From an uncultured Enterobacterales bacterium (GTDB taxonomy: Bacteria > Pseudomonadota > Gammaproteobacteria > Enterobacterales > CALYQQ01), in the NCBI GenBank assembly GCA_945288535.1, contig CALYQQ010000008.1, forward strand, positions 1-64,000: DNA of 64,000 nucleotides, written 5' to 3'. The position numbers were made by a program, and so were the translations under genes. Shown here one piece after another: positions 1-64,000 of the stretch. Each line of letters begins with the position of its first letter. The first letter of the stretch is position 1. Under the pieces are notes generated by a model. It saw nothing but the letters and a program-made list of their open reading frames with translations, did no database searches and was not told where the DNA came from.

Positions 1-55
1 TAAAAAATAAAAAATAAAAAATAAAAAATAAAAAATAAAAAATAAAAAATAAAAA
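1..55. repeat. Short tandem repeat TAAAAAA, eight units
   Basis: A T recurs exactly every 7 bases (positions 1, 8, 15, 22, 29, 36, 43, 50) with six A between, except five in the last unit. The array starts at the window edge and may extend further left. No gene function is visible. It looks like a replication-slippage microsatellite in AT-rich DNA. Confidence 0.9.
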
Positions 56-1164
56 TATGTAAGTTTAGCGATATAAGCAAATTTAATGTAAGTATAACAT
101 TAAACTTCCTCAGAACTATTAAATTAAGATACGAATGTATACAACAAAAGCAAATAAATTGGATAAGTTGGCTTAGAAAGAAAAGGAAAAATTATCTTTC
201 GAATAGAGCAGGAAAGAAGAATAATAATACTTTTGGCAAAATATCTAATGGCGAATGTATAAAAATTCAATAATATCATCTGGTAATAAGGAATTGCCAA
301 GTATAAAAAGCCACTAATCAACAGTAATATAATGAAGAAGTGAGCATATAATTATATTCAAGATATTGACGTTTTGTCGATAATGATCCAATTTTATAAA
401 AACGTTGAGTAAATTATTTGTAGCTTAAAAAATTTAGGAGAAAATAAAAGGGAATGTTATTAGGTTAAGTGCTTATCAATTTTATCACGCATAGCAGAAT
501 ATTTGTTATTAACATTGATAAAAATAAGTTAGCACGTGCTCATGACTAATTAAAGTATTTTAAACGATATCTTATGGAAATTTAAAAGTATATGCTTGAT
601 AATCTGCTTAATAGTTATCTTTGCAAATCGAGGTGCTTAAATAAAGGAAACAGTGGGATTAGGCGACATTAACTGATACTCTTTGAAGAGTATTTTGACA
701 TGTAAACTAGATGAATTATTGAATGCAGGTTTACCAGAAACAATCATTAAGATAAATACACTTTGTTTGCTAATGAGTAAGTGTACTGATTAGGCTAGTC
801 AAGGATTATTACCAAATGATTAAAAGAATACATTATTTTTAATAATAAAAACGATCTGTTTGATAAATCTTTTTTTAACATAAATGATATAAAACTGAAA
901 TTATAGCTGTTATTTTTTATTTCTTTTCTCGTTAAAGAAGAATCAATTGAACGGTCAAATATTTTGATTAACTCTATGGTTCTTATAATAAAATATCAAA
1001 TAATAGGTTGGATTTCATATCACTTTAATATAGATTTCTATGGGGTTATCTTCCTATTAATTAAATTTTTGCCTAATATTTTATCTTAAAAAATCCTACT
1101 AATATTAAAGTTAGTAATATTTTATTTAGTTAATTTATAAAGTAATAAAAAATAAATATTAGTA
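56..1164. other. AT-rich stretch without a convincing gene
   Basis: Only short, compositionally biased open frames occur here, such as a hydrophobic one of 65 codons on the minus strand at 124-321. None has a recognisable domain or a good ribosome binding site. I see no tRNA-like structure. It is probably eroded intergenic DNA. Confidence 0.6.
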
Positions 1165-1202
1165 TGTTCCTAATTGATTCTAATAAAAAACAATTAGGAA
1201 CA
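1165..1202 (-). terminator. Hairpin terminator behind yccJ
   Basis: A perfect 12-bp stem (TGTTCCTAATTG at 1165-1176 and its complement at 1191-1202) encloses a 14-base loop. It lies 11 bases beyond the stop of the minus-strand yccJ gene. On that strand it is followed by a T/A-rich tract, which fits Rho-independent termination. Confidence 0.6.
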
Positions 1203-1212
1203 CAAAGAAATA

Positions 1213-1428
1213 TTATACATTAGCTCGTTCGATGGTTTGTTCATCCCAAAATAGGCGATCCTTATCTGTTTTAGAAAAAGCTAATGGTAGAACCTCATCA
1301 TTGCCTTCTTCCCATATTTTTTGGGCAAGGTTTTCATCATAATTAGCAAGCTCAAAAATAGCTTCAGCAATTTCAATAGACGTATTACGAATTGATGCCC
1401 AAGATTTTATATTATGCTGTTCCGTCAT
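1213..1428 (-). CDS. yccJ: YccJ family small protein
   Basis: The 71-residue product matches the enterobacterial YccJ family (about 75 residues). It shares the blocks [28 protein letters not shown] and the C-terminal [13 protein letters not shown]. The biochemical role of YccJ is not established; it is a small, soluble, acidic protein. In E. coli yccJ sits beside wrbA, but no wrbA is present here, so the gene has been separated from its usual partner. GGAGG lies about 6 bases before the ATG and supports this start. A strong hairpin follows the stop. Confidence 0.9.
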
Positions 1429-1550
1429 AGTATGCCTCCAGTAAAGAGATAAATTAAGCTGGTGCTATAACTATAGGCACGCTGGCAGTAATTTACATCG
1501 ATAATCTCTAAGAAGATGTAACTTGTTGATCTAAATTATCTCGTTATCCA

Positions 1551-1985
1551 TTAATAATAAGCGGGATCATGTAAAATTGAAAAACGTCCGCTACCTAATA
1601 GAGCAATACAAAGAAAACCGATGAGGTAAAAGAGTTCTAATTCAAGTCCGAAGGCGCCCTGATTAGTTACCGTTGTTAATTTACTTAAACCTGTCATCAA
1701 AATAGCGATTAACATATTTATTACGACAATAAGCGCTGCTGGGCGCGTGAATATGCCTAGAATAATCATAATAGGCGCAATAACTTCACCAATATAGACA
1801 CCATAAGCAATTACACCAGGTAAACCATCAGATATTAGCATATTACGAATCGGCTCAATACCATGCCCTAATTTATAAAAACCATGAAATAACATCAATA
1901 CAGATAAAGTGATACGTAAAAGTAATTTTGCTAAATCAGGGGAATCAATGTAACGGGTGAAAAAACTATTAATACTCTTTAACAT
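1551..1985 (-). CDS. DoxX family inner-membrane protein
   Basis: The product has 144 residues with about four hydrophobic segments and the DoxX pattern LLRITLSVLMLFHGFYKL near the N-terminus, followed by a GxYIGEVIAPIMIILG segment. This resembles the YphA/YqjF-type DoxX proteins of enterobacteria, which are small integral membrane proteins of poorly defined, possibly redox-related function. It is transcribed leftward. yccJ lies 122 bases downstream on the same strand, but the gap and yccJ's own ribosome binding site leave co-transcription open. The exact subfamily cannot be fixed by eye. Confidence 0.8.
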   Translation of the reverse strand: MLKSINSFFTRYIDSPDLAKLLLRITLSVLMLFHGFYKLGHGIEPIRNMLISDGLPGVIAYGVYIGEVIAPIMIILGIFTRPAALIVVINMLIAILMTGLSKLTTVTNQGAFGLELELFYLIGFLCIALLGSGRFSILHDPAYY

Positions 1986-2317
1986 AATAAAATAACCTTA
2001 GTTAATATTATAAAGATAAAGCATTCTGCTTTTCATTACTAAGCGTAGTACTTTTATCCATATTTATGAATAAATGAATTATTTTTATTAAATCTGATCA
2101 GTAATTATACGATGAACACTATGATAAAATTTATTTTTATCTAAAAAAAGTTAGATAGGTCCGGTTACATCACGATTATAGGTAAAAAAAGTAATAAAAT
2201 ACCAATAAGTAAAGAGTGATGTATTATATTTGCTATTCATTTGAGTGGCGTTTTGGATATAACACCCGATCTTTATGGAAATTATTAAAAAGATCAAATT
2301 AAGTTAAAGGGTTTATC
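1986..2317. other. Divergent intergenic region between the DoxX gene and slt
   Basis: It is AT-rich and carries the promoters for the leftward DoxX gene and rightward slt. AAAGGG just before the slt ATG is a plausible ribosome binding site. I cannot assign any operator. Confidence 0.5.
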
Positions 2318-4270
2318 ATGATAACAACATTTTACTATCCTTTTAAACGCAATATAACATTATTAGTTATGAGTAGCGTATTTTGTACAATAAGTCTTGC
2401 TGATGAGGCAACTTTAACAGTACAACGGCAATTATATAAACAAGCAGAAAGCGCTATTGATAAAAAAAAACCTGAAATAGTTACGCCATTATTAGTCGGT
2501 TTAAAAGGTTATCCTCTCTATCCCTATATACAATATCGCTTAATTACGCAAGATATGAGTCAAATAACATATAAGCAAGTTGACGAATTTACCAAACACT
2601 ATCCCGATCTTGCGATTACACAAACGCTTACCAACCGTATGTTAAATGAATTGGTTATGCGTAATGACTGGCATGGTTATTTGCGGTACAGTCCTCAACC
2701 ACCAAAATCGATATCAGGTCAATGTAATTATTATTTTGCTAAGTATAATGCCGGCCATCAAACGGAAGCGTTCAATGCAATAAATACATTATGGACGCAT
2801 CAGTTTGTTTTACCTGCGAGTTGTAATAAATTAATTACAGTATGGCAAAAATCGGGAAAACAAAGCAACACAGCTAAACTTCAACGTATTTTACTTGCGA
2901 GTGAAAAAGGAAGTAAGGAGGCTAATAAACAAGTAAAAGAGTTAATTAATATGTTAACCGGTAAAAATAAAGTATTAGCAACAGATGTGGCATCATTGTT
3001 TTCTACGCCAACGGAGATCCTAATATTTAGTCAAAAATATCATGGCACACATTATTCCCAGCAAGTTATTCAACGTGCATTTCGTCAGTTAGCAAGCAAA
3101 CAACCAGATATTGCACACAGTATAATTCCGAAACTTATTCGCCAACAAAAGATGAATGAAGAACAAATAAAAACACTTAAACAAACACTTTGTTGGCAAT
3201 TAATGAGTCCGACTATTTCACCTGAACTGGCTCAATGGCGCGATAAAATCATTGCAAATAGCCATAATGATAATTTAATTGAACGGCGAATACGTTTAGT
3301 ATTAAATCAGGCGGATTCAGACCAAATAAGTTATTGGTTGGATAAATTATCTCATCAGGCAGCAAAAAAAGAAGAATGGCGTTATTGGCGAGCCGATTAT
3401 TTATTAAATAAAGGTGAAGTAACACAAGGTAAAGCTATACTGACACAACTTGCTAAACAACGTGGTTTTTATCCGATGGTTGCAGCACAACGTCTAGGGA
3501 TCCGCTATGAAGTTTTTACTAATAAAGTAAAAAATAACGGTTCACATTGGAATAACAATCCGAGTGTCCAACGCGTTGCAGAATTACGTTATTGGCAAAG
3601 AGAAGAGCAAGCACGTAGTGAATGGTTAAAATTCTTATCGCAACGCCATCACCATGAACAGGAAGAATTGGCGCGTTATGCATTTGATCATAACTGGCCG
3701 GATCTGACTGTACAAGCGACTATTACCGCTAAACTTTGGGATCATTTGGAAGAACGTTTCCCAATTGCTTATTTTAACGAGTTTCAGCAAGCTGTTGAAG
3801 ATAAAAAAATTCATATTGGTTTTGCAATGGCCATCACACGGCAGGAAAGTGCATGGAATAGCCGTGCGAATTCACCCGCAGGCGCCAGAGGGCTGATGCA
3901 ATTAATTCCTAAAACAGCAAAAGAAATTGCGAATAAAGTGGGAATTTCTGATTACAAACGTACTGATCAACTGTTTAATCCATCAATGAATATTCAGCTG
4001 GGAACGAGTTATTTAGACCATGTATATCAAATGTTTAATGAAAATCGTATTCTTGCAGCTGCTGCATATAATGCAGGACCACACCGCGTAAATTATTGGC
4101 TTGCCAATAGTCGTGGACAAATTAATGCTATCGCCTTTATTGAAAGTATCCCCTTTACGGAGACACGTAATTATGTCAAAAATGTATTGTCTTATAATAT
4201 GTTTTATGACCATTTTATGAGTAAAAGCAACAATGTGCTTACCCAAGATGAATGGCAACGAATTTATTGA
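2318..4270 (+). CDS. slt: Soluble lytic murein transglycosylase Slt70
   Basis: This periplasmic exo-acting lytic transglycosylase cleaves the MurNAc-GlcNAc bond of peptidoglycan and forms 1,6-anhydromuropeptides. At 650 residues it matches E. coli Slt (645). Residues 1-28 form a signal peptide ending near ISLA/DEA. A long alpha-superhelical region follows with the family block GYPLYPYIQYRL near residue 60. The C-terminal lysozyme-like domain (about 480-650) has the catalytic glutamate in ITRQESAWN, then ANSPAGARGLMQLIP and AAAYNAGPHRVNYW. The gene is immediately upstream of trpR, as in E. coli. Confidence 0.97.
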   Translation: MITTFYYPFKRNITLLVMSSVFCTISLADEATLTVQRQLYKQAESAIDKKKPEIVTPLLVGLKGYPLYPYIQYRLITQDMSQITYKQVDEFTKHYPDLAITQTLTNRMLNELVMRNDWHGYLRYSPQPPKSISGQCNYYFAKYNAGHQTEAFNAINTLWTHQFVLPASCNKLITVWQKSGKQSNTAKLQRILLASEKGSKEANKQVKELINMLTGKNKVLATDVASLFSTPTEILIFSQKYHGTHYSQQVIQRAFRQLASKQPDIAHSIIPKLIRQQKMNEEQIKTLKQTLCWQLMSPTISPELAQWRDKIIANSHNDNLIERRIRLVLNQADSDQISYWLDKLSHQAAKKEEWRYWRADYLLNKGEVTQGKAILTQLAKQRGFYPMVAAQRLGIRYEVFTNKVKNNGSHWNNNPSVQRVAELRYWQREEQARSEWLKFLSQRHHHEQEELARYAFDHNWPDLTVQATITAKLWDHLEERFPIAYFNEFQQAVEDKKIHIGFAMAITRQESAWNSRANSPAGARGLMQLIPKTAKEIANKVGISDYKRTDQLFNPSMNIQLGTSYLDHVYQMFNENRILAAAAYNAGPHRVNYWLANSRGQINAIAFIESIPFTETRNYVKNVLSYNMFYDHFMSKSNNVLTQDEWQRIY

Positions 4271-4328
4271 TAGCTATTAAGTATGTTATAGTAAATCAAT
4301 AGTTATTGATTAATGGAGTAATATATTA

Positions 4329-4643
4329 ATGCTTAAACAGCCTGAAGACGAATGGCAAAGTTTTATCAATATAATTATACAAGCGGTCCATGATGATTGC
4401 CTCAATGATGTCATGGATTTATTATTAACGCTAGATGAAAGGCAAGCATTAGCGACGCGTGTACGTATTATCCAAGAACTTATGCGTGGTAAACTAACGC
4501 AACGTGAGCTTAAAGATGAATTACGCATAGGAATAGCGACAATTACTCGTGGGTCAAATAGCTTAAAAATAGCATCATCGGAATTAAAGCATTGGTTAGC
4601 TGAGCAACTATTAACATTAGAAAAACAACATATTATTGATTAA
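4329..4643 (+). CDS. trpR: Trp operon repressor
   Basis: This all-helical dimeric repressor binds trp-type operators when loaded with L-tryptophan. The product has 104 residues (E. coli 108) and keeps LTLDERQALATRVRIIQEL and the DNA-reading helix-turn-helix LTQRELKDELRIGIATITRG. Only the C-terminal tail is shorter. It begins 58 bases after slt, the conserved enterobacterial arrangement. GGAG about 9 bases before the ATG supports the start. No clear autoregulatory operator could be recognised upstream. No trp biosynthetic genes lie in the window. Confidence 0.97.
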   Translation: MLKQPEDEWQSFINIIIQAVHDDCLNDVMDLLLTLDERQALATRVRIIQELMRGKLTQRELKDELRIGIATITRGSNSLKIASSELKHWLAEQLLTLEKQHIID

Positions 4644-4688
4644 TAATAAAGTATTCTTTTTATCCTCATCGGGATAATTTGCGTCTTA

Positions 4689-4719
4689 TTAGAACGCCTA
4701 ACATGTGCGGGCGTTCTAA
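4689..4719 (+). terminator. Possible terminator hairpin after trpR
   Basis: A perfect 10-bp inverted repeat, TTAGAACGCC at 4689-4698 and its complement at 4710-4719, has an 11-base loop and lies 45 bases beyond the trpR stop. The following sequence lacks a good T-tract, so it may be only a transcript-stabilising stem. A weaker 6-bp stem lies at 4660-4677. Confidence 0.4.
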
Positions 4720-5773
4720 ATATTGCAAAAAACTAGCTCATGATTAGATAATAATAACAAGCCTAGTCTTTCTAGTTTTATATAGCATAGTAATGTTAAT
4801 CACTTAATAAGCTAAGTCCTATAATAGCTATCGCAACGAAATAATTATTTTTTTATTGGATAATTATCACTGTTGATCTCGTATGATTTTTTTATTAAAT
4901 AAAACCCCATTAATGCAGGGGCTTGCCATGATATTCCAACATAATTATTGTAACTTGCAACCATAAATAACTGGATGATATTTTTTTGGCATTTTCATAA
5001 TATTGTCATTGTAAACGATTATTTATTGGTATTATATTCACGAAGTAAATAAAACTTTTTCAGATCATAGCAATTGTTAAAAAGATGAATTAGCTTTGAT
5101 TCATGCGAATAATGTGGATGCTATTTTTGTGACGTCCTTTGATCCTAACTAAGCCTACTCTGTTTTGGACATCCCAGCCACGAGAGATCGTATATTTTGT
5201 TAAAAATCTTTTTCTTTTACGTCGCAAAGCTGTAAATCGATATGTTAATACCGAAATTACGCACGGTAAATGTTGGGTTCAGGTTAGATTAGCGAGTCCT
5301 TCTGATAAAGGCTATCATGCGTTGAGCACTGAAAAAGAGTATTATACGTGGTGAGATCGACCATTAATTATGCATTGCATATACAGAAATATTAGCAATA
5401 GCGATACAAATAAATCTATTACGATAACAAATACGCTCATCTATAACATTAATATGTATCGCTAGTTATTGGATAATGATATAGCACTGTTCAGATTATT
5501 ATTTCTAATAAAAAGGCACTCTATTCTTGATGAGTTCAAGCTTTCAAAAGTTGTTTATATCTTACTGCGAAAGACGTATTTACTGAAGTAGTCATTTCTT
5601 TGGCAAGACTCTATAACCATATGATAAAGAATGTTTGAGATAAGGAAGGCTATTGTAAGAATAAAATTAACGAGTATTTCTATTACTTATACTCGTTAGT
5701 TAATATATGTTGCAATAATAGCACTAGTCATGATGTAAATATGAATGATAGTCCATTTTGACATCGAGAATAG
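4720..5773. other. Gene-poor stretch between trpR and yjjX
   Basis: About 1 kb without a convincing gene. A 71-codon plus-strand frame at 5139-5354 is somewhat less AT-rich than its surroundings and could be a remnant of a lost gene, but its translation matches no family I know. In E. coli trpR and yjjX are much closer together, so this spacer is unusually long. Confidence 0.45.
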
Positions 5774-6346
5774 TCACTTGCTTTGGTAAATACTATTGAT
5801 AAAGGGGACTAATGCTAATATTACAGCCTGCTGATAGACCGTATGCCGTGTTAATTTATGATTAGTAAAGTAGCCAATAGCACCTTGTTTTTTGTTCAAA
5901 TCATTATCATTACTTAACGCTAACATAACTTCAGATAATTCTTTACCCTGATTAATATTATTCAGTATGCTTATGGGTAAAGGCAAACTTGCCGATCGAG
6001 ATTCCCCTCTTTGTTGCTCGTTTTCAATGACTACCCAAGCAAACGCCATATTATCTTCAATTCCTGCTTCGATACCAACCCAAAAGTCAGCTTCAGGACG
6101 AACCTGCCGAGCTGTCATTACTCGGCCTCTTGCACCACTACGTGTTTCTTTATCACTCATTGGTTGAGTTGAAATGTAGCTGTTATCAATAGTAACGCTT
6201 TCTATTCGACACACATTTGGGCCAAATACATCATCAAATGCGTTATTGATAGCAGCTAATTTTGCTGGATTCGTTGTTGCTGCTACAATATGATAAGCAT
6301 TGTCAGCATTTTTACCAAAAATATTATTTTTTATGTAGTTAATCAC
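5774..6346 (-). CDS. yjjX: Inosine/xanthosine triphosphatase YjjX
   Basis: This house-cleaning NTPase hydrolyses non-canonical purine nucleotides such as ITP and XTP, keeping them out of nucleic acids. The family fold is visible: [16 protein letters not shown] near the start, [38 protein letters not shown], and [15 protein letters not shown] near the end. At 190 residues it is longer than E. coli YjjX (about 170), mainly through some 15 extra N-terminal residues ([16 protein letters not shown]). An internal start cannot be excluded. It is convergent with trpR, as in E. coli, but gpmB, the usual neighbour, is absent. Confidence 0.93.
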
Positions 6347-6389
6347 TTATAATCCTTAATCTAAAGAGTAAGCTATTACTATATTTTGC

Positions 6390-7286
6390 TTATAAAGATG
6401 CAGGGATCTGCATAATTGGAATCAAATAATCAATAGTCAAAATATCATTTGTAATATCATCATCCCTTTTTTTATTACGCCAATCTGCTTGAGAGTGGAA
6501 AATCTCTAAACGATAGCTATTCGTTATGATCAATTGTAACTTAGGCAATATTGATGAGTACATTTTTATAACAAAATTAGGGTAACCAGAAACAGGACCT
6601 TTATAAGAAAACTGCACATAATGTGTTTCTTCAATGGTGATGGGTTCGCCTTTTATTTTTTCTGATACGTCATTTTTATCTATGGCTGTAGTATAAAATA
6701 CATTTTGTTCATCATCATTTTTTTTACTTGGAATGATATTATGTAATCCATACAATTTTGTTGGTAACTTATTAATATCGACAAGATAATCAAACCAATA
6801 CTCTCGACATAAACGAAAATGCGTTTGTGCTAATTCTTCCAGAGTACTCGAATATTCTCTCGTTAAACCAAATAGCGTTCTTTTAGGTAATGTAACAAAT
6901 GTAATATCAAATTGCTTTTGTGTAGATAAATCTATAGGTGGACATAAACCAGACGTATCCCAATTTTTGAGCCTACGATAATACGCTGGAGTTAATTGAT
7001 ATTGTCTTTTAAACGCCCGGGTAAATGTTTGCTGTGAATCGAAGTGATACTGTAGGGCAATTTCGAGTATAGGTTGATTAGTCATTCTGAGGGCTATGGC
7101 GGCTTTTGTTAATCGACGTTTACGAATATAAGTGCCAATAGCCTGCCCTGTGACATATTTAAACATGCGCTGTAAATGCCATTTTGAGTAACCTGATTTT
7201 GCTGCAACGTTATCTAGTGATAGTGGCTTTTCAAGATTATTATCTAGCCAAAATAGTAGATCACGTATAATTCCGGGCTGATCCAT
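6390..7286 (-). CDS. rob: AraC/XylS-family right-origin-binding regulator Rob
   Basis: Rob is a MarA/SoxS-like transcription activator of stress, solvent and antibiotic-resistance genes that also binds near oriC. The 298-residue product (E. coli 289) has the N-terminal AraC DNA-binding domain: first helix-turn-helix at SLDNVAAKSGYSKWHLQRMF, second around ILEIALQYHFDSQQTFTRAF. A C-terminal GyrI-like ligand domain (about 120-298) contains YGLHNIIPSKKNDDEQNVFY and ends in a DYLIPI strand. The start MDQPGIIRDLL matches E. coli Rob. It lies 43 bases upstream of yjjX on the same strand. Confidence 0.95.
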   Translation of the reverse strand: MDQPGIIRDLLFWLDNNLEKPLSLDNVAAKSGYSKWHLQRMFKYVTGQAIGTYIRKRRLTKAAIALRMTNQPILEIALQYHFDSQQTFTRAFKRQYQLTPAYYRRLKNWDTSGLCPPIDLSTQKQFDITFVTLPKRTLFGLTREYSSTLEELAQTHFRLCREYWFDYLVDINKLPTKLYGLHNIIPSKKNDDEQNVFYTTAIDKNDVSEKIKGEPITIEETHYVQFSYKGPVSGYPNFVIKMYSSILPKLQLIITNSYRLEIFHSQADWRNKKRDDDITNDILTIDYLIPIMQIPASL

Positions 7287-7441
7287 AAATACAGTGTCCT
7301 TATTTCTACAGATAAAACAGTAAATAACGCATAGTCATTTTTGATAGAGCATGAGGTAAAACGTTTAAATTAAAAATTTCTATAAATACTCATTTCTTAT
7401 TATTATACGGTATATATTTATCACTATATATGAAAATGATT

Positions 7442-7462
7442 AAAGCTAGCAATGCTAGCTTT
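7442..7462 (-). terminator. arcA terminator hairpin
   Basis: A perfect 9-bp stem with a 3-base loop (AAAGCTAGC, AAT, GCTAGCTTT) begins 23 bases past the arcA stop. On the minus strand it runs into TTT and further T-rich sequence. It probably ends arcA transcription before rob. Confidence 0.65.
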
Positions 7463-7484
7463 ATATCAATATGATTGTTATCTT

Positions 7485-8201
7485 CTATTTATTATCTAAT
7501 TCACCACAGAATCGATAACCTTCACCATGAATGGTAGCAATAATTTCCGGTGTATCTGGATAAGATTCAAAATGTTTACGGATACGACGAATTGTGACAT
7601 CAACTGTACGATCATGGGGTTTTAATGCTCGACCTGTCATTTTTTTTAGTAAATCTTCACGTGTTTGAATCTTGCCGGGATTTTCACAAAAATGCAAAAG
7701 TGCTCTAAATTCGCTACGTGGTAATTTATAAACGTCATTATCAGGACTAATTAATGAATGACTATTGATATCGAGCTCCCATCCATTAAATCTATAATTT
7801 TCAATAGAATGATGCTCCTCATTATGACTTAGATTCATTGTTCTTGAGAGTAAATTTCTTGCTCTAATCGTAAGTTCACGTGGATTAAAAGGCTTCGTGA
7901 TATAATCATCCGCACCAATTTCTAAACCGAGAATTTTGTCTATTTCATTATCTCTCCCAGTAAGAAACATTAAAGCAACATCAGCATATTCTCTTAATTC
8001 TCGGGCTAATAATAAACCATTCTTACCAGGTAAATTAATATCCATAATGACAAGATTGATATCTTGATTGGCTAACGTTTTATGCATTTCATCGCCATCG
8101 ATAGCTTCAAATACGGAATAGCCTTCTGCTTCGAAGATACCTTTTAATGTACTACGAGTAACTAACTCATCTTCAACAATTAGAATCTGCGGAGTTTGCA
8201 T
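7485..8201 (-). CDS. arcA: Two-component response regulator ArcA
   Basis: ArcA is the global regulator of the aerobic/anaerobic switch, phosphorylated by the membrane kinase ArcB and mainly repressing respiratory genes. The product has 238 residues, the same length as in E. coli. The receiver domain (1-120) has acidic residues E10-D11, the phospho-acceptor D54 in [12 protein letters not shown], and the conserved KPFNPREL. The OmpR/PhoB winged-helix domain (about 135-235) contains [12 protein letters not shown] and [18 protein letters not shown] strong terminator hairpin follows. arcB is not in the window. Position near rob follows the E. coli order with the cre genes missing. Confidence 0.97.
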
Positions 8202-8596
8202 ATTTCATTACCTAAAATTTAAAAATAGTATTCCGTACAGCATTGATTAACGTTTATCCCAACGTCATTACAATATATTTAACATGACCATTGTTTATTG
8301 ATGCTAAGTCTTATAACTGCGCATTATAAATCCAGTGAGTTGATAACAACATTACTGCATAACGTGTTTTTTTGATGGATGATGCGTAGTTATTTCAGTT
8401 ATTACCTTAGCCTTTATTACTTTTTTGCTTTTATTTTAATTTAGTATTCTTCGACGTCTTTATTTTCTAGCGTGAAGAATACAAACCTTAATTATCGTGT
8501 TATCGATTTAGCCTGTTTACGCAATGTAAAATCCAGGTTGGTAAAAAGCATATTCTAATTTTGTTATATTTAAAATAGCTTTTCTTAGCAATTCCT
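8202..8596. other. arcA-plsB spacer with an inverted repeat
   Basis: This carries the arcA promoter region and the end of the plsB transcript. A 9-bp inverted repeat, GTATTCTTC at 8444-8452 and GAAGAATAC at 8474-8482 with extra inner pairing, could form a stem, but no T-tract follows on either strand, so it is not a clear terminator. Confidence 0.45.
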
Positions 8597-11014
8597 TTAC
8601 TCAGTGGTAACACTTTCAATGGTCATCCTGACTTCTGGTGAAATCAACTGACTTACAATGTGATACATGTTATCTATGTTTTCAGGTATTCCTGTACCAT
8701 CGTCATTCGTATAACCTTGTTTTCGCAATGTCGCAACTAATGTTGCAAATACCGCTTTATCAAAAAATTCAGGGGCATTAATTCCATGCAGTACCGATAA
8801 CCGTTGTGCTACGAGCCGACTTTCTTTTTCCAAGGTACCGCGATTAATTTGTGGATTATTTCTTAATAATGAAAGTGTAATCGTATATCGTTTCAACGTT
8901 TCCTTTACACCTGCTGCTAAAAGTTGTAATTGTCTAAAACGTTTATTATTTTGCGATATATTTTGTTGTTCATCTTCGATAACAATATTTTGCCGAATAA
9001 GTTCATCGATAGTTAAATTAATAATATGAGGCAGTTCTTCGATTTTATAATGAATAAATAATTCAGCTTGAATAAGCGGATATATTTTATTAATTTGTTC
9101 ATTAATCATTTGACGAGAAATTAAACTATTATACATAATAATATCAGCAATTAATGATGGTAATATCAACAAATGCTGAATATTATTGCGATAATAAGTC
9201 ATTAGAACCGCTTGCTCTCTAGGTAAAATGATGATTTCACCGGCAGAATCTTTTTCAACCTCAAATTTATTCATTTTTAAGGCATGAGCGAGTAATTCCT
9301 CACCACTTTTTTGTGGAACAGTAATATCATCGCTATACCGAACATTATTCAATAATGCTAAGTAGCATTCTAATTGCTCAAGTAACTGTTCGCGCGTAAG
9401 AGCACGTTGATGCGAAGCTAATAAGGCGGTACTACATAAATTAATGGCATTTGCTGCGGCAGCATTATTAATCTTAACCATAAGTGTATTGGCTAATTTA
9501 TTCACTATAGGTGTCAGCCAGGCTGGCCTTGGCGTTTCTATAGGATCAATGTCTTCTCGCCAGTTAGGCACATGATCATTCAAATAATTTGCTAATAAAA
9601 TAGGTTGGCCAAAATTAACATATCCCATGCCCAGATTTCGTAATTTACGTATAGCTCTTATCGCTTTTAAGAAGGATTCTTTTTCTTTCTCTGCGCCACG
9701 TAATTCTTTCGCATAAGTGGATACTTCCATTACATGCTCATAGCCAATATAGACAGGAACAATTATTATCGGACGGCTGATACCGCGTAACATCGTTTGA
9801 ATTGTCATTGACAATGTGCCAGTTTTGGGATCAAGTAATCGTCCTGTGCGTGAACGACCACCTTCAACAAAATATTCAACTGAATATCCTCTGTTGAATA
9901 ATTCGCTTAAATATTCACGAAACACGGTTGCATAGAGTTTATTGCCTTTAAAAGAACGGCGAATAAAAAAAGCACCTAAGCGACGAAATATAGGGCCAGC
10001 GGGCCAGAAATTAAGATTTATCCCAGCAGCAATATGAGGGGGCACGAGTCCTTGGTGATATAATACGTAAGATAATAAAAGATAATCCATATGGCTACGA
10101 TGACAAGGAGCATAAACAATTTCGTAACCATCATGAGCGAACTGCCGTACACGTTCAGCGTTATGAATGTTTAAACCTTGATAAAGACGATTCCATGTCC
10201 AGGTTAATACTCGATCAGTGATTCTTAACGCTTCATAATTAAAATTGGCCGCAATTTCCTCTATCATCGATTTAGCATTTTGCTGTGCCTTTTCGTGAGA
10301 GATTTTTTTTGAATTAGCATCTTCTTCTATCGCTTTTTGAATCGCTTTTGACATCAATAAGTGATTAAACAAATCTTGCCGTTTAGGTAAACTAGGTCCG
10401 ATTGTTGCCAGCCGTAAACGAGAAAAATGCATGCGTGCAACGCGCATTAATTTTTGTGCAATAGTTTTATCAGTACCATGTTCATCAGCCATATAACGAA
10501 GGGATACACTTTTTGAAAAATGCACAAAACAATCACGACCAAGCCAAAGAATAGAGAGAAATTTTTGTATTCCATTTAGGGGTTTTAGCTTGAGAGAATG
10601 CTTTTTTTCTTTACCAGGCGCTCGGCCAAACATAATTGATACAGGAACAAGTTGTACATCTAAATTCTCATGATTTCTATGTAAATCTAGGTATTCGTGA
10701 AAAACTTTTATTGATTCTTGTTTTGATGATTTCAATGAAAGTAGTTTCGGCCCATCTTCAATAAAGACGTAGCGTGGTAGTTTAATATTATCGATAACAA
10801 AGGGGTCTAATGGGTCAGGTAAATCGTATTTTAAACATTCACTACGAACAGTCAATAAATCCGTTTTTGAATCATAGGGTAATGCATAAATTATTGGCCT
10901 GGATGGATCGATAGCAAGTTCATCGATAAGATCTGCCGGAATTGATTTACTGCGTACTAATACTTTTAACGAAATATTCAAAAGATTATAATAAATATTG
11001 CGTAAACCTGACAT
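8597..11014 (-). CDS. plsB: Glycerol-3-phosphate acyltransferase PlsB
   Basis: This inner-membrane enzyme acylates the sn-1 position of glycerol-3-phosphate, the first step of phospholipid synthesis, using acyl-ACP or acyl-CoA. At 805 residues it matches E. coli PlsB (807). The four acyltransferase blocks are present: [15 protein letters not shown] (catalytic H-x4-D) near residue 300, [29 protein letters not shown] and [13 protein letters not shown]. The N-terminus ([14 protein letters not shown]) is also typical. It is divergent from dgkA across 124 bases, the conserved enterobacterial arrangement. Confidence 0.97.
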
Positions 11015-11138
11015 AAATTGTTTGACCTCTTAGTTTGGGTATGCGTCACCAAGCATAACAGAATTTCATGATAATAATAAGCTCATGGTAATCTATCAAT
11101 AATATGTTTTTTAGTTAATTAAAAGGATAAATATAAAA

Positions 11139-11495
11139 ATGAATAAAACAACAGGATTTAAACGTATTTTTAATGCTACAGGTTACTCAATAAAAGGAAT
11201 AAAAGCCGCTTGGCAAAATGAAGCTGCATTTCGTCAGGAATGTGTTCTACTTTTAGTCGCAACTATTTTTGCTTGTCTATTAGAGGTCAATGTAGTCGAA
11301 AGAATTTTACTTATTGGTTCCGTTGTTTTTGTTGTCATTATAGAGTTGATTAATAGTGCTATTGAGGCTGCAATAGATAGGATTGGCAGTGAACAACATG
11401 AATTATCCGGTCGAGCAAAAGATATTGGTTCAGCAGCCGTTTTTTTTGCGCTTTTACACGCGCTATTTGTCTGGGTATTAATCATTACACATTAA
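11139..11495 (+). CDS. dgkA: Diacylglycerol kinase DgkA
   Basis: This small trimeric inner-membrane kinase phosphorylates diacylglycerol, recycling that released during membrane-derived oligosaccharide and lipid A modification. The product has 118 residues (E. coli 122) with three transmembrane helices. The catalytic-site block is ELINSAIEAAIDRIGSEQH, followed by LSGRAKDIGSAAVFFALL. It is upstream of lexA, as in E. coli. AAGGATAA before the ATG serves as ribosome binding site. Confidence 0.96.
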   Translation: MNKTTGFKRIFNATGYSIKGIKAAWQNEAAFRQECVLLLVATIFACLLEVNVVERILLIGSVVFVVIIELINSAIEAAIDRIGSEQHELSGRAKDIGSAAVFFALLHALFVWVLIITH

Positions 11496-11502
11496 AAATA
11501 AG

Positions 11503-11568
11503 TGACCGCTACAAAAGAAGTCTAATTAAACGCGTTGCGTTCATAGTATAAACTACTTTAAGCGGTCA
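11503..11568 (+). repeat. Inverted repeat behind dgkA
   Basis: TGACCGCT at 11503-11510 is matched by its complement AGCGGTCA at 11561-11568, which is followed by TAATTTTATT. The 50-base loop contains a smaller AACGC/GCGTT stem around 11530. The whole could act as a weak terminator of dgkA. Confidence 0.35.
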
Positions 11569-11708
11569 TAATTTTATTATGCTAGTCCATCATAAAATCA
11601 TTATTAAAAGTATGATACATATGATTTAGTGAGTTTGTAGATACTCTTCGCTTTTTTTCAGAAATATGCCATATCGCTAATTATTTAAGGTTTTCAAATA
11701 AATTATGA

Positions 11709-11724
11709 CTGTATATACTTACAG
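11709..11724 (+). promoter_or_regulatory. SOS box 1 (LexA operator) of lexA
   Basis: CTGTATATACTTACAG fits the LexA consensus CTGT-N8-ACAG exactly. It lies 30 bases before the lexA start. Two operators ahead of lexA is the known enterobacterial autorepression design. Confidence 0.92.
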
Positions 11725-11728
11725 TGGA

Positions 11729-11744
11729 CTGTATATAAAAACAG
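11729..11744 (+). promoter_or_regulatory. SOS box 2 (LexA operator) of lexA
   Basis: CTGTATATAAAAACAG again fits CTGT-N8-ACAG. It starts 20 bases after the first box and ends 9 bases before the lexA ATG. Confidence 0.92.
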
Positions 11745-11753
11745 GAATAAGCA

Positions 11754-12365
11754 ATGAAAGCACTTACTAATAGGCAACAACAAATTTATAATTTAATTCG
11801 AGAACGTATTTTGTTAAATGGTATGCCACCAACTCGAGCCGAAATTGCTCAAGAATTAGGATTTCGTTCTCCTAATGCAGCAGAAGAACATCTTAAAGCA
11901 TTAGCGCGTAAAGGTGTTATCGAAATTGTTTCTGGCGCATCACGAGGCATTCGTTTACTCTTAGAAGAAGAACATGATGGACTCCCTTTAATTGGACGTG
12001 TTGCAGCAGGAGAACCACTCTTAGCACAACAACATATCGAAAGTTATTACCATGTTGATGCTACGTTATTTAAACCACATGCTAATTTTCTTCTAAGAGT
12101 ATTAGGTATGTCAATGAAAAATATCGGTATTCTTGATGGTGATTTGTTAGCTGTACATAAAACAAATCAGGCTAAAAATGGTCAAGTTGTCGTGGCTCGT
12201 ATTGGCGATGAAGTTACGGTTAAACGTTGGAAGAAAGAAGACAATCAAGTTTTTTTATTGCCAGAAAATGATGCCTTTCAACCAATAAAAGTTGATTTAA
12301 CCAAACAACAGCTGACAGTAGAAGGATTGGCTGTGGGTATTATTAGGAATGGGAGTTGGTTATGA
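11754..12365 (+). CDS. lexA: SOS repressor LexA
   Basis: LexA represses DNA-damage genes and inactivates itself by RecA-stimulated autocleavage. The product has 203 residues (E. coli 202). The N-terminal winged helix (1-70) has [23 protein letters not shown]. The cleavage site is A85-G86 in [12 protein letters not shown]. The serine nucleophile is S120 in [15 protein letters not shown], and the lysine base lies in EVTVKRWKK. It is autoregulated through the two SOS boxes just upstream. dinF, the usual downstream neighbour in E. coli, is not present. Confidence 0.98.
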
Positions 12366-13438
12366 TATCGCATCAGGGAGAATAAATTTGGCTATATAAT
12401 AAGCTCAATGAGTGCCCGGTAATAGTACATATTTTTTTCAATTTATAACTTTTATGACAAGATGTCTTTTTTCAGAAAAATCAAGTTATTTTGATCCGTT
12501 AATATGAGTTAATTGTAGTTATTTCAGCGTTTAATAAGATATAAAACAGCTAGCCGCAATTGACTCATTTTATAAGTGAGTTAATATTAAGCTCTCGATA
12601 TTATTATGTTATCTTCGTCAATCATTAATAGTACATATAGTTAACATGTTAGATAATAGCATTACTATTATTATTACTTTATAAATCTCTAACTTTAGCG
12701 ATTATTGCTATTTAGATTAATTATGTAAAATATGAAATAAACATAAAATAAGAATAAATTAGTCATATATAAATATTGAGTTTGTTAAAACATTTCAATT
12801 TTTAGCGATTAATCACATAATATAATATTAAATAAATTATAACTAATTACTTTTTATTAATAAATGTTGATAACTTTGTTTTAGTTAATATAGTATTTTA
12901 TTATAATTAAATAGAAGTATTAAAAATGTATAATTCTTCTTTTTACAAGAAAGTATTTTATATATAGAGAATTAAGTTATCAAAATAACTTAATTGATTG
13001 AAGTAAAACAGACTTGAAAGTGTAATAACTTAATATAATGATCATCATAGGAAATATGTTAATAAATATGAATCTAATGTATCAAAAAGACTAAATTAAT
13101 TATTATTGTATATTTTTAATAATAAGATAAATTAAGACATAGTATATAGATGAATATATGTAACTAAAAGTAAAATCAATAGATGATATGATTATTGTTA
13201 TTGATAATAATACTTCTGAATAAAGCAATTATAATTCTATATTTTAATTAAATATAGATTAATCTAAAAGGCTAATTAATAAATCATGTTATTTCAGTTA
13301 GTAATATAACTAAAGATATTAACTTAAAAACATAGACAAATAAAATGATATATAACTTAAAGCCGTTATTGTATCACTAAATAGAGACTAATCATGTATA
13401 GCTACAATAAAACAGCATGATTTTTTCAGGAGAAAAAT
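12366..13438. other. AT-rich stretch without a gene
   Basis: About 1.07 kb of extremely AT-rich DNA follows lexA. No open frame of note and no RNA gene is visible. A short ACTCA/TGAGT stem at 12563-12581 is the only structure seen and is too weak to call. The last 150 bases must hold the promoter of the RraA-like gene. Confidence 0.6.
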
Positions 13439-13918
13439 ATGTTTGGAACAGCAGAATTATGTGACAAATTTAAAGAAAAAGTACGGGTTTTAGCGCCTAC
13501 ATTATATGATTTTGGCGGTAGTCATTTTTGTTTTGGTATCGCAGTAACCATAAAATGTGAAGGCAATAATCTTGGTATTATTCAACTTGCCAAAGAGGGA
13601 GGAAAGGGAAGAATAATGGTTGTTGATGATAAAGATAATACAAACAAATATGCACTATTAAATTATCAGATTGCTAATCAAATGATTATAAATAAATGGC
13701 AAGGTATAATTATTAATGGTTATATCCGCAATAGTAACTTATTAAAAGAATTACCTATTACCATAAAAGCATTGGGTACAGTTCCCTATGGTTCAATAAA
13801 AAAAGGTTCATTTAGTTTATATGAACCATTATCATTTGCAGGACAACGTATTATTTCTGGTGATAAAATATTTATGGATAATGATGGTATCATAATTTTA
13901 AATACAGAAAATATTTAA
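13439..13918 (+). CDS. RraA-like protein
   Basis: The 159-residue product aligns with RraA, the trimeric inhibitor of RNase E. Both begin with an xxTAELCD-like motif, followed by FGG...TVKC, RGR(V/I)(L/M)VVDD and a SGD...DNxGII C-terminus. Sequence divergence from E. coli RraA is considerable. The loop corresponding to YGAVR in RraA is NGYIRNS here; it lacks the Arg-Asp pair of the related class II HMG aldolases, so aldolase activity is unlikely. The gene is isolated in AT-rich DNA instead of following menA. AGGAG 6 bases before the ATG supports the start. It is either a divergent RraA or a paralogue. Confidence 0.75.
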   Translation: MFGTAELCDKFKEKVRVLAPTLYDFGGSHFCFGIAVTIKCEGNNLGIIQLAKEGGKGRIMVVDDKDNTNKYALLNYQIANQMIINKWQGIIINGYIRNSNLLKELPITIKALGTVPYGSIKKGSFSLYEPLSFAGQRIISGDKIFMDNDGIIILNTENI

Positions 13919-14564
13919 TTTATAAATATTATTTGAATATAGAATAAATTATATAAACATATGAATACTATTTCAATTTTATTACTTTTAATAAATAATT
14001 TAATTAATTATATTTATTGATAATAATGTCTTATGTTATTTAAATCATAAAAAATTTAATCATTTAGATTGCTAAAAAATAATTATATATTATTAAAAAT
14101 AGTTTATTGCATATTATGTTATTAAATAATTATGACAGATTAACAGTGACTAATTAATAATTTTATTAATTAGTATCCATCGTGTTTTTATTCATAATAA
14201 ATATTTTATTCTTCTTTAAAGAGATTATTATTTTGGTTGACAATAAGTTATTACTTAATTTACTAATTACAATATACGAATTATGAAATATCATGCCATT
14301 TTTAATGTGCGCTCATTTATACCTATTAAATTGGATAAAGCTAATGCAACTAACTCTTTTTAAGTATTTCATGCTTCATTGCCAAAAACTAAAGTATAAT
14401 CATTATCGTTTGGTTAGTGAGCTATAGAAAATTTATGATGAGATGCTATATCTATTTTATTCTATAACTCATTGATTATACAAATTTAGTAATAATATCT
14501 TGCTGTACATATTATTAATGATAGATTATAACTTATTAGAAGTTATAAACAAATAAGAAAAAGT
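13919..14564. other. AT-rich intergenic stretch
   Basis: No convincing gene, tRNA or terminator is visible between the RraA-like gene and ybjG. Very AT-rich. Confidence 0.55.
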
Positions 14565-15164
14565 ATGAAAGATATAATAAATTCATTGAATTTTCAGTTA
14601 TTTAATTTAATTAATGCCGATACAAACTCGCCTCGTTGGTTATTAGAATTTGCCTACTTTCTTGCAGTACCGTTAGCTTATATTGTCCCAATCTGTTTGA
14701 TTGTTGTATGGTTGCAAGATAAAAATCGTAAGTGGGTTATCAATTGTACAATAGCATTAATAATAGCTTTCACCATGAGCAAGATTATTGGTTTGCTCTT
14801 TCCAATGATGCGACCATTTGTACTCCCTATGGGGCATAAATTTTTAGAGCATGCCGCCAATTTGTCTTTTCCAAGCGATCATGGTACAGGCATTTTTACT
14901 TTTGCTTTATCAATATTCTTTTGGGCTAAATTTTGGCCAGGTATATGCGCACTAATTATTGCTATTTCTATGGCTTGGTCTCGTATTTATTTAGGTGTTC
15001 ATTGGCCATTTGATATGCTAGGTGGGATCTTTGTTGCTATTATTGCAAATGTACTCACCGAATTTGTTTGGTATTCAGTAGGAGAGTCAATATTAAAACA
15101 AATTACAAGACTTTATCATATTATATTTGCTGGATTTATTCGTCGTGGTTGGGTAAAGAGTTAG
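14565..15164 (+). CDS. ybjG: PAP2-family undecaprenyl-diphosphatase YbjG
   Basis: This integral membrane phosphatase dephosphorylates undecaprenyl diphosphate to recycle the lipid carrier for cell-wall synthesis. The 199 residues match E. coli YbjG (198) over the whole length, starting with LNFQLFNLINAD. Phosphatase motifs: FPMMRPFV, then SFPSDHG (PSDH in place of the more usual PSGH, as in YbjG), then SRIYLGVHWPFDMLGG. About five or six membrane segments are visible. It stands alone with no obvious operon partner. Confidence 0.9.
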   Translation: MKDIINSLNFQLFNLINADTNSPRWLLEFAYFLAVPLAYIVPICLIVVWLQDKNRKWVINCTIALIIAFTMSKIIGLLFPMMRPFVLPMGHKFLEHAANLSFPSDHGTGIFTFALSIFFWAKFWPGICALIIAISMAWSRIYLGVHWPFDMLGGIFVAIIANVLTEFVWYSVGESILKQITRLYHIIFAGFIRRGWVKS

Positions 15165-15739
15165 TAGAGATTACATTGTATTAAAATGTAGCATTAAATT
15201 CGCATAGATTGCTTCGCAACAAATATAATAGACTAGCTAGTTCGTATTAAATGTTATTTTTAGATAGGTTATATAGGCTAACTGCAATGTGCCACTTGAT
15301 TAAGTTTGTAATGAGTCTTTACTTCGATATAAAAATTCTAGCCTCTGCTTATTGCTATTTCGAGCCGTTAGTTTGACTAAAAAATAAAAACTATTTTCAC
15401 TAGGATAGAATGTCGTCATACTTACGAGTTAAAGTGGATTAGGTCTTTCCTAAATAACTTTATAATTTCAAAACAATAGCATTAATTCAGCATAAAGAAA
15501 TTTAGTAGATTGATATGCATCTAATAATTTTGAGCGAAGCGTGATAAATTTGTGTTAAATCGAACAATGCTAATAATGAGAGTTAGAACTAAAATAAGTG
15601 ATTGTCTTCTGAACATACGATAGATTTCTATTTGCTTAGTAAAAAAGAGATTAACTATAACGAGGCTAACTTATTGGATTCGGAATTAGACAGTGGTTAG
15701 TTTCATTAAAATGTTAATTTGATAAACTAAAAAAATAAA
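15165..15739. other. Intergenic stretch between ybjG and maeB
   Basis: About 575 bases between convergent genes. No open frame longer than a few tens of codons and no recognisable RNA gene. A maeB terminator hairpin lies at the right edge. Confidence 0.5.
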
Positions 15740-15765
15740 ATAAGCTCCAATAAAATGGAGCTTAT
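15740..15765 (-). terminator. maeB terminator
   Basis: A 10-bp perfect stem (ATAAGCTCCA and its complement) with a 6-base loop, 29 bases past the maeB stop. On the minus strand it is followed directly by TTATTTTTTTAG, a good U-tract. A convincing Rho-independent terminator. Confidence 0.8.
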
Positions 15766-15793
15766 AGATTATAATTTATTTAATATCAATTAA

Positions 15794-18058
15794 TTATGAA
15801 TCTGCAGAGGCAACCGCAGCCATATTAATTACGCGTCTTACCGTTGAAGCAGGTGTCACTATCTGAACATTCTTTTTACAACCTAGCAGGAATGGGCCAA
15901 TAGTAACCCCTTCGCCACCTGTGATTTTCAACAAATTATAGACAATATTTGCAGCATCAACATTTGGCATAATTAACAAGTTAGCCTCTCCCGTTAATGG
16001 TGAGTCAGAACAGGCACTAGTACGAATAGTTTCAGATAATGCGGCATCGCCATGCATAGGTCCATCAACAATTAGGTCTGGCTTCATAACTGACAGCAAT
16101 TTACGTGCTTGTACCATCCGTTGATTAGATTCCACATTTGAACTACCAAAATTAGAATAGCTTAATAGTGCTGCTTTAGGTGTAATACCTAAATGCGATA
16201 TTTGTTCAGCAGCAAGAATGGTCATCTCTGCTAATTGTTCTGCTGTTGGGATCTCATTTACATAAGTATCGCAAATAAATAAGTTACGTTTACCCATCAT
16301 CAGCAAATTCATTCCTGCATAAGTATGGGTATTATCCGCTTTACCAATAATACGATCGACTATTTGAAGGTTTTGTTGATAACTGTCTGTCAGACCACAT
16401 ACCATACCATCAATATAACCAAGATGAATTAGCATTGAACCAATCAAGGTGTGATTTTTACGAAGTTCGCCTTTAGCCATATTAGTTGTTACACCAATTC
16501 GGCAGCACAAACGATGATATTCTTGCCAGCATTCATCAAAACGAGCATCGTTTTCTGGATTAATAATTTCGAAATCTTGCCCACTAACGAGTACTGAATT
16601 TATTTTCTTCAAACGAGAATGGATAACATCTGGACGACCAATCAAAGTAGGTTTCACCAATTTACCACTCACAAGAAACTCAATAGCATTAAGTACACGC
16701 CAATCTTCACCATCAGTAAAAACAATTTTAGCGCATTTTTGTTTGGCCAATGCAAAGACAGGACGCATAATCATTCCGCTACGGTGAACAGACTCATTTA
16801 ATGAATTCCTGTATTCCTCTATATTATCAATAGGTTTAGTTGCAACACCAGAATCCATTGCAGCCTGAGCAACAGCTGGCGATACCCATTCAATGAGCCG
16901 AGGATCAAATGGTTTAGGTATGATATAGTCAGGACCAAATTCGAGTGTCTGGCCGGCATAGGCTTTACTTAATGCTTCATTTTGACCTGAAGAGTCACGG
17001 GCTAAATCTGCAATAGCTTTTACTGCAGCGAGTTTCATCTCTTCAGTAATTGATGTAGCACCAACATCTAATGCACCACGGAAGATAAAAGGAAAACAAA
17101 GTACATTATTGACTTGATTTGGATAGTCAGAACGGCCTGTTGCTACAATACAATCTGGTCTTACTTGTTTTGCAATTTCTGGTCGGATTTCTGGTTCGGG
17201 ATTAGCAAGTGCTAAAATAAGTGGCGTTTTTGCCATCGTTTTGACCATATCCGCTTTTAGTATACCTGCTGCTGAACATCCTAAAAACACATCGGCGCCG
17301 ACTATAGCTTCAGCTAAAGTATGTTTATTTGTATCAGCTGCATATGCCGCTTTGCTGGCATCTAGATTTTGACGATCTTTAGTAACAACACCTTTAGAAT
17401 CCAAAATTAAGACATTTTTTTTATCAAGGCCTAACTTAACTAAAAGATTGAGACAAGCTATTGCGGCAGCACCAGCACCAGAACATACTAGTTTAATGTC
17501 ACTCATTTTTTTGTTAACAACGCGTAAACCATTGAGAATGGCTGCTGATGCGATAATTGCTGTTCCGTGTTGATCATCATGGAACACGGGAATATTCATT
17601 CGTTCACGTAGTTTTTGTTCAATATAAAAGCATTCTGGTGCTTTTATATCTTCTAAATTTATACCCCCTAATGTAGGTTCAAGCATAGCTATAGCATCAA
17701 CTAGCTTATCAGGATCTGTTTCATTTAATTCGATATCAAATACATCAATACCAGCAAAAGCTTTAAATAAACACCCTTTACCTTCCATGACGGGTTTAGA
17801 TGCAAGAGGGCCAATATTACCTAAACCAAGAACGGCAGTACCATTGCTGATCACCCCGACAAGGTTGCCTCGAGAGGTATACCGATTAACATTAAGAGGA
17901 TCCTCGACAATTGCTTCACAGGCATAAGCCACGCCAGGAGAATAGGCCAGTGACAAATCAATTTGATTAGATAACGCTTTAGTTGGTGTTACAGATATTT
18001 TTCCGGGACGTGGAAATTCATGGTAGTCGAGGGCATTGCGTTTTAATTGGTCATCCAT
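15794..18058 (-). CDS. maeB: NADP-dependent malic enzyme MaeB
   Basis: MaeB oxidatively decarboxylates malate to pyruvate, supplying NADPH and pyruvate. With the start chosen here it has 754 residues (E. coli 759). The malic enzyme domain (about 1-420) contains [27 protein letters not shown]-like [15 protein letters not shown] and the nucleotide-binding [16 protein letters not shown]. The C-terminal phosphotransacetylase-like domain (about 430-754) has a regulatory role in the family. A longer frame runs to 18085, but AGGAG lies 6 bases before the ATG at 18058 and [16 protein letters not shown] matches the E. coli N-terminus. A clear terminator follows. Confidence 0.96.
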
Positions 18059-18433
18059 TCTTTGCTCCTGGGATAATAGTCTCAAACAAATTCACTCAGT
18101 CAGTCATTTTCCGAATAAGCGACACATTGATAATATGTTACTGAGATTAATTGATAGCAATATATTAACAGTTTTTTGTTAAAAAAATGTAATATAGTCA
18201 TAGCATATTTAAAAAATAAATTTAACAATAATATTGCAAAATATGCATTTATTTACTAGGTCATATAAACTATTTGCATATCAAGTAATTAATCGAAAGT
18301 CAATGTAAATATGTGAGTAACAGAGAAAAATGATTTAAATAAACATTACGTTATACAAGGATGTAATAGATGGAATGCAGTAGTTATATAAATAAAAAAT
18401 AAAAGTATTCTTATTTTAGTTCTAGTGGCAATA
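18059..18433. other. Intergenic stretch upstream of maeB
   Basis: The 375 bases contain the maeB promoter region and no gene. Strongly AT-rich with no recognisable operator. Confidence 0.5.
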
Positions 18434-18460
18434 AGCCAATCCTAATTACAAGGATTGGCT
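18434..18460 (-). terminator. Terminator-like hairpin behind the autotransporter barrel gene
   Basis: A 10-bp stem, AGCCAATCCT at 18434-18443 and its complement at 18451-18460, with a 7-base loop, 35 bases past the stop. The following T-tract on the minus strand is short (TTATTG). Confidence 0.55.
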
Positions 18461-18495
18461 AATATGAAATCAGTTAACTTATTTTTTAAATACAA

Positions 18496-19614
18496 TTAAA
18501 ACGACCAGCGGGCACCAAGATTAAGTTCTTTTTGCTGATAGCCATGGCTTCCTTTTAGGTGACTTATCGCCATGTTTAAACTGAAATCTTTACCAATATA
18601 ACTTGATGCTCCAAGTTTAATTTGACCTGCCGTTTTACTTTTATCTTGTTCTATGCGCTCATCTGAATAAAACAATGCACATTCATCAGAAAACGTAAAC
18701 AAATCTGTTTCTAAAAATGGATTAATAGTAACATTGCTATTTTTGAACTTCTTATTATTTGAATAGAGTCCTATACCACTACGAGTAATAACAAATCCTT
18801 TATTACATTGTGTAACGTTTTCACCGGATATATCTTTATGATCATCAGCTTCTACTGTTGACCAGTGAACTTGAACATGAGGTTTTAGTAAAAGCTTTGA
18901 TTCTTCACTTTCATAAATATACATGCCATATCCCGCTTGACCACCGACAATTAAACCATCAGAGTGATAACTTTCAGCAGCTGCATCAATATTATCAATG
19001 CTATTTTTATAACGACTATATTGCACGGATCCTATTATATCGAAGCCATCTTTTTGCTCGCCATTACTTTTCCAACCAGCATAAAAACCAGCAGCATAAC
19101 CTTTTACACTACTATCAACAGAAGATTGTTTTGAGTGATTTTTGATATTTGCTTGACCATATCCACCCATAATACCTATTTTCCAGGTATCACGCGTGGT
19201 GAAAGTTCCAGCAAAAAGATCACTTCCCATCTGCATAATTGACATATTATCTTTTGCGTGAACTAATCCATTTAGCTGATGTGTCTTTAGTTTACGTCTA
19301 GTCAAATCTAACCAGACTTTTTTATTTTTAATATAATTGTGATCACTGCTTTGCATAAACATACGATTTGCTGCAGAAATATTAGCAGTATAAGCACCGC
19401 TTTTTGCTGTCGTATTATTTACAGTAACACTTTGCCTATTTTGTATCTTGGAACATGCGCCGTTAGCAGTAGTGCATTTGTTTTTTGTGTTTTTATGTGA
19501 AGATGAACCATCATCAGCAAAAACAGTAGCTATTGATAGGGAAAAAAGAGATGTGAATATAATGAGGGATTGTGACAAATTTTTGTAACAAGTCCATTCT
19601 GATATTTTTTCCAT
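18496..19614 (-). CDS. Autotransporter beta-barrel protein with vestigial passenger
   Basis: The 372-residue product has a long signal peptide (about 1-33, cleaved near TVFA/DD), a low-complexity segment of about 40 residues, then a type V autotransporter translocator (about 75-372). Family signatures are SGAYTANISAANRMF at the barrel start, WKIGIMGGYGQANIKN, and a C-terminal strand ending LNLGARWSF with terminal Phe for outer-membrane insertion. Classical autotransporters carry a passenger of several hundred residues; here almost none is left. It is either a deletion derivative that kept a complete barrel or a free-standing porin-like barrel. Both signal peptide and C-terminus are intact, so export could still occur. 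Confidence 0.82.
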   Translation of the reverse strand: MEKISEWTCYKNLSQSLIIFTSLFSLSIATVFADDGSSSHKNTKNKCTTANGACSKIQNRQSVTVNNTTAKSGAYTANISAANRMFMQSSDHNYIKNKKVWLDLTRRKLKTHQLNGLVHAKDNMSIMQMGSDLFAGTFTTRDTWKIGIMGGYGQANIKNHSKQSSVDSSVKGYAAGFYAGWKSNGEQKDGFDIIGSVQYSRYKNSIDNIDAAAESYHSDGLIVGGQAGYGMYIYESEESKLLLKPHVQVHWSTVEADDHKDISGENVTQCNKGFVITRSGIGLYSNNKKFKNSNVTINPFLETDLFTFSDECALFYSDERIEQDKSKTAGQIKLGASSYIGKDFSLNMAISHLKGSHGYQQKELNLGARWSF

Positions 19615-21445
19615 AATAGATATTTACCAAATAGTAATGAATAAAAAGTAAAATGAGTCTTTTACTATAAATAGAAACTGAAAATATAAGCAGTATTATG
19701 GTATTGTAGAACGATAACATACTACACTGCACTGTAATTAGTATAATTGATCACTTTGATAAAATGAATAACTTATTTGTTATCATTAATAGTTAATGTC
19801 AATAATTAGACTAAATATACGATTGCTAAATAAATGACCTTTAACATAATTATATAACATAGTATTATAATAATATTTTTTATATCAAATAAGAAATAAA
19901 AAACTTTTATTTATAATAAAGATTATATATTATCTTTAACTAACTATTAAAAATCTAATATATCACATTAATATTGTTTGTATAACTATCTCTTTTATAA
20001 GTGAGTATAGTTATAATAATTGAATAGACTTCATTTTTAAAAACCAATAATCATGTTATGATATATGATAAAAAATAGTTTTTCTAAACTACTTCAATAG
20101 ATTTTATTATTACATAATTTGATTAGCATATATGACAAAGGTTATGGCTTAGATTATATCTTTATCCTAGGTAAGATTATACTTTTATTAATAATAATCT
20201 ACATTCTATTTTAGTTTAAATTTATTAATCTAATAAGAATATTATCAGATAGCCTATTGCTATATAATAGAAATAGGCTATCAGTGATCTTACTCGTTAA
20301 TTATTCCTATACAATATCTTTAAATAAAGTGGATAAGAATATAGTAAAATTAAATTTTATCTTTATTATTTTAATAATTATTTTTATTATAATAGGTAAT
20401 AATTTTATTTGTCTTAGTAATAGATGGTCAATAATAAGATTATGAAAAGTAAGATATTATAAAAATAGGTTTAAAATTAAATTAATTTTTTTATCGTCTT
20501 TTTTATGAGATAAAAATCGATTATTATTTAAAAATTTTTTATTTTTTTTGATACATAATTACCTTTATTATTATTTTATAAACCATCTAATAAAAAGGAT
20601 ATTAGGCTAAAATTAGCTATTTTAGGTAATTAACTATATTATTTCCTAGTAAAAAATATAAACCAACTGATTTTATATAAAATTTAAAGATAAAATAATT
20701 AAAAAATTAAAGTATAAAATATTTTATATCTAAATAAGATGATAACCCTAATTGAAAGTTGAATGTGAAAATTAATATTACTTATAATAGGAATAAGCCT
20801 AGTACGATAAAATTATTATAAGTGAGAATACGTTACCTAATAGTAAAAATAAAGCATAAATAAAATAATATATGTTTATACAATACCCTCTATTTTATTA
20901 ATTAATATAAAATATTTATTTTTTATTTAGTTAATGTTTTACATTGTTATAAAAATAACTATAATTTTATGGTTTATTTTTATCAATTGCTAAAGCACAT
21001 AAAGGCAATTATTTTTTTGGTATAAATGATTTATAGTAATATTAATTATAAATATCAATTGTATTAACTTATTATTAAATAATAACACATCTCAAAAGAA
21101 AGAAGTTTCTATAATTATTTATTATTATCCTTATTCAAAATAACTTGTTTTTCTATAAATATATAAGTAATCGTATCTATAGTTTACTCTTATCTAGTTT
21201 ATTTATATTATATATGCTATCCGTCGTAAACTACAAGCGAAGTAATTACTTGGTTACTATCGAATGATGTTTGGTAAGTTTTCAAATGCTATTTTATATG
21301 GTGATTTTATTGTATAAATCAATCTTAGATAAATTTATTTAACAAAAAAGAAATACATATTCTATTATCAAATATATTTTTCAATAATATCATCGGAATA
21401 CGAATGTTTATAAATGCGTTATTTAATTAATACAGAATAAGGGAT
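19615..21445. other. Very AT-rich gene desert
   Basis: About 1.8 kb with no convincing gene. Short hydrophobic frames occur, such as one of 62 codons at 20257-20445, but these are rich in Ile, Asn and Lys, as any AT-rich DNA would give, and lack good ribosome binding sites. No RNA gene or repeat array was recognised. Confidence 0.55.
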
Positions 21446-21658
21446 ATGGGATATTTAGCTACGACAGCAGGGCATTTAATTGAGGATTTTTATTTGGTAA
21501 GTTTTCAGGAAGAAAAAATTAGTATTATCCTTTTAACTTATTTATATCCTGATCATGCTTGCACACATCGTAACTATGATAAGAAAATAACATTTCCTAA
21601 CACTAATTATGAATTACCAAAGCGGAAACTAATTATTGGTAAGTGCATAATAATATAA
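21446..21658 (+). pseudogene. Remnant of a metallo-beta-lactamase-fold hydrolase
   Basis: A 70-codon open frame carries a recognisable piece of an MBL-fold hydrolase of the lactonase type: an IILLT-x-L-x-PDH strand-and-loop followed by ITFPNTNYELPKRKL, where intact relatives read roughly THLHPDH and FPNA.Y..PKRE. Both metal-binding histidines of the HxHxDH motif are Tyr here (TYLYPDH), each explainable by a single C-to-T change. The frame ends where a full enzyme would need some 150 more residues, and the following DNA holds no continuation I can read. It is therefore most likely a decayed gene. Family assignment is from motif memory only. Confidence 0.5.
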
Positions 21659-22346
21659 AAGAAGAATACAGTATATTACCATGATAGAAGAGATGCCGAT
21701 ATCTTTTATTTTATTGTGAGTAAACGTATTACATGTTTAATAGATAAACTATTATCTCATTTAAGGGTAGTCCCTACTTATGCTAATTTAAGCACATTAA
21801 CTCTTTTCCTGATCAGGCTATTTTAATGGAAAATAAAATGATTATTATTAAATTGTGCTTGAATATAAGCTAGCTTATTAATTTCTTTTTATAATTACGT
21901 TATCATTTAGTCATTAAATATAAGCAACTAATGATATAATTTATTTATTTTATTATGTTGAGTAATAAAGTTTATATCATAAGTTACATTATTTGTAGTT
22001 TATATCTAGTTAGATGAAATCGTATTCATAGCAATTTTCTTAAATAAAAAATCTTTAAATTCTATTTTAGTAATAATCATTATATATTAATATTATTTAG
22101 TCAGAAATATATTAATAAAGCTAATATAATAACGTAATATTTTATTTTTTCTTTCTTCTTAGTGCTTCAGATTATTGAATAGTAACTGTGACAAAATAAT
22201 TAAATTAGCTTATTTGGTTCTGTTATCAATGCAATAAAAAAAGTTATGATTAATTCTTGAAAATACTGATACTGACTATAAATTAATAAGGTAAGTAATA
22301 ATATAATTTCTGCCGTTATACATACGTTTGATAAGGGGGAAGATTT
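21659..22346. other. AT-rich stretch upstream of the small heat-shock gene
   Basis: No gene is visible. It may include eroded 3' sequence of the hydrolase remnant and the hsp20 promoter. I cannot identify a sigma-32 type promoter with confidence. Confidence 0.45.
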
Positions 22347-22763
22347 ATGAAAAAATTTGATTTAATAAGTAGAAGTCATGATGATCTGTATGATTTAATG
22401 AATCGATTTTTTGATCGTGGATTTCCATTAGCCCGTGCCTTTACGGATATCAAAGTCGATATTCAAGAAAATGAGCATGAATATATGATAGAAGCGGATA
22501 TGCCAGGTATCAAAAAAGAAGATATTACCTTACAGTTAAATAATGATTATTTACAGATAGCGGTACAGCAATTACAACAAACAGAAAATGATGAAAAAAA
22601 CTATCTTCGTAAAGAACGAGTGAGTTCTTCTTTGCGACGTGATATTTATCTACCCAATACAACGAAAGCAGGCATAAAAGCTAAGCTAGAAAATGGTGTA
22701 TTAGTTGTAACGGTACCAAAAGCTAAACCACATATGATTAAAACCAGTATTGAAATTGAATAA
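22347..22763 (+). CDS. Hsp20/alpha-crystallin family small heat-shock protein
   Basis: This ATP-independent holdase binds unfolding proteins. The 138 residues comprise a short N-terminal arm (1-35), an alpha-crystallin domain (about 36-128) with EYMIEADMPGIKKEDITLQL, YLRKERVSSSLRRDIYLP and AKLENGVLVVTVPK, and a C-terminal tail with an I-x-I motif (IEI) for oligomer packing. The N-terminus does not resemble IbpA/IbpB of E. coli. It looks more like the general class A Hsp20 proteins of other bacteria, so I give no ibp symbol. A strong ribosome binding site (AAGGGGGA) precedes the ATG, suggesting high expression. Confidence 0.92.
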   Translation: MKKFDLISRSHDDLYDLMNRFFDRGFPLARAFTDIKVDIQENEHEYMIEADMPGIKKEDITLQLNNDYLQIAVQQLQQTENDEKNYLRKERVSSSLRRDIYLPNTTKAGIKAKLENGVLVVTVPKAKPHMIKTSIEIE

Positions 22764-22775
22764 ACAAGGCAATCG

Positions 22776-22807
22776 AGTAGAGCACTGTAGCTTTACTGTG
22801 CTCTACT
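22776..22807 (+). terminator. hsp20 terminator
   Basis: AGTAGAGCAC at 22776-22785 pairs perfectly with 22798-22807, and three inner pairs close a 4-base loop. It lies 13 bases past the stop and T-rich sequence follows. It may also serve the convergent pgpA. Confidence 0.7.
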
Positions 22808-22897
22808 GTATTTAAATTCGTTTTTCTACAACATTAGATCTCTTCTATCAATGGTATAATAATTATATATAAGTAATATTAACCATCCAATAATGGA

Positions 22898-23392
22898 TTA
22901 TGCCGTAAAATAGGCAAATAATTGCATTACAATTAAGGCCATGAATCCTGCAATAATATCATCAATCATAATACCTAAACCGCCCTTAACATGTTGATCG
23001 ATCCAACCGACAGGTTGAGGTTTTAAAATATCAAAAAAACGAAACAGAATAAAACCGATAAAAACCCAGTGCCAACCACTAGGTGCAGCTATCATAGTGA
23101 TAAAATACCCAGTAAATTCGTCCCATACAATACCACCATGATCTTCAACACCAATTGTATCAGTTGCTTTTTGGCACGCATAAATACCAATAAAAATTGT
23201 TGCTACAATAACAATTAAATAAAAAGGCAACGTTAGCATCGATAACAATAAATAAAATGGAATCGCTGCAAGTGTGCCTATGGTACCGGGAGCAATAGGG
23301 GATAATCCTGAGCCAAACCCAATAGCAATCCAATGAAATGGATTTTTTTTATTTAGCCGTTTGAGCTCGGGCGCAATATGTAATGATTTCAT
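22898..23392 (-). CDS. pgpA: Phosphatidylglycerophosphatase A
   Basis: This inner-membrane enzyme removes the phosphate from phosphatidylglycerophosphate to give phosphatidylglycerol. The product has 164 residues (E. coli 172) with several membrane segments. Family motifs: GFGSGLSPIAPGTIGTLAAIP near residue 30, VEDHGGIVWDEFTGYFIT, FRFFDILKPQPVGWID, and GGLGIMIDDIIAGF near the C-terminus. In E. coli pgpA follows nusB and thiL, which are not present here, so this is a displaced or isolated copy. Confidence 0.95.
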   Translation of the reverse strand: MKSLHIAPELKRLNKKNPFHWIAIGFGSGLSPIAPGTIGTLAAIPFYLLLSMLTLPFYLIVIVATIFIGIYACQKATDTIGVEDHGGIVWDEFTGYFITMIAAPSGWHWVFIGFILFRFFDILKPQPVGWIDQHVKGGLGIMIDDIIAGFMALIVMQLFAYFTA

Positions 23393-23733
23393 AGTTTCAA
23401 TTTTTATAGATCGGTTAAAGGATAAATAGATTTATTAATCTACATTAGCAAGTACAATATAAATATGTATCATTTTATCCAATTTATGATAATTTACTGC
23501 GTAAATTTTATCTTAATATCTTTGTATGATAAAAATGTTCAAAGTGAGGATCATTAGCATATAGCAAGCGAGCTAATATAGTATTATGCTAATAAATTAT
23601 TATACAATCTAACGATTATTTCGAGAAAAGAATAATCATACTAGCCTTTATATTTTATTACTCCCACATTTATGACGACTTTCTTGAAATTATCTTTTTA
23701 ACATTAAATAATAGAATACCCATTTATCTGTCT
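23393..23733. other. Divergent intergenic region of pgpA and the PPTase gene
   Basis: 341 AT-rich bases that must hold both promoters. No Fur-box-like sequence could be recognised ahead of the EntD-type gene, although in enterobactin loci entD is iron-regulated. Confidence 0.4.
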
Positions 23734-24516
23734 ATGGAATTATTTGGTAAATTTATGCAGCAATTTTTACATGATGCCTCATGTTTTTTGCATGAAACAG
23801 CGAATATACTTCCTTTACTTGTAGAAGATAATATTATTCAAATTTCATGTGAATTTGATATAACACATTTTAATTCCCTTTTATTAGTCAATTTACCAAC
23901 TGCATTACAAATGATGATTAATAATGCAGCGAAAAAACGACAGGCTGAATTTATTGCGGGTCGCTATTGTGTCGTTCGTGCTTTAATGACATTAACAAAC
24001 CTTGATAATTATTGGGTGAGTAATCGTTCAGATCGTTCACCTCTTTGGCCTGAAGGTATTGTTGGCAGTATTTCTCATTCAAAAACAATTGCAACTGCGA
24101 TTGTCGCTCGTCAATCTTATGCGCGTAGCGTAGGCGTTGACATCGAAGCAATAATTCCAGATCAACAAGCCAGACAACTTGCCTCCATCATCTTGGCAGG
24201 CAGCACATTAACAACAAACGAATATTCTTTTTCACAATTTGTTACACTCATCTTTTCAGCAAAAGAAACTTTATTTAAGGCAATTTACCCCCTGTTGGGA
24301 AAAATGATGGATTTTGATGATGTAATTTGTACATTAGTAGATAGCCAACGATGTATATGTCGACTCATCTTACAAAAGGGACGTTATTATTCTGATATAA
24401 AACAACGTGAATTTGATATTGCGTATGCATTTAATGAGACAAGTGTTATGACGCGGTTATTAATTCCGACTATGCCACAATGGAATAACTTAACACTAAA
24501 TACGAAGAGAAAATAG
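23734..24516 (+). CDS. EntD-type 4'-phosphopantetheinyl transferase
   Basis: Such enzymes move phosphopantetheine from CoA to the conserved serine of carrier domains, converting NRPS and PKS proteins from apo to active form. The 260-residue product has the EntD layout: AAKKRQAEFIAGRYCVVRAL (near 70), PLWPEGIVGSISHSKTIATA, the magnesium motif GVDIEAI, and the signature FSAKETLFKAIYP with the W/F-S-x-K-E-x-x-x-K pattern. No enterobactin or other siderophore genes lie nearby. The only carrier proteins in the window that need such an enzyme are the six of the megasynthase at 40.7-63.9 kb, which is a plausible client. That link is inference. Confidence 0.88.
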   Translation: MELFGKFMQQFLHDASCFLHETANILPLLVEDNIIQISCEFDITHFNSLLLVNLPTALQMMINNAAKKRQAEFIAGRYCVVRALMTLTNLDNYWVSNRSDRSPLWPEGIVGSISHSKTIATAIVARQSYARSVGVDIEAIIPDQQARQLASIILAGSTLTTNEYSFSQFVTLIFSAKETLFKAIYPLLGKMMDFDDVICTLVDSQRCICRLILQKGRYYSDIKQREFDIAYAFNETSVMTRLLIPTMPQWNNLTLNTKRK

Positions 24517-25120
24517 GGTAGGGTGTGAAAAAACATCATACGAATTACCAGATAATTATAATCATTTAATTATCAAGGATAATATTTTGATAAGTGTACT
24601 TGTTTATTCAAACATGATTATCATGATTACATAAGATAAACTGACTATTTTTTGATTTAATTATGCCGTGTTTTTCAATGAATTTTATTCTATTAAATTA
24701 AACTAATTTTTATTTTTTTAACAAAATTTCCATCAAATATAGTTTTATCGATCAGTCACGGATAACAGGCGCTTAAAAAGAGAAAAAATGTTAATAGCTA
24801 AACGGATGTTTATAGCCTGCGGTTATAGATAATAGCTCAAATTTAGACTATCAAATAAAAATAGTAATTATTGGTATTTTTCGTGAGATATGGATATCTA
24901 TTTTAGGTAATAACAGAGAGATGAAATTTTTCCTACAAGGTTATTTCTATGACTTATATAAAACAGGTAAATAAGTTGATTAACTTTTATGAGATGATAA
25001 TAAAGTATGGTAACGAGTATTAGCCTATTTCTGCTGATTATACTACCAAAAATTATATAATTTTTTAATAATAATGAAGATAATACGGGGAATAAAATTA
25101 ATAAAGGTTATGACTAAATT
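24517..25120. other. AT-rich intergenic stretch
   Basis: About 600 bases with no gene or RNA structure that I can support. Confidence 0.5.
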
Positions 25121-26491
25121 ATGATTATATTAAAAAAAAGTAAAAAAAATATGATTTATTCTATATTAAGTCTCATAACACTTTATCTATTGACCCTTTT
25201 AAATGCAAAATTTAATTTTACCGGCAAAGAACCGGACATCATTGGTCAGCCACAATTAACAACCCGTAATCAAAATTCACAAAAAGCACGCTTTTTTTCA
25301 ATTGATAGTGAAGACTATCTGCTCACTACGACGGATAGCCAAGATGCCAGATTTGATAAAAAGGCATTAGGTTATGCATTAGTTGATTTATCTAATGCAC
25401 ATCCAAGTCAACGAGGTATAAAAATATATGAATCTGATGATGTCTATTTACTTTCACATCGTGATGAAAAGCAGCAATTTAATGTGATCCTTAGCAACAC
25501 AAGTATGTTCGATAATATTTATGTTGCACCAGACGGTAAGCATATTTTTGTTGACACCTGGTTACCAGAAGAAAAACGTAATAATTACACTAAACCGCTG
25601 CTTTATTCTAATAATGCAGGCCATAACTGGCAAATAGTAGAAAACCCTTGGCCTACTAATTATTCCGTTCGCCCAGTCTTTTTATCATCAACGACGGCGC
25701 TTTTTATCGCACCCAGTGCTTTAACGGATAGTGTAAGACAACAAAAAATTATTGGCTTTTATTCTTCAGTAGATGGTGGATTTAATGTATCGCCTGTCAT
25801 ACCCACCAATGGTGATACGTTCATGCTTGAATTACAAAAGAGCATAACTCATTATTATCCTGTGGATCAGATAGCATTTTCATCGCTATTTTGGTTACCC
25901 TTATCGGAAACTAGTGCCATCGTTTGGGGTAATCTATTTAATAGTGATGAAGGTAGCAATAGAGTTGTGCAATTTACAATTAATTTGGTTGGCAATCAGT
26001 GGTTCTTCGATGATTTACGTTTTCATAATGATATAGAACTGACTTATGTTGCTTATGCCAATAACAAGATCTATGGTATTATTGAACAGCAACAGAGTAC
26101 AGTCATAGGTCGATATAATTTACAAACAAAACAATGGCAATTTGTATCGACGCTTCCTTCAGCATTTGGTTTTATTCCATCCACACAACTAATCACTCGA
26201 ATTAATAAATTTTCGGTCACTAAGGATGCCATAATTGTATCTATCTCGCAGGACTATGTATTACCTCGTCTATTGACGCCAACTAAGTTAATAAATAAAA
26301 AATCACCCTCAACACTTTCTACAACTAACGTATTTTATACAACATCTAATGGTTTCTTTTGGCGGCGATTGAATACGACATTTGGCGAATTTATGGGGGT
26401 AGATCAAGCAGATAATATTCTTTACCATTTCGATTATTATGATCGTGGAGATAATGGTTTTGTTCTGTTAAAGCAATATTATCTTAATTGA
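25121..26491 (+). CDS. Membrane-anchored protein of unknown function, beta-propeller-like
   Basis: I do not recognise this 456-residue protein with certainty. Residues about 11-28 form one hydrophobic segment after a very basic N-terminus (ILKKSKKN), so it is probably a signal anchor with a periplasmic body. The rest is beta-strand rich, with repeated blocks such as SNNAGHNWQIV, SSVDGGFNV and TTSNGFFWRRL that resemble Asp-box/sialidase-type propeller blades. Similar anchored propeller-like proteins occur as immunity proteins of type VI lipase effectors (Tli3-like), but no effector or T6SS gene is adjacent, so that function is speculation. Composition resembles the AT-rich host. Confidence 0.65.
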   Translation: MIILKKSKKNMIYSILSLITLYLLTLLNAKFNFTGKEPDIIGQPQLTTRNQNSQKARFFSIDSEDYLLTTTDSQDARFDKKALGYALVDLSNAHPSQRGIKIYESDDVYLLSHRDEKQQFNVILSNTSMFDNIYVAPDGKHIFVDTWLPEEKRNNYTKPLLYSNNAGHNWQIVENPWPTNYSVRPVFLSSTTALFIAPSALTDSVRQQKIIGFYSSVDGGFNVSPVIPTNGDTFMLELQKSITHYYPVDQIAFSSLFWLPLSETSAIVWGNLFNSDEGSNRVVQFTINLVGNQWFFDDLRFHNDIELTYVAYANNKIYGIIEQQQSTVIGRYNLQTKQWQFVSTLPSAFGFIPSTQLITRINKFSVTKDAIIVSISQDYVLPRLLTPTKLINKKSPSTLSTTNVFYTTSNGFFWRRLNTTFGEFMGVDQADNILYHFDYYDRGDNGFVLLKQYYLN

Positions 26492-27536
26492 AAATAATAA
26501 CATAACAACACAATTAATTATGTGAAAATTTTAATGTTATAACTCGTCAATTGATTTTAGAATAACAGGGTTTTTATCTTATATATAAAGGATAGCTATA
26601 TAATTACCGTGAGTGTCATAAATTATTACAATAACAAATATAAGCAACTCATAAATTGTTTAAATAAGATAAGAATCATCACAGTAGCGTATGTGTTTTT
26701 TAAAAAAAGGATATATTATTACTTGTTTTATAAAGGAGAAAGAAAAGTAAGCCTATCTATGTTTCTTTTAAATAGTAATTTAACGCACCATTGTTTTTAA
26801 TGAATTTATAGAAGCACTTATTAACATGAGTTAATTAAAATAGCCTTTCATCAGTCTCTATTCTATATGGGAAGTCACATTTTTTAAAAATACGATAAAA
26901 TATAATGTACTTTTTTACCTCATCCTGATTTCTAGGTGCTTTTTTATTGATAAAACTGTGCATGAATTTGGCAATACGTAGTGTTACTATTCTATTTAAA
27001 AAAATTTTTCTAACGTAGTACTAACTATATTATTTATAAAATGAAATAAGACATCTTTTTCACTACCATAAGAAATAGACTAATATAATTTAAATATTCA
27101 CGATATATTTCATTATAGTAATAACTGAATAATTTTTTACTAATTATATACTAAATATTTTATAATTTACTAATTTTTAATTAGATATCGATTTAGTAAA
27201 AAGTAAAATTATATTAAAGTCATAATAATTTTACATTTATCTTTTCTGGTTAATCAAAATTTTTAAAAAATAGCATATAAAACAATTTACTTTATTTGAA
27301 ATTATCTATTTTTAATTTAATATTAATTTATCTTGCTAAAACTATAAATATAATCAACACAAATAAGCGATATTTGTATTGATTATATGTTATTTATCCA
27401 TGAATAAAGATAAATAATATTATCCACTAGAAAGAAGCATTTACTTTAATAATATTAATATGATATAGCATATTATGCTATGCCTTATTGAAATAATAAA
27501 AAATAAATAAACTAAATTATTTATGCATATTTAGTA
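26492..27536. other. AT-rich stretch without a supported gene
   Basis: A 63-codon plus-strand frame at 26609-26800 is open but Lys/Tyr/Phe-rich without a known domain; I do not call it. The remainder is extremely AT-rich and shows no RNA gene. Confidence 0.5.
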
Positions 27537-27818
27537 TTAATGAAGTTGAAAAGCTTTTTCAAGCGCATTTAACCCTATTTTACAGCCTTGTTTGGCTTTT
27601 TCTGGATCTTGTTTTGCTATTTTTTCAAATTCATTTAATGAATTTTTGTATAGCTCTTTTTGCGAATCAGGTATCTTTTCTGCAATTTTATTTATTTGGT
27701 CGATATATTGATCACACTCAGCAATCCCCGTTTTACTTACTTTTTTATTATCGTTACAACCAACTAAACTTAATGCCAACGTACAAAATAGAAGGGAAAG
27801 AGATAATTTCTTTAACAT
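27537..27818 (-). CDS. Small lipoprotein, DUF5339-like
   Basis: The 93-residue product has a lipoprotein signal peptide with lipobox LVGC, giving a lipid-modified Cys at residue 21 followed by NDN. An Asn-Asp next to the Cys does not rule out outer-membrane sorting. The mature part is helical with two further cysteines (AECDQYIDQI and KQGCKIGLNALEKAF), which could form a disulfide. This pattern resembles the DUF5339 family of small secreted or periplasmic proteins of unknown function. It is monocistronic and minus strand, with a plausible ribosome binding site (AAGGATAG). Confidence 0.72.
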   Translation of the reverse strand: MLKKLSLSLLFCTLALSLVGCNDNKKVSKTGIAECDQYIDQINKIAEKIPDSQKELYKNSLNEFEKIAKQDPEKAKQGCKIGLNALEKAFQLH

Positions 27819-28430
27819 ATTACTATCCTTAAATTAATAACTTTATATCAAAATAAATATTTATTGCAGAGTGATTTCATAAGAAATTATAATATAATTA
27901 GATAAAAGCAAATAGTATTTTATTTGAATGATTATAAGCTCATTAAGTTATGCAAAATATAGCTAATAAATTTCTATTATTTTAAATAAAATCATTAAAA
28001 CAATATCTTATTGTTTAACTTATTATTTTATAATAATACAAGTTATATCTAGATATTTTATGAGTAAAACCAGAATGATATAATAATCAACAAAAGATAC
28101 GATAACATCATATTATTATTCAAGTAATTTATATAAACGATGACAAATTACTCTACTGTTTGTTATCTATTTTAGTATTGGTTTTAAGTCCATTTTATAG
28201 TTAGCGTCTAAAGAAATAAAATAATCATGATATATGTTATATTCAAAAGGAAGAGCACATCGTATAAAAATGCAAGCTAAGCATATAATAGTAGGGTTTT
28301 AATAGGATAAATTTATCTTAATCAATGTTAAGTTATTATTGATTTTATTTCTATAATTAACGACACGTTTACTAGCAACATGCACATAGAAATGATCAGT
28401 TAATAAGATAATTAACCAGTTCATTTTATG
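27819..28430. other. AT-rich intergenic stretch
   Basis: About 600 bases upstream of the lipoprotein gene with nothing recognisable beyond its promoter region. Confidence 0.45.
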
Positions 28431-28910
28431 TTAACTTATTTATCAGGAAAAATATCTATCCGTAACTTTCTGAAGTAGTTAGTGCATTATTAATATTTTG
28501 TAATCCTCGCGCGATGCTTGGCGTCAAGTCTTCTATTTCAGGGAATACCTAACTGTTATAACCTACTATCCGTAGAATAGAAAAAATGCCGACCACTCTT
28601 TCAAATTTTGGCCACATCCAATAGTAATACAGTTCCCAGCTCGCTTTTTAATCTTTGTATCAAGTCAATATCTATTAGATCATTAATGTCTACACTATTG
28701 CGCTATACAGATATTTTTACCATTGACATGATATACATCATCTTTCTGTTGCCGTGTTACAGCGATAGGATCAGCACCATAAGAAAAGTGACTTTGCCTA
28801 CTTCTTAATCAATTCTGTTTGGAAAATAAAAAGACAAAATTTTCCACCTGCAAAGTAGTAATCGTTCCGCTTATAGGTATACCGCTTATTTTTTAGGTAT
28901 GGATTAATTC
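28431..28910 (-). pseudogene. Decayed unidentified gene, minus strand
   Basis: This block is visibly less AT-rich than its surroundings and on the minus strand gives protein-like stretches broken by stops and frame changes. Reading right to left these include SGIPISGTITTLQVENFVF, SHFSYGADPIAVTRQQKD, YHVNGKNICIAQ, VDINDLIDIDLIQRLKSEL and FPEIEDLTPSIARGLQNI. Amino-acid composition and the length of each piece suggest a former coding sequence of at least 150 codons. I do not recognise the family. It sits just outside the PTS locus and may belong to the same acquired segment. Confidence 0.4.
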
Positions 28911-29148
28911 ACTATACACATGATTTATACAAGTCTTTATTACTTTTAGTGCAGTAAAAGGATTTAATAAAAGAAAGCGATTATGTCAATCAATGGGTTA
29001 TTTTATGATTTAAATCAATTAGTTATGTTATTACGTAATGCTTGATAATGTAAAGTAAGACATTTTTTGTGAACTAAAACACAAATATTAATTACTGTTG
29101 TTGCGTGTTATACGTTGTAGGATTAACGTTTGTACAAGTTGAATATAG
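28911..29148. other. Upstream region of the PTS operon
   Basis: This spacer holds the promoter of the PTS genes. TTTGTACAAG near 29129-29138 is another short palindrome of the kind seen in the two candidate operators described separately. Confidence 0.35.
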
Positions 29149-29172
29149 TTGTATATAGACAAGTATACCTGT
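29149..29172 (+). promoter_or_regulatory. Candidate GntR-type operator(s) ahead of the PTS operon
   Basis: TTGTATATAGACAA (29149-29162) is a near-perfect dyad with TTGT/ACAA arms, overlapped by ACAAGTATACCTGT (29159-29172). They lie 50-73 bases before the IIA start. HutC-subfamily GntR regulators bind AT-centred GT..AC dyads of this kind, and a HutC-type regulator is encoded in the locus at 34238. A related site precedes that gene. Binding is not shown. Confidence 0.35.
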
Positions 29173-29221
29173 CACTTATTTATTTTCTTAAACATTGACA
29201 GTTATTATGAGGACAAACGTT

Positions 29222-29686
29222 ATGTCTTTACCTTCTAAACTTGACCCCGATCTTATTATCTTGAATCAGGCGCCACAGAACAGGAATACATTGTTCTGTT
29301 CTATCAGCAAGCTATTACTTTCAAAAAACTATGTGAAACCAAGTTATCCAGAGGCATTAACTGCTCGTGAAGAAGATCACCCGACAGCAATGCAACTAGA
29401 AAAGATGGGCGTGGCAATTCCTCACGTCGATGTCCAACATATTCAGGAAGAAAAACTTGTCGTCGTTACCTGTCCAGAAGGAATTGTATTTAATCAGGCT
29501 GAGGAGCCTGATAGTACTATGAAGGTGCATATCATTTTCTTTTTATTATTAAAGGAAAAAGATGCACATCTTAACTTTTTAATGAAGCTTATTTCATTTT
29601 TCCAGCAAAGCAGTGAAATGGATCAACTTCTTTCGGCGAAATCAAAAGATGATGTTATGGCGCTTCTAGCAAAGCATCTGTATTGA
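29222..29686 (+). CDS. PTS EIIA component, fructose/galactitol type
   Basis: EIIA receives phosphate from HPr and passes it to EIIB during sugar uptake. The 154-residue product has the fold of the fructose/mannitol EIIA domain, with phospho-acceptor H68 in MGVAIPHVDV. It resembles GatA of E. coli (150 residues): YPEALTAREEDHPTAMQLE lines up with the GatA region preceding the active His. An in-frame TTG at 29195 would extend it by nine codons, but GAGG sits 9 bases before the ATG at 29222, which I take as the start. First gene of an eight-gene sugar locus. Confidence 0.88.
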   Translation: MSLPSKLDPDLIILNQAPQNRNTLFCSISKLLLSKNYVKPSYPEALTAREEDHPTAMQLEKMGVAIPHVDVQHIQEEKLVVVTCPEGIVFNQAEEPDSTMKVHIIFFLLLKEKDAHLNFLMKLISFFQQSSEMDQLLSAKSKDDVMALLAKHLY

Positions 29687-29747
29687 ACCATCTTAATCAT
29701 TTGTTCTTATTATCTCGTTATTTTTATTTCTATATCTGGAGTTTGAC

Positions 29748-30029
29748 ATGAACAAAAAAATTATCTTCGCCTGTACTAGTGGTATAGCGACATCTGCAGT
29801 CGCAACTGAAAAGGTCGTAAGCTACTGCAAACGTCAGGGTATCAACATTGAGCCTATTCAGTCCAATATTGGCACTATTAGTCAACAAGATGGTATAGCA
29901 GATTTAATTATTGTGACATCCGCAGTTAAAACAGAGCTAAAAACACCAGTTATAAATGGTCTCCCTCTACTAACCGGATTTGGTGAAGAAGAATTACTTG
30001 AAAAAATCGTCGCCACCCTTAAACAATAA
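29748..30029 (+). CDS. PTS EIIB component, galactitol type (GatB-like)
   Basis: EIIB transfers phosphate to the incoming sugar. The product has 93 residues, like GatB (94). The phospho-acceptor is C9 in the P-loop IIFACTSGIATSAVA. The middle (VEPIQ-like IEPIQSNIGTI) and C-terminal GLPLLTGFGEEELLEKI correspond to GatB. It lies 61 bases after EIIA and 8 bases before EIIC; TGGAG precedes the ATG. Confidence 0.9.
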   Translation: MNKKIIFACTSGIATSAVATEKVVSYCKRQGINIEPIQSNIGTISQQDGIADLIIVTSAVKTELKTPVINGLPLLTGFGEEELLEKIVATLKQ

Positions 30030-30037
30030 AGGTAAGC

Positions 30038-31432
30038 ATGATGGATAAACTATTTTCCGCTGTTCAATATATTCTGGGGCTTGGTCCAACGATCATGTTG
30101 CCAATAATTATATTTATTATGGCCCTATGTCTTCAAATTGAATTTAGCCGGGCATTGCGTTCAGCACTGACTATTGGTATAGGGTTTATCGGTATTTTTT
30201 TGATCTTTGGGTTGCTGGTCGACAGCCTCGGTCCGGCGGCAAAGGAGATGGTCAATCATACGGGTATTGACTTACCTGTAGTGGATTTAGGTTGGACACC
30301 ATTGGCGGCCATTGCATGGGCTTCACAGATTGCCCCTTTTGTTGTGCCGATGACGATTGGTATTAATATCATGATGCTGACACTGAACTGGACTAAAACA
30401 GTTGATATCGATGTCTGGAACTTTTGGCATTTTTCTATGGTTGGTGCCATGGTATATGGTGTGACAAATAATTTTTTCTTTGGATTGTTAATCGCCGGTA
30501 TCACTGCCGTGATCACATTTATTATGGCAGACTGGTGTGCACCGATGATCCAAAAGTATTTCAATTTGCCAGGGATCTCATTACCTACATTATCTTCCGT
30601 TATTTTCTTTCCGATCGGCATACTGGGAAACTTGATATTGGAGAAAATCCCAGGTATGAATAAATTAACTGCTGATCCGGATCAGATCCAAAAACGCTTT
30701 GGTGTCTTTGGTGAACCAATGATGCTAGGAGTGATTTTGGGGACAGGAATTGGCTTACTGGCAGAATATGATCTCAGAGGTATCCTTAACCTTGCAATGA
30801 GTCTTGGTGCCGTAATGCTGATCATGCCTCGCATGGTTAAATTGCTTATGGAAGGCCTTTTGCCACTATCTGATGCCGTACGAAATTTTCTCAAAAAGCG
30901 TTATCCAAGCCGGCATGATCTATATATTGGATTGGACATCGCTGTAGCCGTAGGGCATCCGTCAGTACTTTCTACTGCGCTACTATTAATCCCTGTAGGC
31001 GTATTTCTCGCTGTGATCCTACCTGGTAATCGTTTATTGCCATTAGGTGATCTGGCAAATATCTGGGTACCAATTTCCATGGTAGTGCTCGCTTGTCGCG
31101 GAAATATTGTCAGAGCATTTATCATCGGTATTCCATGCTTGATAACAAATTTATATGTTGCGTCGGCAGCAGCACCTATTTTAACCAAAATTGCACGCGA
31201 TATGAATTTTCCATTACAAATAGATGGAGAGATCTCAAGTTTGCTTGACGGTGGTAACCCGTATCGTTTCTGGGCGGTTAAAATCTTTGAAGGGAACACT
31301 ATTGCCCTGGTACTTATTCTTGTTATCTTTCTACTCTGCCTATGGCTATACCGCATGACTAAAAAACAACTCAAAGCAGAAGAGGCCGCAGAAAATAAAG
31401 CATCTTCGGTTTATGAACCGGTAACAAAATAA
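30038..31432 (+). CDS. PTS EIIC permease, galactitol type (GatC-like)
   Basis: This is the membrane channel of the sugar PTS. The 464 residues have about ten hydrophobic segments. The beginning ILGLGPTIMLPIIIFIMALC and the segment IAPFVVPMTIGINIMMLTLNWTKTVDIDVWNFWHF are typical of GatC-type EIIC proteins. The hydrophilic loop with SLLDGGNPYRFWAVKIFEG near the C-terminus is also shared. The most likely substrate class is a hexitol such as galactitol or another polyol, judged from relatives and the adjacent dehydrogenase and aldolase. The exact sugar cannot be read from sequence. Confidence 0.9.
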   Translation: MMDKLFSAVQYILGLGPTIMLPIIIFIMALCLQIEFSRALRSALTIGIGFIGIFLIFGLLVDSLGPAAKEMVNHTGIDLPVVDLGWTPLAAIAWASQIAPFVVPMTIGINIMMLTLNWTKTVDIDVWNFWHFSMVGAMVYGVTNNFFFGLLIAGITAVITFIMADWCAPMIQKYFNLPGISLPTLSSVIFFPIGILGNLILEKIPGMNKLTADPDQIQKRFGVFGEPMMLGVILGTGIGLLAEYDLRGILNLAMSLGAVMLIMPRMVKLLMEGLLPLSDAVRNFLKKRYPSRHDLYIGLDIAVAVGHPSVLSTALLLIPVGVFLAVILPGNRLLPLGDLANIWVPISMVVLACRGNIVRAFIIGIPCLITNLYVASAAAPILTKIARDMNFPLQIDGEISSLLDGGNPYRFWAVKIFEGNTIALVLILVIFLLCLWLYRMTKKQLKAEEAAENKASSVYEPVTK

Positions 31433-31508
31433 TCCGCCCTAATCTGAAGTAGAAAAACTTACTACAGAATGAAAATAACGTTGTCCCTTACAAAATAGGG
31501 AGAGAGTA

Positions 31509-33023
31509 ATGTATACGATCGGCATCGATATTGGTACGACAAATTGTAAAGTATGTTTGTTTGCAATTCCTTCTCTGGAATTAATTCATCAGCACAGTTT
31601 CAGAACACCAAAAAGGGTGGATGGAGAACATACTGATTTTAATGTTCATCTTATCTGGGATGGCATAATCCATGGAATCACTACAATAACAACTGTTCTA
31701 AATGATGCAATACAAATCAGTGCAATCGCTGTTGCCAGTGTCGGTGAAACCGGTGTTTTACTTGACGATAATAATAATATTATTGGTCCAGTACTAACAT
31801 GGTATGACACACGACCAAAAAAACAACTGGAAGATATTGTTTCCGTCATAAATATTGAGCAACTCTATGAAATAACGGGTATTCCTGCGCATTCAAATTA
31901 CAGCATAAATAAAATAAAGTGGTTACAGGATAATATTAGTAATGGGCGATCAGGTCGTAAATGGCTGTGCCTGGCGGAATATATTGCCTTTAAATTATCT
32001 GGTATGAAGTATTCAGAATACTCCCTGGCATCACGGACAATGGCATTAAATATTGCAACCATGCACTGGGATGAACAACTTATAAAGGCGGCTAAACTTT
32101 CTACTTCTTTATTTAATCCGCTGGTTCAGGCTGGGGTGGCAATTGGTAACGTTACACCTGATATTGCTAACCTGACTGGATTGTCGACAAAAACCCGTGT
32201 CACTATCGCCGGGCATGATCATATGTGCGGTTCTGTGGCTGTGGGTCTAAACAATGAAGAGCAAATCTTAAATTCCACAGGAACGTCAGAGGGATTACTC
32301 GTTGTAACCCGAACAGTTAATAATACCGCCCGTTTCTTTCGTGCTCGGGTGTCAAATGGCATACATGTCCTTCCAGGGCACTATTCTTTGTATGCCTCAT
32401 TGCCTTCTGCAGGATATGCTATTGAATGGTTCAGAAACCTCTTTGAGATCGATATGCCCGCCTTCTTAAGGATGATAGAAACGCTATGCACTGAGCAAGA
32501 TAAGCTCGTGTTGGGGGCACTTGATGGTATCTTTATTCCTCATTTGCGTGGTAGCGGTCCTCCAGACAGAAATACTTGGTCACAAGCATTACTTTACGGT
32601 TTTAACGATAAATCCCGACCGAGAGATTTACTACGTTTTGTATTCCAGGGGCTATGTTTTGAACTCAAAAACCTGCTCGATTTATACGAAATATTGACAG
32701 GAAAAATTTATCCTGTCGTGAATGTCATTGGTGCTGCTTGCAAAAATCCATATTGGTTGCAGCTTAAGGCTAACATTCTCAATCGGGAAATCGTGGCTTG
32801 TCATGTGAGTGAGGCTGTTAGTAGAGGTGCCGCTATATTGGCAGCAAAAGCAGTAGGTGTTGACATAGCTCATCTATGCGGAATAGATAAAGCACAAACC
32901 CAGCATTATCTGCCAGAAAGTAAAGCCGTTTCTCACTATCAAGCCATTTATACTCAGGTTTATAAGCCGCTTTATGAATTCAAGATGCGAACGGAACATT
33001 TTTATAATGGAGCTAATTTATGA
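31509..33023 (+). CDS. FGGY-family carbohydrate kinase
   Basis: The FGGY family includes xylulo-, glycero- and gluconokinases that phosphorylate free sugars or polyols with ATP. The 504-residue product starts with the nucleotide-binding IGIDIGTTNCKVCLF. It has the sugar-site block WYDTRPKKQLEDI, the second ATPase motif VTIAGHDHMCGSVAVGL, and near the C-terminus VVNVIGAACKNPYWLQLKANIL and SRGAAILAAKAVG. GGGAGAGAG precedes the ATG, and the gene ends overlapping the next by 4 bases. A kinase for free sugar inside a PTS locus is unusual: it may act on a dephospho-sugar or on a ketose phosphate. Confidence 0.9.
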   Translation: MYTIGIDIGTTNCKVCLFAIPSLELIHQHSFRTPKRVDGEHTDFNVHLIWDGIIHGITTITTVLNDAIQISAIAVASVGETGVLLDDNNNIIGPVLTWYDTRPKKQLEDIVSVINIEQLYEITGIPAHSNYSINKIKWLQDNISNGRSGRKWLCLAEYIAFKLSGMKYSEYSLASRTMALNIATMHWDEQLIKAAKLSTSLFNPLVQAGVAIGNVTPDIANLTGLSTKTRVTIAGHDHMCGSVAVGLNNEEQILNSTGTSEGLLVVTRTVNNTARFFRARVSNGIHVLPGHYSLYASLPSAGYAIEWFRNLFEIDMPAFLRMIETLCTEQDKLVLGALDGIFIPHLRGSGPPDRNTWSQALLYGFNDKSRPRDLLRFVFQGLCFELKNLLDLYEILTGKIYPVVNVIGAACKNPYWLQLKANILNREIVACHVSEAVSRGAAILAAKAVGVDIAHLCGIDKAQTQHYLPESKAVSHYQAIYTQVYKPLYEFKMRTEHFYNGANL

Positions 33024-34054
33024 AAGCCAGTGTTTACTACAGTAAAAATGATATTCGATACGAAGATGTCGATATACCAGAAATAGGTGATGGCGATATG
33101 CTCATAAAAATGCACGCCTGTGGTCTTTGTGGAACAGATATTCATAAAATGCAGCATCAGACGGTTATTGGCCCAGTGATCCTTGGCCATGAAGTTTCAG
33201 GTGAAATTGTAAAAATCGGCAAAGAGATCACACACTATCAAGTTGGTGAGCGCGTAGTGACCGCCATTCATGTTCCTTGTTTTAATTGTCATTACTGCGA
33301 TAGAGGTTTTTTCACCTTATGCGATCAGTTTAAGAAAACAAATCTGGATCCGGGGGGATTCAGTGAATTTATTCGTATTCCGCATTTACATGTCAAACAC
33401 CTAACTCACCGAATTATCGACAGCCTAGATTGGGAGCGTGCAGCCATGATTGAGCCGGTTGCCTGTTGTTTACATGGGATGAAATCTGCCAATATCCATC
33501 CTCAAGATACAGTGTTGGTTATGGGCGGTGGTACCATCGGCCTGATTAGTGCTCAATTGGCAGCCTTAAAAAGCGCTTCTACCGTAATAGTTTCTGATTT
33601 ATCCCGTTTTAAACGCGAACTCGCGCTAAAGATAGGAGTAACCTATGCGATCGATCCTATAAAAGAAAAGCTTGAAACTAGGGTAGCAGAAATCACCCAG
33701 GGAAAAGGACCTGACGTCATTATCATTGCTGCAGGCGTGTCATCATTGGTCTCCCAGGCTGTCAATATTGTACGTCGTGGAGGAAGAATTGTTGTCTTCT
33801 CACCATTTGATAACATCCCGATTGTAAAAATTGATGCTAGTAGGTTGTTTCGGGACGAAATTTCAATCGTGGGTACTTATTCACTTACACCTTATGACAT
33901 GAAAGAAGCGATTGAGATTGTGGAAAAAAACAAAATTAATATCAAAGATATGATCACGCATACCTGGTCACTTTCCCGTATTAGTGAAGCGATTGAGTTT
34001 GCTTCTAATCCTAATAATGATGTACTGAAAATCATTATTAATGCTGAAAAATAG
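33020..34054 (+). CDS. Zinc-dependent polyol dehydrogenase (GatD/sorbitol dehydrogenase-like)
   Basis: This medium-chain dehydrogenase probably oxidises the polyol or polyol phosphate to a ketose, as GatD does for galactitol-1-phosphate. The 344-residue product has catalytic zinc ligands in ACGLCGTDIHK and LGHEVSGEIV and a complete structural-zinc set of four Cys in CFNCHYCDRGFFTLC. EPVACCLHGM and the Rossmann motif VLVMGGGTIGLISAQLA bind zinc and NAD. The ATGA overlap with the kinase stop implies translational coupling. Confidence 0.92.
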   Translation: MKASVYYSKNDIRYEDVDIPEIGDGDMLIKMHACGLCGTDIHKMQHQTVIGPVILGHEVSGEIVKIGKEITHYQVGERVVTAIHVPCFNCHYCDRGFFTLCDQFKKTNLDPGGFSEFIRIPHLHVKHLTHRIIDSLDWERAAMIEPVACCLHGMKSANIHPQDTVLVMGGGTIGLISAQLAALKSASTVIVSDLSRFKRELALKIGVTYAIDPIKEKLETRVAEITQGKGPDVIIIAAGVSSLVSQAVNIVRRGGRIVVFSPFDNIPIVKIDASRLFRDEISIVGTYSLTPYDMKEAIEIVEKNKINIKDMITHTWSLSRISEAIEFASNPNNDVLKIIINAEK

Positions 34055-34197
34055 CAGGGGGAGCCTACAGTTTTGTGTTGTAGTTCTTAGATGAAGGAAA
34101 GATTTTGTCGTACGAGTATACTTATGCTGGGCTGAAACTGTGAAGTTAGTCATATAGTTAAATTTTGAAAAACGCTGTATTATCAGTAGTTGTTCAT

Positions 34198-34209
34198 ACT
34201 TGTATACAG
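34198..34209 (+). promoter_or_regulatory. Candidate operator ahead of the GntR gene
   Basis: ACTTGTATACAG contains a GTATAC core and a TTGTATA half shared with the sites at 29149-29172. It lies 29 bases before the regulator start, a position fit for autoregulation. The 183-base gap after the dehydrogenase suggests a separate promoter here. Confidence 0.3.
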
Positions 34210-34237
34210 ATGATCTACACACGGGAGAAAGCACCAC

Positions 34238-34981
34238 ATGGGTACTATACTGCAAGATTCTGAAATTCCATTATATATGCAAGTTTCTGAATGGATTCGC
34301 GGAAAAATTTATAAAGGTGAACTAGGTAAGGGGGACAGGATCCCTTCTGAAAATCAAATCATGGAAATACTTCAGGTCAGTAGAGGTACGGTAAAAAAAG
34401 GCGTCACTCTGCTAGTCAATGAAGGTTTATTAGTTCAGGTACAAGGAAAAGGAACTTTTGTGAAGAAAGAAAATATCTCTTATTCCTTGGGAGAAGGCTT
34501 GTTGTCTTTCGCAGAATCGCTTGAGAGTCAGCATTTATCTTTTACAACTAACGTGATCGAGTCATATATAGAGAAGGCGGCAAAAAGCGTAGCTATAAAA
34601 TTACAAATAGAGCCAGGAACACCTGTTTTTTATCTTAAAAGGATCCGTAGTGTGGATAGGGAAAAGGTTATGTTAATTGAAAACAGGATCAATATTTCGC
34701 TCTGTCCAGGAATAACTGAAGTTGATTTTAATAAGCACAACTTATTTCAGACTGTCGAAGTGATGACGGGACGAAAAATTGAATATTCAGAGAGCCGCTA
34801 TGCTGCAAAAATCGTGGGCAGCGAACGGGGACACTATTTAGACGTAAATGAAGAGGCGCCAGTACTTCATTTGGAACAACTCGTATTTCTCGATAATCAC
34901 AAACCATTTGATTTTGGAAATGTCTGGCTGAAATCAGATAAATATTATTTGGGTACTGTACTTCAACGAAGGAAGAGGTAA
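34238..34981 (+). CDS. GntR/HutC-family transcriptional regulator
   Basis: The 247-residue product has an N-terminal winged helix (about 10-75) with RIPSENQIMEILQVSRGTVK and the wing GLLVQVQGKGTFVKKE. A UTRA ligand domain (about 90-240) follows, with PGTPVFYLKRIR and a C-terminal FDFGNVWLKSDKYYL strand. HutC-type regulators usually sense a sugar phosphate and repress the neighbouring catabolic genes. CGGGAGAAAG precedes the ATG. It is followed after 5 bases by the aldolase gene, so both are probably co-transcribed. Confidence 0.93.
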   Translation: MGTILQDSEIPLYMQVSEWIRGKIYKGELGKGDRIPSENQIMEILQVSRGTVKKGVTLLVNEGLLVQVQGKGTFVKKENISYSLGEGLLSFAESLESQHLSFTTNVIESYIEKAAKSVAIKLQIEPGTPVFYLKRIRSVDREKVMLIENRINISLCPGITEVDFNKHNLFQTVEVMTGRKIEYSESRYAAKIVGSERGHYLDVNEEAPVLHLEQLVFLDNHKPFDFGNVWLKSDKYYLGTVLQRRKR

Positions 34982-34986
34982 ATATC

Positions 34987-35826
34987 ATGCCATTAGTAAA
35001 CGGTAATATTCTGCTCGATCGTATCCGTGAAAAACATATCCTAGCGGGTGCATTCAATACGACTAATCTTGAAACAACCATTTCTATTCTGAACGCAATT
35101 GAGCGTTCAGGATTACCTAACTTTATACAGATTGCACCGACAAATGCAAAATTATCCGGTTATGATTATATTTATGAAATAGTGAGGAAACGTGCTTCGA
35201 CGATGGATGTACCGGTTAGTCTTCACCTTGACCATGGTAAAGAATTAGATGATGTTAAGCAGGCGGTGCGTGCAGGCTTTACCTCCGTCATGATTGATGG
35301 AGCAGAACTACCCTATGAAGAAAATATTGCGTTTACTAAAGAAGCTGTAGATTTTTGCAAATCCTTTAGCATCCCTGTTGAAGCGGAACTCGGTGCGATT
35401 TTGGGAAAAGAAGATGAGCATATTAGCGAGGCAGATTGTAAGACAGATGTTAATCAGGTTCGTCGTTTTGTCGAAGAGACGGGCTGTAGCATGCTGGCGG
35501 TTTCTGTTGGAAATGTCCACGGACTGGAAGATATTCCTCGCATCGATATTTCATTGTTAAAGCAAATTGCGGAGGTATGTCCATGTCCATTGGTTATTCA
35601 CGGTGGTTCTGGAATTGATGAAGCTATTATCCGTAGTTTTGTAAAATATAATGTTGTTAAAATCAATATAGCTAGTGATTTGCGTAAGGCATTTATTACT
35701 ACTGTTGGTCAGGCCTGGACACAAAATAATAATGAGGCAAACCTGGCAAAAGTGATGTCAGGCGCAAAAGCGGCTGTGGAAGCGAATGTTTATAATAAAA
35801 TACGGATGATGAATCAGACATCCTAA
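34987..35826 (+). CDS. Class II ketose-bisphosphate aldolase (GatY/KbaY/FbaA family)
   Basis: A zinc-dependent aldolase that would split a ketose-1,6-bisphosphate into dihydroxyacetone phosphate and an aldehyde. The 279 residues are close to GatY and KbaY (284-286). Zinc ligands and phosphate site: VSLHLDHGKELDDVKQA, the later VEAELGAILGKED, VSVGNVHGLEDIP, VIHGGSGID and KINIASDLRKAF. GAGG before the ATG is strong. In the Gat pathway tagatose-1,6-bisphosphate is cleaved; the natural substrate here could be that or a related ketose phosphate. Confidence 0.9.
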   Translation: MPLVNGNILLDRIREKHILAGAFNTTNLETTISILNAIERSGLPNFIQIAPTNAKLSGYDYIYEIVRKRASTMDVPVSLHLDHGKELDDVKQAVRAGFTSVMIDGAELPYEENIAFTKEAVDFCKSFSIPVEAELGAILGKEDEHISEADCKTDVNQVRRFVEETGCSMLAVSVGNVHGLEDIPRIDISLLKQIAEVCPCPLVIHGGSGIDEAIIRSFVKYNVVKINIASDLRKAFITTVGQAWTQNNNEANLAKVMSGAKAAVEANVYNKIRMMNQTS

Positions 35827-35869
35827 TACATTATTATTTTTTATTTAGTAAACAGCATTGGAAGCAAAA

Positions 35870-36142
35870 ATGATTCGAGAAAATATTCGCGTTATAAATA
35901 GCACGGGTCTACATACACGACCGGCAGCTATTTTTATCAAAACACTGAAAAAATATGATGCATCTGTAATAGTTATCAATAATGGCAAAAAAATTGTTAT
36001 TCAGGGTATGATGAGTATATTAGAGGCCGGAATTAAGGGGAATGCTAATATTGAAATTATCTGTGAAGGGCCTGATGAACTGGTATTAATGGATGAAATT
36101 AAAGAATTATTTGCTAGCGGTTTTGGAGAGAAACTCAAATAA
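35870..36142 (+). CDS. HPr-family phosphocarrier protein
   Basis: A phosphocarrier between enzyme I and the EIIA of the same locus. With the ATG at 35870 the product has 90 residues and the active-site histidine falls at position 15 (INSTGLHTRPA), exactly as in canonical HPr. GGAAG 6 bases upstream also supports that start over the TTG at 35858. The segment around position 46, where Gram-positive HPr carries a regulatory Ser, reads VIQGMMSILEAGI, so Ser-46 is replaced. A locus-specific HPr is unusual in enterobacteria, which normally use PtsH. Last gene of the locus. Confidence 0.92.
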   Translation: MIRENIRVINSTGLHTRPAAIFIKTLKKYDASVIVINNGKKIVIQGMMSILEAGIKGNANIEIICEGPDELVLMDEIKELFASGFGEKLK

Positions 36143-37554
36143 TTCATTTTACTTCAGGGAACATCATACTTTGTTAATCGGCCAATATGTATTCAAAAAA
36201 GCAGTAATATTGTGATTAAACACAGTATTATTGCGAAAAGCGATATATTTCTACTTGCGTAAATATCGTTGATTGGAATTTGACTAGCATCAAAAAAGAT
36301 CGACTCGCCTTGCTAAACTATGATACTTCGGCTACTGATAAGAAATACTTATCTATCTTTCCGGCAAGAGTACTGCATCTGGCGCGATTATTGCCTGAAA
36401 CCCATTGAGCGACCAGAATGGGTCATCCTGGTATAAATTTCTTCAATTGTGGAAGAGATAAGCTCACATTGGATCTGCTCAGCATGTATATCCGATATTA
36501 ACATAAGCTTATACGCTATTTGGGGGAGCCCGCGCAAAAATATTGTATATGATAAGCTTCTTATTGCAGATGACGCTATACCTGTTTTAATTATGCATTG
36601 CTGAAAAGAGGAACGGCGTCGGGTAGCTGGCCGATTATTTTAAAAGCCCAAGGACGAATAGCAATAAGATAGGTGGTAAGTCTAATAGCGGCATCTTGTG
36701 GCCACTTTATTCAGGGGTAGCGAAACTAATCAATGAGGTAGTAACGATGGCATTCTAGATGAAAATAACCTGCCGGATCCACCGAGCTTTATCGCATACT
36801 GGAGATAAATGAAGAAAAAAGAGAAGACCGAGTGCAGAGGCTCAAATCGAATGGTCACGAATCGCAAGGTAGTGTCAAAGCGTAATCATCAATGTCAATG
36901 AACAGCGAGCAGGGGAGACACATTAGATAATAATCCTGAAAAACACTAAAATCTAGTATACGATAGCGAGGACTGGTCTATAGTAAGCCAATGTTATTTA
37001 ATCTTTTTCAGCAGTGTAAATATGGTAGCACCTAGTCTATTCTGCCCAACTATCCACAATTGAGTGCTAGGATCAGCTTGGCTTACTCCCTATCTGCAGC
37101 GAATCAGGCATTGACCCTTTACGGCACTTTATTTAGCAAAATGATTAGATTATTTCATCGACATATCTTCATCACGATAGCCACTGATACACATCATGCT
37201 TGCAGTTAGATGAATATAGCTACTCACTCAAATACCCATTACGGACGGAATATACCTGATACTGTGCATCGGTTGTACCACTTAAGCAATAACCAAATTA
37301 TTAGATTTATCAGGAAATAATTAAAAGTTCTTACCTTCTGGTAAGGTTGATACGCGCATTGAATACTGAGAAGCTATAATTAAATCCATATTAGCAATTA
37401 ATATGCTTGTTTTTTTCATTATTAAATGCGATGCTTATATCACAGACAAGGTCATCTATTAATCTTTATTGATTAGATGTCTTTGTATACAATTATGCCT
37501 ACCCTATATTTTACGGTTATTACATTTGGATTCATCTTCTGTTGGAGCATGGCT
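36143..37554. other. Gene-free, less AT-rich spacer with likely gene remnants
   Basis: About 1.4 kb between the PTS locus and the antibiotic cluster. It is less AT-rich than the typical spacers of this window, and all frames are interrupted. Protein-like pieces on the plus strand include MGHPGINFFNCGRDKLTLDL near 36420-36480 and LADYFKSPRTNSNKIGGKS near 36630-36690. None could be assigned to a family. It is most likely eroded coding DNA, perhaps including mobile-element remnants, but no terminal inverted repeats or transposase motif was seen. Confidence 0.4.
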
Positions 37555-38736
37555 ATGTTAACAGAAAAATGGGTTCCATTACCCTTTATCCTTGTTGTTT
37601 CCTTATTAGCTGGGTGCATAGAAGTGGATATGTCTGTTCCCAGCTTTCCTGATATGGCCGTAAGCTTTGGTGTTTCTGAAGGTTATATTCAGCGTACGAT
37701 TACTTATAACTTCTTGGGATTTGTATTTGGTGCGTTGATTTATGGTCCATTGTCAGAGTCGATTGGTCGGCGTAAAACTATGCTGATCGGTGGTGCAATC
37801 ATGCTATTGGGTGCTCTAGGATGTACCTACGCTACTTCAATTGATTTCTTGATGCTATCTCGTTTTATGCAAGGACTAGGTGCTTGTACGCCAGTAGTCG
37901 TTGTTTACGCGATTATAGCAGATCGTTATCAAGGGGCGACAATGTATAGTATGATCGGCCTAGTGAATGCTTTCATCTCAATCTTTATGTCATTGGCCCC
38001 AATCATTGGTGGCTGGATTAACAAGTATTGGGGGTGGCGTGGGAACTATGCAGTTGTCGCAGTGATTACTACAGCGGCTGTCCTACTGGAGTTGTTCTTC
38101 CTACCGGAAACAAAAAAAGAAAAAACGGCATTCGATTTTAAAACGATTTTGAGAAGCTATTTACGACTGACGGCAAATTTCCGATTTATTCAATTGTCGT
38201 TAATTCCCTCCCTTTTCTTTGCTGCTTATATGGTATTCATTGCTTCTAGTGCTTTTCTTTATCGTGAAACTTTTGCATTATCGCTGCCATCATTTGTGGT
38301 TCACTTCTTTATTATTGTATCATCTTTTTCAATACCTAGCCTCTTTTCCGCTCGTATTATTGCGATGTTAGGTGGCGATAAACGCGCTGAGAAAATCGGC
38401 ATGATATTAGCCATCGTCAGCATTTTTTCTTTGTTACTCGCAACGACGCCTTATGCGATTACCATACTAATGAGTCTGTTCTGTTTTGGTTTTGCAATTT
38501 GCTATCCGACCTTGTTCGCTCGTTCTATGAGTGTCTATCCTGAAATCTATGGGGTGGCAGCTTCCTATACCATGAGTATACGATCGTTGCTTGTCGTAGC
38601 GATTACGGGAATGGCCAGCTATATTTTTGTTGGTCGGCCAGAAGAAATGAGTTATGTGATGGCAAGCGTAGTAGGGTTGGTTGTATTGTTATCAATGTTA
38701 AGTTTTATAGCAGTTCCAAGTAAAGTTAAAGAATAG
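37555..38736 (+). CDS. MFS drug-efflux transporter, Bcr/CflA type; likely self-resistance exporter
   Basis: This major facilitator antiporter has twelve predicted membrane segments. With this start it has 393 residues. The Bcr/CflA pattern is visible: DMSVPSFPDMAVSFGVSEG, LIYGPLSESIGRRKTMLIGG (the MFS loop 2-3 motif), FMQGLGACTPVVVVYAI, and ETKKEKTAF before the central loop. The open frame extends to an ATG at 37477, adding 26 hydrophobic residues, but GGAG lies 7 bases before the ATG at 37555. It heads the antibiotic cluster in the same orientation. Althiomycin producers carry such an exporter, so a resistance role is the natural inference. Confidence 0.88.
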   Translation: MLTEKWVPLPFILVVSLLAGCIEVDMSVPSFPDMAVSFGVSEGYIQRTITYNFLGFVFGALIYGPLSESIGRRKTMLIGGAIMLLGALGCTYATSIDFLMLSRFMQGLGACTPVVVVYAIIADRYQGATMYSMIGLVNAFISIFMSLAPIIGGWINKYWGWRGNYAVVAVITTAAVLLELFFLPETKKEKTAFDFKTILRSYLRLTANFRFIQLSLIPSLFFAAYMVFIASSAFLYRETFALSLPSFVVHFFIIVSSFSIPSLFSARIIAMLGGDKRAEKIGMILAIVSIFSLLLATTPYAITILMSLFCFGFAICYPTLFARSMSVYPEIYGVAASYTMSIRSLLVVAITGMASYIFVGRPEEMSYVMASVVGLVVLLSMLSFIAVPSKVKE

Positions 38737-38833
38737 ATAATAAATCTCGTGTGATCCCCAGCTAAATAGTTATATTTGGCTAGGTGCGGTATGACTTTTA
38801 AATTTCAGGCATTCCTTCATTTGGAGATTATCT

Positions 38834-39790
38834 ATGGAAAGTGAAACTATGGTTTCAAAAGGTGGACTTTCTGCCGCTTATACTGATAAATGGGAGCAAC
38901 GCTCATCAATAAGAACTCGCCCTGGTAAATTTATCGATTTTACTATTCCTGGTGCGTTCTTCCCCGAAAAAAATCAACCAATATTTTTGACTGATGTGAT
39001 GATCAGCATAGATAATAAACGAAAGTCAAAAATACTTACGCAGTCACTATTTAAATATCTCAATGATATCGTTAATCTTGAAATTAAACTTATTAACTCC
39101 GCATGTAATAAGATTATTTACAACGATCTTGCAATAAAATTCGATGAACAGATTAAGTTAAATGCGTATACCGTGATCATCGATGAATATTATCATGTTT
39201 ATATCGCTAGACACATGATTAATCAACTGAGGGAGCACGATGCCGATATGGGTACATTAAGCTACCCAGACTCGGATGCTTATGTCGCTGTTGTAGAAGT
39301 GATGAGGCGACTTCCGGAACGTTACCATGACATTTTTGAGATCATTGCAGTATGCATTTTCGAAACGACTCTAGTGAGAGAACTCGTAGAGTTTTTTAAT
39401 AGTGAAGACGTTCATCCATCAATAAAATATTACGTTAATGACCATATGAACGATGAGTCTAGACACTATATTTTCTTTCTCGAATTACTTGAATATATTT
39501 GGAAAAGGCTTGGAGAAAATGATCGAGATATTATCGGTGGGCAAATAGCTGATTTCGTAAAAATGTATCTGAATGTAGAGTCAGAAAAACAATTTAATAT
39601 TGAGCTATTATCGAAAATCACTCATGACCATAAAGCAAGTGAGGAATCAATTAATAAGGTTTATCGCGGTTTTGAAGTAACGCCAGATGTCCCCATTGTT
39701 AAGAATGTGTTGATGGCTTTAAAACGAACGAATATTTTGGACTCATCGACAGTGCGGCAGGGATTTGAAAACATTGGGTGGATAATTTAA
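38834..39790 (+). CDS. AurF/CmlI-type diiron N-oxygenase
   Basis: Members of this non-haem diiron family oxidise amines stepwise to hydroxylamines, nitroso or nitro groups (AurF, CmlI). The 318-residue product has the iron-ligand motifs of that family: IDEYYHVYIARH (E-x2-H), FETTLVRELVEF, and MNDESRHYIFFLELLEYIW (D-E-x2-H). In the cluster the expected job is N-oxidation of the amino group of the loading glycine to the oxime found at one end of althiomycin. Substrate and timing are inferred. GGAG precedes the ATG by 8 bases. The spacing of 97 bases to the exporter allows one transcript. Confidence 0.82.
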   Translation: MESETMVSKGGLSAAYTDKWEQRSSIRTRPGKFIDFTIPGAFFPEKNQPIFLTDVMISIDNKRKSKILTQSLFKYLNDIVNLEIKLINSACNKIIYNDLAIKFDEQIKLNAYTVIIDEYYHVYIARHMINQLREHDADMGTLSYPDSDAYVAVVEVMRRLPERYHDIFEIIAVCIFETTLVRELVEFFNSEDVHPSIKYYVNDHMNDESRHYIFFLELLEYIWKRLGENDRDIIGGQIADFVKMYLNVESEKQFNIELLSKITHDHKASEESINKVYRGFEVTPDVPIVKNVLMALKRTNILDSSTVRQGFENIGWII

Positions 39791-39805
39791 TCATGGGGAC
39801 TGAGT

Positions 39806-40717
39806 ATGGATAACTTCATGTCGCATAAAACACATTCTAAGTTAGCCAATTTAACGGAAACAAAAATAGTAGCTAATGAAATAAAAACACGTTTACGAAA
39901 TAGCAAGTCACTTATTCTTCCATTAGAAAGAAACCTTGAACTCGTCGATCAATTGACGGAGTTTGAGTTAGGTCGTTTTCTTTTGCATAACAGAGGCCTT
40001 AATGGTTACTGGACGTCTTACATTTTCCAGCATCCAACCGGAAAACCCGCCGAACACAGGTTAGAGGATTGGTTACTGAATCGTTCGCTGCTCAGCCGTG
40101 CTCGTGAGCGTTACTATCGATATCAGACCTTATTGTCGGAGTTAATAACCAAGGCGAAAACCTTGGCTTCAATTCCATGTGGTGTAATGGATGATTTATT
40201 GGATCTGAATTACAACGGTCATGAAGGGGTGCAATTAATTGGCATTGATCTTGACCCGGAGTCACTTCATTATGCCAGCGAAAAGGCCAAGCGGGTAGGT
40301 ATGTCGGAGCATTGCCAATTCTTTCAACAAAATGCTTGGGAATTAAAAGAAAAAAACGCGTTCGATGTGATTACTAGCAATGGACTAAATATGTATGAAC
40401 CCGACGCTAAGAGATTAATTGCTTTATATCGTAAATTTTACGAGGCACTAAGACCAGGGGGGACCTTATTACTTAGTTTTCTCACACCACCGCCGGAAAA
40501 GAATGCACCTGCCAGTGACTGGGATAAATATGAAACGCCTATGGCTGATCTTTTGCAAGAGTTTGCGATCTTTGGCGATATTATTCAGGCTACCTACCTT
40601 AATTTCACTTCAGAAGATGAAATCAGGCAACAAATAACCCAAATAGGGTTCAAGGTTAAAGATATCAACTATAGCTCACGTGGCGTATTGCCAATTCTAG
40701 TGGCAGTAAAACCCTGA
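39806..40717 (+). CDS. SAM-dependent methyltransferase, predicted O-methyltransferase
   Basis: The 303-residue product has a class I Rossmann methyltransferase core from about residue 110. It includes SIPCGVMDDLLDL at the SAM-loop position (a variant of the usual GxGxG), LIGIDLDPESLHYASEKA (acidic residue binding the ribose), FDVITSNGLNMY and LRPGGTLLLSFLTPPPE. An N-terminal helical cap (1-105) has no clear family name. In this cluster the logical acceptor is the enol oxygen of the pyrrolinone ring, giving the methoxy group of althiomycin. It begins 15 bases after the N-oxygenase stop. Confidence 0.82.
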   Translation: MDNFMSHKTHSKLANLTETKIVANEIKTRLRNSKSLILPLERNLELVDQLTEFELGRFLLHNRGLNGYWTSYIFQHPTGKPAEHRLEDWLLNRSLLSRARERYYRYQTLLSELITKAKTLASIPCGVMDDLLDLNYNGHEGVQLIGIDLDPESLHYASEKAKRVGMSEHCQFFQQNAWELKEKNAFDVITSNGLNMYEPDAKRLIALYRKFYEALRPGGTLLLSFLTPPPEKNAPASDWDKYETPMADLLQEFAIFGDIIQATYLNFTSEDEIRQQITQIGFKVKDINYSSRGVLPILVAVKP

Positions 40718-40743
40718 TAACCTAAACCAAAAGAGTAATCTCC

Positions 40744-41985
40744 ATGAAAATCCTGAACATTCTTGTCAGTTATACCTTAGAACCGTTGCGTAGCCATATT
40801 GTTCGTTATTTGCTGGATGCAGGCCATTTTGTTTATTTGATTAATCTAAGTGATGCTGAACGAACACGCTGGTCAGATTCACCGCATAATCTCTTTTGCT
40901 ATTCCGATACGCGTGATCAGTATATCGATTATGAACTTTGCCAGGAAGAAAGTATCTTGATAGGTGTTCCTTCTGTCCGATTAGCGGTTTTTGTCGAACC
41001 ACAAAATGTCATATTTCAGATTTATGTTGAAGAAAATGGCAATATTAGGGCATTAGCGAAGTGTTCTCTACCATGGCATAAAGCTCGGCAAATCTTATCA
41101 CAACAAGTCTTGGGCGAACTATTTATTGACGGTATCGTCATGCTTAGCCGTGAGGCTAAAGACCTCGATATAGCTTTACATGAAGGACCAAACCAGGTTA
41201 AGGATTGGCTGGTCGCTCAGTATGTAGTGCAGCAAGAGTACAGGGCGCTGAAAAGTGATGAACAGCGCTATGGTTGCTTTAATTTAAAAGATGAGGTGTC
41301 TGTCGTTAATGATACTGCTACTATTCAACTATCGATCGATGGCGTGACACAATGGCAACAGATTTTTTTGTTAGCTTTCCAATTGCAGTTTTTACTCAAT
41401 GCACGGCGGCCTGCGCTTTATGCATTACAATTGCAAGATCAACAACGTAGTAGCAAAGTATTACGGTTACTTAAAGGAACAGAAACATATGTAGAGCTAT
41501 CATCCTGGTTGGCGAGGACCATGAAGGGTGATCCGGAGAACCTATTCTACGAATCTCATTATGACGATTGTTTTTTATCTGTAGTGGGTGTAGATATTAT
41601 AGTGGATGAAGGTGTTACCGATATGCTTGTAGCTCCTGTCAGGATTATCTGGAACAGTAAGAGCTATACGCTCAGCCTTCAATTTTACGGGGAAAATCTA
41701 TTTTTCGATATTTTTGCTGCCAATGTCGATGAATTTATGACAGCGATTACAGTATTTTTGCGTAACGAGGGGGATATAGATACGTTGACTAGCGTATCTG
41801 AAAATATTTATCAACGCTATTATACAAAAATTAATGCCACGCAATGTGAGTATCCAAGACAAACGATTGTTGACCTGTTTGAACAACAGGTGCTATTGCT
41901 TAACGATCATCCTGCTGTAATAACGGAAAATAAGACAGTAAGTTATCGGACACTACAGCTACAGGCTAGCCGCCTAGCCGCCTAG
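40744..41985 (+). CDS. NRPS loading subunit, 5' part, cut by frameshift
   Basis: The open frame gives 413 residues and stops inside an adenylation domain. Residues about 1-355 are a region I cannot assign; it starts MKILNILVSYTLEPLRSHIV and contains beta-strand-rich segments late in the region that faintly recall the tail of a condensation fold. From about residue 365 the adenylation domain begins (VDLFEQQVLLLNDHPAVITE, then VSYRTLQLQASRLA). A tandem 8-bp duplication at 41970-41985 then shifts the frame into TAG. Without it the frame joins the next entry to give one protein of 2376 residues. As it stands, this part should be catalytically inert. Confidence 0.85.
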   Translation: MKILNILVSYTLEPLRSHIVRYLLDAGHFVYLINLSDAERTRWSDSPHNLFCYSDTRDQYIDYELCQEESILIGVPSVRLAVFVEPQNVIFQIYVEENGNIRALAKCSLPWHKARQILSQQVLGELFIDGIVMLSREAKDLDIALHEGPNQVKDWLVAQYVVQQEYRALKSDEQRYGCFNLKDEVSVVNDTATIQLSIDGVTQWQQIFLLAFQLQFLLNARRPALYALQLQDQQRSSKVLRLLKGTETYVELSSWLARTMKGDPENLFYESHYDDCFLSVVGVDIIVDEGVTDMLVAPVRIIWNSKSYTLSLQFYGENLFFDIFAANVDEFMTAITVFLRNEGDIDTLTSVSENIYQRYYTKINATQCEYPRQTIVDLFEQQVLLLNDHPAVITENKTVSYRTLQLQASRLAA

Positions 41986-41986
41986 C
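41966..41986 (+). repeat. 8-bp tandem duplication (CCGCCTAG x2) causing the NRPS frameshift
   Basis: CCGCCTAG occurs twice head to tail (41970-41977 and 41978-41985), with the 8-base period extending from 41966 to 41986. The second copy supplies the in-frame TAG at 41983-41985. Deleting one copy makes the reading pass through QASRLADYLQRQYDLVPGDK, which is exactly what an adenylation domain should read at this point. The repeat could expand or contract by replication slippage. Confidence 0.93.
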
Positions 41987-42014
41987 TGACTATCTGCAAC
42001 GCCAATATGACCTA

Positions 42015-45000
42015 GTGCCTGGCGATAAAATTGCTTTAATAATGCCGCGCGAGGCGGAGCTGGTAATATGTTTGATCGCCGTGCTTAAGTTAGGGTGTGC
42101 TTATATTCCAATTGATAACCATGCACCTGTGGTGAGGACCTATTCTATTTTGGATGATGCTCAGCCTACATTAATCATTGGTGAGCATATTCAACCTGCT
42201 GGTAGTCTACCACAAGGGGCAAATTATTTGGATTGGTACGATTATATTACTTCTCCATTTGCTGGTGTTGACGGCTGTAACGATTTCCCATCCCAGGCTG
42301 ACGTTTCGTCACTAGCCTATATTATTTACACATCAGGAACGACAGGTAAACCCAAAGGGGTTGCTGTAGAACACCGTAGCTTTGTAAATATCGCTAGCGA
42401 TATTTCTCGACGTATGTCTTTGACGCATTATGACCGTTTTTTAGCCATCACTACGTTAGCATTTGATATTTCAACACTGGAAATATTTATGCCTCTTATG
42501 TTTGGTGCCACAGTAGTATTAACTGAACAGAAGACGTTGCTGGCGAAGAATGACTTACCGGACTTTATCGACCGCTATTCCATAAGTCTAATGCAAGGAA
42601 CACCTTCTTTTTGGCATCAGGTCTCTCAGCAATATGTCGATACAAAATTACCCGTTCGAGCCTTATGTGGTGGAGAAGCATTGCCATATGTAGTAGCACG
42701 TTGGCTATCAGAAAATACTGAGCATGCGTGGAATGTGTATGGACCCACTGAAACGACCGTTTGGTCCACAGCGGTAGAACTCCTGCCAGGTATTGATAAA
42801 GTTACCATCGGGCGCCCGTTGGCAAATACCCAGTGTTTTGTATTAGACGAACAGCGACGTTTACTTCCTCCTGGCGTGATCGGAGAAATGTATATTTCCG
42901 GATTAGGTGTTGCTCGAGGTTACTATGGCAATGAACGTCAAACACAAGCAAGCTTTTTACCGAACATTTTCGTTAGTACACCCTCCGTCTGGTTTGGCCC
43001 TGTAATGTACAAAACAGGCGATCGCGTACGTTATTTGCCTGAAGGTAATTTTGAATATCTTAGCCGATTGGATAACCAGATCAAATTGCGGGGACATCGG
43101 ATCGAGCTGGGTGAAATAGAGTCTGTTTTACGACACTATCCTGGGATGCAACAGGTTATTGTAAATTTACAAAAGGGCAGTGAAGATCAACAGGCATTTC
43201 TGGTTGCTTATTATCAGGCACAATCGCCAGTAACACGACAACAGTTGCAGGATTATCTGGTGACTCGACTCCCTGACTACATGCTTCCTAGCGCATATAT
43301 GTATTTACCCAAGCTCCCTTTAAATATGAATGGCAAAGTAGATCGAAACGCTTTGCCGGCGGTGCAACCACAAGATAAGACATATTATGTGGCACCAGAA
43401 AATGAAATCCAGCGATGCCTATGCCAGCTATTTCAAGACGTATTAGGAAGCGAAAGTGGACGAGTTGGCATTACAGATGATTTTTTTGCTTTGGGAGGAA
43501 ATAGTCTTTCGGCTATTCGATTGGTAAACAGAATAAACGGTGAGCTTCAGTGCGATTTGAAAGTTAAAGATATTTTTGAAAGAAAAACTATAGCCAAATT
43601 AACCTCACTGGTAGCTGCAGGGCGTGGCACTTTCCTTTATCAAGATTACCAGATTTCGCAATGTGATAAAACTAACCTTTATAGTCCATTTCCACTAAAT
43701 AATGTTCAGCAATCTTATTATCTGGGAAGAATGAAAAGCTTTGATCTCAGCGAAATTTCTACCCATATCTATAATGAGTTTATTTTTGACTATCTAGATC
43801 ACGACAAATTAGAACGTGCTTATAATCAACTTATAATGCGCCATCCTACGTTGCGTACTGTATTTGAAGATGGTGAGCAACGATTCTTGCCTGAGGTAGC
43901 ACATTACAAAATAGATTACTACTCACTGAGAAATGAAGATGAGCTACTCGCTCTACGTGCAAAGTATTCGCATAAAGTTTATAGCCCAGATCGTTATCCA
44001 CTATTCGATATTTTCCTAAGCAAGTATCAAGGAAAATACCTTCTACATGTCAGTTTTGATGCAATTATTATTGACATGACTAGTTTTAAAATATTATTCA
44101 GCGAGTGGATCGCGTTATATAACGACGAAAATCTAGTGCTGCCGACATTGAACATCAGTTACCGCGATTATCAGTTGCAGTATGAACGTTTACGTAGCAG
44201 TAACTTATTTAAGCGGGCTCAGCAATATTGGTTACAGAAAATTGATGATTTTACCTTAGAAACTGGATTGCCATTAGCTTCGTATCCCTCCAGACTTGAT
44301 AAACCAATCTTCCGACGTTTATCTACGACGATACCAATGTCGAACTGGCAAAAAATTGTCGACAAATGCCAGCGTTTCAATATTAGCCCGACAGCTCTGA
44401 TAATTGAGCTCTACAGTAGAACACTGTGCTATTGGTCTGGTCAGGACAGTTTCTGTCTTAATTTAACACTGTTTAACCGTTTGCCGTTACATCCTCAGAT
44501 CGAGCAAGTTATTGGTGATTTTACCGTTTTAAGCCTATTCCATTATCAACGTAAACACGGCGTAACAATGAGCGAGCAGCTATCGGCGATTCACCGCACA
44601 TTGCTTAATGATATCGACAATAATTTATTTGATGGTATAGACGTACAGCGTTTGTTAAAACAACGGCAAAATTTGCCTGCCAATACAGTTATTGCACCGG
44701 TTGTACTAACCAGTGTACTCGGCATGAACAATAAAGAAAGTATGTTTGAATTACCACTCAATGAAGAGTATCGCGGTATTCAGTATGCGATTTCTCAAAC
44801 GTCCCAGGTGTGGCTCGATCATAAAGCTTATGAAAATGATGAAGGATTTATTGCTGAATGGGATTACGTCGAACAGTTGTTTGAAGCAAAAACCATCAAA
44901 GCCATGCACGAAAGCTATTGCGCTTTAATTCAATGGGTAGCGGAACATAATTGGGAAACTATGTCATTTCAGCAACCCGAACTTCCGGTAGAACAAGCAA

Positions 45001-47882
45001 ACGCGATCATGCGTTGGAACACCACACAAAGTACGGTATCGGAACAAACATTACATGGACTATTTCTTTGCTCTTTGGCATTACCGCAAATAGCCGAACG
45101 TATTGCGGTAATAGAAACTGAGGACAAACGCCACTATACCTATGCCAAATTGGAGCATGACAGCAACACGTTGGGATGCGCATTACTGCGGTATACCAAG
45201 GGAGAGAAAGGGCATATTATTGGCATTCTAATAGAAAAAGGTTATCTGCAAACCGTTGCAACAATCGGGATCATGAGAAGTGGTGGTGCTTATTTGCCGT
45301 TACATATTGAATGGCCATGGGAGCGTATCCGCGATATCTTGCAACAAGCTGAATGTGATATCTTGTTGCTTTCCGCTCGACAATGTCATGTTATGGCAAA
45401 TGAGCTGGCAACGTTGTCGTCAGAAATCACAATTATGGTGTTGGATGAAATCTTAGTGTCAGCGCAAGAATATTTATCGATGGAAGTTGCCTGGCCAAGC
45501 GTTAAGGCTAATGATTTAGCCTACATTATTTTTACCTCTGGCTCTACAGGAAAACCAAAAGGGGTAGCCATCAATCACCAGGGCGCAGTTAATACTATCA
45601 TTGCGGTTAACCAACGTTGGTCGATCGGCAGAGACGATCGAATCTTGGCACTGTCCGATCTGAGTTTTGATCTTTCCGTTTACGATTTATTTGGCCTGTT
45701 GGCTGTAGGTGGCAGTATAGTAATTCCTTCCCAGCATGAGACCAAAGCACCACAAGCTTGGCTGGCTGCACTACAGCAATATGACGTGACTCTCTGGAAC
45801 ACGGTGCCACAACTGGCGGCGCTACTGGTCGATGAAGTGGAACCTAGAACGCGAAAACTCTCTCAATTACGACTGTTCCTATTGAGTGGTGATTGGTTGC
45901 CCCTCAATTTGCCTGACCGTTTAAAAGCACAATCTCCAGCAAGTAAAATTGTAAGTTTGGGGGGAGCCACAGAGGGGAGTATTTGGTCTATTTGGTATGA
46001 AATCGACCGAGTACATGCGAATTGGAAAAGCATTCCTTATGGTGTCGCCATGCCAAATCAGCAAATGTGGATACTAGATGAGTGGGGACATACGTGTCCT
46101 TTTGGTGTGACCGGCGAAATACATATTGGTGGACTTGGTATTGCTCAAGGATATTGGCAGGCTGAGGCATTGACTCGGGAACGTTTTATTTATCATTCAA
46201 CTTATGGTCGACTATACAAAACAGGCGATCTTGGTCGCTGGTCGGCAGAAGGTTATATTGAGTTCCTCGGCCGAAAAGATGCCCAAATTAAACTTAATGG
46301 TTACCGTGTAGAACTGGAGGATATTGAAAATAATCTAAACCAACTACCCGGAATACGACAGGCGATTGTACGACTTAATGACGGTGAGCTTGTCGCATAC
46401 ATTGTCCCCGAAGCACAACAGCCGGTGCCAATCTATTTTGCTAACCGTGATGCATTTGTTCTTTCTTTACCAGCAATACGTCAAGATTTACAACCTTTAC
46501 GGACGATACCTTATCCGTTGGATGAAACACTGTATCGTACCCGAAAAAGCTTTCGCCAGTTTACTTCAGAGATGTTATCTATCAAAGCCATTAGTGATCT
46601 TTATGAGGCGCTACCGGCGTGGTTAACACGCCAGGTGGCACAAAAGGGAACTGAACTACCATCGACTTCTCTGGCTGGATTATTGGCAGTTTGCGCAGGT
46701 TTTCGGTTGTCGCAGCGCGCTTTACCTAAATATCGCTATCCTTCAGCTAGCAGCCTTTATGCTGTACAAGTTTATCTGGGACTCCCCGTAGCGATAGGGG
46801 AATACGCCGCAGGCTATTACTATTACCATCCGTTGGAACAGCGTCTATATCAAGCAGAAGGGCTAGAGGAACAATCTGGACCGTATCTTGATTTGGTCGT
46901 TCATTGGGAAACAATTATATCTTTATATGCTGAACGTGCATTTGCTTTAGCTCAGATAGAGGTAGGTCACATGCTGGCCTTGCTAACTGGCTATCTCCAG
47001 TCTTTAGGCGTAGCTTACTCTGTTAATCCTGTGGATGCCGTTTCACCTAACGACGGTGTATTAGCGTGCCGGATCTATCTTGGTACACATACTACTATTT
47101 TACCAGCACAAATCGATATTAATTTTAGTGTGATGGAAAAGCAGGGAAATACCTACGTTACACGCGCATCAAAACAACATTATTGCTTGGAAGAAACTTC
47201 TATATTAGCTGAATCATCAGATGTATACGGCGTGCTGCGGTTATCTCAGTTGTTGTTGCAGATCCATGGCACAAAAGATGCGTACCATTATCAGGCTAGT
47301 GGCTGGATGATGCAGCAATTTAGTACGCTCGCCAGCCAGCGACAAATTGGTGGCTGCATTCTTGGAATAACACCTGCCGAAGATACACTGTGCAGCATGG
47401 CAATAGGTTATATACGGCCCGAAGATGAATCAGTTTTTGACGTACCTGCAATGACTATTTCGACGACCCACGTGATTAGACAGCATCTAGCGCGTCGTTT
47501 GCCAAACTATATGTTACCGCAGCACGTTACTCTGATCCAAGAAGTTCCCCTGTCTAACAACGGTAAAGTCGATACAGCACGTTTACCAAAAAGCGTCAAG
47601 CATAGCGAATGTCTGGCTCCGCGTAGTGATGATGAGATACGAATGCGTCGACTTTGGGCAGAGCTTTTAGATAAGCATGAAGAGCGAATCGGTTGTGATC
47701 AAAGCTTTTTTACTCAAGGGGGAAACTCGCTTTTGGCTATGCGTTTAGTCCGCAAGATCAGACTTTTGACAGGAAATGAGATACGCCTAGAAGATCTGTA
47801 TAACAACAATACGGTTCAGGACATGGCTGCATGGGTCACTGGACAATCCTGTGGCAATGGCAGAGAAGAAGGGGTGTTATAA
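42015..47882 (+). CDS. NRPS loading subunit, main part: A(Gly)-T-Cy-A(Cys)-Ox-T
   Basis: The open frame (1955 residues) begins at a GTG that is really an internal valine codon without a ribosome binding site. Order: remainder of A1 (YIIYTSGTTGKPKGV near 42330, YGPTETTVWS; specificity residues read DILQLGVVW, glycine-like); carrier T1 with GGNSLS (Ser codon 43502); heterocyclization domain with D-x4-D in FDAIIIDM near 44058; A2 with code DLYNLSLIW, the cysteine code; an FMN-type oxidase inserted between A8 and A10 (about 46400-47450; YRYPSASSLYAVQ, GYYYYHPLEQRLY); carrier T2 with GGNSLL (Ser codon 47727). It would form glycyl-thiazole. Whether it is translated depends on the frameshift just upstream. 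Confidence 0.92.
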   Translation: MPGDKIALIMPREAELVICLIAVLKLGCAYIPIDNHAPVVRTYSILDDAQPTLIIGEHIQPAGSLPQGANYLDWYDYITSPFAGVDGCNDFPSQADVSSLAYIIYTSGTTGKPKGVAVEHRSFVNIASDISRRMSLTHYDRFLAITTLAFDISTLEIFMPLMFGATVVLTEQKTLLAKNDLPDFIDRYSISLMQGTPSFWHQVSQQYVDTKLPVRALCGGEALPYVVARWLSENTEHAWNVYGPTETTVWSTAVELLPGIDKVTIGRPLANTQCFVLDEQRRLLPPGVIGEMYISGLGVARGYYGNERQTQASFLPNIFVSTPSVWFGPVMYKTGDRVRYLPEGNFEYLSRLDNQIKLRGHRIELGEIESVLRHYPGMQQVIVNLQKGSEDQQAFLVAYYQAQSPVTRQQLQDYLVTRLPDYMLPSAYMYLPKLPLNMNGKVDRNALPAVQPQDKTYYVAPENEIQRCLCQLFQDVLGSESGRVGITDDFFALGGNSLSAIRLVNRINGELQCDLKVKDIFERKTIAKLTSLVAAGRGTFLYQDYQISQCDKTNLYSPFPLNNVQQSYYLGRMKSFDLSEISTHIYNEFIFDYLDHDKLERAYNQLIMRHPTLRTVFEDGEQRFLPEVAHYKIDYYSLRNEDELLALRAKYSHKVYSPDRYPLFDIFLSKYQGKYLLHVSFDAIIIDMTSFKILFSEWIALYNDENLVLPTLNISYRDYQLQYERLRSSNLFKRAQQYWLQKIDDFTLETGLPLASYPSRLDKPIFRRLSTTIPMSNWQKIVDKCQRFNISPTALIIELYSRTLCYWSGQDSFCLNLTLFNRLPLHPQIEQVIGDFTVLSLFHYQRKHGVTMSEQLSAIHRTLLNDIDNNLFDGIDVQRLLKQRQNLPANTVIAPVVLTSVLGMNNKESMFELPLNEEYRGIQYAISQTSQVWLDHKAYENDEGFIAEWDYVEQLFEAKTIKAMHESYCALIQWVAEHNWETMSFQQPELPVEQANAIMRWNTTQSTVSEQTLHGLFLCSLALPQIAERIAVIETEDKRHYTYAKLEHDSNTLGCALLRYTKGEKGHIIGILIEKGYLQTVATIGIMRSGGAYLPLHIEWPWERIRDILQQAECDILLLSARQCHVMANELATLSSEITIMVLDEILVSAQEYLSMEVAWPSVKANDLAYIIFTSGSTGKPKGVAINHQGAVNTIIAVNQRWSIGRDDRILALSDLSFDLSVYDLFGLLAVGGSIVIPSQHETKAPQAWLAALQQYDVTLWNTVPQLAALLVDEVEPRTRKLSQLRLFLLSGDWLPLNLPDRLKAQSPASKIVSLGGATEGSIWSIWYEIDRVHANWKSIPYGVAMPNQQMWILDEWGHTCPFGVTGEIHIGGLGIAQGYWQAEALTRERFIYHSTYGRLYKTGDLGRWSAEGYIEFLGRKDAQIKLNGYRVELEDIENNLNQLPGIRQAIVRLNDGELVAYIVPEAQQPVPIYFANRDAFVLSLPAIRQDLQPLRTIPYPLDETLYRTRKSFRQFTSEMLSIKAISDLYEALPAWLTRQVAQKGTELPSTSLAGLLAVCAGFRLSQRALPKYRYPSASSLYAVQVYLGLPVAIGEYAAGYYYYHPLEQRLYQAEGLEEQSGPYLDLVVHWETIISLYAERAFALAQIEVGHMLALLTGYLQSLGVAYSVNPVDAVSPNDGVLACRIYLGTHTTILPAQIDINFSVMEKQGNTYVTRASKQHYCLEETSILAESSDVYGVLRLSQLLLQIHGTKDAYHYQASGWMMQQFSTLASQRQIGGCILGITPAEDTLCSMAIGYIRPEDESVFDVPAMTISTTHVIRQHLARRLPNYMLPQHVTLIQEVPLSNNGKVDTARLPKSVKHSECLAPRSDDEIRMRRLWAELLDKHEERIGCDQSFFTQGGNSLLAMRLVRKIRLLTGNEIRLEDLYNNNTVQDMAAWVTGQSCGNGREEGVL

Positions 47883-47884
47883 TC

Positions 47885-50800
47885 ATGTTGACTGATTTAC
47901 TGAATAATCTGAAAAAAAATCATATTTTATTGTGGGCTAAAGCAGATAATCAGTTGGGTTTTTCTGCCGATAAGGATCTTGGTTTTAATGCCGATTTGAA
48001 GGCTGAAGTCATGGCACGTAAAGACGAATTGATGACGCTATTGCAGGCTAACGGTGTCATCAGTGAACAACATGCGAAGGAAAAGCCTTTTCTAAGGCTG
48101 CCACCTCATTGTTGGCCAGTTATGTTGGACTCAATTCAGCAAGGCATGTATCTACAAAGTGAAATCGACGGTCTGCCGTATACTTATACAGTACCATTGT
48201 TCATTTGGTTGGCGCAGGTGGATATTGAGCGCATGCAAAGTGCACTACAAAACTTTTTAAAAGATCAGCCGATTCTGCGTCAATCGATTGATCACAATAT
48301 GAAGCGCATTTTTCTTGCACCGGAGCAGTTTGTACTAGAAGTTGAAAAGATTTCTTGGTTCGAACTGGAAAACAAAAAGCGAACATTGGCACAGCAAGTA
48401 TTTCCCCTACCCGAAGGCCAGTTTGCACGATTTGTACTATTGATGCGAACTGGAACACAAGAGGCCGTATTAGCGTGCATTCACCACCATATGTTATCTG
48501 ATGCCTCTTCCGTCCAGTATTTCGTTCATCGTTTGCTGAGCATGTATGCTATACCTTCTTTACCAGCACAACCTGAAGTGGGATATCTGGATTACTCGGC
48601 ATATCAACAATGGCAAATACGGCAAGATGATGTCCAGGCATTTAGAAAATCGTTGGCTATCAGGTTGAATCAAGCTGAACCGCCAGCATTACGACAGCGT
48701 CATCTTTTAGGCGTTGAAAATCGCGCATTGTTCACTCAGGCTAGCCTAACGTCGGAGATCGTAGCGGATTTAACTCAGGTATGTGGCGAAAAGGGACTAA
48801 CACTCTACTCTCTGTTGTTTACAATGTTTGCCCATGTATTGCGGACCTTTAGCGGTCAAGATAGTGATTTTCCTATCGCGTTGACGGTGATGAATCGTCC
48901 TGAAATGTTTAGTCGTGCTATTGGACCTTTTATTAGCACTATGCCGGTTATCACCATATTGAGATCTGACAAAAGTATCCTAAGTAATGTTCAACGTATT
49001 CAGCATGATATCTTGCAGTTGCAAGAGTATCCTTGGCTAAATATTGGACATTTGCTTCCGGAGATCGACGGCGGTGCAGCACGTATTAATGAGCTGGTTC
49101 AGTTATTATTTACTTTTCATAACTTTGAAAGCGATGACATTGCTCTACCTAATGTAGAATATCATCTTGAGCCTTATCCCGATCTAGCGGAAAAGTTTGG
49201 CATATCGTTATTTGCTGTTCAACGAGATGGCAAAATTGATTTTACATTAACAGCAGCCGAAAATCGCTATGAAGAAGAGTACATTCGAAATATACTTACG
49301 ACCTTCGTGTATGCGCTAGAGCAATTTAAACGACAATCATGGAATACACAGCTGGAGCAAATCGATTTAATCCTGCCTACTCAGCGTCAGCAGGCATTAT
49401 TCGAGTGGAATAATACACGTTGTAATTATTCAGAGAAGGCACATATTGCCGCTTTATTGGAAAGACAAGTAGCGCTGACACCTGATAATATTGCCTGTGC
49501 CGATCGACATCGACAATTGACATATTGCCAGTTGAATCAACAAGCCAATCAGCTGGCAGTTGTATTATCATCGCGTGGGGTCAAGCATGGTACATATGTT
49601 GTATTGTGTTTAGATCGCAGTGTCGAATTGTTAATTAGCATTTGGGCGATCCTCAAATTGGGTGCTGTCTATTTGCCTGTTGATCCTGCATTTCCCGATG
49701 AGCGCCTCGATTACATTCTTCAGGATAGTCAGGCTAACGTGATTATTTGTCATCAGGCATATCGACACCGGTTAATAAACGAAAGACGGCGAGTCATAGT
49801 GCTAGATGATGAATCGCTGCGCAATGAGCTTAGTCAGCTGAATGATAAAAATGTGAGACGTCAGATATCACCAAACGATCTGGCTTATATCATTTATACC
49901 TCTGGGACTACAGGGCAACCTAAAGGTGTGATGTGCACACACAGCGGTTTGATAAACCGTATTCAATGGATGAATAAATCCTATCCACTGACGGAAACCG
50001 ATCGGGTATTACAAAAAACACCGTATATTTTCGACGTCTCTGTATGGGAACTGATTTGGGCTTCTTTTTACGGTGCTAATATCATTTTTGCTGATCCGGA
50101 TGGGCACAAGGATGCAAACTATCTGATAGATTTGATCGAACGCGAAACTATCACCGTATTACATTTTGTACCGTCAATGTTAGCGGCTTTTACGGAGACG
50201 TTACAGGGGATTCAACGTGAGCGAAATATTTGTTTATCCAGCTTACGCTATGTATTCTGCAGTGGTGAAGAACTCAAATTGTCCCAGGTCAAAGGAATCA
50301 AGCGATGTTTACCCCATATCGCCTTACATAATCTCTATGGTCCGACTGAAGCTTCCATCGATGTGCTGTATTTCGACTGTAATGATCCAGATATAGATAA
50401 TGTCCTGATCGGGCGGCCAATCGATAATATGAAGGTTTTGGTCTTGGACAAAAGACAGAGATTATTGCCACCTGGTGCTATAGGCGAGCTCTATCTTTCA
50501 GGAGTAGGACTGGCTAGAGGCTATTTGAATAAAGCATCGCTGACGGCGGAAAAATTTATCGCTAATCCATTCTGTAACGAATGGGATGAAGGGACAGATG
50601 ATTATGCCTATTTATATAAAACGGGCGATCTGGTTTATCAGCGGAATGATGGACAAATTGTTTATGTTGGCCGTAATGATTTTCAGGTAAAAATACGCGG
50701 ATATCGCATTGAATTAGGTGAAATCGTCCAGCGCCTCGAAGCATTTGACACAGTGAACCAGGCAGTAGTACTAGTCTATCAACAACCCCATCCTCGACTT

Positions 50801-53800
50801 ATAGCCTATTACACAGCACAATCGCCATTGCCAGAAGGATCTCTTCAACTATTTTTGTCCACTACATTGCCTGAGTATATGATACCAGAGAATTTTATCT
50901 GGATAGAAAAATGGCCTGTTACGATAAATGGCAAATTGGATCGTCGTGCCCTTCCTGAACCGTCCCAACTGTCCATACAAGAATGTGTTACACCACAGTC
51001 AAAGACAGAAGCGCAGATCGCGGCCATTGTTGCGGAAATGATGGGAATTGATAAAGCACTTTTCAGCTGTGAGGCTAACCTTTATCAATTAGGACTAGAT
51101 AGCATCATGGCGATTAAGCTGGTGAGTAAATTGCGCCAGTTCATGGGTATTTCGATCAGGGTGAAAGACGTATTCGCCTGTAAAACTGTGCGCTCACTCT
51201 ATCAGCGCCTCTCTCAGTGTAACGAGCAGGTAATGATTAAAAGTAAGCAAGAGCAAGGCATATTGGTTGGTGAATTTCCATTATTGCCAATTCAAAACTG
51301 GTTTTTCGACTGCGCATTTCCCTATCCGAACCATTGGAACCAGGCGTTTATGATAGATGTTCCGGCACTGAATATTGATCGCTTGCGCAAGGCACTATAC
51401 ACAGTAGTTCAACATCATGATGCACTACGTCTGACATTTACGACTAATAATTCGTCATCTCATTGGCGCCAATTTTATCAGCCGATAACTGAGGCTGACA
51501 ATATCGAGCTGCTGTATCATCATATCGATCATTCGGTACCGCAATCGCAAGAGACGTTGTCTGCCCTATTGACTAAATGGCAAAGTGATATCGATCTAAC
51601 TCGTGGGCCACTTTATCGTTTTGGTTATATAACCGGGGTTGATAATGGTCGAGCACGCATTTTCTGTGCGTGTCATCATTTGGTAATCGATAGCGTCAGT
51701 TGGGGTATTTTGGCCCATGATCTGGCTAATGCCTACTATGGTAAAAATCTTGGAGATAAAGGAACGAGTTATCGGCAATGGGCAGAACACTTCGAGCACT
51801 ATTGTACTGAGCACGCAGAGGAGGCATCTTACTGGCAAGAAATAATGACAAATTATCGTCATATTACGTTACCTGAGGCACGTGGTACCGCGATGGCATA
51901 TAACCGCTGCACATTGTCGATCAAAGTAACGCAGGCGCTGCAAACGGAGGGAATGCGCGCTTTTAATGCCAAAATCGACGAATGTTTGTTGGCCTGTGCA
52001 GGCGTTATACTTACTCAATATTTTAATGGGAAGCTGACGCATGTGACCGTTGAAGGGCACGGACGTGAAGATATAAATGGTGCGCTGGATGTTCATCGTT
52101 GCATTGGATGGTTTACGTCACTTTATCCTTGTATACTCTCATCCGACGCCAATCCGGTAACGCAGTTACAAGCGGTTAAAGCACAACTACGAGGTACCCC
52201 TCATCAAGGTGTTGGATTTGGTGCTTTTGCCCGTAAATTAGAGTTGCCATTGCCTAACGTATGTTTCAATTATCTGGGACAAGTGACCACTTCAGATGAA
52301 AAAGATTGGACACTTGTTATGTCGCCAATCGGTGAAACACGCCATCCTGATAATGGTTTGCCTTTCGGTATTACGCTCTTTAGCTACATCGAGCAAGGCC
52401 AGTTGCAACTCGAAGTGGTCAGTGGTCTGCCTAGAGAGCAAAATCAACAATTACTAGAGGCCTGGACGTCGTCTATCAACACGTTAATAACGTGCTGTAA
52501 GGAACAGGTAAGAACGCAATACGGTCCCGGAGATTTTATCAATGTTGCGGATGAACGCGATTTACAGCATCTTCCGCTTCAAGGAAGTAAGGAAAACGGC
52601 AATAGCTTCGCTATGACCGAGATTCAAAAAGCCTATCTGATTGGACGTTTTGAAAACTATGAGATCGGCAACGTTGCCAATCATATCTACAATGAGTTTG
52701 TTTTTCCGCATCTTGATGATAAGCGCCTAGAATGGGCGATTAACCAATTAATTGCTCTCTGTCCAGTACTGAGAACGCTGTATGACGTAGAAAATATGAC
52801 TCAGCATTTTATCTCGATATCACAAGCTGGCCAGTATTTACTAAGGGTAAATGATCTGCGACTCGACGATGAAACTGCTGCATTGATAAGTGTGCGTGAG
52901 CGCCTATCACATCAGATCTATCAGGTCGATCGTTTTCCCTTATTTACTTTTGAGATCAGCCGACTACGTGATCGCGATGTGTTACATATCAGCCTTGATC
53001 TAATTTTATTAGATGTACAAAGCCGTTTGATACTGTATCAATTGCTTAACGCACTTTATCGAGGCAATACTTTGCCGCGGTTAACGACAGTGACTTTTAA
53101 AGATTACCAAGATCATCTGGTTCATCTGAAAGTTTCCCGCTGGTATCAACGAGATCGTGCTTATTGGCAGGATAAACTAGCTGACATGCCTTTACGGCCG
53201 AATTTACCGCTCAAGGTACCGTCGACTACAGTTGAACGCCCACACTTCGCAGAGCATACATTATATGTAGATAAACAACGTTGGCAAGCTTTTAAACGCC
53301 AGGTCCAGCATTATCAGGTTTCATACTCTTCAGTATTACTTAGTCTTTATGGCTATCTTATCGCACGATATTCTGGCAATAGCGAGTTTCTCATTACCAT
53401 GACATTGTTTAATCGTTATGCGGTTTGTAAGGATGTGAATGACATTTTGGGCGATTTTACCTCGACAAATCTATTCCACTTTCGTGATGCGGGTGAAGAT
53501 CTATTCCGTACTATCGAAATGACACATAAACGTATGTGGGACGATATTCAGCATGCGCTATACAGTGGCTTAAATGTACAGCGCGATTTAGTAAAGCTGC
53601 GTGAGTTAGATCGCCATTCAGCAGTGTCGCCGTTAATCTTTACGGGTGTTATAGGGCAACAAACTAACGACTGGGATAAACATGCCTATCTAGAAGATAA
53701 CGAGATGCGCGATCAGCGATATTGGTGTGCTCAAACTTCTCAGGCTTGGATCGACCTGCAAGCTATTGAAGTTGATGGCCGCTTTATGAGCAAATGGCTT

Positions 53801-56800
53801 TATGTTGAACAGTTGTTTGATGAAAAAACTATTGCGCATTTGAATTATACCTATTGTCGTTTGATAACACTGTTAGCGCAACAACCTTGGGAAACGCGTT
53901 TAGGATGCGAAAACTATTTACCTGACGCGCAAAGAGAAATGATGTATCAGGCAAATAGCATTTCTCAGCCTATCAGCGAAGCTACTCTGTTTAGTGCGTT
54001 CGATCTATTGGCAACGCAGACGCAATACCGGGATATGATAGCCGTATATGATGAAAAAGCAGCAATTGGCATAACTTATGGCCAATTAAAACAGGACAGT
54101 GACGCTTTGGCTATGTCAGGGGGAGGTTCATCTGCGCCACTAATTGCTATATTGGCAGAAAAAAGCTATGCGCAGATCTGTGCCTGCCTGGCCGTTATGA
54201 AGGCCGGTAAGGGCTATTTACCTTTGCATGTGGAATGGCCGACGAAGCGTATCGTGAATATTTTACAGCAGGCTGGTATAGAAGAAATCTGGTTGACTCG
54301 AGCGCAATCGGGGCGTGCGGATATCGGTACACTGCGTAAAGAAGGGTATCAAATTCTAATCATAGAAGATAGATTGGATGAAGTGATTACTTTACAACCG
54401 CTCTTTAGCTTACCACAAGTGAGTGCGGCTAATGTGGCCTATGTCATTTTCACTTCCGGATCCACTGGACAGCCAAAAGGGGTCACAATCGATCATCGTG
54501 GCGCAGTGAATACGCTACAAGCGGTAAATCAACGTCTAAGATTGACCTCAGAAGACGTCTTGTTCGCATTGTCTGAATTAAGCTTCGATCTTTCCGTCTA
54601 TGATATTTTTGGCGCACTTAGCGTTGGTGCTGAAATCGTTTTACCAGCACAAGAGAATGTAAAAGATCCTGATCAGTGGTTACCACTGCTGGCTCAGCGT
54701 GGGGTCACTATCTGGAATAGTGTGCCACAGCTTGCCGGCTTGCTCGCTGATACTGTGACACGGCAAAGATACTCACTGCCGAAGTTGCGGGCATTTTTAA
54801 TGAGTGGCGATTGGATCCCATTAAATTTACCGGAAATATTACGCGCACTTTGGCCAAATGCTGATTGTATTAGTCTAGGTGGGGCGACTGAGGGCAGTAT
54901 TTGGTCTGTTTGGTTCCCGATAGAAACGATCGATCCGGCATGGCGTTCTATCCCTTATGGGACTGCGATGCCTAATCAAGCACTGTATGTTTTAGATCCG
55001 AAGGGACAGATGTGCCCCGTTGGCGTGACTGGCGAGCTCTATCTTGGTGGAATAGGCGTTGCATTAAATTATTGGCGAAATCCACAACTTACTGAAGAGC
55101 GATTTATTTTGCATCCGTCACACGGGCGCCTATACAAAACTGGCGATTTAGGGCGTTGGCATGCAGAAGGTTACGTTGAATTCTTGGGACGTAATGACTT
55201 TCAGATTAAACTACGAGGGCATCGCATTGAACTTGGCGAAATTGAAAACCGACTTCTACAATGTAGTGAAATTCATCAAGCTGTAGCACTAGTAATGGCA
55301 TTGCCCACGCCAATGCTAGTGGCGTATTATGTTGGTGATGCGAACACCGATGAGAAAATAATCCGTTCGCGACTAGCCGAGCAATTGCCGGACTATATGA
55401 TACCCTCACATTTTATCGCTTTGGACGCATTGCCACTGACGAGCAATGGCAAACTTGACCGCAACTCATTGCCGCTACCAACTAACAAAGAACAAGTAGC
55501 TTATTGCTCACCACGCGACGACTATGAATATCAACTGTGTCGGCTTTGGAGTGAGATCTTGCAAATACCAGCAGATGAACTCAGTACTCAAGCTGATTTG
55601 TTCCAGTTGGGTATTGACAGTATCGCTAGCATTCAAATGGCAGGTCGATTAAGACGAGAATTACAAATGGATGTCACATTAAAGGAGTTGCTGGCTTATC
55701 GTACTATCGCATCATTCTATGACAATATACTTGCTCGTCAACCTGTTGATAAGATTCAGGCTATTCAGCAAGAAACCGGACCCTTAAGTGGCGAGGTTCC
55801 GCTATTACCTATTCAGCAATGGTTTTTAGATCATGATCTGCCGCATAAGCAGCAATGGAACCAATATGGGCTATTGATAGCACCTGAATTAACATTGCCC
55901 CATCTAAAAAGCTTGCTGCCGAACCTTATAGCACAACATGATGCATTTAACCTACGCTTTGAAAAAGATGCTCTAGGAAAATGGCATCAATACTACCAAC
56001 CACAGGCTACACTTCCACCATGCTATGCTTTAAATATTCGTACACTACCGTTTTCTGAAGATCACCCAGATTTCGGTACTGTATTATTGCAATATTTTGC
56101 TGATTGGCAGCAGGTATTCGATATAGAAACAGGCCCGTTGGCCACGTTTGCTGTTCTTGATGGCTACGCAGACGGTAATACCAGGCTGTTTATTGCTTGC
56201 CATCACCTAATTGTCGATACGATCAGTCTTCAGGTAATCATTGATGATTTACGACGTTTAAGTCAAGGGGAAACGCTACCGGAGAAAGTTAGTAGTTACC
56301 GTCAATGGGTGAACCACCTGCAGCAAAGAGTGCAAATGAGATTACCTGAACGTGAAGCGTGGCTGGAGCAATTACCAAGAAGTGAAGTTTATGCATTGCA
56401 AGCATTAGGTGGACTCGAAACAACACAGCACACCCAGGTATGGGGAGAACGACAATCGCGTCGCTTAATACAGTATCTCGCCATGTTTGACATGCAACCT
56501 AATGATATGATCACCTGGGCGGTTAGTCGTATATTGCATGACTTGACTGGACAACGTACCTTTAGTCTATGGTTTGAAGGTCATGGAAGGCAGTCAGATG
56601 AAAAAACATTAGATATATCAAGAACAATGGGCTGGTTTACCTGTCGTTATCCGGTACGTTTGAGTTATCAAAGCGATGCCAAAGAACATTTACTCACGGT
56701 AAAAAATAACTTAAGACGTTGGTCGCAGCGCGCGGAATATTTTGCAAGCCTATGCGGTTTACCTATAGTAAGAGAGGACGGTATCAGCATTAATTATTTA

Positions 56801-59800
56801 GGTAAAATGGAGGCTGCTGGAGACTGGAAGCTAGATCATCGTTTTGTGGGACTGCATCGCCATGCTTCTCAGGGAGGAATGCACCTGATTGATATCGTTG
56901 TATTGAACGTTGGTGATTGTCTTGAATTGCGTGTTGAAAGCCGGCTTCAGAAATATAATGCGGCTTGGTTGGTGCAGCGGCTTCTCCGCGAACTAGAAGA
57001 TGGCATGACGGAAATAAATTGGCCATCCTGGCGTTGGTTAACTGAATCAGACGTTAATTTCACTTTCACTCAATCGCATTTGAATCGGTTGCAACATGCG
57101 CAAGCAGTTGATGCAATCTTTATGGCTAATAGCCTTCAACAAGGGATGTTATACCATTCTCTGGCATTTGGTGACGCCGATCAGGTGTATCGTGTGGCTA
57201 CGCGCTGGGATTATCATTGTGCGATCGAACCCGAAACGTTCAAAAGCGCGTGGCAATGGTTACAACAACAATTCGCTTGTTTGCGACTACGGTTCGATTG
57301 GTGCGGTGAAATCGTGCAGATTATAGATCATGAAGGGCACTTTTTTTGGCATTTTTATGATATTAGTCACTTGTCCCCTGAAGAACAAGCGCACGCGTTG
57401 GATGCCATGCAGGAAAGTGAGCAGCAAGTGGGTTTCGATTTGCAACAAAGTGGTTTATTCCGTGTCTGTCTGGTTAAATTGGAGAATGCGCATTTCGCTT
57501 GCTTGTTCTGTGTCCATCATGCCATCCTCGATGGTTGGAGCAGTCCGCTGCTGATGGAAAGGCTACATGAAGCTTACTTGACATTATTACGTGGAGATAA
57601 GCCACCCAACCAGCTAGATCCTTTTATTTCTATTCAGCGTTATATTCAGCAGAATCGTGACAGAGATACAGATTTTTGGCTTGAATACTTAAAATCGGTC
57701 GACATATCCCCCGATTTGAGCGGATGGAGACGTCAGGATACTGAGATATCAGCGATATCAGCTATCAATAGCGTTTCTATTGCGGGAACTTGCTGTTGTG
57801 AGCTAAGTGCTGAAGATCGCCAGTATGCGCTTGAGGTTGCCCAACATCAAGGTATAACGCTGAATGCTCTGTTGCAATATGCTTGGCATAAGGTATTAGC
57901 TATCTATTCTGGCGCTACGGTGACGATAGTAGGTACTGTTGTGGCAGGTAGGATGCTGCCGTTAAATGGTATCGAAAATACATTAGGTATGTTTCTCAAC
58001 ACGTTACCGTTAAAAGTGACGCATCAGCATGATTTGCCTATGCTTGAACAAGCATATCGACTACAACAAGATATCAATGAAGCTAATACGCGGTGCCTAG
58101 TCGATCTGGCTCGTCTACAGCCAACTGGCCAACGGTTGTTTGATTCATTATTTATCTATGAAAATTATCCACAACCTGATAAAGATCGATACCATGAGTT
58201 ACAATACCGATTAATTAATCACAGGGAGCAGCGTGATTATCCATTAGTTGTCACGGTGGAAGAGGATCCAGAAACGCTCCTGATTAAGTTGGATTATGCC
58301 GCAGAGTATTTTGATGCGACGATGATACAGCAAGCAATGGTATTATTAAAAAAGATTATCAGTCATATGGCGAAAGACGAGAGAGCGGAAACGATAGCAA
58401 TAGCTCCGGTTTACTGTGAACCTGAGCAGTCATTGACGCTATCTACGCCAGGAAATGCCGTTACTTTACCGCAGGTGTTGGCCTACTATGCGTGTAATCG
58501 ACCTGACTCTTTGGTACTGTGTGATGGCGATCGTTGCTGGAGTTATGCCCAACTTAATATAGAAGTGACGCAACTTGCTAATCTTATTGCTAGCCGTATT
58601 AAAAGCGTGTCGCACGGACCTATTGCTTTGCGATTACACAACAAAGCTCTAACAATCATGGCGTTATTAGCGATAGGGCGACTGGGAGTGGCTTATGTAC
58701 CATTGGATAAAGACTATCCGCAACAGCGTATCGATTTCATTTTGCGGGACAGCCAGGCGATAGCCATATTGACAATGTTTAATGAGGAAGAGGTAGCATA
58801 TAGTATCCCTTCTATTTCGTTGTTTGGCCCAGAGGGTGAAGCACTATGGTACGAACAAGCCAAAATACCGACGTTTGAGCCTACGGCAGAAAAGACTGCC
58901 TATATTCTTTATACTTCTGGCACAACGGGTAAACCCAAGGGGGTAAGTGTCGGACACGGCACATTACTCGCCACCTTACTTGGTTTTTGGCAGCAACATT
59001 TCCAAGGTAGAGAAGGCCTGAAAACCTATAGTATGACTAACCCTGTTTTCGATATTTTCGGTCTTGAATACGGTTTGCCATTATTAAGTGGTGGATGCGT
59101 TTTTGCAGGAACGCACCATGTCGCAGTGTTGGATTGCCATAAGTTCGATTTTATTCAGTCGACGCCAAGCATGTTGGAAATTCTTCTACCAGTATTGCAA
59201 GCGGGGGAAGAATGTTTGCTTCTTGTCGGTGGTGAAAAACTTGAGCCACATTTAGCGCAAAGAGCCTTGATTATCTTCACTGCGCTCGTCAATGTCTATG
59301 GTCCAACAGAAACCTGTATTTGGTCAACAAGTAAATATTATTGTCGTGCAATGACAGATCGCGACTTAACGATAGGTCGTCCGCTACCAGGCGAACGTTG
59401 TCTGGTGTTGGATCCAGCAGGTGCTCCTTTGCCAGTCGGTGCCGTAGGTGAACTATATATTGGTGGCAATGGTGTTGCTGAGGGTTATTACAACCAACCT
59501 GAGCTTACCGCCTTACGTTTTGTTTCACTACCGTTCGCTGAGGGAATATGGTATCGCAGTGGCGATCTTGCACGCATTTTGCCAAACGGTGAAATCGCTT
59601 TTCTTGGGCGATTAGATCAACAGGTCAAACTACATGGTCATCGTATTGAGAAAGGAGAGATTGAGCAGGTTATTTTACAGCATGAATCTATTATGCAAGT
59701 TAGCGTACAAATTTGTCAACTAGCGGGGAATAAGAATGTTGGTCAAGTGTTGGTTGCCTATTATGTGGCACAAGGTGAAGTTGATGCTAGGCAGTTGAAT

Positions 59801-62800
59801 GAGCATGTTAGTCGACAACTACCGGATTATATGGTACCGGCTCACTGGATAGCTTTATCTGCTTTGCCACTAAATGCTAATGGCAAATTAGATGTTCGAG
59901 CGTTGCCATCGATTGATGTTAGTGTATCGCCACGCACAGTACAAAAAGAAATTTCTACACCGTTAGTGGAGCAGTTACAGGCTATCTGGCAAGCATTGCT
60001 TGGTTGCGAAACAGTGGATATCAATACCTCATTCTTTGAATTAGGCGGAAACTCCATCATGTTGACTCGGCTTTATGGCTTGCTACCAGACCGAGTTCAG
60101 CAAAAAATCAGTCTCATAGATCTTTTCCGTTTACCGACTATTGCTAGCATTGCTGCGTATATCGACGATCATCGACCTCAAGAGGCGCCGGTACCAAAAT
60201 CTGCATTGATAAATTTCCAGAACGATATTGCTATTGTGGGGATGGCAGGACGTTTCCCTGGGGCAAAAACGCTAACAGCATTTTGGCGGCGGCTATATAA
60301 TGGAGAAGAATTTATTACGCATTACTCACGTGCGTCATTAGAGGCATCAGTAGCGCCAGAACTGCTGGATCATCCACATTATGTTCGAGCCCAGTGCATG
60401 CTTGACGATATCGATTGCTTTGATGCCGATTTCTTCAATTGTACGGCCCAGGAAGCATGTTTAATGGATCCACAACAACGGATTTTTCTAGAATGTGCTT
60501 GGCATGCTTTAGAAGATGCGAATTGCGATCCTCAGCGCTTTACTGGCAATATTGGTATCTATGCGACCATAGGAAACAATAACTATGAACGAGATGTTGT
60601 TTTACAAAATATGCCACAGGCTGATTTAATCGATCATTACCAATCAATGATTCATAATCACGCTCATTTCCTGGCAACAAAAACAGCATACAAGCTGAAT
60701 TTAACTGGACCGGCGATGACGATCCAAACCGCCTGTTCATCCTCATTAGTTGCTGTTCATCAGGCTTGTCGAGCATTACAGGCAGGAGATTGCCAGGTCG
60801 CATTAGCCGGTGGCATTTCTATTGGTCAATTAGCACGCAGCGGTTATATCTATCATCCAGGAATGATCTTTTCACCTGATGGACATTGTCGCCCATTTGA
60901 TGCTCAGGCGTCGGGAACCATTGAAGGACAAGGGGTGGGTATTGTCGTGCTAAAACCCTTAGCGCAAGCGCAGGCAGAGGGTGATGTCATTTATGCCGTT
61001 ATTAAAGGATCGGCGGTGAATAATGACGGGAGGGAAAAAATGGGATTCACAGCACCAAGTGAACGTCAGCAACAAGCGGTAATTTCACAGGCACAGGCTA
61101 ATGCCGGCGTTATGCCTGCGGATATCTCTTATATTGAAGCGCATGGTACCGGTACTCCGTTGGGTGATCCTATTGAGATTGCAGGTTTGAAAGCGGCTTT
61201 TGCCGGACAGAGTACAAAACAAACCTGTGCAATAGGCTCAGTAAAAAGTAACCTGGGACATCTGGATGTTGCAGCAGGCATTGCCGGTTTAATTAAAACG
61301 ACGTTGTGTCTGAAGCATCGAACATTAGTTCCTACATTGCATATGCAACGTGAGAATCCGGTGTTAAAAATGTCAGAAGGACCGTTTTATGTGAATATTG
61401 AAACCTGTGAATGGAAAAGTGATACAGGGCTTCGTACTGCTGGCGTAAGTGCTTTTGGCATTGGCGGCACTAATGCCCACGTTATTGTTCAACAGGCACC
61501 AAGTAGATCGACAGCCGATGCAGTGCCGGCTAAACGCAATATATTATGCGTATCTGCAGCGAATGAAGCCGCACTCAAACGGATGAGCGATGCTTTAGCT
61601 GATCATTTAGAAACACATCCTGATCATTTGGTAGACGCAGTTGGCTATACTTTGATGGCTCAGCGACATCGTTACGCATATCAACGGTTGGTATCAGGAG
61701 ATTCTCGTGAGGATATCATTAAGCAATTGCGTAAGCAGGGAGATATTGTGCTACGACCCGAGATTGGAGCTCAAGTGGCATTTATGTTTCCTGGACAAGG
61801 ATCACAATTTGTTGGTATGACTCAGGCGTTATACGAAGTCGAACCTCGATTCAGAGAAGAGGTGGATCGTTGTTTAGCTGTGATCGAGCCAATGATGAGT
61901 GATAAAATAACAAGGGAAGACGTGTTGGCGAACACGGAAAATGTACATTATACATCCATCACCCAAATAGCGCTATTTGTGTATGAATATGCGTTGGCGC
62001 AGTGGTATCGTTTCCTTGGTGTTGAGCCGGCGGTGATGATTGGGCATAGTTTGGGTGAATATGTTGCCGCATGTATTGCTGGTGTATTTTCATTAGAAGA
62101 TGCACTTAAGCTGATAATTAAACGTGGTGCACTATTGGCCAACACCGCACCGGGAACGATGTTGGCAGTCAAACAATCAGCGGAAACGATAAGCGAACAA
62201 GCTGCTTTGTTAGGTGTAGATATCGCTGTTGTTAATGACGCAGGAAGCTGTGTCATTTCCGGTGCTGTATCGGCAATTGCCTCTTTGCAGGCAAGTTTAA
62301 GTACTCAGGGGGTGTCTTGCTATCCGGTTAAGGTTTCACACGCATTTCATTCGCGTTTATTGGATCCCGTGTTGGCAGAGTTTAAAGGCACACTACAAGA
62401 GATTACTTTCAACACACCATCGTTGCCGTTTATTTCTAATTTAACCGGTCAACTGGCAACAGCGGACCAGGTTTGTCAGCCCGAATATTGGATACAGCAT
62501 TTACGACATACAGTGCAATATGATGACGGCTTGAGTACATTGCTTGAGCAATGCGCTAACAATAATTGGGTATTGCTGGAAGTAGGGCCGCGTCAAATAT
62601 TGAGCACTTTGGCATTACGGCATCCGGCATTGGGGAATACGGCCGTTATCGTCTCTTCGCCACGTAATGCTATAGATGCAAAGCAGGTTACTCAGATGCT
62701 ATGGCACTCCATTGGTGCACTGTATATGTCTGGGGTTGATATCAACCAGACTCGTTTCTGGCGGTGTACAAAGCAGGCATCTTTGTCTTTGCCTGCCTAT

Positions 62801-63940
62801 CCTTTTGCATCTCAGCGGTATTGGTTTGGTGTGGTAAATTCACCTACTCATCTGCAGATAGTACAAACGGACGCTGTCGTCGGACATGAATCAGATATGC
62901 AACAACAGGTTGCGATGTTGTTTAAAGAGATTTTGGGTTATGAGACGGTCGATCTACAGCGTGGATTTTTTGAGCTAGGCGGTGATTCACTAAGTGCATT
63001 GCAATTGATCGGGCGCCTACAAAAACTGACGGGTGTACGGGTTGAGCTTATGACTATGGAGCAGCCGAGTGTCACGCAAATAGCGAAAGCGTTGGAGGAC
63101 CATGCAGCAGGGCAATACCAAAGTGAAAACTGTTTGGTAAAACTGTGTAACGGTGAAGATAAGAACCAATTACCCCTTGTATTGATCCATCCTATTGGTG
63201 GTGATATCTATTTTTACCGAGAGTTGGCTCAACGTTTAGGGAGTCGTAGAACGATTTATGCCATACGCTCGCCACTACTTAATGATGCGGATACTTTTGC
63301 TTTTGAGAGTATCGAGCAGCTTGCAGGTGAGTATTTAGCTTTGCTGAAACCACATCTTGAGCGAAGTGAGTGTTGTCTGGCAGGTTCTTCATTCGGGGGT
63401 ATTATCGCGTTTGAAATGGCACGACAATACCAAGAAAGGAAACATGTATCTCTGCCAGTAGTAATGATTGATTCCCCTGGTCAGGGAAATCTGCCTGAGG
63501 CCATGACAGAAGAGCAAATTTTGGACTATCTTCTTTCATTTGGCCTAATATCATTGGATATTGATTGGGATGTATGGAAAACAATGAGCAATGTAGTAGA
63601 TAAAATCAATTATTTATCTGAGATCACTAAAGGCACTGTAGCAGAAACAATTTTTTCCTCAACGTTCTTACCTCGTTATTTGCGTACCTGGCAACGGCAT
63701 AATGTTATGATGCAGCATTATTTCCCGAATAAGTTGATAAGTGATGTATTGTTTTTCTCTCATCGTGAGATTATTGCAGATTTTCCTGAAAATCAAAGTA
63801 AATTTTGGTATCCGTGGGTACAGGGACGCTTTGAAGAACAGATAGTTCCGGGAAATCACTTGACGATGAACGCGGGAGAGGGCGCGGCAATGATGGCGAA
63901 AAAAATGACTTCATGGTTAGGGCAGTGGACACAGGCTTGA
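47885..63940 (+). CDS. NRPS-PKS megasynthase: dock-C-A(Ser)-T-E-Cy-A(Cys)-T-E-C-A(Gly)-T-KS-AT-ACP-TE
   Basis: 5351 residues. TubC-like docking domain 1-60; C (about 75-490, HHMLSDA at 201); A with code DVWHFSLID, serine; T (Ser 1073); E (1120-1560, HHLVIDS, VEGHGRE); Cy (1570-2000, D-x4-D at 1705); A with code DLYNLSLIW, cysteine, no oxidase insert; T (Ser 2579); E (2625-3060, EGHGRQ); C (3080-3520, HHAILDG at 3211); A with code DILQLGVIW, glycine; T (Ser 4057); KS (4112-4545, Cys 4284 in TACSSSL); AT (4625-4985, GHSLGEY, HAFHS for malonyl); ACP (Ser 5035); TE (5090-5351, Ser 5169, His 5325). No KR or DH. The start at 47885 follows GAAGGGG and lies 2 bases after the previous stop; a longer in-frame extension overlaps that gene and is rejected. 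Confidence 0.95.
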   Translation: MLTDLLNNLKKNHILLWAKADNQLGFSADKDLGFNADLKAEVMARKDELMTLLQANGVISEQHAKEKPFLRLPPHCWPVMLDSIQQGMYLQSEIDGLPYTYTVPLFIWLAQVDIERMQSALQNFLKDQPILRQSIDHNMKRIFLAPEQFVLEVEKISWFELENKKRTLAQQVFPLPEGQFARFVLLMRTGTQEAVLACIHHHMLSDASSVQYFVHRLLSMYAIPSLPAQPEVGYLDYSAYQQWQIRQDDVQAFRKSLAIRLNQAEPPALRQRHLLGVENRALFTQASLTSEIVADLTQVCGEKGLTLYSLLFTMFAHVLRTFSGQDSDFPIALTVMNRPEMFSRAIGPFISTMPVITILRSDKSILSNVQRIQHDILQLQEYPWLNIGHLLPEIDGGAARINELVQLLFTFHNFESDDIALPNVEYHLEPYPDLAEKFGISLFAVQRDGKIDFTLTAAENRYEEEYIRNILTTFVYALEQFKRQSWNTQLEQIDLILPTQRQQALFEWNNTRCNYSEKAHIAALLERQVALTPDNIACADRHRQLTYCQLNQQANQLAVVLSSRGVKHGTYVVLCLDRSVELLISIWAILKLGAVYLPVDPAFPDERLDYILQDSQANVIICHQAYRHRLINERRRVIVLDDESLRNELSQLNDKNVRRQISPNDLAYIIYTSGTTGQPKGVMCTHSGLINRIQWMNKSYPLTETDRVLQKTPYIFDVSVWELIWASFYGANIIFADPDGHKDANYLIDLIERETITVLHFVPSMLAAFTETLQGIQRERNICLSSLRYVFCSGEELKLSQVKGIKRCLPHIALHNLYGPTEASIDVLYFDCNDPDIDNVLIGRPIDNMKVLVLDKRQRLLPPGAIGELYLSGVGLARGYLNKASLTAEKFIANPFCNEWDEGTDDYAYLYKTGDLVYQRNDGQIVYVGRNDFQVKIRGYRIELGEIVQRLEAFDTVNQAVVLVYQQPHPRLIAYYTAQSPLPEGSLQLFLSTTLPEYMIPENFIWIEKWPVTINGKLDRRALPEPSQLSIQECVTPQSKTEAQIAAIVAEMMGIDKALFSCEANLYQLGLDSIMAIKLVSKLRQFMGISIRVKDVFACKTVRSLYQRLSQCNEQVMIKSKQEQGILVGEFPLLPIQNWFFDCAFPYPNHWNQAFMIDVPALNIDRLRKALYTVVQHHDALRLTFTTNNSSSHWRQFYQPITEADNIELLYHHIDHSVPQSQETLSALLTKWQSDIDLTRGPLYRFGYITGVDNGRARIFCACHHLVIDSVSWGILAHDLANAYYGKNLGDKGTSYRQWAEHFEHYCTEHAEEASYWQEIMTNYRHITLPEARGTAMAYNRCTLSIKVTQALQTEGMRAFNAKIDECLLACAGVILTQYFNGKLTHVTVEGHGREDINGALDVHRCIGWFTSLYPCILSSDANPVTQLQAVKAQLRGTPHQGVGFGAFARKLELPLPNVCFNYLGQVTTSDEKDWTLVMSPIGETRHPDNGLPFGITLFSYIEQGQLQLEVVSGLPREQNQQLLEAWTSSINTLITCCKEQVRTQYGPGDFINVADERDLQHLPLQGSKENGNSFAMTEIQKAYLIGRFENYEIGNVANHIYNEFVFPHLDDKRLEWAINQLIALCPVLRTLYDVENMTQHFISISQAGQYLLRVNDLRLDDETAALISVRERLSHQIYQVDRFPLFTFEISRLRDRDVLHISLDLILLDVQSRLILYQLLNALYRGNTLPRLTTVTFKDYQDHLVHLKVSRWYQRDRAYWQDKLADMPLRPNLPLKVPSTTVERPHFAEHTLYVDKQRWQAFKRQVQHYQVSYSSVLLSLYGYLIARYSGNSEFLITMTLFNRYAVCKDVNDILGDFTSTNLFHFRDAGEDLFRTIEMTHKRMWDDIQHALYSGLNVQRDLVKLRELDRHSAVSPLIFTGVIGQQTNDWDKHAYLEDNEMRDQRYWCAQTSQAWIDLQAIEVDGRFMSKWLYVEQLFDEKTIAHLNYTYCRLITLLAQQPWETRLGCENYLPDAQREMMYQANSISQPISEATLFSAFDLLATQTQYRDMIAVYDEKAAIGITYGQLKQDSDALAMSGGGSSAPLIAILAEKSYAQICACLAVMKAGKGYLPLHVEWPTKRIVNILQQAGIEEIWLTRAQSGRADIGTLRKEGYQILIIEDRLDEVITLQPLFSLPQVSAANVAYVIFTSGSTGQPKGVTIDHRGAVNTLQAVNQRLRLTSEDVLFALSELSFDLSVYDIFGALSVGAEIVLPAQENVKDPDQWLPLLAQRGVTIWNSVPQLAGLLADTVTRQRYSLPKLRAFLMSGDWIPLNLPEILRALWPNADCISLGGATEGSIWSVWFPIETIDPAWRSIPYGTAMPNQALYVLDPKGQMCPVGVTGELYLGGIGVALNYWRNPQLTEERFILHPSHGRLYKTGDLGRWHAEGYVEFLGRNDFQIKLRGHRIELGEIENRLLQCSEIHQAVALVMALPTPMLVAYYVGDANTDEKIIRSRLAEQLPDYMIPSHFIALDALPLTSNGKLDRNSLPLPTNKEQVAYCSPRDDYEYQLCRLWSEILQIPADELSTQADLFQLGIDSIASIQMAGRLRRELQMDVTLKELLAYRTIASFYDNILARQPVDKIQAIQQETGPLSGEVPLLPIQQWFLDHDLPHKQQWNQYGLLIAPELTLPHLKSLLPNLIAQHDAFNLRFEKDALGKWHQYYQPQATLPPCYALNIRTLPFSEDHPDFGTVLLQYFADWQQVFDIETGPLATFAVLDGYADGNTRLFIACHHLIVDTISLQVIIDDLRRLSQGETLPEKVSSYRQWVNHLQQRVQMRLPEREAWLEQLPRSEVYALQALGGLETTQHTQVWGERQSRRLIQYLAMFDMQPNDMITWAVSRILHDLTGQRTFSLWFEGHGRQSDEKTLDISRTMGWFTCRYPVRLSYQSDAKEHLLTVKNNLRRWSQRAEYFASLCGLPIVREDGISINYLGKMEAAGDWKLDHRFVGLHRHASQGGMHLIDIVVLNVGDCLELRVESRLQKYNAAWLVQRLLRELEDGMTEINWPSWRWLTESDVNFTFTQSHLNRLQHAQAVDAIFMANSLQQGMLYHSLAFGDADQVYRVATRWDYHCAIEPETFKSAWQWLQQQFACLRLRFDWCGEIVQIIDHEGHFFWHFYDISHLSPEEQAHALDAMQESEQQVGFDLQQSGLFRVCLVKLENAHFACLFCVHHAILDGWSSPLLMERLHEAYLTLLRGDKPPNQLDPFISIQRYIQQNRDRDTDFWLEYLKSVDISPDLSGWRRQDTEISAISAINSVSIAGTCCCELSAEDRQYALEVAQHQGITLNALLQYAWHKVLAIYSGATVTIVGTVVAGRMLPLNGIENTLGMFLNTLPLKVTHQHDLPMLEQAYRLQQDINEANTRCLVDLARLQPTGQRLFDSLFIYENYPQPDKDRYHELQYRLINHREQRDYPLVVTVEEDPETLLIKLDYAAEYFDATMIQQAMVLLKKIISHMAKDERAETIAIAPVYCEPEQSLTLSTPGNAVTLPQVLAYYACNRPDSLVLCDGDRCWSYAQLNIEVTQLANLIASRIKSVSHGPIALRLHNKALTIMALLAIGRLGVAYVPLDKDYPQQRIDFILRDSQAIAILTMFNEEEVAYSIPSISLFGPEGEALWYEQAKIPTFEPTAEKTAYILYTSGTTGKPKGVSVGHGTLLATLLGFWQQHFQGREGLKTYSMTNPVFDIFGLEYGLPLLSGGCVFAGTHHVAVLDCHKFDFIQSTPSMLEILLPVLQAGEECLLLVGGEKLEPHLAQRALIIFTALVNVYGPTETCIWSTSKYYCRAMTDRDLTIGRPLPGERCLVLDPAGAPLPVGAVGELYIGGNGVAEGYYNQPELTALRFVSLPFAEGIWYRSGDLARILPNGEIAFLGRLDQQVKLHGHRIEKGEIEQVILQHESIMQVSVQICQLAGNKNVGQVLVAYYVAQGEVDARQLNEHVSRQLPDYMVPAHWIALSALPLNANGKLDVRALPSIDVSVSPRTVQKEISTPLVEQLQAIWQALLGCETVDINTSFFELGGNSIMLTRLYGLLPDRVQQKISLIDLFRLPTIASIAAYIDDHRPQEAPVPKSALINFQNDIAIVGMAGRFPGAKTLTAFWRRLYNGEEFITHYSRASLEASVAPELLDHPHYVRAQCMLDDIDCFDADFFNCTAQEACLMDPQQRIFLECAWHALEDANCDPQRFTGNIGIYATIGNNNYERDVVLQNMPQADLIDHYQSMIHNHAHFLATKTAYKLNLTGPAMTIQTACSSSLVAVHQACRALQAGDCQVALAGGISIGQLARSGYIYHPGMIFSPDGHCRPFDAQASGTIEGQGVGIVVLKPLAQAQAEGDVIYAVIKGSAVNNDGREKMGFTAPSERQQQAVISQAQANAGVMPADISYIEAHGTGTPLGDPIEIAGLKAAFAGQSTKQTCAIGSVKSNLGHLDVAAGIAGLIKTTLCLKHRTLVPTLHMQRENPVLKMSEGPFYVNIETCEWKSDTGLRTAGVSAFGIGGTNAHVIVQQAPSRSTADAVPAKRNILCVSAANEAALKRMSDALADHLETHPDHLVDAVGYTLMAQRHRYAYQRLVSGDSREDIIKQLRKQGDIVLRPEIGAQVAFMFPGQGSQFVGMTQALYEVEPRFREEVDRCLAVIEPMMSDKITREDVLANTENVHYTSITQIALFVYEYALAQWYRFLGVEPAVMIGHSLGEYVAACIAGVFSLEDALKLIIKRGALLANTAPGTMLAVKQSAETISEQAALLGVDIAVVNDAGSCVISGAVSAIASLQASLSTQGVSCYPVKVSHAFHSRLLDPVLAEFKGTLQEITFNTPSLPFISNLTGQLATADQVCQPEYWIQHLRHTVQYDDGLSTLLEQCANNNWVLLEVGPRQILSTLALRHPALGNTAVIVSSPRNAIDAKQVTQMLWHSIGALYMSGVDINQTRFWRCTKQASLSLPAYPFASQRYWFGVVNSPTHLQIVQTDAVVGHESDMQQQVAMLFKEILGYETVDLQRGFFELGGDSLSALQLIGRLQKLTGVRVELMTMEQPSVTQIAKALEDHAAGQYQSENCLVKLCNGEDKNQLPLVLIHPIGGDIYFYRELAQRLGSRRTIYAIRSPLLNDADTFAFESIEQLAGEYLALLKPHLERSECCLAGSSFGGIIAFEMARQYQERKHVSLPVVMIDSPGQGNLPEAMTEEQILDYLLSFGLISLDIDWDVWKTMSNVVDKINYLSEITKGTVAETIFSSTFLPRYLRTWQRHNVMMQHYFPNKLISDVLFFSHREIIADFPENQSKFWYPWVQGRFEEQIVPGNHLTMNAGEGAAMMAKKMTSWLGQWTQA

Positions 63941-63975
63941 TAGCATAGAGTATTTATTGTATTAGCGGATCAATA

Positions 63976-63998
63976 AGCGGGATAAAAACTATCCCGCT
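63976..63998 (+). terminator. Probable terminator of the antibiotic cluster
   Basis: A 9-bp perfect stem, AGCGGGATA (63976-63984) and its complement (63990-63998), with a 5-base AAAAC loop, 35 bases past the megasynthase stop. The window ends two bases later, so any T-tract is unseen. Confidence 0.65.
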
Positions 63999-64000
63999 GA

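What the first reader, a model, noticed from the sequence alone, without database searches (positions are those of the whole stretch)
38834..39790. AurF-like diiron enzyme as a candidate oxime former on a carrier-bound amino acid
The diiron motifs (E-x2-H and D-E-x2-H) place this protein near AurF/CmlI, best known for turning aryl amines into nitro groups. In this cluster the only likely target is the aliphatic amine of the loading glycine, with oxidation stopping at the oxime level. That would be an uncommon chemistry for the family.
Basis: inference. Interest (0 to 1): 0.6.

Follow-up and report, generated by a model that had tools for sequence, protein, structure and literature searches.

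The report
Althiomycin oxime-forming N-oxygenase (Alb2)
This gene is the already described enzyme (Alb2/AlmD) thought to make the oxime of the antibiotic althiomycin, sitting in a full althiomycin gene cluster whose first synthetase gene is interrupted in this genome, so the finding is sound but mostly known.

Summary
The ORF at 38834-39790 is real, intact and a diiron N-oxygenase of the AurF fold. All seven AurF metal ligands are present and invariant in 22 relatives. It is not an orphan idea: the window holds an althiomycin cluster (alb1-alb5 at 37477-63940; alb6 just outside the window), and this ORF is Alb2/AlmD, 90% identical to the Serratia bockelmannii copy. Gerc et al. 2012 already proposed Alb2 as the oxime-forming N-oxygenase and showed that deleting alb2 abolishes althiomycin without accumulation of intermediates. 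Two things are not in the finding. First, alb4, the glycine-loading synthetase, is frameshifted here by one extra copy of an 8-bp tandem repeat (near 41966-41987), so this strain probably makes no althiomycin unless the tract reverts. Second, the unnamed N-terminal domain of Alb4 models as a catalytically stripped formyltransferase-like lobe fused to the C-terminal half of a condensation domain. It is rare, and in all but one unresolved genome it occurs with an Alb2-type enzyme. It is a candidate recruitment platform, not tested.

The parts
37477..38736 (+). alb1: MFS efflux/resistance transporter (419 aa)
   Evidence: Pfam MFS_1; 87% identical to Serratia L004 copy; Alb1 gives althiomycin resistance in Serratia
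38834..39790 (+). alb2: AurF-type diiron N-oxygenase, the finding (318 aa)
   Evidence: 90% identical to Serratia L004
39806..40717 (+). alb3: SAM methyltransferase (303 aa), O-methylation of the pyrrolinone enol
   Evidence: Pfam Methyltransf_25 etc.; 87% identical to Serratia copy; Alb3 described
40744..41985 (+). alb4, 5' part (413 aa): N-terminal formyltransferase-like + half-condensation domain and the first ~60 residues of the glycine A domain, ending at a frameshift stop
41966..41987 (+). 8-bp tandem repeat (CTAGCCGC x2 + CTAGC...) with one extra copy relative to intact alb4 genes; shifts the frame, TAG stop at 41983-41985
42015..47882 (+). alb4, 3' part (1955 aa): rest of A1(Gly)-PCP-Cy-A2(Cys)-Ox-PCP
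   Evidence: Pfam, codes
47831..63940 (+). alb5: C-A(Ser)-PCP, an extra C-type domain (probably E), Cy-A(Cys)-PCP, C-A(Gly)-PCP, KS-AT-ACP-TE (5369 aa)
   Evidence: domain order also from Gerc et al.

Best explanation
The protein is Alb2 (AlmD) of an althiomycin cluster. It is a diiron N-oxygenase of the AurF fold that works in trans on the NRPS. It oxidises the free alpha-amine of the N-terminal glycine, held as a thioester on the Alb4/Alb5 assembly line, by four electrons (amine, hydroxylamine, nitroso). The nitroso compound tautomerises to the oxime because the glycine carbon still carries hydrogens; an aryl nitroso compound cannot do this, which is why AurF and CmlI go on to the nitro group. 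My preferred timing is early, on glycyl-PCP1 or glycyl-cysteinyl/thiazolyl-PCP2 of Alb4. In the sequenced strain alb4 is frameshifted, so the enzyme is probably without its substrate unless the 8-bp tract reverts. Shown by sequence or model: fold, ligands, cluster identity, glycine code, frameshift. Shown by others in Serratia: alb2 is required for althiomycin. Inferred: the four-electron stop, the substrate and the timing.
For: AurF family, fold and ligands. Alb gene order, lengths and 75-90% identity to Serratia and Xenorhabdus clusters; lengths equal Alb2 318, Alb3 303, Alb6 244 aa. A-domain codes fit Gly-Cys-Ser-Cys-Gly plus a malonyl module, as for althiomycin. Deleting alb2 in Serratia Db10 abolishes althiomycin, complementation restores it, and no intermediate accumulates, which fits action on a bound intermediate. 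No second AurF, P450 or Lys/Orn N-hydroxylase in the genome. HamC, an AurF homologue, is proposed to oxidise tethered valine. The AurF Arg thought to bind the substrate carboxylate (R96, from memory) aligns with Asp78, invariant in the 19 close relatives. Early timing: Photorhabdus L005 keeps only Alb2 plus an Alb4-like loading protein that ends after the Cy domain.
Against: No in vitro reaction of Alb2/AlmD was found in the papers held, and Cortina 2011 could not be read. Gerc et al. drew the oxidation on the module-6 intermediate and called the timing unclear. The Photorhabdus cassette may be a remnant, so it says little. Asp78 is not decisive: a HamC-like protein also has Asp there, and HamC can oxidise p-aminobenzoate. 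alb4 is broken here.
Confidence: 0.88

Rival explanations
1. Alb2 is the oxime former but acts late, on the full-length intermediate on the module-6 ACP or on the released molecule.
For: Gerc et al. drew it on the module-6 intermediate and said the timing is unclear.
Against: No amine analogue of althiomycin was detected in the alb2 mutant, which argues against action after release. A Photorhabdus locus keeps Alb2 with only a loading module and no PKS.
Confidence: 0.3
2. Alb2 makes only the hydroxylamine, and the hydroxylamine-to-oxime oxidation is done by the nitroreductase-like Ox domain of Alb4 module 2 or happens spontaneously.
For: A nitroreductase-type stretch is embedded in module 2 (weak match); the related HamC is described as giving a hydroxylamine.
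Against: That Ox domain is already assigned to thiazoline-to-thiazole oxidation; AurF-type enzymes carry out successive N-oxidations without help.
Confidence: 0.15
3. The cluster in this genome is a decaying, non-producing copy and alb2 has no function here.
For: alb4 is frameshifted by an 8-bp duplication within the first A domain. A related copy in a Bartonella queenslandensis record also has broken frames.
Against: All other genes are open, including the 5369-aa alb5 and alb6; pN/pS is low in every gene tested. An exact tandem duplication can revert. Assembly error is possible.
Confidence: 0.45

Closest known systems
Alb2 of Serratia marcescens Db10 / AlmD of Myxococcus xanthus DK897 (althiomycin)
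   Same: Same length (318 aa as Alb2), same operon position between the MFS and methyltransferase genes, same glycine-loading NRPS; 90% identity to the S. bockelmannii orthologue, 54% to a Myxococcus one
   Different: Host is another gammaproteobacterium with AT-rich DNA; the partner gene alb4 is frameshifted
AurF and CmlI (arylamine N-oxygenases)
   Same: Fold (Z 24) and all seven metal ligands
   Different: About 15% identity over the structural alignment; proposed substrate is a carrier-bound aliphatic amine and the proposed product an oxime; AurF Arg96 position is Asp
HamC / PvfB / MgoC (fragin, valdiazen, mangotoxin clusters)
   Same: AurF-type enzyme next to an NRPS; HamC is proposed to oxidise carrier-bound valine
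   Different: Only 24% identity for a HamC-like protein; the product is a hydroxylamine/diazeniumdiolate; the Alb4 N-terminal domain was not found in that record
Oxime formation on a glycine primer in necroximes and lobatamides
   Same: Oxime made from a loading glycine on an assembly line
   Different: Assigned to an in-line oxygenase domain and a DH domain, not a separate AurF-type enzyme

Membership tests
AurF-type diiron N-oxygenases (PF11583) | Profile match above curated cut-off | tested here: met
   64.7 bits against cut-off 29.6
AurF-type diiron N-oxygenases (PF11583) | Seven metal ligands (E101, E136, H139, E196, H223, E227, H230 of AurF, numbering from memory) | tested here: met
   E83, E118, H121, E177, H204, E208, H211, aligned and invariant in 22 sequences
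AurF-type diiron N-oxygenases (PF11583) | AurF/CmlI fold | tested here: met
   Model pLDDT 88.9; AurF and CmlI Z 23.7-24.4, next family about 13
AurF-type diiron N-oxygenases (PF11583) | Diiron cofactor and N-oxygenation activity | not testable with these tools
   Needs purified protein
Arylamine N-oxygenase AurF proper (NCBIfam NF045603) | Score above curated cut-off | tested here: not met
   25.7 bits against 620: not a 4-aminobenzoate oxygenase orthologue
Althiomycin cluster (alb/alm) | Gene order MFS, N-oxygenase, methyltransferase, NRPS, NRPS-PKS, thioesterase | tested here: met
   compared
Althiomycin cluster (alb/alm) | A-domain order Gly, Cys, Ser, Cys, Gly and one malonyl PKS module | tested here: met
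   Motifs read (code table from memory; A5 read least clearly; malonyl specificity of the AT not tested)
Althiomycin cluster (alb/alm) | Intact Alb4 | tested here: not met
   8-bp duplication, split into 413 and 1955 aa
Althiomycin cluster (alb/alm) | Makes althiomycin | not testable with these tools
   Needs culture and mass spectrometry

The most novel reading that the evidence does not exclude
The conserved N-terminal domain of Alb4, a formyltransferase-like lobe lacking the HxSLLP-type catalytic segment fused to the C-terminal half of a condensation domain, is a dedicated platform that brings Alb2 to the glycyl carrier. It would be a counterpart, for diiron oxygenases, of the X domain that recruits P450s in glycopeptide synthesis. 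Together Alb2 and this loading module would form a portable oxime-making cassette that recurs with other amino acids.
Probability: 0.25. Interest if true: 0.55.

Novelty: already known. Interest (0 to 1): 0.22.

Why it matters
What remains open, and is made easier to test by the comparison here, is when the amine is oxidised and whether the odd N-terminal domain of the loading synthetase recruits the oxygenase. If it does, glycine or other amino-acid oximes could be installed by moving a two-gene cassette. The broken alb4 also warns that this genome may carry a silent or phase-switching antibiotic cluster.

Tried and rejected
Arylamine target: rejected, since the core matches the althiomycin line and loads glycine. 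Alternative oxidase in the genome: no P450 and no Lys/Orn N-hydroxylase found, one AurF only; other oxidase families were not scanned. Programmed frameshift in alb4: judged unlikely, as the difference is an exact 8-bp duplication and no slippery heptamer was seen by eye in the overlap of the two frames; not tested. Foldseek alone gave no significant match for the Alb4 N-terminal domain, and Pfam and PDB sequence searches gave no credible one; the two-part reading rests on VIA-align Z of 10-12 for each half. Profile comparison of that domain with the starts of the Fischerella and Megaera synthetases was not significant. The PvfB paper was not held, and Cortina 2011 did not appear in the library searches.

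Full report
The ORF at 38834-39790 (318 aa, ATG) matches Pfam AurF well above its cut-off and aligns with AurF chains in the PDB over the metal-binding helices. All seven are invariant in an alignment of 22 sequences, relatives of 24-90% identity. A structure model from a 19-sequence alignment (mean pLDDT 88.9) matches AurF and CmlI at Z 23.7-24.4, well above the R2/monooxygenase folds at about 13.

The surroundings identify it. Upstream lies an MFS transporter, downstream a SAM methyltransferase, then two large synthetase genes. Just beyond the window, contig positions 64092-64826 hold a 244-aa ORF that reads as a type II thioesterase (read by eye and by its length and position, not by a profile search). 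This is the order and these are the lengths of alb1-alb6 for althiomycin in Serratia marcescens Db10 (Alb2 318, Alb3 303, Alb6 244 aa). Identity to a Serratia bockelmannii cluster is 87% for alb1, 90% for alb2, 87% for alb3, 75% and 83% for the two parts of alb4 and 79% for the first 657 residues of alb5. The A-domain residues read as Gly (DILQLGVVW), Cys, Ser, Cys and probably Gly, followed by a KS-AT-ACP-TE module, which is the predicted althiomycin line. The code table is from memory.

The chemistry was proposed before. Gerc et al. 2012 (PMC3445576) assigned Alb2 as an AurF-like N-oxygenase that converts the amine to the oxime. They deleted and complemented alb2, lost and regained activity, and found no accumulated intermediate, from which they argued for modification on the assembly line with unclear timing. 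An AurF homologue acting on carrier-bound valine is proposed in the ham pathway (PMC11659414), and that paper's reference list cites an in vitro reconstitution of PvfB, whose text was not held. I found no paper in the held library with a direct assay of Alb2 or AlmD.

Mechanism. The likely path is amine to hydroxylamine to nitroso, which tautomerises to the oxime because the glycine carbon bears hydrogens. This explains, without any special brake in the enzyme, why the reaction stops before nitro. That step is inference from known chemistry. AurF's substrate-carboxylate Arg96 (from memory) aligns with Asp78, which is conserved in all 19 close relatives. This fits a thioester substrate, but it is weak evidence: a HamC-like protein has the same Asp (the identity of that locus as ham is presumed, one search had no annotation), and HamC oxidises p-aminobenzoate in vitro (PMC5878181). 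No second AurF, no P450 and no Lys/Orn-type N-hydroxylase was found in the genome, with positive controls ringing in other genomes for the last two.

The partner gene is broken. Intact alb4 in Serratia and Xenorhabdus is one open frame of 2382 codons. In the window it is split into 413 and 1955 aa, because one extra 8-bp copy (CTAGCCGC repeated at 41966-41981, followed by CTAGC) shifts the frame, with a TAG at 41983-41985. The break falls about 60 residues into the first (glycine) A domain. The other alb genes are open, and pN/pS in the genes tested is 0.08-0.22 in raw proportions, with synonymous sites near saturation, so the break is likely recent. It could be a reversible slippage event, a dead gene or an assembly error; I cannot tell which.

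An unnamed domain. The first 356 residues of Alb4 match nothing credible in Pfam or PDB by sequence. A model from 12 sequences (pLDDT 84, pTM 0.77) aligns, in residues 1-148, with the N-terminal lobe of 10-formyltetrahydrofolate dehydrogenase and methionyl-tRNA formyltransferase (Z 10-11.6, about 142 residues, rmsd 3.3-3.7 A). Residues 148-355 align with the C-terminal half of condensation domains (Z up to 11.8, about 190 residues, rmsd 4.5-5 A). Foldseek itself gave no significant match, so this reading is moderate. The formyltransferase HxSLLP-type segment is absent from all 12, so formylation is unlikely. The domain was found in 15 of 20 genomes or records picked for having an Alb2-type or AurF-like gene. 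It was found in no other genome of 369 from the class or 398 from the phylum, and in two of 393 from a Streptomyces genus sample, one being a query genome. The second, G779, has no Alb2 match, with the domain near the start of one of many contigs. Two genomes, G015 and G045, have Alb2-like proteins without the domain. Since most carriers are simply althiomycin clusters, co-occurrence is partly trivial. The informative cases are Photorhabdus L005 (oxygenase plus a loading protein ending after Cy) and a Burkholderiales MAG, L018, whose loading code is DASTVGAVC rather than glycine. A recruiting role, like that of the X domain for P450s (from memory), is a hypothesis.

Verdict. An ordinary, correctly read orthologue of a known enzyme in a known cluster. 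The added value is the frameshift and the Alb4 domain.

Noticed in passing
window 41966-41987: One extra copy of an 8-bp tandem repeat frameshifts alb4 inside its first A domain; dead gene, phase switch or assembly error.
   Followed up: partly
window 40744-41812: Alb4 N-terminal domain without Pfam match; model looks like a stripped formyltransferase lobe plus half a condensation domain; rare, mostly found in genomes with Alb2-type oxygenases.
   Followed up: partly
L005 10001-15453 (Photorhabdus bodei): Alb2-like gene plus a 1424-aa loading protein (N-terminal domain, A with glycine-type code, PCP, Cy) between murJ- and argS-like genes, with no methyltransferase or PKS: remnant or minimal oxime cassette.
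   Followed up: partly
L025 9980-20798 (Fischerella plasmid): Distant AurF-like gene beside an NRPS with an aromatic-type first A code (DASTIAAVC), a histidine-decarboxylase-like gene and a tryptophan-halogenase-like gene: possible halogenated tyrosine-oxime pathway.
   Followed up: no
L026 9953-18358 (Candidatus Megaera plasmid): AurF-like gene, MATE transporter and a 2013-aa NRPS on a plasmid of a Rickettsiales symbiont.
   Followed up: no
L018 83-9853 (Burkholderiales MAG): Alb2-like gene with an NRPS bearing the Alb4-type N-terminal domain but a non-glycine code, and an ATP-grasp gene next to it.
   Followed up: no
L003 (record titled Bartonella queenslandensis AUST/NH15): alb1/alb2 83-86% identical to the window's, but alb2 holds a stop and downstream frames are broken; host or data quality is doubtful.
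   Followed up: no
window 36000-64000: The synthetase part of the alb cluster is 41-45% G+C against 25-36% in most of the left flank, suggesting horizontal acquisition.
   Followed up: no
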